This document shows, piece after piece, positions 1 through 35,343 of a DNA stretch of 35,343 nucleotides (the first letter of the stretch is position 1; each line of letters begins with the position of its first letter). The notes under the pieces are model-generated. The model saw only the letters and a list, made by a program, of their open reading frames with translations. It had not been told where the DNA came from and did no database searches. Origin of the DNA: Candidatus Rokubacteria bacterium RIFCSPLOWO2_02_FULL_73_56 (lineage in GTDB: Bacteria; Methylomirabilota; Methylomirabilia; Rokubacteriales; CSP1-6); NCBI GenBank assembly GCA_001788495.1, contig MGCF01000010.1, positions 1 through 35,343 on the forward strand, in the 5' to 3' direction. The translations under genes were made by a program, and so were the position numbers.

Positions 1-1
1 C

Positions 2-139
2 TTCCTCATGCCGCACGAGAAGTACACGTACATCTCCTCGCGGCTGATCAAGGAGGTCGCCAGCTTCGGGACCTCGGTCGCCGGGCTCGTGCCGCCGATC
101 GTCGAGAAGCGGCTCGCGGAGAAGTTCCCACCCCGGTAA
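2..139 (+). CDS. coaD: Pantetheine-phosphate adenylyltransferase, C-terminal fragment
   Basis: The window opens inside a gene whose last 45 codons read in frame from base 2 to a TAA at 137-139. The fragment contains MPHEKYTYISSRLIKEVAS followed by a GLVPPIVEKRL-like tail. This matches the conserved end of CoaD, whose members read roughly '[28 protein letters not shown]'. CoaD transfers AMP from ATP to 4'-phosphopantetheine in the penultimate step of coenzyme A synthesis in the cytoplasm. The nucleotide-binding N-terminal part lies outside the window. The next gene begins 31 bp downstream on the same strand, so the two may share a transcript. The link between CoA synthesis and the CoA-thioester catabolism that follows may be chance. 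Confidence 0.82.
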   Translation, partial: FLMPHEKYTYISSRLIKEVASFGTSVAGLVPPIVEKRLAEKFPPR

Positions 140-170
140 CGCGGCGGGCGACCGCCGAAGGAGCGCGAGC

Positions 171-1370
171 GTGCTGGCTGAGCGACTGAAGACCCTTGCC
201 CCCTCATCGACGCTCGCCGTGCAGGCCAAGGCCAAGGCGCTGCGCGCGCAGGGCGTGGACGTGATCTCCTTCGGCGCCGGCGAGCCCGACTTCGACACCC
301 CCGAGCGGATCAAGGCGGCGGCGGTCGAGGCGATGCGCCGCGGGCAGACGAAGTACACCGAGGTCGGCGGCATCGCCGAGCTGCGCGCGGCCGTCTGCGC
401 GAAGTTCAAGCGCGACCAGGGCCTCGACTACGCCCCGGACGAGGTTCTCGTCTCGTGCGGCGCCAAGCACACGCTCTACAACATGGTCGTTGCGCTGCTG
501 AACCCCGGCGACGAGATGCTCGTGCCGAGCCCGTTCTGGGTCTCCTATCCCGAGCAGGCGCGGCTGGTCGGCGGCGTCCCCGTGCCGGTCGAGACGCAGG
601 AGCGCACGGGCTTCGACCTCGACCCGGACCGGGTGCGCGCCGCGGTGACGCCGCGCACGCGGGTCATCATCCTCAACAGCCCGAACAACCCGACGGGCGC
701 CGTCTTCTCGCGCGAGGCGCTCGCCGCGGTCGCGCGCCTCGCCGTCGAGCGGGACCTCACGCTCGTGTCCGACGAGTGCTACGAGGCGCTCACGTTCGAG
801 GGGCGCCACGTCTCGGTCGCCTCGCTCGGGCCCGAGGTGAAGGCGCGCACGCTCGTCATCAACACGTGCTCGAAGGCGTACGCGATGACGGGCTGGCGGA
901 TCGGCTACTGCGGTGGGCCGCGCGCGCTCGTGCGCGCGATGACCGACGTCCAGAGCCAGGTGACGTCGAACCCGACGTCGATCGCCCAGTGGGCGGCGGT
1001 CGAGGCGCTCTCCGGCCCCCAGGACGAGGTCGCGAAGATGGCCGGGGAGTTCGACCGGCGGCGGCACCTGATCGTCGGCGGGCTCAACGCGCTCCCCGGC
1101 GTCGCCTGCGTGATGCCGAAGGGCGCCTTCTACGCCTTCGCGAACGTCTCGGGCCTCTTCGGGCGCACCTGGAAGGGCCGGGAGACCACGACGCGCCTCG
1201 CCGGCTCGCTCGACGTCGCCGCCTTCCTCCTCGAGGAGGCCCGCGTCGCCGTCGTGCCGGGGCTCGACTTCGGCTCCGACGCCCACGTGCGGCTCTCGTA
1301 CGCGACGAGCGACGCGCTCATCCGCGAGGGGCTCGCCCGCATGGACGCCGCGATCCGCAAGTTGCTGTAG
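171..1370 (+). CDS. Class I/II PLP-dependent aminotransferase (aspartate aminotransferase type)
   Basis: The 399-residue protein has the fold-type I aminotransferase hallmarks in order: an N-terminal substrate-loop motif GAGEPDFDTP (35-44), NNPTG at 172-176, SDECY with the PLP-contacting D201 and Y204, the Schiff-base lysine K235 in SKAYAMTGWRIG, and a C-terminal VRLSYATS carrying the carboxylate-binding arginine. It probably transfers an amino group between aspartate or an aromatic amino acid and 2-oxoglutarate in the cytoplasm. The start is GTG at 171, chosen because AAGGAG at 158-163 lies 7 nt upstream and the family begins with a short MLAERLKxLxPSxTLAV segment. The length is normal for the AspC/AAT-Ib subgroup. 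Exact substrate cannot be told from sequence. It sits between coaD and the catabolic array and could belong to either. Confidence 0.9.
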   Translation: MLAERLKTLAPSSTLAVQAKAKALRAQGVDVISFGAGEPDFDTPERIKAAAVEAMRRGQTKYTEVGGIAELRAAVCAKFKRDQGLDYAPDEVLVSCGAKHTLYNMVVALLNPGDEMLVPSPFWVSYPEQARLVGGVPVPVETQERTGFDLDPDRVRAAVTPRTRVIILNSPNNPTGAVFSREALAAVARLAVERDLTLVSDECYEALTFEGRHVSVASLGPEVKARTLVINTCSKAYAMTGWRIGYCGGPRALVRAMTDVQSQVTSNPTSIAQWAAVEALSGPQDEVAKMAGEFDRRRHLIVGGLNALPGVACVMPKGAFYAFANVSGLFGRTWKGRETTTRLAGSLDVAAFLLEEARVAVVPGLDFGSDAHVRLSYATSDALIREGLARMDAAIRKLL

Positions 1371-1397
1371 ACTAGGCGCCGCCAAAGGAGAGCTCCC

Positions 1398-1835
1398 ATG
1401 AAGATCGAAGGCTCGCACGACGTCCCTGCGCCGCGGAAGAAGGTCTGGGACGCCTTCCTCGACCCGGCGCAGCTCAAGAAGGCGATCCCGGGCTGCGAGA
1501 AGCTCGAGGCGCTCGGCAACGACGAGTTCAAGGCGACGCTGAAGGTCGGCGTCGCGGCGGTGAAGGGCACGTTCGAGGGCAAGGTCCGCCTCGCGGAGAA
1601 GAAGCCGCCCGAGTCCTACCGGCTGGCCGCGGAGGGCAGCGGGGGTCCGGGCTTCGTGAAGGCCGACACGCTGATCACGCTGTCCGAGATCGAGGGCGGC
1701 ACGCGCATCGCCTACAGCGCGGACGTCCAGGTGGGCGGCCTCATCGCGGGCGTGGGCCAGCGGATGCTCGGCGGCGTGTCCCGGATGATGGCCGACCAGT
1801 TCTTCGACAAGATGACCCAGCTCCTGAAGTCCTGA
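1398..1835 (+). CDS. CoxG-like SRPBCC family protein
   Basis: The 145-residue protein begins MKIEGSHDVPAPRKKVWDAF and has the PGCEKLE and FEGKVRL stretches of the CoxG/SRPBCC family, a small helix-grip fold with a hydrophobic cavity. In carbon monoxide dehydrogenase operons CoxG tethers accessory maturation proteins to the membrane. Related copies accompany many other molybdenum hydroxylases of the xanthine dehydrogenase family. The C-terminal part (VGGLIAGVGQRMLGGVSRMMADQFFDKM) is amphipathic and could hold it at the membrane. AAAGGAG at 1384-1390 gives a good ribosome site for the ATG. The gene ends 7 bp before the next. A two-subunit molybdenum hydroxylase lies about 9 kb downstream on the same strand, and I infer that this is its partner. 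Confidence 0.8.
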   Translation: MKIEGSHDVPAPRKKVWDAFLDPAQLKKAIPGCEKLEALGNDEFKATLKVGVAAVKGTFEGKVRLAEKKPPESYRLAAEGSGGPGFVKADTLITLSEIEGGTRIAYSADVQVGGLIAGVGQRMLGGVSRMMADQFFDKMTQLLKS

Positions 1836-1842
1836 GCGCGCC

Positions 1843-3168
1843 ATGGCCTCCCGCTACCTCGAGCCCCGGATCGAGCGCGCGTCGCGCGCGGAGCTCACGC
1901 GGCTGCAGACGCGGAAGCTGCGCGAGCAGGTGCGGCACGCGGCGTCGGCGAGCCCGTTCTACCGGCGCAAGTTCCGCGCGGCGGGCGTCCGGCCCGAGCG
2001 CATCCGCACGCTCGCGGACCTCCGCGCGCTCCCGTTCACGACCAAGGACGAGCTGAAGGACAACCAGGCGGCGAAGCCGCTCTGGGGCGACCTGCTCGCG
2101 GTGCCCTTCGAGGACGTGCTGCGCGTGCACATGACCTCCGCGACGACGGGCCGCCCGCTCGCGGTCCTCGACACTGCCGCGGACTGGCACGGCTTCTACC
2201 ACTCCTACGCGCGCTCGCTCCACGCGTTCGGCGTGCGCCGCGCCGACATGGTCATGGCCGCGTTCTCGTACGGGCCGTGGATCGGCTACTGGTCGGGCTT
2301 CTACGCCGCGCAGGACCTGGGGTGTTGCGTGTTCCCGGCGGGCGGCCTCTCGACCGACCAGCGGCTCGACGCGCTCCTGACCTATCCGATCACGGTGCTC
2401 GGCTGCACGCCGTCCTACGCGCTGTTCCTCGCCGAGGCGGCGGCCAAGAAGGGCATCGACCTCGCCAGGCAGACGCAGGTGCGGATCACGTGGCACACGG
2501 GCGAGCCCGGGGCCTCGATCCCGGCGACCAAGGCGCGGATCGAGGCCGCGTTCGGCGCCCGGGCGTACGACCTGCCCGGGCTCACCGAGATCGCCGCGTG
2601 GGGCTTCGAGTGCGACGCCCGCGCCGGGCTCACGCACGTCCACGAGGACTACTGCTACCCCGAGGTGCTCGACGAGCAGGACCGGCCGGTCGGCCCCGGG
2701 GGGCGGGGCGAGCTGGTCTTCACGAGCCTCTACCGGAAGGCGATGCCGCTCGTCCGCTATCGCACGCGCGACCTCGTCCAGGTCGCCGACCGGAAGTGCC
2801 CGTGCGGGCGGACGCTGCTCGCGTTCGAGGGCGGCGTGCTCGCGCGGCTCGACGACATGAAGAAGGTCCGCGGCATCATCGTCTACCCGCGGCGCATCGA
2901 GGAGCTCGTGCGGCCGCACGCGGACGTGGACGAGTTCCAGATCGTCTTCCGGCGCCACGAGGGGCTCGACGACATCCTGGTTCGCATCGACCCGTCGCCG
3001 ACGCTCTCGAGCGCCGAGCGCGAGAAGCTCGGCGCCCGGCTCGCCGACGATCTGCGCACGGGCCTCGGGATCCGCGTGACGGTGGAGGTCGGCGAGCCCG
3101 GGACGCTGCCGCGCTTCGACCACAAGGCCCGGCGCGTGAAGGACGAGCGCACGGAGGTGCCGTTTTGA
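1843..3168 (+). CDS. Phenylacetate-CoA ligase (PaaK) family enzyme
   Basis: This 441-residue protein matches the PaaK branch of adenylate-forming ligases in length and layout. There is an N-terminal RxxQxxxLRExVxHAxxxSPFYRRKF helix region and a P-loop at 98-105 reading TSATTGRP. A central LPGLTEIAAWGFEC precedes the acid/adenine motif, YRTRDL forms the hinge-side Asp, and a C-terminal AMP-binding_C_2 region begins near VYPRRIEE. The family activates an aryl or arylacetic acid with ATP and joins it to CoA in the cytoplasm. The usual second glycine of the P-loop (SGTTG) is Ala100 here, a mild deviation. A CPCGRT pair of cysteines precedes the hinge. It is followed by a dehydrogenase whose TTG start overlaps its stop, so they are translationally coupled. 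Substrate is not predictable. Confidence 0.85.
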   Translation: MASRYLEPRIERASRAELTRLQTRKLREQVRHAASASPFYRRKFRAAGVRPERIRTLADLRALPFTTKDELKDNQAAKPLWGDLLAVPFEDVLRVHMTSATTGRPLAVLDTAADWHGFYHSYARSLHAFGVRRADMVMAAFSYGPWIGYWSGFYAAQDLGCCVFPAGGLSTDQRLDALLTYPITVLGCTPSYALFLAEAAAKKGIDLARQTQVRITWHTGEPGASIPATKARIEAAFGARAYDLPGLTEIAAWGFECDARAGLTHVHEDYCYPEVLDEQDRPVGPGGRGELVFTSLYRKAMPLVRYRTRDLVQVADRKCPCGRTLLAFEGGVLARLDDMKKVRGIIVYPRRIEELVRPHADVDEFQIVFRRHEGLDDILVRIDPSPTLSSAEREKLGARLADDLRTGLGIRVTVEVGEPGTLPRFDHKARRVKDERTEVPF

Positions 3169-4193
3169 GGGCGGCGTTCTTCAAGGAGCACGGGGGGGCC
3201 GAGAAGCTCCTCTACGACGACTACCGCGACCCGGTCCCGGCGCCGGACGAGGTGCTGGTGCGCGTCCGCGCGTGCGGGCTGAACGGCGTGGACCTGCTGC
3301 TGCTGGACGGCCGGTTCCCGCCGCCGGAGGGGCTCCCGCACGTCAACGGCTGCGAGGTGACCGGCACCGTCGAGGCGACGGGCGCCCAGGTGCGGGGGCT
3401 CGCGACGGGCGCGCGCGTGATCGTCTTCCCGGGCTTCGCGTGCGGCACGTGCGAGTACTGCCTGCGCGGGGAGCGCACCGTGTGCGTCCGGTACGGCTAC
3501 CTCGGCGCCCACCGGGACGGCGGCTACGCCGAGCTCGTCCGGGCGCCGGCGGCCAACATCCTGCCGCTGCCCGACGCGATCCCCTTCGAGGCGGGCGCCG
3601 CCGTGCCGCTCGCGATGCTCACCTCGTGGCACGGGCTCGTGGCGCAGGCGGACCTCCGCCCCGGCCAGACCGTGCTCGTGCAGGCGGCGGGCAGCGGCGT
3701 GGGCAGCGCGGCGATCCAGATCGCGCGCCTCTGCGGCGCCCGCGTCATCACGACGGTCGGCTCCGACGACAAGATCGAGTTCGCGAAGGCGCTCGGCGCC
3801 GAGCACGTCGTGAACTACCGGACGCAGGACTTCGTCGAGGAGACGAAGACGTGGACGGGCAAGCGCGGCGTGGACGTGGTCGTCGAGCACATCGGCGGCG
3901 CCACGTTCGAGCGGTCCATCCAGGCGCTCACCCGCCTCGGAAAGCTCGTGACGATCGGCTCGCACGACACGCACTGGGGACGCGTCGACCTGCGGCACGT
4001 CTACTCGAAGAACCTCCGGATCCTCGGGACCAACCTGGGCTCGATCCTCGAGCTCCGGACGATCCTCGACTACATGGTCGCCGGCCGCCTCAAGCCGGTG
4101 ATCGACCGGACCTTTCCGCTCCGGGAGGCGCGCGCCGCGGTCCAGCACGTCCTCGACCGGCGGAACAAGGGCAAGGTCCTGCTGGTCCCGTGA
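3165..4193 (+). CDS. Zinc-type medium-chain dehydrogenase/reductase
   Basis: The 342-residue protein is an NAD(P)-dependent MDR enzyme. It carries the structural zinc lobe C93, C96, C99, C107 with the classic 3-3-8 spacing and the Rossmann motif AAGSGVGSAAIQ. The position of the usual first catalytic zinc cysteine is an asparagine (ACGLNGVD), as in quinone-oxidoreductase-like or zinc-binding-dehydrogenase subgroups, so it may have only the structural zinc. It probably oxidises an alcohol or reduces an enone intermediate of the local pathway. The start is a TTG at 3165 overlapping the previous stop as TTGA. GGAGG at 3153-3157 lies 7 nt upstream, and the resulting MRAAFFKEHGG is the normal family N-terminus. 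It ends in a GTGA overlap with the next ligase. Confidence 0.88.
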   Translation: MRAAFFKEHGGAEKLLYDDYRDPVPAPDEVLVRVRACGLNGVDLLLLDGRFPPPEGLPHVNGCEVTGTVEATGAQVRGLATGARVIVFPGFACGTCEYCLRGERTVCVRYGYLGAHRDGGYAELVRAPAANILPLPDAIPFEAGAAVPLAMLTSWHGLVAQADLRPGQTVLVQAAGSGVGSAAIQIARLCGARVITTVGSDDKIEFAKALGAEHVVNYRTQDFVEETKTWTGKRGVDVVVEHIGGATFERSIQALTRLGKLVTIGSHDTHWGRVDLRHVYSKNLRILGTNLGSILELRTILDYMVAGRLKPVIDRTFPLREARAAVQHVLDRRNKGKVLLVP

Positions 4194-5731
4194 CCCTCCG
4201 CGACCTCCTCGCCCGCGCGGCGCTCCGGCGACCCGAGGCCGAGGCCGTGGCGGACGGCGCCCGGCGGCTCACGTACGCCGAGCTCGCCGGGCGCGCCGCG
4301 GCGGTGGCCGCGGGCCTGGCGCGCCTCGGGGTCGGCCGGCGCGACCGCGTCGTGCTCGCGCTCAAGAACCGGCTCGAGCACGTCGTCGCGTACTGGGCGC
4401 TCCAGCACCTGGGGGGCGTGCCGACGCCCGCGAACTTCCGCCTGGCGGCCGGCGAGATGCAGTACGTCCTGGAGGACTCCGGCGCGCGGGTGGTGCTCTT
4501 CGAGGACGCCACGGCGCCGGCCGTCCTCGAGGCCGCGCGCGGCACCGCGGCGCGCCTCGTGTACGCGGGCGACCGCCCGCCGCCGGGCGCGCTCGCCTTC
4601 GACGAGCTGGCCGCGCGTGGGGCCGCGGGCGCCCTCGCGCCCCCCGCGGAGAGTGACCTCTCCCTCATCCTCTACACCTCGGGGACGACCGGCCGGCCCA
4701 AGGGCGTCCCGCGCACGCACCGGAACCACTACGCGGGCGCGCTCGCCCACGTCGTCCAGTGCGGGTACACCTGGGGCGAGCGGACGCTCGGCGTCATGCC
4801 GCTCTACCACACGATGGGGATCCACTCGCTCACGAGCATGGCGGCCGTCAACGGCTGCTTCGTCTGCCAGGCCGACTGGTCCGCCGCCGGCGCGCTCGCG
4901 CTCGTCGCCGCCGAGCGGCTGACCGCCCTCTACCTCATCCCGACGCTCTTCTGGGAGCTCGTCCACGCGCCGGAGCTCGCCCGGACCGACGTGGGCTCGG
5001 TGCGCAAGCTCGCCTACGCGGGCGCGCCCATGCTCGTGCCGCTCACCGAGGCGTGCGCCAAGGCGTTCCGCCCCGACGTGTTCGTGAACCACTACGGCTC
5101 GACCGAGATCTACACGTTCTCGATCTGCCCCGACGTCCGTGGGAAGCCCGGCTGCGCGGGCCGCGCGGGCGTGCACGGCGAGCTGCGCGTCGTGGTGGCG
5201 AGCCCCGAGCGCCGCGTCGGGCCCGCCGAGGTCGTGCCGCCCGGGACCCCGGGCGAGATCATCGCGAGCCTCGCCTCCGACGAGGCGTTCGCGGGTTACT
5301 GGAACCGGCCCGACGCGGACGCGAAGGCGCTGCGCGAGGGCTGGTACTTCACCGGCGACATGGGCTCCCGGGACGCCGAGGGCGACCTCTGGGTGGCGGG
5401 CCGCGTCGACGACATGATCATCAGCGGCGGCGAGAACATCCACCCGGTCGAGGTCGAGGACGTCCTCGCGCGGCACCCCCAGGTCGCGGACGTCGCGGTG
5501 ATCGGCGAGCCCGACGAGAAGTGGGGCGAGCGCGTCGTCGCCTTCGTCGTCCCGCGCGCGGCCGGGCTCGCCGCCGAGGCGCTCGACCGGCATTGCCGCG
5601 AGAGCGGCGACCTCGCGAGCTTCAAGCGCCCGCGCCGCTTCGTGTTCGTCCGGGAGATCCCCAAGACGGCCTCGGGCAAGATCCTGCGACGGCTGCTCCG
5701 CGACGGCCGGTACACGGAGGTCCGCTCATGA
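4190..5731 (+). CDS. Aryl-CoA ligase of the 4-chlorobenzoate-CoA ligase type
   Basis: This is a 513-residue adenylate-forming ligase with P-loop LYTSGTTGRPKG starting at residue 161, MPLYHTMG, STE, a hinge segment GRVDDMIISGGENIHP, and the C-terminal catalytic lysine in PKTASGKILRR. The stretches ANFRLAAGEMQYVL and KRPRRFVF resemble 4-chlorobenzoate- and related aryl-CoA ligases rather than fatty-acid ligases (recognition from memory). It would form an aryl-CoA plus AMP and PPi in the cytoplasm. The GTG start at 4190 overlaps the preceding stop as GTGA, and MTLRDLLARAALRRPEA is a typical start. The ATG of the enoyl-CoA hydratase overlaps its stop. It could supply 4-hydroxybenzoyl-CoA to the reductase encoded 21 kb downstream, but its nearer partners argue for a different substrate. 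Confidence 0.87.
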   Translation: MTLRDLLARAALRRPEAEAVADGARRLTYAELAGRAAAVAAGLARLGVGRRDRVVLALKNRLEHVVAYWALQHLGGVPTPANFRLAAGEMQYVLEDSGARVVLFEDATAPAVLEAARGTAARLVYAGDRPPPGALAFDELAARGAAGALAPPAESDLSLILYTSGTTGRPKGVPRTHRNHYAGALAHVVQCGYTWGERTLGVMPLYHTMGIHSLTSMAAVNGCFVCQADWSAAGALALVAAERLTALYLIPTLFWELVHAPELARTDVGSVRKLAYAGAPMLVPLTEACAKAFRPDVFVNHYGSTEIYTFSICPDVRGKPGCAGRAGVHGELRVVVASPERRVGPAEVVPPGTPGEIIASLASDEAFAGYWNRPDADAKALREGWYFTGDMGSRDAEGDLWVAGRVDDMIISGGENIHPVEVEDVLARHPQVADVAVIGEPDEKWGERVVAFVVPRAAGLAAEALDRHCRESGDLASFKRPRRFVFVREIPKTASGKILRRLLRDGRYTEVRS

Positions 5732-6495
5732 GCGAGTTTCTGCGCGTGGAGAGGAAGGGCGCCGTCGCGACGCTCTGGATCGACCGCCAGGCGAAGATGA
5801 ACACGATGACCGTGGCGATGCGCAACGAGTTCCCGGGCATCTTCGGGGGACTCGAGGCCGACGACGCCGTGCGCGTGGTCGTCGTCCGCGGCGCCGGCGG
5901 CAAGGCGTTCAGCGCCGGCGGCGACGTGGCCGAGTTCCTCACGCTCGCGCCGGCGGACCTCGAGCGGTGGGGCGACACGCTGACCTCCGCCGAGCGGTGC
6001 CGGAAGCCGGTGATCGCCGCGATCGACGGGTTCGCGATGGGCGCCGGGCTCGAGCTGGCGGTGGCGTGCGACTTCCGCGTCGCGACCCGGCGCTCCGAGT
6101 TCGCCTTCCCCGAGGTCCGGCTCGGGATGATCCCCGGCAGCGGCGGCACCCAGCGGGCCCTGCGCCTGATGGGCATGACGCGCGCGAAGCTGTTCATGAT
6201 GACGGGCCGGCGGATTTCGGCGGAGCAGGCCGAGGCGTGGGGGCTGATCACGCAGGCGGTCGCCGACGCCGGGCTGGACACGGCCGTCGACGCGCTCGCG
6301 GCGGAGCTCGCCGAGCGCCCCGCGCTCGCGCTCCGGACGCTGAAGCTCGTGCTGGACCGCGGCGCCGACGCGCCGCTCGAGACCGCGCTCGAGCTCGAGC
6401 GCAAGGCCTACGCGTGGCTCCGCTCGACGCACGACTACGCGGAGGGCGTGACGGCCTTCCTCGAGAAGCGTCCCCCGGGGTACACAGGGAGGTAG
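5728..6495 (+). CDS. Enoyl-CoA hydratase/isomerase (crotonase) family protein
   Basis: The 255-residue protein is full length for a single-domain crotonase. The oxyanion-hole segment KAFSAGGDVAEF is at about 59-70. Two acidic residues align with the catalytic glutamates of enoyl-CoA hydratase: E109 in GAGLELAVACD and E129 in FPEVRLGMIPGSGGTQR. It therefore probably hydrates a 2-enoyl-CoA (or a cyclic enoyl-CoA) formed after ligation of the imported acid. The ATG at 5728 overlaps the ligase stop as ATGA, so translation is coupled to the ligase and the two probably act in sequence. The FLEKRPPxYxGR ending is common in the family. Confidence 0.9.
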   Translation: MSEFLRVERKGAVATLWIDRQAKMNTMTVAMRNEFPGIFGGLEADDAVRVVVVRGAGGKAFSAGGDVAEFLTLAPADLERWGDTLTSAERCRKPVIAAIDGFAMGAGLELAVACDFRVATRRSEFAFPEVRLGMIPGSGGTQRALRLMGMTRAKLFMMTGRRISAEQAEAWGLITQAVADAGLDTAVDALAAELAERPALALRTLKLVLDRGADAPLETALELERKAYAWLRSTHDYAEGVTAFLEKRPPGYTGR

Positions 6496-6499
6496 CGCC

Positions 6500-7507
6500 G
6501 TGGCCCACTCCTTCGGGCTGATCCTGGCCAACCGCGCGGTCGTGCTCGGCGCGCTCAAGGTGTCGGACCTCCTCGGGCTCGCGATCGAGGGCGAGCGCTC
6601 GGGCGCGTTCGACGCCGTCTGGGTCGGGGACAGCCTGCTCGCCAAGCCGCGCCTCGAGTCGGTCACGCTGCTCTCGGCGCTGGCCGCCGTGACCTCGCGG
6701 GTGCGCCTGGGCGTCGGCTGCATGGCGACGTTCGTCCACCGCCACCCGGTGATGCTCGCGCACCAGTGGGCGAGCCTCGACGTGCTCTCGAGCGGGCGCG
6801 CGTGGCTCGCCGTCTGCCTGGGCGGCCCGAACGAGCAGAGCGCGGCGCAGGCGCTCGAGCACGGCGTGATGGGCGTCGCGGCGAGCGAGCGGGTCGCGCG
6901 CCTCGAGGAGGGCGTCGTGATCCTCCGGAAGCTCTTCCACGAGAAGAACGCCTCCCACGCGGGCCGCTTCTACCGGTTCGAGGGCGTCACGCTCCAGCCG
7001 AGCCCGGCACAGCACCCGTGTCCGATCTGGATCGCCTCCAACCCGACCGGCCTCACGTGGAAGGGCGGCGCCTCCGCCGCCGCGGCCGTCGTCGAGCGCT
7101 CCTTGCGGCGGGTCGCGCGCCACGCCGACGGCTGGATGACGAACAAGCTCTCGCCCGACGAGTTCCGCGCCCAGTTCGCCCGGATCCGCGCGATGGCCCG
7201 CGAGGAGGGCCGCGACCCGGCCGCGCTCGGCAGCGCCCTCTACCACAACATCAACATCAACGAGGACCGCGCGAAGGCCCTCGAGGAGAGCCGCGCGTTC
7301 CTCGACGCCTACTACACGGCCAGGTTCACGCCCGGGTTCGTCGAGCAGTGGACCATCGCCGGCGGCCCGCAGCGGTGCGTGGACGAGCTCCGCGCCTACT
7401 TCGCGGCCGGCGTCGGGCACATGGCGCTCCGGCTCGCCTCGTGGGACCAGCTCGGCCAGTTCACGCGCTTCCTCGGCGAGGTCGTGCCGGCGCTCGGAGG
7501 GCGATAG
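6500..7507 (+). CDS. LLM class flavin-dependent oxidoreductase
   Basis: The 335-residue protein has the TIM-barrel luciferase-like monooxygenase layout. There is an FDAVWVGDSLLAKPRLESVTL strand-helix near the N-terminus, RVRLGVGCMATFVHRHPVMLAHQWASLD in the flavin-binding half, and ADGWMTNKLSPDEFRAQFARI later. Members use reduced FMN or F420 for oxygenation or hydride transfer. The sequence does not decide which, and no F420 synthesis gene is in view. GTG at 6500 is chosen because GGGAGGT ends about 5 nt upstream. The gene abuts the VOC protein with no spacer, since its TAG is followed at once by ATG. In this context it may hydroxylate or ring-open a cyclic intermediate. Confidence 0.82.
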   Translation: MAHSFGLILANRAVVLGALKVSDLLGLAIEGERSGAFDAVWVGDSLLAKPRLESVTLLSALAAVTSRVRLGVGCMATFVHRHPVMLAHQWASLDVLSSGRAWLAVCLGGPNEQSAAQALEHGVMGVAASERVARLEEGVVILRKLFHEKNASHAGRFYRFEGVTLQPSPAQHPCPIWIASNPTGLTWKGGASAAAAVVERSLRRVARHADGWMTNKLSPDEFRAQFARIRAMAREEGRDPAALGSALYHNININEDRAKALEESRAFLDAYYTARFTPGFVEQWTIAGGPQRCVDELRAYFAAGVGHMALRLASWDQLGQFTRFLGEVVPALGGR

Positions 7508-8281
7508 ATGCTCAGGGGGATCGACCACCTCGTCGTCGTCGTGCCCGACCTCGCCGCCGCCGCGAAGAGCTACGCGGCCCTGGGCTTCAGCGTCGTCCCC
7601 GGCGGGCGGCACCCGGTCGGGACGCACAACCAGCTCATCGCGTTCGCGGACGGCTCGTACATCGAGCTGATCGCGTTCTACGAGAAGACCGCGGAGCACA
7701 AGTGGTGGGGGCCGCTCCAGCGGGGTGGCGGGCTCGTCGACTTCTGCATGCAGACCGACGACCTCCTCGCGGACACCGCGGCGCTCCGGCGGGCCGGCGT
7801 CGCGATCGACGACCCGGCGCCGCTCTCCCGCAAGCGCCCGGACGGCTTCCAGCTCGCGTGGGTGCTCTCGATCCCGCGTCCGCCCCACCGGGGCGTGGCG
7901 CCGTTCCTCATCCAGGACGAGACGCCGCGCGCGGAGCGCATCCCGCGGGAGACGACGCACGCCAACGGGGTGACCGGCGTCGGCACGCTGACGGTCGCGG
8001 TCGAGGACGCGGCGCCGGCGCGCCGCTGGTACGCCGGCGTCCTCGGCCAGCCGGGGCGCGAGGTCGAGCGGCACGAGCTCGACGCCGCCGGCGTGCGCTT
8101 CGAGGTCGGTCCGCACGCCCTGGAGCTCGTCGCCCCGAAGGGCGCCGGGGCGGCGTCGCTCAACGAATGGCTCCGCCAGCGGGGGCCGTCGCCCTACGCG
8201 GCCACGCTTCGCACGACCGGCCGCGAGCTCGGCCCGCTCGACGAGGGGCAGACCCACGGCGCGAAGCTGGCCCTGGTCTGA
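7508..8281 (+). CDS. VOC superfamily (glyoxalase-like domain) protein
   Basis: The 257-residue protein opens with GIDHLVVVVPDLAAAAKSYAALGFSVVPGG, the classic first beta-alpha-beta-beta-beta module of the vicinal oxygen chelate fold. It contains NQLIAFADGSYIELIAF in the first half. A second module begins near GVGTLTVAVEDAAPARRWYAGVLGQPG. The arrangement fits the Glyoxalase_3/glyoxalase-like domain group rather than a classical extradiol dioxygenase, because the full His-His-Glu metal set is not obvious to me. It is placed directly after the flavin oxidoreductase without spacing, and I infer that the two act together. Function unknown. Confidence 0.75.
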   Translation: MLRGIDHLVVVVPDLAAAAKSYAALGFSVVPGGRHPVGTHNQLIAFADGSYIELIAFYEKTAEHKWWGPLQRGGGLVDFCMQTDDLLADTAALRRAGVAIDDPAPLSRKRPDGFQLAWVLSIPRPPHRGVAPFLIQDETPRAERIPRETTHANGVTGVGTLTVAVEDAAPARRWYAGVLGQPGREVERHELDAAGVRFEVGPHALELVAPKGAGAASLNEWLRQRGPSPYAATLRTTGRELGPLDEGQTHGAKLALV

Positions 8282-8306
8282 CACGCAAGACAAAGGAGGC
8301 GTGACG

Positions 8307-9302
8307 ATGAGACCTCTACGCATCTGGACGGCTGTGATGGCGCTCCTGTCGGTTCTCGGCGCCGGCGCGCTGATCGCCTCGGCGCAGCAACCCGTGAACC
8401 TGGCGTTCTCGACGCTCGGCCAGGGCACCGCCTGGTACGTCTACGGCGCGACGATGGCCAACCTCCTGCGTCAGACCCTGCCCGCGGGCTCGAACGTCGA
8501 CGTGAAGCCCTTCTCCGGCGGCGTCGGCAACGCCAAGCTCGTCGCCAAGAACGAGACGCCGCTCGGGCTCTCGTTCACGGTCACGAACCGCTGGGCCGCC
8601 GAGGGCAAGGAGGCGTACGACACGAAGCTCGAGAACCTGCGCGGCCTCGTGGGCGGCCTCGACACCTACTACCTCGTCGCGATCGCCGCGAAGAAGCTCG
8701 ACATCAACTCGCTCGCGGACATCAAGGCCCGCAAGGTGCCGGTCAAGCTCTACACGCTCCCGGTCGGCTCGCTCGGCGAGCTCGGCGCGCGGCAGCTCCT
8801 GCGCGAGTACGGGCTCGGCTACGCCGACCTCAAGAGCCTGGGCGGCTCGGCCACGCACGTCGGCTACAAGGTCATCGTGGACGGCATGAAGGACGGCCAC
8901 GGCGACCTGCTCATCGCGGTCATCACGCCCAAGCACCCGTCCATCACCGAGATCTCCACGTTCTCCGAGGTCAAGTTCCTGCCGGTCGACGCCGAGCGCG
9001 TCAAGGGGCTCGGCACCCTCGGCTACACGCCGCAGACGCTGCGGGCGGAGACGTTCAAGCGCCAGACGCAGCCGGTGGCCACGGTGGGCTTCCCGACCGT
9101 GCTGATCACGAACAAGGACCTGCCGGAGCCGATCGCGTACACCGTGACCAGGACGATCATCGAGAACAAGGACGCGCTCGTGCGCGGCCACGCCGGCCTC
9201 ACCGAGTTCGACCCGAAGACCGCCTGGACGCCCGAGAACGTCGGCCTGCCGCTCCACCCGGGCGCCGAGCGCGCGTACCGCGAGAAGGGGTGGATGAAAT
9301 AG
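8307..9302 (+). CDS. TAXI family TRAP transporter solute-binding protein
   Basis: The 331-residue precursor has an N-terminal signal peptide (charged MRPLRIW, hydrophobic AVMALLSVLGAGALIA, cleavage near SAQQ). The mature part begins with VNLAFSTLGQGTAWYVYGATMANLL, typical of the TAXI solute receptors of TRAP transporters. It binds an organic acid in the periplasm and passes it to the fused permease encoded at 13177. ATG 8307 is preferred over the in-frame GTG at 8301 because AAAGGAGG at 8292-8299 is 7 nt from the ATG and only 1 nt from the GTG. The next gene overlaps its end by 13 nt. The receptor and permease genes are separated by three enzyme genes, which ties those enzymes to the imported substrate. 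Confidence 0.88.
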   Translation: MRPLRIWTAVMALLSVLGAGALIASAQQPVNLAFSTLGQGTAWYVYGATMANLLRQTLPAGSNVDVKPFSGGVGNAKLVAKNETPLGLSFTVTNRWAAEGKEAYDTKLENLRGLVGGLDTYYLVAIAAKKLDINSLADIKARKVPVKLYTLPVGSLGELGARQLLREYGLGYADLKSLGGSATHVGYKVIVDGMKDGHGDLLIAVITPKHPSITEISTFSEVKFLPVDAERVKGLGTLGYTPQTLRAETFKRQTQPVATVGFPTVLITNKDLPEPIAYTVTRTIIENKDALVRGHAGLTEFDPKTAWTPENVGLPLHPGAERAYREKGWMK

Positions 9303-10315
9303 CCGCCGCTCCCGGGTCGCCGCTCGACGTCCACGCGCACTTCGTGCCTCCCCGGGCGCTCGAGGAGGCGCGGAGGCGCCCGGACGCGTACGGCGTCGGC
9401 GTCGAGACGCTCGCCGACGGGCGCCACCGCCTCGCGTTCCCGGGCGCGGGGTGGACGCGCCCGCTCGCGCCCAGGCTCGTCGAGCTCGGCGAGCGGCGGC
9501 GCGGGATGGCGGCGGCGGGCGTCGGGCAGCAGCTCGTCGCGCCCTGGATGGACGTCGTGGGCTACGGGCTCCCGCCCGAGGTGGGCGGGCGCTGGAGCCG
9601 GCTCCTCAACACGGCGCTCGCCGAGGCCCTCGCCGAGGACGGCTCGGGGGCCTTCGGGGGCGTGGCCACGGTGCCGCTGCAGGATCCGGCGGCGGCCGCG
9701 GCCGAGCTCGAGCACGCCGTCGGCGCGCTCGGGCTCTGCGGCGTCCAGATCGGGACCAACGTGCGCGGCGCGCCGCTCGGCGCCGCCGGGCTCGAGCCCT
9801 TCTGGGCCGCCGCGGTCGCCACGCGCACGCCGGTGATCCTCCACCCGTGGCACGTCGCGGGCGAGGACCGCCTCGGCGCGCACGGCCTGCTCCAGCTCCT
9901 CGGCTACCCGTTCGACACGACGCTCGCGGCGGCCTCGCTCGTCCTCGACGGCGTGGCCGACCGCTTCCCCGAGCTGGCCGTGATCCTCGTCCACGGCGGG
10001 GGCTTCTTCCCGTACCAGGCCGGCCGGCTCGAGCGCGGGCACCGGCTCGCGCAGGGGCCGGGGCGCGCGCCGCTCGACGCGCTCGGCTGGTTCTACTACG
10101 ACACGATCACGCACTGGGCGCCGCCGCTGCGCTACCTCGCCGAGGTCGCGGGCGCCGGGCGGCTCCTGCTCGGGAGCGACTACCCCTTCGACGTCGGCGA
10201 TCCCGACCCGGTCGGCTCGGTCCGCGGCGCGGGGCTCGGCGCGCCCGCGGAGCACGCCATCCTCGGCGCCACCGCCCGCGCGCTCTTCGGCTTCGCGCCG
10301 CCGGGCGGCCGATGA
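9290..10315 (+). CDS. Amidohydrolase family protein (ACMSD-like metal-dependent hydrolase/decarboxylase)
   Basis: The 341-residue protein belongs to the amidohydrolase_2 (PF04909) type. It has an N-terminal metal motif DVHAH (H15, H17), a mid-barrel ILHPWHVAG, LVHGGGFFPYQAGR, and GSDYPFDVGDP with the metal-binding aspartate. This order is shared by aminocarboxymuconate-semialdehyde decarboxylase and gamma-resorcylate decarboxylase relatives. It could therefore decarboxylate or hydrolyse a hydroxylated ring acid. No other in-frame start lies between GTG 9290 and the HxH motif, so the gene must overlap the TAXI gene by 13 nt. It ends in an ATGA overlap with the iron-sulfur subunit gene. Confidence 0.82.
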   Translation: MDEIAAAPGSPLDVHAHFVPPRALEEARRRPDAYGVGVETLADGRHRLAFPGAGWTRPLAPRLVELGERRRGMAAAGVGQQLVAPWMDVVGYGLPPEVGGRWSRLLNTALAEALAEDGSGAFGGVATVPLQDPAAAAAELEHAVGALGLCGVQIGTNVRGAPLGAAGLEPFWAAAVATRTPVILHPWHVAGEDRLGAHGLLQLLGYPFDTTLAAASLVLDGVADRFPELAVILVHGGGFFPYQAGRLERGHRLAQGPGRAPLDALGWFYYDTITHWAPPLRYLAEVAGAGRLLLGSDYPFDVGDPDPVGSVRGAGLGAPAEHAILGATARALFGFAPPGGR

Positions 10316-10794
10316 CGCGTCACGCGATCAGCGTGAGCGTCAACGGCGCGCCGCGCACGGCGACGGTGGACGCGCGCCTGAGCCTGCTCGACTGCCTGCG
10401 CGGGGAGTGGGGGCTCACCGGCACGCACGCCGGGTGCGAGCACGGTGTCTGCGGCGCGTGCACCGTGCTGCTCGACGGCGAGCCCGTGCGGAGCTGCCTC
10501 CTCCTCGCGGTCCAGGCCGCCGGCGCCCGGGTCACGACGATCGAGGGGCTCGCGCCGGCCGAGGACCTCCACCCGGTGCAGCAGGGGTTCTGGGAGTGCC
10601 ACGGGCTCCAGTGCGGGTTCTGCACGCCGGGCATGGTCCTCACGGCGGTGGACCTGCTCGCGCGCGTGCCCGATCCGAGCGAGGCCGAGATCCGCGCGGC
10701 GCTCGCGGGCAACCTCTGCATGTGCACCGGCTACGAGAACATCGTGCGCGCCGTGCGCTGGGCGGCCGCGCGCGCGCGGGAGGCGCGCGCGTGA
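10312..10794 (+). CDS. Molybdenum hydroxylase small subunit, two [2Fe-2S] clusters
   Basis: The 160-residue protein is a xanthine-dehydrogenase-family iron-sulfur subunit (CoxS/HcrC type). An N-terminal plant-ferredoxin fold binds the first cluster with C42, C47, C50 and C62. The helical C-terminal domain binds the second with C101, C104, C136 and C138 (QCGFCTPG and CMCTG). It passes electrons from the molybdenum site of the large subunit. The start ATG overlaps the amidohydrolase stop (ATGA), and the large subunit begins as GTGA on its own stop, so the pair is translated in a coupled, equimolar way. No FAD-subunit gene adjoins it. Confidence 0.93.
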   Translation: MTRHAISVSVNGAPRTATVDARLSLLDCLRGEWGLTGTHAGCEHGVCGACTVLLDGEPVRSCLLLAVQAAGARVTTIEGLAPAEDLHPVQQGFWECHGLQCGFCTPGMVLTAVDLLARVPDPSEAEIRAALAGNLCMCTGYENIVRAVRWAAARAREARA

Positions 10795-13184
10795 GCGACC
10801 ACGCGGCGCCCACCGGGTGGGTCGGCCGGCCGCTCAAGCGTCTCGAGGACCCGCGCTTCCTCCGGGGCCGCGCGACGTACATCGACGACCTCGCGCTGCC
10901 GGGGCTGCTCCACGTCGCGATGCTGCGGAGCCCCCATGCCCACGCGCGCATCCAGCGCCTCGACGCGAGCGCCGCGGCCGCCCTGCCGGGCGTGGCCGCC
11001 GTGCTCACCGGCGAGGACGTCGCGCGCGCGATGCCGCCGCTCCGCCCGCTCATCCCGATCCCGAACCCGCCGCGGACCTACCCGCTCGCGGTCGGCCGCG
11101 TGCGCTACGTCGGCGAGCCCCTCGCGGCGGTCGCCGCGTGCGACCGCGCGACGGCGGAGGACGCCGTCGAGCTGATCCGCGCGGAGTACGAGCGGCTGCC
11201 CGCGGTGGTGGATCCCGAGCGCGCGCTCGCGCCCGACGCGCCCGTGCTCTTCGAGGAGATGGGGAGCAACGTGCTCTGGCACGACACGTTCGTCTACGGC
11301 GACGTGGACGGCGCCTTCGCGGCCGCGCGCCACGTGGTCCGCGAGCGCTTCACGATCCATCGCTACGTCTCGACCGCGCTCGAGACGTTCGGCGTGATCG
11401 CCCAGGTCGAGCCCGGGACCGGCCTCGTCACGATCTGGAGCAACGACCAGCGCCCCGGCCTCACGAGCGGCGTGGTGGCGGCGGCGCTCGGCGTCCCGCA
11501 GAACCGGCTGCGGCTGCTCGCGCTCGACATCGGCGGCGGCTTCGGCAACAAGCGGAAGGCGCCGTACCTGATCCTGGCGGCGCTGCTCGCGCGCGCGACC
11601 GGCCGGCCCGTGAAGTACGTGGAGGACCGCCGCGAGAACCTCGCGGCGCTCGCGCACGCGGCGAACGGCGTGATGGAGGCGGCGCTCGCGCTCGACGGCG
11701 ACGGGCGCTTCCTGGCGATCGCGCTCCGCGACGTCGTGGACGAGGGCGCGAACCTCCAGAACCCGACGCTGCACAGCCTGCTGAAGCTCGGCAACATCGT
11801 GAACTGCTACCGGATCGGCGCCGTCCGCTTCGAGGCGTACTCGGTGCTGACCACCAAGTGTCCGTCGGGCGCCAACCGCGGCATCGGCAAGCCGGCGATG
11901 TGCTTCGCGATCGAGCGCCTGGTGGACCTCGCGGCGCGCCGGCTCGGGCGCGACCCCGCGGACCTCCGCCTGGCGAACTTCATCCAGCCCTCGGAGCTCC
12001 CGTGGGAGACGCCGGTGGGCGCCTCGTACGACAGCGGCGACTTCCCCGAGACGCTGCGTCGCGCGCTCGCGCTCGCCGACTACGAGGGGCTGCGCGCGGC
12101 GCAGGCCGCGGCGCGGCGCGAGGGGCGCCTGCTGGGCATCGGCATCGCCGCGGCCATCGAGCCGGGCACCTCGAACCTGTCGTCCTACATGCTCGCGACC
12201 GGCACGGGCGGCACCTCGGGCGTGGGCGAGGCCGCGCTCGTGCGCGTCGAGCTCGACGGCAGCGTGCGCGTGGCGACCGGCAACGTCGCGAGCGGCCAGG
12301 GCTACCCGACCGTGGTCGCGCAGATCGTCGCCGACGAGCTCGGCGTCACGCCGCCGGACGTCGTCGTGAGCCCGTGGTTCGACTCGCACGAGAACCCGTG
12401 GATGTTCTCCTCCGGCAGCTTCTCGAACAAGTTCTCGGGCACCGACACCGGTGCGATCGTCGGCGCGGCGCGCGCGGTGCGCGACAAGATCCTGGCGCTC
12501 GCGGCGCACCTGCTCGAGGCGGCGCCGGCCGACCTCGAGCTCCGCGACGGCGCGGCCGCCGTCCGCGGCGCGCCGGACCGGCGCGTGACGCTCGCCCAGG
12601 TGGCGAGCGTGGCCTACCGGGACCTGCTCGCGCTCCCGCCCGGCGCGGCCGGCGGACTCGAGGCGCGGTACTACTACGTCCACCCCGCGGCGACCCGGCC
12701 CGACGCGGCCCGGCGCGTCGGGGTCCAGCTCACGTTCTCGAACTCGGCGCACGTCGTGGCGGTGGAGCTGGACCGCGCGACCGGCGCGCTCCGCTTCCTC
12801 GCGTACGCGATCGCCCACGACTGCGGGCGCGAGATCAACCCGCTGCTGGTCGAGGGGATGGTCCACGGCTCGACGGCCCACGGGATCGGCGCGACGCTGC
12901 TCGAGGAGTTCGTGTACGACGACGAGGGCCAGCTGCTCACGACGACGTTCCTGGACTACCTGAAGCCGACGGCCCTGGACGTGCCGCCGTTCCGCGTCGC
13001 GGCGCTCGAGTCGCCGACGCCACGCACCGCGCTCGGCGCCAAGGGGGTGGGCGAGGGCGGCGCGATCCCCTCGCTCGCCGCCATCGCCAACGCGGTGGAG
13101 GACGCGCTCGCGCCCCTCGGCGTCACGCTCCCGCGGCTGCCCCTGACCCCGGAGCGCCTCTGGGAGGCCATCCGCCGTGCCTGA
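10791..13184 (+). CDS. Molybdenum hydroxylase large subunit, xanthine dehydrogenase family
   Basis: The 797-residue protein is a complete molybdopterin-binding subunit. It starts with GRPLKRLEDPRFLRGRATYIDDL, has the DIGGGFGNKRK molybdopterin loop and an SGQGYPTVVAQI segment, and ends with GAKGVGEGGAIPS carrying the expected catalytic glutamate. It should hydroxylate a ring or side-chain carbon using water. Two usual motifs differ: the region normally reading roughly 'MEPRGAVA' is ALETFGVIA, and the loop corresponding to the Cox AYxCSFR/AYRGAGR motif is GANRGIGKP. This places it outside true CO dehydrogenase, with a substrate I cannot name. There is no TAT-like leader. The 8-nt overlap with the TRAP permease gene suggests the enzyme acts on the imported compound. 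Confidence 0.88.
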   Translation: MSDHAAPTGWVGRPLKRLEDPRFLRGRATYIDDLALPGLLHVAMLRSPHAHARIQRLDASAAAALPGVAAVLTGEDVARAMPPLRPLIPIPNPPRTYPLAVGRVRYVGEPLAAVAACDRATAEDAVELIRAEYERLPAVVDPERALAPDAPVLFEEMGSNVLWHDTFVYGDVDGAFAAARHVVRERFTIHRYVSTALETFGVIAQVEPGTGLVTIWSNDQRPGLTSGVVAAALGVPQNRLRLLALDIGGGFGNKRKAPYLILAALLARATGRPVKYVEDRRENLAALAHAANGVMEAALALDGDGRFLAIALRDVVDEGANLQNPTLHSLLKLGNIVNCYRIGAVRFEAYSVLTTKCPSGANRGIGKPAMCFAIERLVDLAARRLGRDPADLRLANFIQPSELPWETPVGASYDSGDFPETLRRALALADYEGLRAAQAAARREGRLLGIGIAAAIEPGTSNLSSYMLATGTGGTSGVGEAALVRVELDGSVRVATGNVASGQGYPTVVAQIVADELGVTPPDVVVSPWFDSHENPWMFSSGSFSNKFSGTDTGAIVGAARAVRDKILALAAHLLEAAPADLELRDGAAAVRGAPDRRVTLAQVASVAYRDLLALPPGAAGGLEARYYYVHPAATRPDAARRVGVQLTFSNSAHVVAVELDRATGALRFLAYAIAHDCGREINPLLVEGMVHGSTAHGIGATLLEEFVYDDEGQLLTTTFLDYLKPTALDVPPFRVAALESPTPRTALGAKGVGEGGAIPSLAAIANAVEDALAPLGVTLPRLPLTPERLWEAIRRA

Positions 13185-15048
13185 CCTCCGCTCGCCGCGC
13201 GCGTGGCTGGCGATCGTCTGGTCGCTCTTCCAGCTCTACACCGCGAAGCAGGGCATGTTCGACCTGATGATCCAGCTGCCGGTCCACGTCGCGTTCGCGA
13301 CCGCGCTCGGCTTCCTGACGCCCGCCTCGGCCGCGCCGCTCCCGGCCCGGCGGCGCGCGCTCGACGGCCTCGGGGCGCTGGCCGCGCTCGCCTGCGGCGC
13401 CCACTTCGTGGCGTGGAACCGCCTCATCGTCACGCGCATGGCGATGGTGGACGACCCGCGGACGCTCGACGTCGCGGTGTCGATCCTGTTCATGCTGCTG
13501 CTGCTCGAGGTCTCGCGCCGGCACATCGGCAGCGCGCTGGTCGTGCTGGCGCTCGTGTTCGTCGCCTACGCGTTCGCGGGGCCCTGGCTGCCGGGCTTCC
13601 TCTCGCACGGCGGCGTCCTGGCGCTCAAGTTCGTCGACCTCCAGATGCTGACGGTCGAGGGCGTGTTCGGCATCCCGACGCTGGTGTCCGCGACGTACAT
13701 CTTCCTCTTCGTCGTCTTCGGCGCGGTGATGATGCACGGGGGCCTGCTCCGGTTCTTCACCGACATCGCGCTCGCGCTCGCGGGCGGCACGCGCGGCGGC
13801 GCGGGCAAGGTCGCGGTCATCTCGAGCGGGCTCTTCGGCACCGTGAACGGCAGCGCGATCGCCAACGCGGTGACGACGGGCTCGTTCACGATCCCGCTGA
13901 TGATCCGTGCCGGGTACCGGCCGGAGTTCGCCGCCGGCGTGGAGGCGACGGCCTCGATGGGCGGGCAGCTCATTCCGCCGGTCATGGGCGCCGCCGCGTT
14001 CATCATGGCCGAGACGCTCGGCCTGCCGTACTGGTCGGTGGTCGTCTCCGCGGCGATCCCGGGCGTGCTCTACTTCATCGCGGTCGGCACGATGGTCCAC
14101 TTCGAGGCGGCGCGGCAGGGCCTGCCCGTGTTCTCGCGCGCCGACCTGCCGCGGCCCCTGGCGGTGCTGCGGCGCGACTTCCATCTGCTCGCGGGCCCGG
14201 CCGTCCTCCTCTGGTACCTCGTCGCCGGCGCCTCGCCGCTCTTCGCCGGCTTCTGGGCCCTCGTGGTCGCGGTGGTCGCGAGCTGGGTACGGCGCGAGAC
14301 GCGGATCGGACCCGCGAAGATCCTGACCGTGCTGGTGGACGGCGCGCAGAACGCGATGCCGGTGGCGCTCGCCTGCGCGACCGTGGGCATCGTGGTCGGC
14401 GTCGTGTCGATCACGGGACTCGGCCTCAAGCTCGCGAGCGGCATCGTCGGCGTCGCGCAGGGGAGCCTGCTCGTGACGCTGCTGCTCACGATGGTCGCGG
14501 CGCTCGTGCTCGGCACGGGGCTGCCGACCTCGGCGACGTACATCATCACCTCGATCATGGCCGCGCCGGCGCTGGTGCAGCTCGGCGTCCCCGTGCTCGC
14601 GGCCCACATGTTCGTCTTCTACTTCGGGATCCTCGCCGACCTCACGCCGCCGACCGCGATCTCGACCTACGCGACCTCGTCGATCGCGGGCGCCGACGTC
14701 TGGCGCACCCAGTGGCTCGCGATGATGCTGGCGCTCTCGGGCTTCATCATCCCGTTCAGCTTCGCCTACGACCCCGCGCTGCTGCTGCTCGGCTCGGGCG
14801 TGCCGCACATTGCGCTGCGGACGGCGGCGGCGGCGCTCGGGATCGTGATGCTCGGCGCCGGGTTGATCGGCTACCTCCGCGGCCCCGCGCGGCTCTGGGA
14901 GCGCGTGGCGCTGCTGACGGGCGCGGCCCTGCTCATCTTCCCGGGCACGCTCGCGGACGTCCTCGGCGTCGCCTGCGGCGCGGCCGTGTGGCTGGTGCAG
15001 GGCGCTCGCCGCCCCGCGGCCTCTGCCCGGGCGCCCGGCGGGGAGTGA
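13177..15048 (+). CDS. TRAP transporter fused permease (DctQ-DctM type, TAXI system)
   Basis: This is a 623-residue integral membrane protein. The N-terminal hydrophobic block of about four segments (residues about 5-130) corresponds to the small DctQ-like part. The rest is a DctM-like large permease containing GTVNGSAIANAVTTGSFTIPLMIRAGYRP and MGGQLIPPVMGAAAFIMAE, plus a second inverted half with GTGLPTSATYIITSIMAAPALVQLG and ADLTPPTAIS, signatures of the fused TRAP permeases that pair with TAXI receptors. It imports an organic acid driven by an ion gradient. The start is GTG 13177, with GGGAGG 9 nt upstream, and it overlaps the hydroxylase gene by 8 nt. A short extra hydrophobic tail follows the DctM part. 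Confidence 0.9.
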   Translation: MPDLRSPRAWLAIVWSLFQLYTAKQGMFDLMIQLPVHVAFATALGFLTPASAAPLPARRRALDGLGALAALACGAHFVAWNRLIVTRMAMVDDPRTLDVAVSILFMLLLLEVSRRHIGSALVVLALVFVAYAFAGPWLPGFLSHGGVLALKFVDLQMLTVEGVFGIPTLVSATYIFLFVVFGAVMMHGGLLRFFTDIALALAGGTRGGAGKVAVISSGLFGTVNGSAIANAVTTGSFTIPLMIRAGYRPEFAAGVEATASMGGQLIPPVMGAAAFIMAETLGLPYWSVVVSAAIPGVLYFIAVGTMVHFEAARQGLPVFSRADLPRPLAVLRRDFHLLAGPAVLLWYLVAGASPLFAGFWALVVAVVASWVRRETRIGPAKILTVLVDGAQNAMPVALACATVGIVVGVVSITGLGLKLASGIVGVAQGSLLVTLLLTMVAALVLGTGLPTSATYIITSIMAAPALVQLGVPVLAAHMFVFYFGILADLTPPTAISTYATSSIAGADVWRTQWLAMMLALSGFIIPFSFAYDPALLLLGSGVPHIALRTAAAALGIVMLGAGLIGYLRGPARLWERVALLTGAALLIFPGTLADVLGVACGAAVWLVQGARRPAASARAPGGE

Positions 15049-15092
15049 TACGATCTCGGCGCCGGCCGTGCGGGCAGGGAGGACGTGAGCTC

Positions 15093-16583
15093 ATGGGCTT
15101 CATGGACATGCGCGAATGGATGCGGCGCCTCGACAAGGAAGGGGAGCTCCGGCGGATCACCGCCGAGGTCGACTGGGACCGCGAGCTCGGCGCGGTCACG
15201 CGCCGAGCGCTCGAGCGGAAGGGCCCCGCGCTCCTCTTCGAGCGGATCACCGGGTACACGGCCGGGCGCTGCACGAAGCTCCTGACGAGCGCGCTCGGCA
15301 GCCGCGCGCGCCTGGCGCTCGCGCTCGGGTTTCCGCGGGACGCGTCGAACGCGGACCTGGTCCGGCACGTGATGCAGAAGAACCGCGAGACGCTCCCGCC
15401 CCGGCTCGTGGCCGCGGGGCCCGTGAAGGACGTGGTCCTGCGCGGCGCGCAGATCGACCAGACCGAGTTCCCCGTCCCCAGGTGGCACTACCTCGAGGGC
15501 GGGCGCTACATCCACACGTTCTCCGGGATCGTCACGCGGGACCCCGAAACGCGCGTGATGAACGTCGGCATCTACCGCGGGATGATCGGCCAGCGGGACA
15601 CGACGCCGTTCCTGCTGATCAAGGGCGGGCAGCACTGGGGCGCGCACTTCCTGAAGTACGCCGAGCGCGGCGAGCCGATGCCCGTCGCGTGTGTGATCGG
15701 CTGGGACCCGATCATGCCGTTCCTGGCGGGCTCGCCGATTCCCGCGGGCGTCTGCGAGTGGGACGTGATGGGCGCCTATCGCGGCGAGCCGGCCGAGCTG
15801 GTGCGCTGCGAGACGGTGGACCTCGAGGTCCCGGCGAGCGCCGAGATCGTGGTCGAGGGGTTCATCAGCGACGACCCGGCGACGTACGAGACCGAGGGGC
15901 CGTTCGGCGAGTTCACGGGCTACGTGTCCGACCTCCCGACGCCCCGGCCCACGATGCGGATCTCCTGCATCACGCACCGGCGCGACCCGGTCTTCCGCGG
16001 CAGCCTCGAGGGCACGCTGCCCGGCTCGTACAGCGAGAACAGCGTGATGTCCTCGGTGCAGCGCGCGGCGATCGCCTGGAACATCCTCACGCAGGCGGGG
16101 ATCCCGGGCGTCCTCGACGTCTTCGTCCCGCCGATCACGAACGGCGTGAACATCGTCGTCCAGATCAAGAAGGCCTACCAGGGCCAGCCCAAGCAGATCG
16201 CCGCCGCGCTCTGGGGAAACAGCGCCGCCCAGTACCGCTACAAGCACGTGACGGTCGTCGAGGAGGACATCGACCCCTCGTCCTACGAGCAGGTGGACTG
16301 GGCCTTCGCCCACCGCGTGAACGCGGGCGAGGACGGGCTCGTGATCTTCCCGGGCATCTTCGGCTCGCCGATCGACCCGAGCACGCCGCTCGAGGACCGC
16401 AACGTCGCGCAGCTCGGCACCGGCCTCTGGAACCGGGTGCTGATCGACGCCACGCGCTCGTGGCGGTTCGCCCGGCGGCCGGAGTGGGGGGGCGAGCGCT
16501 TCCCGCGCACGGTGCGGCCGGCGCCCGAGGACGAGGCGCGCGTGCGCGCGCGCTGGCAGGAGCTGGGCCTCGGGGACCTCTAG
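15093..16583 (+). CDS. UbiD family prenylated-FMN-dependent decarboxylase
   Basis: The 496-residue protein is a full-length UbiD-type (de)carboxylase. Cofactor-site residues are visible as MNVGIYR (N157, R162) and as the catalytic acid pair in ETEGPFGEF (E268 and E273). With R162 this gives the E-R-E triad described for Fdc1 (R173, E277, E282 there). Late motifs [11 protein letters not shown] and an RFPRTVRP-like tail also fit. It removes or adds a carboxyl group on an aromatic or enoic acid using prenylated FMN. The flavin prenyltransferase UbiX needed to make the cofactor is not in the window. ATG 15093 is chosen with AGGGAGG 10 nt upstream. The 44-bp gap before it is the largest between neighbouring genes of this array, and I see no convincing promoter there. 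Confidence 0.9.
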
Positions 16584-16593
16584 CCCGCGTGAC

Positions 16594-17061
16594 GTGATCG
16601 CGATCGTCCGCGCGGCCGGGCCCGAGCAGGTCGAGCAGGCGCGCGGGCTCTTCCGCGAGTACCAGGCCGCGCTCGGCATCGACCTTGGCTTCCAGGGGTT
16701 CCCCGCGGAGGTCGCGGGCCTGCCCGGCGCCTACGCGCCGCCCTCGGGGGTCCTGCTGCTGGCCCTCGACGGGCCGCGGCCCGTCGGCTGCGTCGCCCTG
16801 CGGCGCCTCGAGCCGGGCGTCGGCGAGATGAAGCGGCTCTACGTGCGCGCGGAGGCGCGGGGCAAGGGGCTCGGCCGCCGGCTCGTCGAGGCGATCGTCG
16901 CCGAGGCGCGCGGGCTCGGCTACGCGCGCATGCGCCTGGACACGCTGCCGTTCATGCGCGAGGCGATCGCGCTCTACCGCGCGCTCGGCTTCGTCGAGAT
17001 CCCCCCGTACACGGTGAACCCCGAGCCGGGCGCGCTCTTCCTCGAGCTCGCGCTCGCCTGA
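16594..17061 (+). CDS. GNAT family N-acetyltransferase
   Basis: The 155-residue protein has the acetyl-CoA-binding GNAT core: [23 protein letters not shown], with the RxxGxG/A pyrophosphate loop, then [27 protein letters not shown], the usual motif B. The N-terminal half ([27 protein letters not shown]) matches the common stand-alone acetyltransferases near aromatic operons. Substrate is unknown. GTG 16594 begins 10 bp after the UbiD stop. No strong ribosome site is visible, so translation may depend on read-on from ubiD. It is the last plus-strand gene before a convergent MFS gene, with a small hairpin between them. Confidence 0.85.
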
Positions 17062-17073
17062 CGTGACGTTGGG

Positions 17074-17092
17074 GGGAGCGCCTGCTGCTCCC
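17074..17092. terminator. Possible shared terminator hairpin between convergent genes
   Basis: In the 42-bp gap between the plus-strand acetyltransferase and the minus-strand MFS gene, GGGAGC (17074-17079) and GCTCCC (17087-17092) form a perfect 6-bp stem with a 7-nt loop. There is no T tract on either side, so intrinsic termination would be weak. Position between convergent genes is the main support. Confidence 0.35.
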
Positions 17093-17103
17093 GCCCCCGC
17101 GGC

Positions 17104-18282
17104 TCACACGCGCGCGGGCGCGGCGACCGCGGCGCGCAGGGCCAGGCAGAGCGGGATCGTCACCAGCACGACGAGGCCGATCACGACGAGCGTCGCCGCC
17201 GGGCCGACCGCGTCGCCGAGCACGCCGAACACGGACGGGGCGAGCGCCGAGGCGCCGATCGCGAGCGTGTAGTAGAGGCCGTAGGCGCGCGAGCGGCGGT
17301 CCACGGTCACGAGGTCCGCGACCGTGGCGTAGAGCACGGAGGACGTCCCGTTGAGCGCGATCCCGAGCGGCAGCAGGAGCGCGAGCGCGACTGGCAGCGG
17401 CGCCGCGACCACCGCCAGGATGCCGAGCGAGGTCGCCGCCTCGGTGAGCACGACCGTGCGGATCACGCCGACCCGCTCGGCGAGGAGCCCGCAGACGAAC
17501 TTGCCGACGGCGCCGCCCGCGAAGACGAGCGCGAGCGCCGTTCCCACGCCCGCGACCGTCGTCCCCTTCGCGAGCAGCACGAACGGCAGGAAGGTGAGCA
17601 GCGCCGTCCGTGTGCCGTTGTCGAGCATGCCGACGGCGGCCAGCGCCCGGAAGCCGCGCGGGTCCCGGATGCCCCAGCCCGCGCCGCCGGCCGCGGCGCG
17701 CTCGGCCGCCGAGGGCGTGCCCGCGCCGAGCCGCGCGAGGACCACGAGGATCAGGAGCGCGGCGAGGAGGCCGAGCGCGCCGTAGGCCGCCGCGGCGGTC
17801 CGCCAGCCGACCGCCGCCGCGCCGAGGGCCACCGCCGCCGGCACCGCGACCTTGCCGAGGTCGCCGGAGAAGTTGTAGGTCCCGAGCGCCGCCCGCCGGG
17901 GCCCGGTCTCGTAGGCCTTCGACACGAGCGACGACGAGAGCGGGTGCTGGACGCCCGAGCCGAGCCCGGCGGCCAGGAGCACGAGCAGCAGCGCGGCGAA
18001 GCCGCCCGCCGTCCCCGCGACGATGAAGGCGCCCGCCGTCACCGCCGTGCCCGCGGCGAGCAGCCGCCGCTCGCCCCGGCGCTCGGCGAGCAGCCCGGCG
18101 GGGACCTGGAAGAGGGCCATGCCGCCCGAGTACACGGTCCGCATGAAGCCCACCTGCGCGAACGTCAGGCCGAACTCGCCCGCCCAGACCGGCAGGAGGA
18201 CGTAGAGCACGTCGGAGAAGCCGTCGTGGACGAAGTGCGCGCCGCAGGCGGTCGCGAGCACGGCGCGCGGTCGTTTCGTCAC
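17104..18282 (-). CDS. MFS transporter, fosmidomycin-resistance-like
   Basis: This is a roughly 392-residue polytopic membrane protein. It begins TKRPRAVLATACGAHFVHDGFSDVLYVLLP, close to the first helix of the Fsr-like MFS group. The loop 2-3 motif is AGLLAERRGERRLLAAG, and about twelve hydrophobic stretches follow, with a repeat of the loop motif after the midpoint (CGLLAERVGVIRTVVL). It probably exports a small organic compound by proton antiport. I choose GTG at 18282, because an upstream in-frame extension would run into the divergent adenosyltransferase gene. No ribosome site precedes either candidate GTG (18282 or 18303), so the message may be leaderless. Confidence 0.82.
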   Translation of the reverse strand: MTKRPRAVLATACGAHFVHDGFSDVLYVLLPVWAGEFGLTFAQVGFMRTVYSGGMALFQVPAGLLAERRGERRLLAAGTAVTAGAFIVAGTAGGFAALLLVLLAAGLGSGVQHPLSSSLVSKAYETGPRRAALGTYNFSGDLGKVAVPAAVALGAAAVGWRTAAAAYGALGLLAALLILVVLARLGAGTPSAAERAAAGGAGWGIRDPRGFRALAAVGMLDNGTRTALLTFLPFVLLAKGTTVAGVGTALALVFAGGAVGKFVCGLLAERVGVIRTVVLTEAATSLGILAVVAAPLPVALALLLPLGIALNGTSSVLYATVADLVTVDRRSRAYGLYYTLAIGASALAPSVFGVLGDAVGPAATLVVIGLVVLVTIPLCLALRAAVAAPARV

Positions 18283-18288
18283 GTCGAG

Positions 18289-18294
18289 TAGAAT
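18289..18294 (+). promoter_or_regulatory. Possible -10 element for the cobalamin adenosyltransferase gene
   Basis: The 40-bp divergent gap contains TAGAAT, five of six matches to the sigma-70 -10 consensus in an otherwise very GC-rich region. It ends 28 bp before the plus-strand ATG. No good -35 lies at the right distance. The overlapping complement TATTCT (18290-18295) could serve the minus-strand MFS gene. Confidence 0.3.
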
Positions 18295-18322
18295 ACCGCA
18301 CACAGGGGAGGGGGGCCGGCGC

Positions 18323-18943
18323 ATGACGATCAGCATCACCCGCGTCTACACGCGCACCGGCGACCGCGGCGAGACCGCGCTGGTCGGCGGCCAGCGTGTC
18401 CCGAAGGACTCGCCGCGCATCGTCGCCTACGGCACGCTGGACGAGCTCAACGCCGTCGTCGGCCTCGCGCGCGTCTTCAACGCCGAGCGGCTCGCGAAGG
18501 GCCCGCACCACCGCTGGCTCGACGGCGTGCTGCGCACGATCCAGAACCAGCTTTTCGACCTCGGCGGCGAGCTGGCGACGCCGCCCGACGCGGCGTACGC
18601 GGGAATGTTCCGCGTCGGCGAGGGCGAGGTGCGCGCGCTCGAGGCGCTGATGGACCGCTGCCAGAAGGACCTGGTACCGCTCAAGTCGTTCATCCTGCCC
18701 GGCGGCGGACGCGTCCACGGCTTCCTGCACCAGGCGCGCACCGTGTGCCGCCGCGCCGAGCGCGAGATCCTCGCGCTCTCGCGCGTCGAGCCGATCGGCG
18801 AGTGGCCGCTGCGCTACGTCAACCGCCTGAGCGACGCGTTCTTCGTCCTCGGCCGCTGGGTCGGCAAGCGGCTCGGCGAGCGCGAGTACCTCTGGGAGCG
18901 CGGGCTCGCCGCCCACGCGCGGCCGCGCAAGAAGCGCGGGTGA
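18323..18943 (+). CDS. Cob(I)yrinic acid a,c-diamide adenosyltransferase, PduO type
   Basis: The 206-residue protein carries the PduO-type ATP:cob(I)alamin adenosyltransferase signatures. These are VYTRTGDRGETALVGGQRV at the N-terminus (ATP loop), GTLDELNAVVGLAR, the helical CRRAEREI segment and VNRLSDAFFVLGRW near the end. It attaches the 5'-deoxyadenosyl group of ATP to reduced corrinoid, making adenosylcobalamin in the cytoplasm. GGGGAGGGGG at 18305-18314 gives a strong ribosome site 8 nt before the ATG. No B12-dependent enzyme gene is in the window, so its client (for example a mutase) must be elsewhere. The next gene starts in a GTGA overlap with its stop. Confidence 0.93.
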   Translation: MTISITRVYTRTGDRGETALVGGQRVPKDSPRIVAYGTLDELNAVVGLARVFNAERLAKGPHHRWLDGVLRTIQNQLFDLGGELATPPDAAYAGMFRVGEGEVRALEALMDRCQKDLVPLKSFILPGGGRVHGFLHQARTVCRRAEREILALSRVEPIGEWPLRYVNRLSDAFFVLGRWVGKRLGEREYLWERGLAAHARPRKKRG

Positions 18944-19755
18944 GCTCCGCCGGGACGGCGCGCGCCCGGCGGCGGGCGACGCGGCTCGCGGCGGCGCTCG
19001 CGGTCTGCGCCGCGCTCGCCGCGTGCTCGCGGGAGGAGCCCGCGCCGCGCGCCGCCGCGCCCGTGGCGCCCGCGCCGGCGGTGGCGAGCGCGCCGCCGGC
19101 GCCCGCGCTCGCGCCGGCGCGGGCCTGGGCGCTCGGGACCTCGGCGCTGCTCACGGAGCGGAACCGGGAGCGGCACGACCTCCTGGCCGGCGGCCCGCGG
19201 ACCGAGGAGCGCGCCCGCGAGTGGCGCGAGAACCTGGTCGAGTGGTGGGGTGTCCGGAGCCGCGAGGACCTGCTGCAGACGCTCGAGTGGCTCGCCGCCG
19301 AGGGGCACCGCCGGGAGTTCGAGCGGCTGGGCGCCGAGCTCGCGCGGCTCGGCGACGACGAGATCAAGGCGCTCCTCGCGAGCCGCGGCTACGACGACGA
19401 GGCCACGCAGAAGGTCGAGGTCGTCACCCGCTGGTACGGCCGGCTCGGGGCGAAGAGCCTGCTCGGCTGGGACTACGCGCGCTACGTCGCGCTCTGCCGC
19501 TGGGGCGCCCTGGTCGGCTACCTGAGCGAGGAGGAGGCGTGGGCGCGCATCATGCCGGCGGCGCGCCGGCTGCAGCGCGCCTTCGGCTCGTGGCGCGAGC
19601 TCGGCGAGAACTACCTCATCGGGCGCCGGTTCTGGTCGCTTCGCGAGACGCGGGCGAGCGGGCGCCTCTACGAGGAGGCGTACCGGAGGCTCCTCGAGGA
19701 CCCGCAGAGCCCGTGGACCCGCTACGCCTGGGACACCAGCCTGGAGGAGGGCTGA
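18940..19755 (+). CDS. DUF1266-domain lipoprotein
   Basis: The 271-residue protein has a basic N-terminus (RARRR), a hydrophobic stretch and a lipobox LAAC, so it is predicted to be lipidated at the cysteine near residue 28. An Ala/Pro-rich linker of about 35 residues follows, then a mostly helical domain. Its centre (GWDYARYVALCRWGALVGYL, EEAWARIMPAARRLQ, FGSWRELGENYLIGRRFW) matches the DUF1266 pattern of Trp/Asp-Arg, GYL and SW-GR-FW motifs. The function of that domain is not known. GTG 18940 overlaps the adenosyltransferase stop, so the two are co-translated. The gene ends 15 bp from a convergent kinase gene. A lipoprotein form of this domain is worth noting, since the relatives I know of have no export signal. 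Confidence 0.75.
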   Translation: MSSAGTARARRRATRLAAALAVCAALAACSREEPAPRAAAPVAPAPAVASAPPAPALAPARAWALGTSALLTERNRERHDLLAGGPRTEERAREWRENLVEWWGVRSREDLLQTLEWLAAEGHRREFERLGAELARLGDDEIKALLASRGYDDEATQKVEVVTRWYGRLGAKSLLGWDYARYVALCRWGALVGYLSEEEAWARIMPAARRLQRAFGSWRELGENYLIGRRFWSLRETRASGRLYEEAYRRLLEDPQSPWTRYAWDTSLEEG

Positions 19756-19770
19756 CGGCGATCCCGCGCG

Positions 19771-22700
19771 TCACGCCCCTGCGCCGGGCGTCGCCGGGCC
19801 GTCGAGCACGCGGCGCAGGGCGCCGAGGAGCGCCTCCGGCGTGAACGGCTTCGGCAGGAGGACGATGTCGGGGTCGAGCACGCCGTGGTGGCCGAGGGCG
19901 TCGTCGGTGTAGCCCGACATGTAGACCACCCGCGTCCGGGGCGAGAGCCCGGCGACCTGCCGGGCCAGGTCGCGCCCGCTCATCCCGCCGGGCATCACGA
20001 CGTCGGTGAGCAGGAGGTCGATCGGCTCGAGGTGCTCCCGGAGGACGGCCAGCGCCCCCGCGCCGTCGGCGGCCTCGAGCACCGTGTAGCCGTTCATCTC
20101 GAGGATCTCGCGCGCCAGCTCACGGACCTCGTCCTCGTCCTCGACGAGCAGGACCGTCTCGGAGCCGCGTGGCGCCGTCGGCTCGCTCCGCTCCTGCGTG
20201 GCCATGTCCTCGGCTCCCTCCGCCCGCGGCAGGTAGATCGTGAAGGTCGTGCCCGCTCCAGGCGCGCTCGCCACCGTGAGATACCCGTTGTGCTGCCTGA
20301 CGATACCGTACACCGTGGACAGGCCGAGGCCCGTGCCCCGGCCCGGCTCCTTGGTCGTGAAGAACGGCTCGAAGATCCGGGCCTGCACCTCGTCGCTCAT
20401 CCCGACGCCGGTGTCGCTGACCGAGAGCGCCACGTGCGCGCCCGGCACCGCGCCGGGGTGCTGGCGGGCGAACGCCTCGTCCAGCGCGACGATGGCCGTG
20501 TCGATCGTGAGCCGCCCGCCGCGCGGCATCGCGTCGCGCGCGTTGACGGCCAGGTTCATCAGGACCTGCTCGAGCTGGGTCGGGTCGGCCGTCACACGGT
20601 CGTGCTCCGCGTCCGTGACGAGCACGAGGTCGACGTCCTCGCCGAGGAGCCGGCGGAACAGCGTGGCGGAGTCCTGCACGAGCGCGTTCAGGCCGAGGAT
20701 CCTGGGCTGCAGGACCTGCTTGCGGCTGAACGCCAGGAGCTGGCTGATCAGCGCCGCCGCCCGGCGCGTCGTCTGGCGGATGATCTCGACGTCCCGCTGC
20801 GAGCCGTCCGCGGGCGCCAGGCGCTTCTTCAAGATTTCGCAGCGGCCGTGCACGATCGTCAGCAGGTTGTTGAAGTCGTGGGCCATGCCGCCCGCGAGCC
20901 GCCCGATCGCCTCCATCTTCTGGGACTGCAGCAGCTCTTCCTTGGTCTGGGACACCGTCGTGTAGGCCTGCTCGAGCTCGTGGAAGAGCCGCGCGTTCTC
21001 GAGCGCCGTCGCCGCCTGCGAGGCCAGGGCCGTCGCGATCGCCTGGTCCTCCTTCGAGAACCCCCGCTCCCGGCGCGTCCCGATGCTGAGCACGCCGATC
21101 ACGCGGTCGCCCATCTTGACGGGAACGCCGAGCCACGCCCGGTGGCCGAGCCTGAGGACCTGCGCGCGGTGAGCCGCGAGCAGCCGGGGATCGGTGGCCA
21201 CGTCGTTCAGCAGCAGCGGCGCGCCGGTCGCCGCGACGATCCCGCTCAGACTCTCGCCCATCCGGAGGCGCGGCGTCGACATCAGCTCGCCCGCGTCGCC
21301 CCAGGTGCCGGCCAGGACCAGCTCGTCGCCGTCGACGAGCCGGACGCCGACGGACTCGGACCCGAGGACCCGGCCGCACGCCTCGGCGACCGCCGCGAGG
21401 GCCGACTGCACGGCCTGGATCTTGGACAGCTCGTGACTCACGTCGAGCAACCCCTCGAGCCGCGCCTGGTGGGTCCGGAGGGTCTGCAGGAGCTGGCCGT
21501 TGCGGATCGCGATCGCGGCGTGCTCGGCGAGGCCGACGAGCATCGCCTCGTCGCGGTCGGTGAACGGGCGCGCCTGCTGCCGGTCCACGTACAGGAGCCC
21601 CTCGACCCGCTCGTCGCCCAGGATCGGCACCACCATCTGCGCCACGTGGCCGCTGGCGCGCGCCAGGCCGCGGTAGTCGTCGGTGATCCGCGGGTCGGTC
21701 GCGTGGTTCTCGGTCCGGAAGGGGCAGCCCGTGACGAGGACCCGGCCCCCGGCGCCCCGGCCCGGCTCGACGCGGAGGTGGCGGGCGTCGCCGAGCGGCG
21801 TGCCCGCGCGGTGGCGCGGTGTCGCCGCCTCGCCGCCCGGCTCGCGGAGCATGATGGTCGCGCCGTCGGCCTGGGCCAGCTCGCGGGCGCGCTCGGCCAG
21901 GAGCTCGAGGATCGTGTCGAGCTCGAGCGAGGCGTTGATCTGGCGGCTGAGCTCGGCGCCGACCTCCGCCTCCCGCCGCCGCCGCTCGGCGTCCTCGAAC
22001 AGGCGCGCGTTCTCGAGGGCGAGCGCCGCCTGGCCGGCGAAGGTCTGCAGGCGCGCGATCTCGCTGTCGGAAAAGGTCCGCGCGCTGCGGTCCGAGATCG
22101 TCAGGGCGCCGAGCGTCCTGCCCTTCGTGCGCACCGGCACGGCCAGGATCGCGCGGTTGCCCGACTCCACGACGCGCTGGCGCAGGTCCTCGTTCAGCTC
22201 GACGCCCGGCGCCGCGAGGACGTCACGGCACTGGACCGGCTGCCCGAGGGCGACGGCGCGTCCGGCGACCCCGATGCCGGGCGGCAGGGTGTGTCCGGGG
22301 TGGAACCGGCCGTCCGAGTCGCCTTCGTACGCGGTCACGACGAGGGAGCCGTCCGGCTGGAGCAGGCGCAGGCCGGCCGCGGTAACCCCGAAGAGGTCGC
22401 GCACGCGCTCGACGACGTGCCGGACCACGGAGGACACCTCGAGGGTGCCGGTCAGGCTCTGGGCGGCGAGCGCGAGCTCCTCGGCCTTCTCACGCTCGCG
22501 CTCGGTCTCCCGGTGCAGGCGCGCGTTCTCGAGCGCGATCGCGGCCTGGTCGGCGAACGTCTGCGCGAGCCGGACCTCGTCGGCGCCGAAGCGGCGGCCC
22601 TCCGCGTCGCCGATGGAGATCGCGCCGATCACCGTGCCCTTGAAGAGGAGCGGCACCGCGAGGACCGAGCGGTAGCCCCGGCGCTCGACCTGCGCGCGCA

Positions 22701-23541
22701 GGGCGGGGGGCAGCGTGATGCGGGGATCGGCCAGGATGTTCGGCGTGGCGACCGGCCCGCCCTCGCGCACGGCGAGGCCCATCACGCCGGTCCCCTCGGG
22801 AAACGCCTCCTCGAGCGGCAGCGCGTGCCCCGAGCGGGCGCGGACGGCGAGGGCCCGGGACTCGGGATCGAGGCGGCAGACGACGGCCGCCGAGGCGCCG
22901 AGCAGCGCCCGGAGGCTCTCCGCGATGCGCTGCGCGACGTCCTCCGGGTCGAGCGACTGGACGAACAGGCGCCCGACCTCCGCGAGGGCCTCGGCCTCGC
23001 GCCGCCGCGCCTCGCTCGCGGCGAACAGCCGGGCGTTCTTGATCGCCACCGCGGCCTGCGCCACGAAGGCGTCCAGGAGGTCACGGTCCTCGCCCGTGAA
23101 GCGGAACGGGCGCTCGCCGAACATCGCCAGGACACCGAGGAGCGTGTCCTCGTGGACGATCGGCATCGCGTACGCGGCGCGGAGGTCATGGGCGCGGAAC
23201 CAGTCGTGCTCCACGACCCGCCGGTCGCTCGAGAGCTCCTCGATCTCGAGGGGGCGGCGGTGGACGGCGACCCAGCCGACGCCGCCCTCGGCGTAGCGCA
23301 GCGTCCGTGTCGGGAGATCCGCGCCGATCGTGTCGTCCGAGAAGGCGTGCAGGGCGAGGGTCCGGCTCTCCTCGTCGGCCACCCAGAGCGAGACGATCTT
23401 GGCCTCGGTCAGCTCGACCGCGGCCAGCGCGATCTCGCGCAGGATCCCGTCCCCGTCGAGGGACGAGGACAGGACCCGGCTGAGCCGGGCCAGCGTCCGG
23501 AGGCGGTCCACCTGGGGCGCACCGAGCAGCCCGGCCGTCAC
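19771..23541 (-). CDS. Hybrid sensor histidine kinase with five GAF domains and C-terminal receiver
   Basis: This is a 1256-residue soluble kinase. Five GAF modules occupy roughly 27-172, 200-342, 368-513, 540-685 and 712-853. All but the fourth end in the repeated helix ALENARLF or a close variant, with coiled linkers between modules. HisKA has H888 in GRLAGGMAHDFNNLL. HATPase has N1000 (NLAVNARDAM), DTGVGM and GTGLGLSTVYGIV. The receiver has E1134/D1135, phospho-acceptor D1180 and K1231. No transmembrane segment is present, so it senses cytoplasmic ligands or gets input from a partner. GTG 23541 overlaps the stop of the upstream membrane-protein gene as GTGA, which fixes the start. Its output partner is probably the sigma-54 regulator encoded just upstream on the same strand, but phosphate may also stop at its own receiver. 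Confidence 0.92.
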   Translation of the reverse strand: MTAGLLGAPQVDRLRTLARLSRVLSSSLDGDGILREIALAAVELTEAKIVSLWVADEESRTLALHAFSDDTIGADLPTRTLRYAEGGVGWVAVHRRPLEIEELSSDRRVVEHDWFRAHDLRAAYAMPIVHEDTLLGVLAMFGERPFRFTGEDRDLLDAFVAQAAVAIKNARLFAASEARRREAEALAEVGRLFVQSLDPEDVAQRIAESLRALLGASAAVVCRLDPESRALAVRARSGHALPLEEAFPEGTGVMGLAVREGGPVATPNILADPRITLPPALRAQVERRGYRSVLAVPLLFKGTVIGAISIGDAEGRRFGADEVRLAQTFADQAAIALENARLHRETEREREKAEELALAAQSLTGTLEVSSVVRHVVERVRDLFGVTAAGLRLLQPDGSLVVTAYEGDSDGRFHPGHTLPPGIGVAGRAVALGQPVQCRDVLAAPGVELNEDLRQRVVESGNRAILAVPVRTKGRTLGALTISDRSARTFSDSEIARLQTFAGQAALALENARLFEDAERRRREAEVGAELSRQINASLELDTILELLAERARELAQADGATIMLREPGGEAATPRHRAGTPLGDARHLRVEPGRGAGGRVLVTGCPFRTENHATDPRITDDYRGLARASGHVAQMVVPILGDERVEGLLYVDRQQARPFTDRDEAMLVGLAEHAAIAIRNGQLLQTLRTHQARLEGLLDVSHELSKIQAVQSALAAVAEACGRVLGSESVGVRLVDGDELVLAGTWGDAGELMSTPRLRMGESLSGIVAATGAPLLLNDVATDPRLLAAHRAQVLRLGHRAWLGVPVKMGDRVIGVLSIGTRRERGFSKEDQAIATALASQAATALENARLFHELEQAYTTVSQTKEELLQSQKMEAIGRLAGGMAHDFNNLLTIVHGRCEILKKRLAPADGSQRDVEIIRQTTRRAAALISQLLAFSRKQVLQPRILGLNALVQDSATLFRRLLGEDVDLVLVTDAEHDRVTADPTQLEQVLMNLAVNARDAMPRGGRLTIDTAIVALDEAFARQHPGAVPGAHVALSVSDTGVGMSDEVQARIFEPFFTTKEPGRGTGLGLSTVYGIVRQHNGYLTVASAPGAGTTFTIYLPRAEGAEDMATQERSEPTAPRGSETVLLVEDEDEVRELAREILEMNGYTVLEAADGAGALAVLREHLEPIDLLLTDVVMPGGMSGRDLARQVAGLSPRTRVVYMSGYTDDALGHHGVLDPDIVLLPKPFTPEALLGALRRVLDGPATPGAGA

Positions 23542-23753
23542 CGCGTGGACCCCCGACCGGGGCGCTCGTGGTCGAGCGCGCCGCGGACCGGGCGCCGTGC
23601 CGGGGCGGTCGTGAGCAACCCGAGCGTGAGCACGCAGGCGACGGTCACGAGGAGCAGGGCAAGCCCTTCGGGAACCACCGCGCCCGCCGCCGCCACCGTC
23701 AGGCACGCCAGCAGGATGGCGGCCACGACGAGGTGCTGGCTTCTGAGATTCAC
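23538..23753 (-). CDS. Small two-helix membrane protein of unknown function
   Basis: This is a 71-residue protein with two hydrophobic segments (about 9-25, LVVAAILLACLTVAAAG, and 28-47, PEGLALLLVTVACVLTLGLL) joined by a very short turn and followed by a basic tail (APARRPVRGALDHERPGRG). I choose GTG 23753 because GGGAGGAG lies 3-5 nt upstream on the minus strand and because the sigma-54 promoter predicts a transcript start near 23785. The in-frame ATG at 23780 would leave almost no leader. Its stop overlaps the kinase start by 4 nt, so it is translationally coupled to a kinase that has no membrane segment of its own. I infer a role in anchoring or signalling to that kinase. I recognise no family. 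Confidence 0.65.
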   Translation of the reverse strand: MNLRSQHLVVAAILLACLTVAAAGAVVPEGLALLLVTVACVLTLGLLTTAPARRPVRGALDHERPGRGSTR

Positions 23754-23795
23754 GTGCTCCTCCCGGCTCGGCGTCTCCATCGTACGAACCCGTAG

Positions 23796-23811
23796 AGCAG
23801 CTTCGGTGCCA
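23796..23811 (-). promoter_or_regulatory. Sigma-54 (-24/-12) promoter for the membrane-protein/kinase pair
   Basis: Read on the minus strand the site is TGGCACCGAAGCTGCT. It matches the consensus TGGCACG-N4-TTGCW except at two positions, and keeps the invariant GG and GC exactly 10 nt apart. The predicted start is near 23785, giving a leader of about 32 nt with a good ribosome site before GTG 23753. The gene on the other side of this gap encodes a sigma-54 activator. Confidence 0.62.
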
Positions 23812-23900
23812 GGATGCGGACGGCGAGCAAATTGCCTTGGCGAACGCGGGATTACGGCCATGCGGGGGCCGCCCTCGCGGGGGAGCGGCGGCGCGGGCTC

Positions 23901-23912
23901 GTCAGAACTGAC
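23901..23912 (-). promoter_or_regulatory. Candidate enhancer (upstream activator) site
   Basis: GTCAGAACTGAC is a perfect inverted repeat of 5-bp arms around AA. A third half-site, CTGAC, follows at 23921-23925. The centre is about 120 bp upstream of the start predicted from the sigma-54 promoter, the usual distance for enhancer-binding proteins. The arms are too short and the spacer too small for a terminator. Binding by the neighbouring regulator is inference. Confidence 0.42.
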
Positions 23913-23929
23913 AGACGGGACTGACCGGC

Positions 23930-25288
23930 CTAGGTGATCCGGTACCGCTTGAGGCGGCGGTAGAGCGTGCGGATGGTCAGGCCCAGGGCGCGGGCGGTCT
24001 CGTCCTTGTTGTTCCGGAACCGCGCGAGCGCCCGGACGATGAGCGCGTGCTCGGCCTCGTCGAGCGTGGGGATGGGCTCCTCCGGCGGCGCCGCGGCGGT
24101 GGCCGCCGCCGGGCTCCCGGGCCCGAGCGCCGGGAGGTCGGCGAGCGTGATCTCGCCGCGCGCGCCGAAGGCGTACGCGCGCTCGAGGAAGTTCTCCAGC
24201 TCGCGCACGTTGCCGGGGAAGTCGTAGGCCATGAGCCGGGCCAGCGCCTCGCGGGTGATGCCCGTCACGTCGCGGTGAAAGCGCTCGTTGAGCTGCCGGA
24301 TGAAGCAGGTGACCAGCGCCGGGATCTCGCCGAGGCGCTCCCGGAGCGGCGGCATCGTGACGCGCACGACGTTGAGCCGGTAGAAGAGATCCTGGCGGAA
24401 GTCGCCGTGCGCGATGGCGGCCTCCAGGTCCCGGTTGGTGGCGGCGATGACGCGGATGTCCACCGAGTGCGTCTTGGTCGAGCCGACCGGCCGGATCTCC
24501 TTCTCCTGCAGCACGCGCAAGAGCTTGGCCTGGAGCGCCGGCGTCAGCTCGGCCACCTCGTCGAGGAACAGCGAGCCCCCGTGGGCGGAGCGGACGAGGC
24601 CGAGCGCGTCCGCCACCGCGCCGGAGAAGGCGCCGCGCACGTGGCCGAAGAACTCGGACTCCATGAGCTCGTCGGGGATCGCGCTGCAGTTGACCGGCAC
24701 GAACGGCTTCCTGGCCCGGGACGACGCCCGGTGGATCGCCGCGGCGACGAGCTCCTTGCCCGTGCCGCTCTCGCCCTCGATCAGCACCGGCGAGTCCGAG
24801 TCCGCGACGCGCGCGATGACGTCCTTGATCTGCAGCATCGCCGGCGAGGCGCCCACGAGCTCCTTGACGGTGAGCTGCTCACCGAGCTCCCGGCGGAGCG
24901 CGCTCAGCTCGCGGGAGAGGAACCGCTTCTCGACCACCTGGCTCATCAGGTGCTGCAGCTCGTCGAGGTTCAGCGGCTTGACGAGGTAGTCGTACGCGCC
25001 CGACTTCAGCGCCTGCACGGCCGTCGTGACCATGGGGTCGCCGGTCATCATCACGACCTCGATCGTCGGGTCGTGGTGCTTGATCTGCTCGAGGAGCTGG
25101 AGCCCGTCCATGCCGGGCATCCAGATGTCCACGAGCGCCGCGTCGAAGAGACGGTGCTGGACGAGCGCGACCGCCTCGACGCCGTCCGCCGCCGGGACGA
25201 TCTCGTAGCCCCACTGGGCGAGGGCGTCGGCCAGCAGCCCCCGGATGTCGGGGTCGTCGTCGACGACGAGGACGCGCGGGCGGTCCAC
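23930..25288 (-). CDS. Sigma-54-dependent response regulator (NtrC family)
   Basis: The 452-residue protein has three domains. The receiver (1-120) has DDD at 10-12, phospho-acceptor D54 in [10 protein letters not shown] and K104. The AAA+ domain (about 143-370) has Walker A GESGTGKE at 172-179, GAFSGA at 219-224 and a Walker B ending in SLFLDE. The Fis-type DNA-binding helix-turn-helix (about 410-452) ends in [18 protein letters not shown]. The sigma-54-contacting loop is GAFSGA rather than GAFTGA, a conservative change. It activates -24/-12 promoters by ATP hydrolysis. GTG 25288 starts 2 nt after the stop of the hydrolase gene, so it is probably coupled to it. The likely kinase partner is the hybrid kinase downstream, and a likely target is the promoter in the gap between them. 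Confidence 0.93.
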
Positions 25289-25290
25289 GG

Positions 25291-26115
25291 CTAGGCGCGC
25301 GAGGCCCGATCGCACCGGGCCAGGAAGGCCAGCACCGCGCGGTTCCACGCCTCGGGCTGGTCCCGGTTGGCGAAGTGGCTGGCGGGGGAGAGGACCACGA
25401 GCTTCGCGCCGCGGATCCTCCGGCGCATCACCCGCATGGGCCCGAGCGAGGGGTCGCGGTCGCCGCCGAGCAGGAGCACCGGCATGCGCAGGCGCCCGAG
25501 CTCGCCGGTGATGTGGTCCATGGCGAGGAGCGCGCGCAGCGAGTTCGCGTAGCCGATGGGCGCGAGCTGCCGGTACTCGGCGTAGAACTCCGCCTTCGCC
25601 GCGGGGTCGAGGGCGAGCCGCTCGGCGACGTTCGGGTTCGCCTGCATCGCGTACTCGGCCATCGCGTCCATGCCTTGCGTGAGGGTGATCTCGATGGACC
25701 GGGCGCGCATCACCACGTTCTCCCAGGAGAGCGGCAGGCCCGCGGCCGAGGAGGAGTTGGTGACGACCAGCGAGCGCACCCGGGACGGGAAGCGGAGGGC
25801 GAAGCGCGTGGCGATGCCCGCGCCGAGCGAGAGCCCGCCCAGGTGCGCCCGGCGCAGCCCGAGGTGGTCGAGCACGGCCTTGAGGTCGAGCGCCCAGCGG
25901 CCGAACGAGTACCGGGCGGGGTCGGCCGGGCTGTCCGAGCGAGCGTGGCCCCGCGGCTCCCAGAGGACCAGGCGGTGCCGGGCGGCGAGGCCGGCGACGT
26001 TGACGTCCCACATCCCGACGTTGCCGCCGATCCCGTAGGCCAACACGAGCGGCGTCCCCCGGCCGTGCTCCTCGTAGTAGAGGCGCACCCGGTCGTCGGT
26101 CCGGACGTACGGCAT
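25291..26115 (-). CDS. Alpha/beta hydrolase
   Basis: The 274-residue protein has the fold's standard order: VLAYGIGGNVGMWD with the oxyanion region, the nucleophile elbow GLSLGAG with the serine near residue 96, an acid in LLGGDRDPSLGP, and the catalytic histidine in SPASHFANRDQPEAWNRAVLAFL. Overall resemblance is to 3-oxoadipate enol-lactonase and related ester or lactone hydrolases, but the substrate is undecided. The ATG at 26113-26115 lacks an obvious ribosome site. It is divergent from the hcr/box operon across a 166-bp region and is followed by the sigma-54 regulator gene after 2 nt. A CoA-thioester or lactone hydrolase serving the aromatic pathway is plausible inference. Confidence 0.85.
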   Translation of the reverse strand: MPYVRTDDRVRLYYEEHGRGTPLVLAYGIGGNVGMWDVNVAGLAARHRLVLWEPRGHARSDSPADPARYSFGRWALDLKAVLDHLGLRRAHLGGLSLGAGIATRFALRFPSRVRSLVVTNSSSAAGLPLSWENVVMRARSIEITLTQGMDAMAEYAMQANPNVAERLALDPAAKAEFYAEYRQLAPIGYANSLRALLAMDHITGELGRLRMPVLLLGGDRDPSLGPMRVMRRRIRGAKLVVLSPASHFANRDQPEAWNRAVLAFLARCDRASRA

Positions 26116-26204
26116 GGCGCTATGTTACGACGCCGCACCCGATTTCGGGGTAGCTCTCCGGCGGGCGCGGGGGCGGCCGCCGCCGCCGCGCCCGTCCTCC
26201 CCGC

Positions 26205-26234
26205 TTGACAGCCTTCCACGAAATTCAGTATTTT
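26205..26234 (+). promoter_or_regulatory. Sigma-70-type promoter of the hcr/box operon
   Basis: TTGACA (26205-26210, a perfect -35) is followed after 18 bp by TATTTT (26229-26234) inside a short AT-rich island that stands out from the GC-rich surroundings. The predicted start near 26241 gives a leader of about 40 nt to the ATG at 26282. Confidence 0.6.
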
Positions 26235-26249
26235 TGAAGCCTGATTCAG
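26214..26249 (+). promoter_or_regulatory. Operator-like cluster of phased TTC/GAA half-sites
   Basis: The promoter carries TTC-CAC-GAA (26214-26222), TTCA (224-227 of the 26 kb block), TGAA (235-238) and the palindrome CTGA-T-TCAG (26241-26249). ATTCAG recurs at 26223 and 26244, 21 bp or two helical turns apart. The sites run from the -35 to the start point, as expected for a repressor. The XRE-cupin protein of the same operon is the obvious candidate to bind it (inference). Confidence 0.42.
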
Positions 26250-26281
26250 CCGGGATGAACCCCCAGACGGTGGAGCCGCGG

Positions 26282-26776
26282 ATGAAGGCACGCATCGCCC
26301 TGAGCGTCAACGACCAGCCGCACGAGCTGCTGGTGCCGGTCCACAAGACCCTGCTCGAGGTGCTGCGCGAGGACCTCGGGCTGACCGGGACGAAGCACGG
26401 CTGCGAGCTCGGCGAGTGCGGCACCTGCACCGTCCTCGTGGACGGCGAGCCCGTCCTCTCGTGCCTCGCCCTGCCGGTCGAGCTCGAGGGGCGGCGCATC
26501 ACCACGGTAGAGGGGCTGGCCGAGGGCGGGCGCCTGCACCCGCTCCAGCAGGCGTTCGCCGAGCTGGGGGCCGCCCAGTGCGGGTACTGCACGCCGGGCG
26601 TGCTGCTCACCGCCCAGGCCCTGCTCGCCGCCGAGGCCCTGCCGCCGCGCGACCGGATCCGGGAGGCGCTCGCCGGCAACCTCTGCCGCTGCACGGGCTA
26701 CACGAAGATCCTCGACGCCGTCGAGCTCGCGGCGCTCCGCCTGTCGCGCGGCGCCCGGGCCGGAGCCGGACGCTGA
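26282..26776 (+). CDS. hcrC: 4-Hydroxybenzoyl-CoA reductase gamma subunit, two [2Fe-2S] clusters
   Basis: This is a 164-residue iron-sulfur subunit of the xanthine dehydrogenase family. The plant-type cluster uses C41, C46, C49 and C61 (CELGECGTC...SC). The second cluster uses C100, C103, C135 and C137 (QCGYCTPG, CRCTG). It relays electrons between the FAD/4Fe-4S subunit and the molybdenum site during reductive removal of the ring hydroxyl of 4-hydroxybenzoyl-CoA. ATG 26282 is preferred over ATG 26255 because GGAG at 26272-26275 lies 6 nt upstream and the family usually starts a few residues before the LSVND-like strand. Its identity as HcrC rests mainly on the two following genes. Confidence 0.88.
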   Translation: MKARIALSVNDQPHELLVPVHKTLLEVLREDLGLTGTKHGCELGECGTCTVLVDGEPVLSCLALPVELEGRRITTVEGLAEGGRLHPLQQAFAELGAAQCGYCTPGVLLTAQALLAAEALPPRDRIREALAGNLCRCTGYTKILDAVELAALRLSRGARAGAGR

Positions 26777-29223
26777 GCGCCGGGGGCAAGCACGAGTTCT
26801 CGGTCATCGGCCAGCCGCTGCCGAAGCTCGACGCCTGGGCGAAGGTGACCGGCGAGACCCGCTACGCCGACGACCTGGTCCTGCCGCGCATGGCCCACGC
26901 CAAGCTGCTGCGCTCCTCGCACGCCCACGCGCGGATCCGCGGCATCGACACGACGCGGGCCCGCGCCCTGCCCGGGGTGCTCGCCGTCATCACCGGGGCC
27001 GACCTGCCGCGCGTCCGGTTCGGCATCCTGCCGGTCTCGCAGGACGAGGAGGCGCTCTGCACGGAGAAGGTGCGGATGGTCGGCGACGCGGTCGCTGCGG
27101 TGGCGGCGGTGGACGAGGAGACGGCCGAGCAGGCGTGCCGGCTGATCGACGTCGCGTGGGAGCCGCTCCCGGCGCTGATGTCCATCGAGGAGTCGCTCGC
27201 GCACCCCGAGGTGCGCATCCACGAGTACGGCGACGGGCCCAACGTGCACAAGAGCGTGGCGCTCCAGTTCGGCGACGTCGAGGCGGCGTTCGCCCGCGCC
27301 GACCTGGTCCGCGAGGACACCTTCTACTACGAGGGCAGCACGCACCTGCCGCTGGAGCAGCACGCGGCCGTGGCGCACTGGGGCCCCGACGGCAAGCTGA
27401 CGCTCTGGTCCTCGACCCAGACGCCGCACTACGTCCACCGGCTGCTCGCCAAGATCCTCGACGTGCCGGCCGCCCACGTCCGCGTGGTCGCCGCGCCGGT
27501 CGGCGGCGGCTTCGGCGGCAAGCTCGATCCCTTCGCCCACGAGATCGCGGCCTGCCACCTCTCGCGCCTCACCGGCCGGCCGGTCAAGATCGCGCTCACG
27601 CGCGAGGAGGTCTTCTACGTCCACCGCGGCCGCCACCCCGTGCTGATGTGGCTCAAGACGGGCTTCACCCGCCAGGGCGACATCACCGGCTGCCACATCA
27701 AGACGTGGCTCGACGGCGGCGCCTACGGCTCGTACGGCGTGGCCTCGACCTTCTACACGGGCGTCATCAACCCGGTGAGCTACAAGATGCCCGTGTACAA
27801 GTTCGAGGGCGCGCGCATCTTCACCAACAAGCCGCCGTGCGGGCCCAAGCGCGGCCACGGCACCCCGCAGCCGCGCTTCGCGCTCGAGGTCCAGCTCGAC
27901 CGAGCGGCCGAGCAGCTCGGGCTCGACCCGGCCGCGATGCGCCGCCGCATCGTGACCGAGCCGTTCACGAAGACCGCCAACCACCTCACCGTGACGACGA
28001 CCGGCCTCGCCGAGTGCATCGACCGGGTCGTCGAGGCCTCGGGCTGGCGGACCAAGTGGCGTGGCTGGCGGGCCGGCGAGGCCCCCTCCGAAAAAAAGCG
28101 CGGCGTGGGGCTCGCCTGCTCCGCCTACATGACGGGCGCCGGCACGGCCATCTACTGGAACGCGATGCCGCACTCGGGCGTCGTCCTGCGCGCCGACCGG
28201 AGCGGGGCGGTCGCGCTCCTGTGCGGCGCGACCGACATCGGCCAGGGCTCGGACTCGATCCTCGCCTCCTTCGCCGCCGAGGTCCTCGGGATCGCGTTGA
28301 AGGACGTGCACGTGCACCCGGCCGACACGACGCTCACGCCGGTGGACCTCGGCTCGTACTCCTCGCGCGTCACGCTCATGTGCGGCATGGCGACGATCCA
28401 GGCGGCCGAGCGGCTGCGCGGCGCGATCTTCGAGGCCGTCGCCAAGAAGCTCGAGGTCGCGCCCGGAGCGCTCGTCGCGCGGGGCGGCAGGGTCGGCGTG
28501 CCGGAGGACTGGGACACGGCCGTCCCCTTCGCGCAGGCGGTCGAGCTCGGCGAGGCGATGCACGGCGTGCTCGCCTTCCCGGGCTCCTACGCGCCGCCCC
28601 GGCGGGCGGGCAAGTACAAGGGCGGCGGCGTGGGGCCGTCGCCCTGCTACTCGTACACGGCGAGCGTCGTGGACCTGAGCGTGGACGAGGAGACAGGCGA
28701 GATCGAGCTGCACGACGTCTGGATCGCCCACGACGTGGGGCGCGCGCTCAACCCGCTGCTCGTCGAGGGCCAGGTCGAGGGCTCCGTCTACATGGGGATC
28801 GGCGAGGCGCTGATGGAGGAGCAGGTGTTCCGCAAGGGCCTCCACAAGACGCCCTCGATGCTCGACTACAAGAGCCCGACCACGCTCGAGACGCCCGACA
28901 TCCACACCATCCTCGTCGAGACGGACGACCCCGAGGGCCCGTTCGGCGCCAAGGAGGCGGGGCAGGGGCCGCTCCTGCCGATCATGCCCGCCATCGCGAA
29001 CGCCGTGTACCACGCGGTCGGCGTGCGGATCGACGAGGTGCCGATCACGCCCGACAAGATCCTCCGGGCCCTCGAGGCGCGGCGCCGGGGCAAGCCCGCG
29101 CGCGTGGGGCCCGAGAAGCTTCCGCTGTTCGCCTTCAAGGAGCCGGTCGTCGTCGAGTCGGCGTTCGGCCAGCCGGCCGACGCCGTCGTCGTGCGGCCGT
29201 TCCAGGCGGAGCGCCTGGCATGA
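26773..29223 (+). CDS. hcrA: 4-Hydroxybenzoyl-CoA reductase alpha (molybdopterin) subunit, apparent CTG start
   Basis: The 816-residue molybdopterin subunit begins SVIGQPLPKLDAWAKVTGETRYADDL. It has APVGGGFGGKLDPF (241-254) and a CGPKRGHGTPQPRFALE segment from C356 that I recognise as typical of 4-hydroxybenzoyl-CoA reductases. It ends with GAKEAGQGPLLP, where E728 should be the catalytic glutamate. It removes the para-hydroxyl, giving benzoyl-CoA. No ATG, GTG or TTG exists in frame between the upstream stop region and the conserved KVTG core. The only sensible start is CTG 26773, which overlaps the hcrC stop as CTGA and has GGAG 7 nt upstream. A run of seven A at about 28091 keeps frame. A sequence error at the start is the main alternative. 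Confidence 0.88.
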   Translation: MSAGGKHEFSVIGQPLPKLDAWAKVTGETRYADDLVLPRMAHAKLLRSSHAHARIRGIDTTRARALPGVLAVITGADLPRVRFGILPVSQDEEALCTEKVRMVGDAVAAVAAVDEETAEQACRLIDVAWEPLPALMSIEESLAHPEVRIHEYGDGPNVHKSVALQFGDVEAAFARADLVREDTFYYEGSTHLPLEQHAAVAHWGPDGKLTLWSSTQTPHYVHRLLAKILDVPAAHVRVVAAPVGGGFGGKLDPFAHEIAACHLSRLTGRPVKIALTREEVFYVHRGRHPVLMWLKTGFTRQGDITGCHIKTWLDGGAYGSYGVASTFYTGVINPVSYKMPVYKFEGARIFTNKPPCGPKRGHGTPQPRFALEVQLDRAAEQLGLDPAAMRRRIVTEPFTKTANHLTVTTTGLAECIDRVVEASGWRTKWRGWRAGEAPSEKKRGVGLACSAYMTGAGTAIYWNAMPHSGVVLRADRSGAVALLCGATDIGQGSDSILASFAAEVLGIALKDVHVHPADTTLTPVDLGSYSSRVTLMCGMATIQAAERLRGAIFEAVAKKLEVAPGALVARGGRVGVPEDWDTAVPFAQAVELGEAMHGVLAFPGSYAPPRRAGKYKGGGVGPSPCYSYTASVVDLSVDEETGEIELHDVWIAHDVGRALNPLLVEGQVEGSVYMGIGEALMEEQVFRKGLHKTPSMLDYKSPTTLETPDIHTILVETDDPEGPFGAKEAGQGPLLPIMPAIANAVYHAVGVRIDEVPITPDKILRALEARRRGKPARVGPEKLPLFAFKEPVVVESAFGQPADAVVVRPFQAERLA

Positions 29224-30236
29224 TGCGCCTGCCGCCGTTCACCTACGTCGCGGCGCGGACGCTCGCCGAGGCCGCCGCCGCGCTCGCCGAGCACGGGGCC
29301 GACGCGATGCTCGTCGCGGGCGGCACCGACCTCTACCCGAACATGAAGCGCCGCCAGTTCGAGCCGAAGGTCCTCGTCGGCCTGCGTGGGATCCGGGAGC
29401 TCGCGGGGGTCCGCGGCTCGGCGCGCGAGGGCCTGACGCTCGGCGCGGGCACGACGCTCGCCGCCGTGGCGGCGCACCGCGAGATCGTCACGCACTATCC
29501 GGCGCTCGCCACGGCCGCGGGGCTCGTCTCCTCGCCGCAGCTCCGCAACATGGGGACGCTCGGCGGCAACGTGTGCGTGGACACGCGCTGCAACTACTAC
29601 AACCAGTCCTTCGAGTGGCGGCGCGCGATCGGCTTCTGCATGAAGAAGGACGGCGACGTCTGCCTGGTCGCGCCCGGCAGCCCGCGCTGCTGGGCCGTGT
29701 CGTCGTCGGACACCGCGCCCGCGCTCGTGAGCCTCGGCGCCGCGGTGCGGCTGGTGGGCGGCGGCGGCGAGCGCACCGTGCCGCTCGCGGCGCTCTACCA
29801 TGACGACGGCATCGAGTATCTCGCCAAGCGGCGTGACGAGATCGTGACCGACATCCTGCTGCCGCCGGTGGACGGCTGGCGCTCCGCGTACCTGAAGCTG
29901 CGCCGGCGCGGCTCGTTCGACTTCCCGGTGCTGGGCGTGGCGGTGGCGGCCCGGCTCGAGGGCGCCGTCGTGCGCGACGCGCGCATCGTCCTGGGCGCCG
30001 TCGCCTCGCGGCCGCGGCTGGCCGAGAAGGCCGCGGCGGCGCTCGTCGGCCGGCGCCTGACGCCCGAGCTGATCGCGGCGGTCGCCGAGCTGGCGGCCGG
30101 GCCGTCGAAGCCGCTCGACAACACGGACTTCACCCACCCGTACCGCAAGAAGGTCACGCGCGTGTTCGTGGCGCGGGCCCTGCGCGCCCTCGGCGGCCTC
30201 GGCGACGCGGGGCGCGCGGTGGAGGCGATCGCGTGA
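29220..30236 (+). CDS. hcrB: 4-Hydroxybenzoyl-CoA reductase beta subunit with FAD and [4Fe-4S] sites
   Basis: This is a 338-residue FAD-binding subunit. FAD motifs are AGGTDLYPNMK (33-43) and GTLGGNV (112-118). Right after these sits an insertion with C124, C140, C148 and C157. Their spacing of 16, 8 and 9 is the same as that of the four cysteines (122, 138, 146, 155) reported to bind the additional [4Fe-4S] cluster of the Thauera aromatica enzyme. That cluster distinguishes 4-hydroxybenzoyl-CoA reductases from other xanthine dehydrogenase relatives and lets electrons enter from a low-potential donor such as ferredoxin. ATG 29220 (ATGA overlap with hcrA) has GGAG 8 nt upstream, while ATG 29223 is possible. 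It ends in a GTGA overlap with the regulator gene. Confidence 0.93.
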   Translation: MMRLPPFTYVAARTLAEAAAALAEHGADAMLVAGGTDLYPNMKRRQFEPKVLVGLRGIRELAGVRGSAREGLTLGAGTTLAAVAAHREIVTHYPALATAAGLVSSPQLRNMGTLGGNVCVDTRCNYYNQSFEWRRAIGFCMKKDGDVCLVAPGSPRCWAVSSSDTAPALVSLGAAVRLVGGGGERTVPLAALYHDDGIEYLAKRRDEIVTDILLPPVDGWRSAYLKLRRRGSFDFPVLGVAVAARLEGAVVRDARIVLGAVASRPRLAEKAAAALVGRRLTPELIAAVAELAAGPSKPLDNTDFTHPYRKKVTRVFVARALRALGGLGDAGRAVEAIA

Positions 30237-30781
30237 CGGCGCTCGGCGCGCGCATCAAGGCCCTGCGCGGCGAGCGGGGGCTCCAGCAGCGCCAGCTCGC
30301 CGAGAAGGCGGGCCTCACGCCGAGCATGGTGTCGCAGATCGAGTCGGGGCGCCTGACGCCGTCGCTGCACACGCTCGGCCGGGTCGCGGCGGCCCTCGGC
30401 GTGCCGATCGCGACGCTCTTCGACGGCCAGCCCGCGGGCAGCATCGTCGTGTCGCGCGCGAAGGACTACCCCGTGGTCTCGTTCGACGGCTCCTCCGAGC
30501 GGTGGGCCGTGCTGGGGGCGGGGCTCTTCCAGGGCAAGATCCGCGCGGTCGTCTCGACCCTCGGCCCGCGCTCGCGCGGCGTCACGACCGAGAAGGTCGT
30601 GATCAGGCCGGGGCAGATGAAGCTCTTCTACGTGCTCGCGGGCCGGGTGGGCCTCCACTACAATGGCGACCGCCACGTGCTCGAGGCGGGCGACAGCGCG
30701 CTGCTCGACGGCGGCACGCCGCACGGCTGGGAAAACCTCGGATCGAAGCCGGCCCAGGCGCTCTGGGTCATTCTGGGATAG
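30233..30781 (+). CDS. XRE-family transcriptional regulator with C-terminal cupin domain
   Basis: This is a 182-residue protein. The N-terminal helix-turn-helix (about 5-62) contains LGARIKALRGERGLQQRQLAEKAG and SMVSQIESGRLTPSLHTL. The C-terminal cupin (about 115-178) contains KLFYVLAGRVGLHYNGDRHVLEAGDSALLDGG and TPHGWENLG, a small-molecule-binding barrel. It is co-translated with hcrB (GTGA) and sits 4 nt before boxC, so it lies in the middle of the operon it most likely controls. The known box-pathway regulator BoxR has an XRE domain fused to a shikimate-kinase-like domain. This protein has a cupin instead, implying a different effector site. Ligand is unknown; benzoyl-CoA or 4-hydroxybenzoyl-CoA are reasonable guesses. 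Confidence 0.9.
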   Translation: MTALGARIKALRGERGLQQRQLAEKAGLTPSMVSQIESGRLTPSLHTLGRVAAALGVPIATLFDGQPAGSIVVSRAKDYPVVSFDGSSERWAVLGAGLFQGKIRAVVSTLGPRSRGVTTEKVVIRPGQMKLFYVLAGRVGLHYNGDRHVLEAGDSALLDGGTPHGWENLGSKPAQALWVILG

Positions 30782-30785
30782 GGCC

Positions 30786-32458
30786 ATGGCGGACGAGAGC
30801 GAACGCGTGCAGGTGGAGTTCCGGACGGAGCCGTCGCGCTACAAGCACTGGCGGCTCGCCGTCGACCCACCGGTGGCCCGGCTCACGCTGGACGTCAAGG
30901 AGGACGGCGGGCTCCGGCCCGGGTACGAGCTCAAGCTGAACTCCTACGACCTCGGCGTGGACATCGAGCTCTACGACGCCGTGCAGCGGCTCCGGTTCGA
31001 GCACCCCGGGGTCGGCGCGGTCGTCGTGACCTCGGGCAAGGAGCGCATCTTCTGCGCGGGCGCCAACATCCGCATGCTCTCGCAGTCCGCGCACGGCTGG
31101 AAGGTGAACTTCTGCAAGTTCACCAACGAGACGCGCAACGCGATCGAGGAGGCGACGGCCGAGTCGAGGCAGGTCTACCTGACGGCCGTCAACGGCCCGT
31201 GCGCGGGCGGCGGCTACGAGCTGGCGCTCGCGACCGACTGGATCGTCATGGCCGACGACGCCAACACGGCGGTGTCGCTCCCCGAGGTGCCGCTGCTCGC
31301 GGTCCTTCCGGGCACCGGCGGGCTCACCCGGCTCGTGGACAAGCGCCGCGTGCGCCGCGACCGCGCCGACTTCTTCTGCACGACCGAGGAGGGCGTCAAG
31401 GGCCAGCGCGCCGTCGAGTGGGGGCTGGTGGACGAGGTCGTGCCGCGCTCGCGCCTGGACGAGCTCGTGCGCCAGCGGGCGCGCGAGTTCGCCGCGCGGA
31501 CCGATCGGCCGGCCGGCGCGCGGGGTATCGCGCTCGCGCCGCTCGCACGGACGCTCGCGGGCGACGAGGTCCGCTACGGCACGCTCGCGTGCCGGATCGA
31601 CCGCGGCCGCGCCGTGGCCGAGATCACGGTGCGGGGGCCGGAGGTGCCGCCCCCCGCGGACCTCGCGGCGCTCCACGCGCTCGGCGTCGCGTTCTGGCCG
31701 CTCGCGCTCGCCCGCGAGCTCGACGACCTGATCCTGCACTTGCGGACCAACGAGCCGGAGATCGGGATCTGGGTCGTCAGGACCGCCGGCCGCGCCGACC
31801 TGGTCGAGGCGCACGACGGCGCGCTCGCCGCCCACGGCGGCGACTGGCTCGTGCGCGAGATCCGTCTCTACCTCCGGCGCACGCTCAAGCGGCTCGACGT
31901 CTCGTCGCGCTCGGTCTTCGCGCTCGTCGAGCCGGGCTCGTGCTTCACGGGCACGCTGCTCGAGCTCGTCCTGGCCGCGGACCGCTCGTACATGCTCACC
32001 GGCGGGCGGCAGGGCGACGCGCGGCCGCCGGCGGCGGTGCGGCTCACCGGGATGAACTTCGGCCCGTACCCGATGGTGAACGGCCTCACGCGCCTCGCGA
32101 GCCGGTTCCTGGCCGAGCCCGGCCGCACGGACAAGCTCCGCGCCCGGATCGGCGAGGACCTGGACGCGGCGGCGGCCGCGGAGGCGGGCCTCGTCACGTT
32201 CACGCCCGACGACATCGACTGGGACGACGAGGTTCGCCTCGCGCTCGAGGAGCGCGCGGCCTTCTCGCCCGACGCGCTGACCGGGATGGAGGCATCGCTC
32301 CGGTTCGGCGGGCCCGAGACCCTCGAGAGCAAGATCTTCGCGCGGCTGTCGGCGTGGCAGAACTGGATCTTCCAGCGCCCCAACGCGGTCGGCCCGAAGG
32401 GCGCCCTCCAGGTGTACGGCAGCGGCGAGCGCAGCGAGTTCGACCGCAGGAGGGTGTG

Positions 32459-32459
<1 letters not shown>
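30786..32459 (+). CDS. boxC: Benzoyl-CoA-dihydrodiol lyase (2,3-epoxybenzoyl-CoA ring-cleaving dihydrolase)
   Basis: The 557-residue protein matches BoxC in length and sequence. RYKHWRLAVDPPVARLTLDV opens it, LRPGYELKLNSYDLGVDIELYDA follows at about 43-65, and a crotonase core has oxyanion segments ERIFCAGANIRML (86-98) and NGPCAGGGYELALATDW (136-152) plus SLPEVPLLAVLPGTGGL with E167. A second C-terminal crotonase-like half includes EPGSCFTGTLLELVLAADR. BoxC converts 2,3-epoxybenzoyl-CoA with two waters into 3,4-dehydroadipyl-CoA semialdehyde and formate, cleaving the ring without oxygen. It is directly followed by boxB in a TGATG overlap, so substrate producer and consumer are translated together. 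BoxD-type aldehyde dehydrogenase for the product is not in the window. Confidence 0.95.
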
Positions 32460-33877
<1,418 letters not shown>

Positions 33878-33911
33878 CGCAGTGCCGGAGCCCTCGACCG
33901 AGGAGGCAACG

Positions 33912-34367
33912 ATGCCCAGGGTGATCAAGCCGAAGAGCTTCGGGGCGCCGCTCGGGATGTACTCGCACGGGATGGCGGCGCCGGCGGGGGAGCTGGTGGT
34001 CGTGGCCGGCCAGGTGGGCGTCGGCGCGGGTGGGCAGGTCGCGGGCGGCGACGTCGGCGCCCAGACCCGGCAGGCGCTCGAGAACGTCCACGCGGTCCTG
34101 GCGGCCGCCGGCTGCGACTGGGGCGACGTCGTGCGACTCCAGACCTTCCTGGTGAGCGCGGACGACATCCCGGGGTTCATGCGGGCCCGGCAGGAGGCCT
34201 TCCCGGGCTACTTCCCCGACGGGGCCTACCCGCCGAACACGCTGCTCGTGGTGAGCCGCCTCGTGCGGCCCGAGCTCCGGGTCGAGATCGAGGCCATGGC
34301 GGTGCGCCGTCCGCGGCGGTCCGCCGCCCGCCCGCGGGTGCAGCCCAGAAAGCGAGCGCGCCGATGA
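33912..34367 (+). CDS. RidA (YjgF/YER057c) family protein
   Basis: The 151-residue protein has the RidA trimer fold motifs: GMYSHGMAAPAGELVVVAGQVG at the start, LENVHAVLAAAGCDWGDVVRLQTFL in the middle, and a C-terminal VVSRLVRPELRVEIEAMAV that retains the arginine and glutamate of the active pocket. RidA proteins hydrolyse reactive enamines/imines, and some relatives act in aromatic pathways. ATG 33912 is chosen over GTG 33882 because AGGAGG at 33901-33906 is 5 nt upstream. An unusual extra tail of about 20 residues is strongly basic (RRPRRSAARP and QPRKRARR). It overlaps the benzoate-CoA ligase start (ATGA). I infer a clean-up or deacylation role next to the epoxide-forming steps. Confidence 0.87.
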   Translation: MPRVIKPKSFGAPLGMYSHGMAAPAGELVVVAGQVGVGAGGQVAGGDVGAQTRQALENVHAVLAAAGCDWGDVVRLQTFLVSADDIPGFMRARQEAFPGYFPDGAYPPNTLLVVSRLVRPELRVEIEAMAVRRPRRSAARPRVQPRKRARR

Positions 34368-35343
34368 ACGCCGCCGACGTCCTGCCCCAGCAGTTCAACG
34401 TCGTGACCCACTTCGTGGACCGCCACGTGGCCGAGGGGCGGGGCGGCGCGCCCGCGTTCCACTACGAGGAGCGCACGCTGACCTACGCCGACGTCCAGGA
34501 GCTCGCCAACCGCAGCGGCAACGCGCTCCGCGAGCTCGGCGTCGGCATGGAGGACCGCGTCCTCCTGATCTGCCTGGACGCGCCCGAGTTCCTCGGGACG
34601 TTCTGGGGCGCGCTCAAGATCGGCGCCGTGCCGGTCCCGGTCAACACGATGATGCGGAGCGCCGACTACCTCTACTTCCTGAACGACAGCCGCGCGAAGG
34701 TGGCCGTCGTGTCGGCGCCGCTGCTCGCGGAGGCCGCGCCCGCGCTCGTGGAGGCGACGTACCTGAGGCACGTGCTCATCGCCGGGGGCAGCCCCGGGCA
34801 GTTCCTGTCCTGGGAGGAGCGCCTCGGCCGCGCCGCGGCGTCGCTCGAGGCCGCGCCGACCTCGCGGGACGACGCGGCCTTCTGGCTCTACTCGTCCGGC
34901 TCCACCGGCTTCCCGAAGGGCGCCGTGCACCTGCAGCACGACATGGTCGTCTGCGCCGACACCTACGCCAAGCGGGTGCTCGGCCTGCGACCGACGGACC
35001 GCGTCTTCTCCGCGGCCAAGCTCTTCTTCGCCTACGGCCTCGGCAACGCCGGCTACTTCCCGATGGCCGTCGGCGCGCAGAGCGTGCTCTACCCGCACCG
35101 GCCCATGCCCGAGCCGGTCTTCGAGGTGATCGCGCGCTACCGGCCGACGATCTTCTTCGGCGTGCCGACGCTCTACGCCGCGATGCTCGCGGTGAAGGAG
35201 GCGGCGGCGCGCTTCGACACCTCCTCGCTCCGCCTCTGCGTGTCCGCGGGCGAGGCGCTGCCCGAGGAGATCTACACGCGCTGGCGGGAGCGCTTCGGCG
35301 TCGAGATCATCGACGGGATCGGCACGACCGAGATCCTGCACAT
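34364..35343 (+). CDS. Benzoate-CoA ligase family protein, N-terminal 326 residues
   Basis: The gene runs off the window end without a stop. The visible part is an adenylate-forming ligase of the benzoate-CoA ligase (BadA/BclA) type. It opens with FNVVTHFVDRHVAEGRG and carries PVPVNTMMRSADYLYFLNDSRA at about 91-112, the P-loop YSSGSTGFPKG at 176-186, AKLFFAYGLGN, and SAGEALPEEIY before GTTEILHI. These match benzoate- and hydroxybenzoate-CoA ligases closely. It would make benzoyl-CoA (for BoxB) or 4-hydroxybenzoyl-CoA (for Hcr) from the acid, ATP and CoA. The ATG overlaps the ridA stop. The hinge and C-terminal domain are missing only because the window ends. Confidence 0.92.
   Translation, partial: MNAADVLPQQFNVVTHFVDRHVAEGRGGAPAFHYEERTLTYADVQELANRSGNALRELGVGMEDRVLLICLDAPEFLGTFWGALKIGAVPVPVNTMMRSADYLYFLNDSRAKVAVVSAPLLAEAAPALVEATYLRHVLIAGGSPGQFLSWEERLGRAAASLEAAPTSRDDAAFWLYSSGSTGFPKGAVHLQHDMVVCADTYAKRVLGLRPTDRVFSAAKLFFAYGLGNAGYFPMAVGAQSVLYPHRPMPEPVFEVIARYRPTIFFGVPTLYAAMLAVKEAAARFDTSSLRLCVSAGEALPEEIYTRWRERFGVEIIDGIGTTEILH

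Follow-up and report, generated by a model that had tools for sequence, protein, structure and literature searches.

Behind the gene for an NtrC-type activator in a soil member of the Rokubacteria lies a short sequence resembling a sigma-54 promoter, which is followed by the genes for a small membrane protein and a hybrid histidine kinase. This arrangement raises the questions of whether the site is a promoter, whether the neighbouring activator drives it, and whether its products act back on the activator's own pathway. The stretch of DNA analysed here, 35,343 nt in length (the window), belongs to a genome bin of 4.05 Mb in 189 contigs, and its features are listed in Table 1. The closest relatives that carry a name are Candidatus Rokuibacteriota. 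The explanation that we favour, and that we consider probable as a whole, is that the site is an enhancer-dependent sigma-54 promoter, that the activator encoded upstream binds a palindrome and drives the genes for the membrane protein and the kinase, that autofeedback results, and that the mRNA is leaderless or nearly so. A full-text search for sigma-54 together with Rokubacteria gave no papers, and sigma-54 control in this group, which is seen here only as metagenome genomes, appears to be undescribed. The locus supplies a predicted binding motif, a promoter and a target set for one activator.

Table 1. Features of the activator locus in the window
Feature	Position	Strand	Basis
Alpha/beta hydrolase, first gene of the activator operon	26115-25291	minus	Pfam Abhydrolase_1
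NtrC-type response regulator (activator), 452 aa	25288-23930	minus	Pfam, motifs
Palindrome TGTCAGTTCTGAC, probable enhancer (predicted activator binding site)	23913-23901	minus	conservation, helix covariation
-24/-12 sigma-54 promoter (very likely) TGGCACCGAAGCTGCT	23811-23796	minus	motif, matrix score, kept in 14 orthologs
Predicted transcription start; ATG 16 nt after the -12 GC	~23785-23787; ATG 23780-23778	minus	inferred from conserved GC-to-start spacing
Two-TM protein, 71 aa from GTG (80 aa if ATG 23780)	23753-23538	minus	
Hybrid histidine kinase, 1256 aa	23541-19771	minus	Pfam, motifs

The first-pass annotation had described a 16-mer on the minus strand with a GG-N10-GC core that keeps most of the sigma-54 consensus. 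This 16-mer, TGGCACCGAAGCTGCT, is present with that spacing, and it departs from TGGCAC-N5-TTGCW at the G after CAC and at the first T of TTGC. Besides this site, which reads CTGGCACCGAAGCTGCTC in extended form (23812-23795), the window contains no strong -24/-12 site. It scores 15.4 bits, and no other site on the two strands of the window scores at least 11, as judged by an approximate weight matrix whose frequencies were chosen by us. In simulated DNA of the same composition, about 1.7 sites per Mb per strand score at least 15. The pattern YTGGCRY-N5-YTGCW matches once in the window, where 0.13 matches are expected. The genome contains one rpoN gene (one Sigma54_DBD match, E 2e-61). The pattern YTGGCAY-N5-YTGCWY is not enriched genome-wide (7 matches, and 7 for the reversed pattern), so that the case for a promoter rests on position and conservation and not on the motif alone. 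This lack of enrichment would suit a chance match, in which case expression of the kinase would rely entirely on readthrough of the activator operon, as would the finding that no terminator is seen between the activator and the downstream genes when folding is compared with that of shuffled sequences. Such an origin is nevertheless extremely improbable, because both boxes are kept in 14 species at a fixed spacing to the palindrome and to the start codon, and because sites of this type are strongly enriched behind activators; a chance motif was rejected on the grounds of this conservation and placement. The site is very likely a real promoter of the sigma-54 type.

The conservation is as follows. 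The pattern YTGGCA[C/T]-N5-CTGCT is kept at the orthologous loci of 14 species, 96-120 nt past the activator stop codon (118 nt in the window), one of these loci having a G before TGGCA. TGGCA and CTGCT are the longest invariant blocks of the aligned region, the mean column conservation of which is 0.60. The composite pattern of palindrome plus promoter occurs at 16 places in 14 of the 57 family genomes and only once in the window's genome, at the present locus; the reversed control gives zero matches. The enrichment behind activators is seen within the genome itself. It encodes 21 full sigma-54 activators, and in 9 cases the gene is followed on its own strand by one or more strong -24/-12 sites. 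Counted on that strand for all 21 genes, 10 strong sites lie in the 29 kb downstream, where composition predicts 0.285, and 0 in the 31 kb upstream. An activator gene followed by a sigma-54 promoter is a habit of this genome, and the present site is one case of it.

The adjacent upstream gene does encode an NtrC-type activator, as had been annotated. The protein consists of a receiver, a sigma-54-interacting AAA+ domain and a Fis-type HTH (Pfam), the domain set of an NtrC-type enhancer-binding regulator, and the solved structures closest to it are those of NtrC-family regulators. Its Walker motif is GESGTGKE. Its loop reads GAFSGA, with serine for the threonine of GAFTGA, which counts against the favoured explanation. 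It falls under the NCBIfam equivalog cut-offs for AtoC (439 against 714 bits), NtrC (396.5 against 558.6 bits) and ZraR (391.9 against 760 bits). The GTG start codon of the activator follows the stop codon of the hydrolase gene by 2 bp, and the synteny with this hydrolase is kept at three other loci (L046, L048 and L064). Sigma-54 autoactivation of the activator was considered and rejected, as the window contains no second site scoring at least 11. The activator gene thus lacks a sigma-54 promoter, and any loop can pass only by way of the signalling proteins. A good sigma-70-like promoter (TTGACA-18-TATTTT, 26205-26234, plus strand) is located between the activator operon and the divergent gene for the 2Fe-2S subunit of a molybdenum hydroxylase.

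Between the activator gene and the promoter lies the palindrome TGTCAGTTCTGAC, 89 nt upstream of the -24 T, which is the sole match in the window within one mismatch (0.01 expected). Its conserved block, GTCARTTCTGAC (23912-23901), is separated from the -24 T by 87-90 nt in the window and the two relatives nearest to it, and by 65-67 nt in the other orthologs, lying upstream in every case. The difference between the two distances amounts to about two helical turns, which is what DNA looping would predict. A conserved palindrome at a fixed and helically phased distance is what a putative upstream enhancer of a sigma-54 promoter would look like. The palindrome was also considered as a terminator, a possibility that was rejected, since it has no T-run and folds no better than shuffled sequences. 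Activators with the recognition helix LT[VIL]RT[LF]YRR are mostly accompanied by a GTCA..TGAC palindrome. The paralogs, which are 61-69% identical to the activator of the window, have the recognition helix SRRTIYRRLKEYG or close variants of it, and their own -24/-12 sites are preceded by palindromes such as TGCCATGCTGGCA or ATGCCACGGCGGCAT; where the helix is SRRTIYRRLKEYG, the palindrome is TGCCA..TGGCA-like. The site and the recognition helix therefore vary in concert, and this covariation links the palindrome to the activator encoded next to it. In G081 and G084 the palindrome has diverged to CCAATAGTGTC, which counts against the favoured explanation. On balance, the palindrome is probably the binding site of this activator, and direct control of the promoter by the activator is likely.

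It is unlikely that the promoter, while dependent on sigma-54, is mainly driven by another of the 21 activators of the genome and that the neighbouring activator has other targets. The number of activators leaves room for this, and three orthologs of the activator in genus g4 (L156, L158 and L160), which also count against the favoured explanation, have the same recognition helix and lack such a promoter behind the activator gene. However, the palindrome adjoins the same activator in 14 species, and it differs from the palindromes of the paralogs in step with the recognition helix.

The two genes behind the promoter are those that had been reported, a small membrane protein and a hybrid kinase. 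The gene for the two-TM protein has GGAGG 5 nt upstream of its GTG (23753), and its stop codon is overlapped by the GTG of the kinase gene. The kinase contains multiple GAF domains, HisKA (AHDFNN, H888), HATPase and a C-terminal receiver, and has no TM segment. In all 13 relatives, the first gene behind the promoter encodes a receiver that consists of a single domain (in one case scoring 50.7 bits for Response_reg), which is followed, in most relatives where the contig reaches far enough, by a two-TM protein with a variable loop and then by a hybrid kinase. The receiver gene is deleted at the locus of the window (23780-23738, compared with L047:1228-1677), leaving the remnant METPSR, which begins at the ATG listed in Table 1 and is in frame with the two-TM protein. 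The two-TM protein of the window is a reduced form, the version in the relatives having a longer loop. Relocation of the receiver gene to another place in the window's genome was considered and rejected, the best match being only 32% identical. In G086, G042 and G011 no kinase match was found at the locus and the promoter and the receiver remain, which counts against the favoured explanation. Many other kinase matches are only paralogs in the GAF domains or the kinase core with no adjoining activator, and these were excluded from the comparison. Since the receiver is retained without the kinase in some relatives, the constant target of the promoter is signalling parts and not the kinase as such.

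The first-pass annotation had proposed a positive loop, in which the activator raises the amount of its own kinase. One part of this proposal stands: the promoter lies behind the activator gene, heads the operon of the TM protein and the kinase, and is accompanied by a conserved palindrome. The other part, that the kinase phosphorylates this activator in a positive loop, is tentative, since the lone receiver encoded first in the relatives could drain phosphate and the kinase is not a constant target. The palindrome, the lost receiver gene and the nearly leaderless start are additions to that annotation. Positive feedback is the simplest reading for the species of the window, which has no receiver gene here, and either sign of feedback is possible because in some relatives the receiver alone is left behind the promoter. 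A negative or buffering loop from the same sigma-54-dependent promoter, in which the lone receiver and the receiver or phosphatase activity of the kinase would drain phosphate from the activator, is a possibility of some weight, although we do not consider it probable. It would agree with the receiver being the most constant target, kept in the three genomes without a kinase at the locus, and with the presence of the same composite site at a gene for a SixA-like histidine phosphatase in G084. However, the species of the window has lost the receiver, so that its promoter directly drives the genes for the TM protein and the kinase, and phosphatase activity is not readable from sequence.

According to the favoured explanation, the activator, once phosphorylated, would bind the GTCARTTCTGAC palindrome between its own gene and the promoter, reach the sigma-54 polymerase by DNA looping and open the -24/-12 promoter. 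The transcript would span the genes for the TM protein and the hybrid kinase, and in the relatives those for the receiver, the TM protein and the kinase, or for the receiver only. The output would be more signalling protein of the same pathway, that is, autofeedback. Since no terminator is seen to separate the genes, readthrough from the hydrolase-activator operon could provide the basal kinase with which the loop would start. It is plausible from synteny that the kinase is the partner of the activator, and a hybrid kinase with a C-terminal receiver may need a phosphotransfer (Hpt) protein to act on it. The loss of the receiver or the kinase between species behind a constant promoter would illustrate how a feedback circuit gets rewired.

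The locus resembles systems of the NtrC/AtoC/ZraR type, such as ZraSR, in its REC-AAA+-Fis activator, in the probable upstream enhancer palindrome, in the -24/-12 promoter adjoining the activator gene, and in the feedback on the signalling pair that is proposed here. Autoregulation of ZraR has been mentioned (PMC12316311). It differs from them in the promoter, which follows the activator gene and serves the kinase side without the activator, and in the kinase, which is a soluble multi-GAF hybrid. The best NCBIfam match of this kinase is CckA, with which it shares an HDFNN-type HisKA, HATPase and a C-terminal receiver; however, it scores 392 against a cut-off of 1000, and its multi-GAF cytosolic input is not the CckA architecture.

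The distance from the -12 GC to the first in-frame start codon is 14 nt in 11 species, 15 nt in 2 species and 16 nt in the window. The receivers that were inspected offer no usable alternative start between this codon and the first strand of the domain. At a sigma-54 promoter, transcription is expected to begin about 12 nt after the GC. Sigma-54 boxes of C. jejuni are located 8-13 nt upstream of mapped transcription starts (PMC3847290), and with a spacing of 14-16 nt the leader would therefore measure 0 to about 6 nt. The sigma-54 transcripts of these loci should be leaderless or nearly so. At the paralog loci the GC-to-start distance is 14-16 nt in several cases and 18-24 nt in others, and ordinary Shine-Dalgarno leaders follow other sigma-54 sites of the genome, for example the site before glnK. 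A start right at the first codon is unusual for this promoter type, and a limited literature search found no paper that treats leaderless transcripts from sigma-54 promoters as a class. Leaderless mRNAs, which need no Shine-Dalgarno sequence, have been mapped in bacterial primary transcriptomes (PMC3616915, PMC3847290). The predicted transcripts would be like them, since their expected 5' end falls on the start codon or no more than a few nt from it. They differ in that the leaderless mRNAs of C. jejuni follow sigma-70 promoters (PMC3847290), whereas the promoter here is an enhancer-dependent sigma-54 promoter and the arrangement is conserved across species. If these starts are real, they represent a conserved case of enhancer-dependent leaderless mRNA.

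Composite sites beyond the activator locus suggest a wider target set. In genus g9 a composite site precedes an Hpt gene alone (L208, G081), an operon for a SixA-like phosphatase, a hybrid kinase, Hpt and a receiver (L209, G084), and the gene for a GAF kinase (L210). Since a hybrid kinase ending in a receiver would need Hpt to reach the activator, this target set would fit one phosphorelay, and the sites at L208 and L209 likely belong to a wider phosphorelay regulon. At L209 a short upstream ORF begins with the codon 13 nt after the GC and runs into the start of the phosphatase gene, which it overlaps. A relaxed composite pattern, the control of which also gives 1 match, adds two tentative places in the window's genome. 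One, on C115 (L213:383-1057), precedes the gene for a probable nucleotide cyclase of class III (23.6 bits for Guanylate_cyc against a cut-off of 21.9), whose start codon lies 15 nt after the GC, and the other, on C133 (L212), precedes genes for a TM protein and a receiver. It is conceivable, and in our judgement close to evenly balanced, that a clan of response regulators in Rokubacteria controls a signalling regulon of receivers, hybrid kinases, Hpt and possibly a nucleotide cyclase through sigma-54 promoters fused to the start codon, which would give conserved enhancer-dependent leaderless mRNAs. Translation of the phosphorelay's own parts would then be tied to the leaderless mode, and other sigma-54 genes, such as glnK, would keep their Shine-Dalgarno leaders.

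A paralogous activator (62% identical) has its own -24/-12 site behind it (G000:C14:26455-26472, L214:2456-2473), with a start codon 15 nt after the GC. The gene behind this promoter was considered as one for a FIST protein, an assignment that was rejected because the FIST_C likeness is weak and the Pfam score is below the cut-off. Behind another activator gene, at L040 (G000:C139), a -24/-12 site is followed by a P-II (glnB/glnK-like) gene whose Shine-Dalgarno leader is normal, an arrangement like that of NtrC in other bacteria.

What the first reader, a model, noticed from the sequence alone, without database searches (positions are those of the whole stretch)
26282..35343. One operon joins 4-hydroxybenzoyl-CoA reductase to the oxygen-dependent box pathway
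hcrC-hcrA-hcrB, a regulator, boxC, boxB, ridA and a benzoate-CoA ligase gene are joined by overlaps or gaps below 35 nt. Hcr is known from anaerobic degraders, where it feeds benzoyl-CoA reductase; BoxB needs O2. Here the reductive step appears to feed an epoxidase, giving a complete route from 4-hydroxybenzoate to ring cleavage. Such a hybrid would suit low or fluctuating oxygen and avoids both a 4-hydroxybenzoate hydroxylase and ATP-costly ring reduction.
Basis: partly seen in the sequence, partly recalled or inferred. Interest (0 to 1): 0.85.

Follow-up and report, generated by a model that had tools for sequence, protein, structure and literature searches.

The report
Hydroxybenzoate dehydroxylase joined to box pathway
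In Rokubacteria, a widespread uncultured soil and groundwater lineage, one operon joins a molybdenum enzyme thought to belong to oxygen-free metabolism to an oxygen-using ring-opening pathway, which predicts a new mixed route for degrading 4-hydroxybenzoate and related plant aromatics.

Summary
hcrC-hcrA-hcrB-regulator-boxC-boxB-ridA-bcl lie in one direction with 1-4 nt overlaps or gaps of at most 34 nt; bcl continues past the window. The source is a Rokubacteria-type MAG. The linkage recurs throughout Rokubacteriales: 41 of 45 genomes with a full-scoring BoxB have hcrB within 3.1 kb on the same contig, and in the other four the contig breaks inside the cluster. A promoter with a tandem operator, unique in the 4-Mb genome, precedes hcrC in about 20 genomes. 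SAR324 joins boxCB to hcrCAB in another order with a distant Hcr. Outside the class, genomes with this Hcr clade carry BoxB or its paralogue far more often than random genomes (23/50 against 14/293). PobA is absent. So Hcr feeding BoxB is the best reading. Cautions: all three Hcr subunits score below curated cut-offs and form a sister clade to Thauera Hcr (42% identity in HcrA), so the substrate is inferred. BoxA is missing, so the route is not shown complete. The genome also holds BcrCB-like genes, so ring reduction is not excluded. The Hcr clade also occurs in cultured Ktedonobacteria, so 'anaerobe enzyme' is too narrow. No paper found describes this route.

The parts
26205..26234 (+). sigma-70-like promoter TTGACA-18-TATTTT upstream of hcrC
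   Evidence: only promoter-like hit in 25900-35343, 0.2 expected; TTGAC and TTCAGTATTTTT conserved in relatives
26224..26259 (.). tandem dyad operator TTHA-N7-TDAA-N6-TTHA-N7-TDAA, centres 21 bp apart, probably bound by the operon's own regulator (inference)
   Evidence: one copy in 26 loci (about 20 genomes), directly upstream of hcrC where checked; none expected in the window; only site in the 4.05-Mb genome even with 1 mismatch
26282..26776 (+). [quoted passage not shown]
   Evidence: TIGR03193 179 bits, below cut-off; Pfam Fer2 and Fer2_2
26773..29223 (+). hcrA, molybdenum-binding alpha subunit; CTG start overlaps the hcrC stop
   Evidence: TIGR03194 825 bits, 270 above the next model but below cut-off; 42% identical to T. 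aromatica HcrA with Gln214, Tyr326 and the FGAKE motif conserved
29220..30236 (+). hcrB, FAD-binding beta subunit with the 4-HBCR-type [4Fe-4S] insertion (Cys124, 140, 148, 157)
   Evidence: TIGR03195 302 bits, below cut-off; the four cysteines invariant in the alignment that includes T. aromatica
30233..30781 (+). XRE-type HTH + cupin transcriptional regulator (not BoxR: no shikimate-kinase domain)
   Evidence: Pfam HTH_3 and Cupin_2; 65-91% identical in relatives, same place
30786..32459 (+). boxC, 2,3-epoxybenzoyl-CoA dihydrolase
   Evidence: TIGR03222 916 bits, cut-off 712
32459..33877 (+). boxB, di-iron benzoyl-CoA 2,3-epoxidase
   Evidence: TIGR03225 863 bits, cut-off 499; 69% identical to Azoarcus BoxB (PDB 3PER), E120, E150, H153, D211, E240, H243 conserved
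33882..34367 (+). ridA-like enamine/imine deaminase (GTG 33882 or ATG 33912); in only part of the homologous operons
   Evidence: Pfam Ribonuc_L-PSP; presence varies
34364..35343 (+). bcl, aryl (benzoate)-CoA ligase, cut by the window end and a 10-N scaffold gap
   Evidence: TIGR02262 373.8 bits on the N-terminal 326 aa, cut-off 375.25; C-terminal part at L067 5437-5955

Best explanation
The operon encodes a hybrid aryl-CoA route. A CoA ligase (Bcl, or the PaaK-like ligase just downstream) activates 4-hydroxybenzoate. HcrCAB removes the para-hydroxyl reductively and gives benzoyl-CoA. BoxB epoxidises benzoyl-CoA with O2, and BoxC opens the ring to 3,4-dehydroadipyl-CoA semialdehyde plus formate. 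Benzoate enters one step later through Bcl. The HTH-cupin protein probably controls the single promoter at hcrC through the tandem dyad. Shown: gene content, compactness, conservation, unique operator, co-occurrence. Inferred: each reaction, the Hcr substrate, the electron donors of Hcr and BoxB (BoxA is absent), O2 tolerance of Hcr, the regulator-operator pairing.
For: Same order in Rokubacteriales: 41 of 45 genomes with a full-scoring BoxB linked on one contig (gap 1765-3043 bp); in the other four the contigs break within the cluster. Conserved promoter and operator only at hcrC, none at boxC. Linkage in other lineages with distant Hcr: SAR324 boxC-boxB-hcrC-hcrA-hcrB and non-Rokubacterial Methylomirabilota with BoxB2. 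Outside the class, BoxB or BoxB2 in 23 of 50 Hcr-bearing genomes against 14 of 293 random ones. [4Fe-4S] cysteines and BoxB ligands conserved. A basal member of the same Hcr clade sits beside class I benzoyl-CoA reductase-like genes and a benzoate-CoA ligase (L090), the classical role. PobA 0 of 60. Own genome has cytochrome c oxidase.
Against: All Hcr subunits are below equivalog cut-offs and HcrA is 42% identical to the characterised enzyme; XO-family dehydroxylases with other substrates exist (PMC12771579). No BoxA. BcrCB-like genes in the same genome. 27 of 50 non-class genomes with this Hcr have no BoxB-type protein, so Hcr also works outside box. No expression or enzyme data.
Confidence: 0.7

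Rival explanations
1. The HcrCAB complex feeds box with benzoyl-CoA but acts on another para-substituted benzoyl-CoA (for example 4-amino- or halobenzoyl-CoA) or on several. RidA would then deal with an enamine or imine side product.
For: All subunits below equivalog cut-offs, separate clade from Thauera. RidA in part of the operons. Other XO-family reductases with different substrates are known (PMC12771579).
Against: A member of the same clade sits beside benzoyl-CoA reductase-like genes. Gln214, Tyr326 and the FGAKE motif are conserved. RidA is often missing while hcr and box stay.
Confidence: 0.18
2. Facultative branch point: Hcr makes benzoyl-CoA, which goes to BoxBC when O2 is present and to an ATP-dependent benzoyl-CoA reductase when it is not.
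For: BcrC/BcrB-like genes in this genome and BcrC-like hits in 18 of 60 sampled genomes; a relative (L192) has BcrC-B-A-D-like genes beside a molybdopterin oxidoreductase.
Against: All below benzoyl-CoA reductase cut-offs, most relatives lack them, and the own-genome cluster has no adjacent ATPase genes, while hcr-box is nearly universal. Function of the cluster unknown. This adds to rather than replaces the main reading.
Confidence: 0.15
3. Two independent branches share one regulator: Hcr and box process different substrates and do not pass benzoyl-CoA between them.
For: Hcr occurs without BoxB in 27 of 50 sampled non-class genomes, often next to a PaaK-like ligase.
Against: Near-invariant linkage in Rokubacteriales, linkage in SAR324 in another order, and genome-level enrichment fit shared flux better.
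Confidence: 0.07

Closest known systems
4-Hydroxybenzoyl-CoA reductase HcrABC of Thauera aromatica (PDB 1RM6, 1SB3)
   Same: Three subunits, [4Fe-4S] insertion with four cysteines in HcrB, conserved motifs of HcrA
   Different: 42% identity in HcrA, sister clade, below NCBIfam cut-offs; here linked to an O2-dependent pathway instead of benzoyl-CoA reductase
Aerobic benzoyl-CoA (box) pathway of Azoarcus evansii, boxABC-bclA-boxR
   Same: BoxB 69% identical with all di-iron ligands; BoxC and a benzoate-CoA ligase family protein in the same cluster
   Different: No BoxA, no BoxR; hcrCAB and an HTH-cupin regulator added
SAR324 boxB-boxC-ligase cluster (PMC4782131)
   Same: That paper reports a BoxB-BoxC-ligase cluster, and 4-hydroxybenzoyl-CoA reductase in SAR324 bins of the same study
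   Different: The authors treated Hcr as a side chain linked to tyrosine metabolism; adjacency of hcr and box is seen here in another SAR324 MAG (L151)
Anaerobic 4-hydroxybenzoate route, hcr feeding class I benzoyl-CoA reductase
   Same: Same predicted first steps; L090 has this arrangement with a 58% identical HcrA
   Different: Ring attack here is by epoxidation with O2

Membership tests
4-hydroxybenzoyl-CoA reductase | [4Fe-4S]-binding insertion in the beta subunit (four Cys) | tested here: met
   Cys124, 140, 148, 157 align with 122, 138, 146, 155 of PDB 1RM6_B
4-hydroxybenzoyl-CoA reductase | curated equivalog scores TIGR03193/4/5 | tested here: not met
   179/257.8, 825/994.6, 302/404.6 bits; it is therefore described as a 4-HBCR-like sister clade, not filed as a proven member
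4-hydroxybenzoyl-CoA reductase | reductive dehydroxylation of 4-hydroxybenzoyl-CoA | not testable with these tools
   no biochemistry; context and conserved motifs only
4-hydroxybenzoyl-CoA reductase | groups with T. aromatica HcrA apart from other XO-family proteins | tested here: inconclusive
   HcrA tree puts the window clade as sister of Thauera plus L101 (98-99% SH-aLRT), but on long branches; outgroups few
BoxB benzoyl-CoA 2,3-epoxidase | equivalog score and six di-iron ligands | tested here: met
   863/499 bits; all ligands identical to Azoarcus BoxB
BoxC 2,3-epoxybenzoyl-CoA dihydrolase | equivalog score over full length | tested here: met
   916/712 bits, residues 10-557
box pathway (BoxABC) | BoxA reductase present | tested here: not met
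   0 of 60 genomes including this one; found over cut-off in 1 of 26 BoxB genomes tested
[quoted passage not shown]
   not searched
benzoate-CoA ligase family | TIGR02262 score | tested here: inconclusive
   373.8 of 375.25 bits on a gene cut at residue 326; specificity for benzoate or 4-hydroxybenzoate not testable
BoxR regulator | HTH plus shikimate-kinase-like domain | tested here: not met
   HTH and Cupin_2 domains, no kinase domain

The most novel reading that the evidence does not exclude
A large, phylum-spanning clade of [4Fe-4S] molybdenum dehydroxylases works in O2-respiring bacteria and delivers benzoyl-CoA to O2-dependent epoxidases (BoxB run without BoxA, or a second epoxidase family, BoxB2, with a single-domain hydratase), so reductive dehydroxylation is a regular entry to aerobic aryl-CoA catabolism in soil and groundwater bacteria.
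Probability: 0.45. Interest if true: 0.82.

Novelty: new variant of a known kind. Interest (0 to 1): 0.7.

Why it matters
If true, a dehydroxylase taught as part of anaerobic aromatic metabolism is a standard front end of an oxygen-dependent pathway in a major uncultured lineage. That would change how metagenome pathways are called (hcr is no marker for anaerobic degradation), predict 4-hydroxybenzoate use by Rokubacteria without a flavin hydroxylase, and raise testable questions: how Hcr survives or uses low oxygen, and what reduces BoxB when BoxA is missing.

Tried and rejected
BoxR as the regulator: rejected, it has a cupin and no kinase domain. bcl frameshift or pseudogene: rejected, it is a 10-N scaffold gap. 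Whole-operon transfer as the explanation of the SAR324 case: not supported, since its HcrA falls outside the Rokubacteria clade, its BoxB is 68% identical and its gene order differs. Searching plasmids for close HcrB relatives gave only distant xanthine dehydrogenase-type hits below 60% identity. Paper searches found no description of an hcr-box hybrid; the library holds only open-licence papers, so this is weak evidence of novelty. A semialdehyde dehydrogenase search was not run. Structure prediction was not used, because sequence homology was already decisive. I considered reading RidA as proof of an amino-aromatic substrate and rejected it, since RidA is missing from many of the operons.

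Full report
Observation. All seven junctions are 1-4 nt overlaps or gaps of at most 34 nt. BoxC and BoxB pass their curated cut-offs with large margins. For HcrA and HcrB the 4-hydroxybenzoyl-CoA reductase models are the best hits, but all three Hcr subunits stay below the curated scores, and HcrC scores about the same against XdhC. HcrA starts with CTG at the place where a same-genus relative has ATG. The ligase runs into a 10-N scaffold gap at 35344-35353 and continues beyond it. A PaaK-like CoA ligase follows it.

Organism and recurrence. The window is part of a 50,458-bp contig in a 4.05-Mb, 94% complete MAG. Named relatives with the same operon are Candidatus Rokubacteria or Rokuibacteriota. 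In the order, 45 genomes have a BoxB over the cut-off. In 41, hcrB lies on the same contig 1765-3043 bp away. In G011, G013, G021 and G045 the contigs break inside or beside the cluster. I found no case of a separate box locus.

Regulation. The only promoter-like sequence in 25900-35343 is TTGACA-18-TATTTT at 26205-26234, and no terminator-like site lies on the coding strand. It overlaps two dyads, TTHA-N7-TDAA, whose centres are 21 bp apart (26224-26259). This arrangement occurs once in each of 26 loci (about 20 genomes), directly upstream of hcrC where I compared coordinates, and not upstream of boxC. In the 4-Mb host genome it is the only site even with one mismatch. A diverged form precedes several other operons. 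That its binder is the HTH-cupin protein of the operon is an inference. This supports one regulated unit beginning at hcrC, against separate hcr and box transcripts.

What the enzymes are. HcrB keeps the four cysteines that bind the extra [4Fe-4S] cluster in Thauera HcrB (their numbering as ligands is from memory). HcrA is 42% identical to the Thauera protein and keeps Gln214, Tyr326 and the FGAKE motif; that these matter for catalysis is from memory. A quick HcrA tree puts the window protein in a large clade that is sister to Thauera HcrA, on long branches. Near the base of that clade is L090, whose hcrCAB lies beside class I benzoyl-CoA reductase-like subunits, with a benzoate-CoA ligase nearby. 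That supports benzoyl-CoA as the product. BoxB is 69% identical to Azoarcus BoxB and keeps E120, E150, H153, D211, E240 and H243; their role as di-iron ligands is from memory.

Evidence for coupling. First, the near-invariant linkage above. Second, linkage in other lineages: a SAR324 MAG has boxC-boxB-hcrC-hcrA-hcrB next to gentisate dioxygenase and maleylacetoacetate isomerase genes; its HcrA lies outside the Rokubacteria clade and its BoxB is 68% identical. Methylomirabilota of family f9 have hcrCAB close to a BoxB paralogue (BoxB2) and a single-domain hydratase, again with an Hcr from another branch of the tree. Third, co-occurrence without linkage: among 50 genomes from other phyla that carry this Hcr clade, 16 have BoxB and 7 more have BoxB2, against 14 of 293 random genomes outside the class (Fisher p about 5e-13; in the random set alone 4 of 7 against 10 of 286, p = 1e-4). 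These genomes are not phylogenetically independent and many are incomplete, so the p-values are optimistic. Fourth, none of 60 genomes has PobA.

What does not fit a complete, purely aerobic route. BoxA is absent from this genome and 59 others. It is absent from 25 of 26 BoxB genomes tested over the cut-off, the exception being a gammaproteobacterium. So lack of BoxA looks general outside Proteobacteria and BoxB must have another reductase. The genome also has BcrC- and BcrB-like genes, below the benzoyl-CoA reductase cut-offs and without adjacent ATPase genes, on a contig that also carries cytochrome c oxidase. The claim that the route avoids ring reduction is therefore unproven. 27 of the 50 non-class Hcr genomes have no BoxB-type protein, among them cultured Ktedonobacter, Thermogemmatispora and Thermosporothrix, so this Hcr clade has uses beyond box. 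In 15 of 59 such loci a PaaK-like ligase is beside hcr, which makes the PaaK-like ligase downstream of bcl a candidate 4-hydroxybenzoate activator.

Mechanism. Most likely: 4-hydroxybenzoate to 4-hydroxybenzoyl-CoA (Bcl or PaaK-like), to benzoyl-CoA (HcrCAB), to 2,3-epoxybenzoyl-CoA (BoxB, O2, unknown reductase), to 3,4-dehydroadipyl-CoA semialdehyde plus formate (BoxC). Every reaction is inferred from family membership. My confidence is 0.7 for the whole route and about 0.9 for functional coupling of Hcr and box.

Known or new. Both halves are known. I found no paper that describes their union; one SAR324 paper lists a BoxB-BoxC-ligase cluster and, separately, Hcr, and reads Hcr as a side branch (PMC4782131). 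The library holds open-licence papers only, so novelty is likely but not proven. I class it as a new variant of a known kind.

Noticed in passing
L071 4119-6027, L072 764-2683, L073 8792-10740, L075 4956-6867 (also L129, L130, L133): In several relatives boxC-boxB are replaced by a single-domain enoyl-CoA hydratase plus a BoxB paralogue ('BoxB2', 370 aa, about 40% identical, all six ligand positions conserved), with hcrCAB and the ligase kept and, in the Rokubacteriales members, also the regulator. A possible second ring epoxidase system.
   Followed up: partly
BoxB genomes outside Proteobacteria: BoxA is missing from nearly every BoxB-bearing genome tested outside Proteobacteria; the electron donor of BoxB there is unknown.
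   Followed up: partly
window 26205-26259: Promoter with a tandem dyad operator, unique in the genome and conserved upstream of hcrC in Rokubacteria.
   Followed up: yes
L191 (G000:C23) 1-5461; L192 391-7867: TetR-like regulator, BcrC- and BcrB-like proteins (with BcrA/D-like ATPases in L192) and a large protein, a molybdopterin oxidoreductase in L192: an uncharacterised benzoyl-CoA reductase-like cluster in about a third of relatives.
   Followed up: partly
L132-L190: Window-type hcrCAB is spread over Chloroflexi, Acidobacteria, Gemmatimonadota, Actinobacteria, Myxococcota and others, including cultured Ktedonobacteria, often with a PaaK-like ligase; some also have a UbiD-looking gene (by eye, not scanned).
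   Followed up: partly
window 26773-26775: hcrA begins with CTG where a same-genus relative has ATG; a rare start codon or a sequence error.
   Followed up: yes
window 35344-35353 (just outside): A run of 10 N splits the ligase gene; it looks like a frameshift in ORF lists but is a scaffold gap.
   Followed up: yes
window 15093-16583 and 10791-13184: A UbiD family decarboxylase related to phenylphosphate carboxylase beta, and a CoxL-type molybdenum dehydrogenase, in the first half of the window.
   Followed up: no
window 25291-26115: Divergent alpha/beta hydrolase resembling PcaD next to hcrC; a similar gene lies near the operon in L075.
   Followed up: no
L189: A public MAG contig labelled Klebsiella pneumoniae carries hcrAB like those of Acidobacteria and relatives; probably mislabelled or contaminated.
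   Followed up: no
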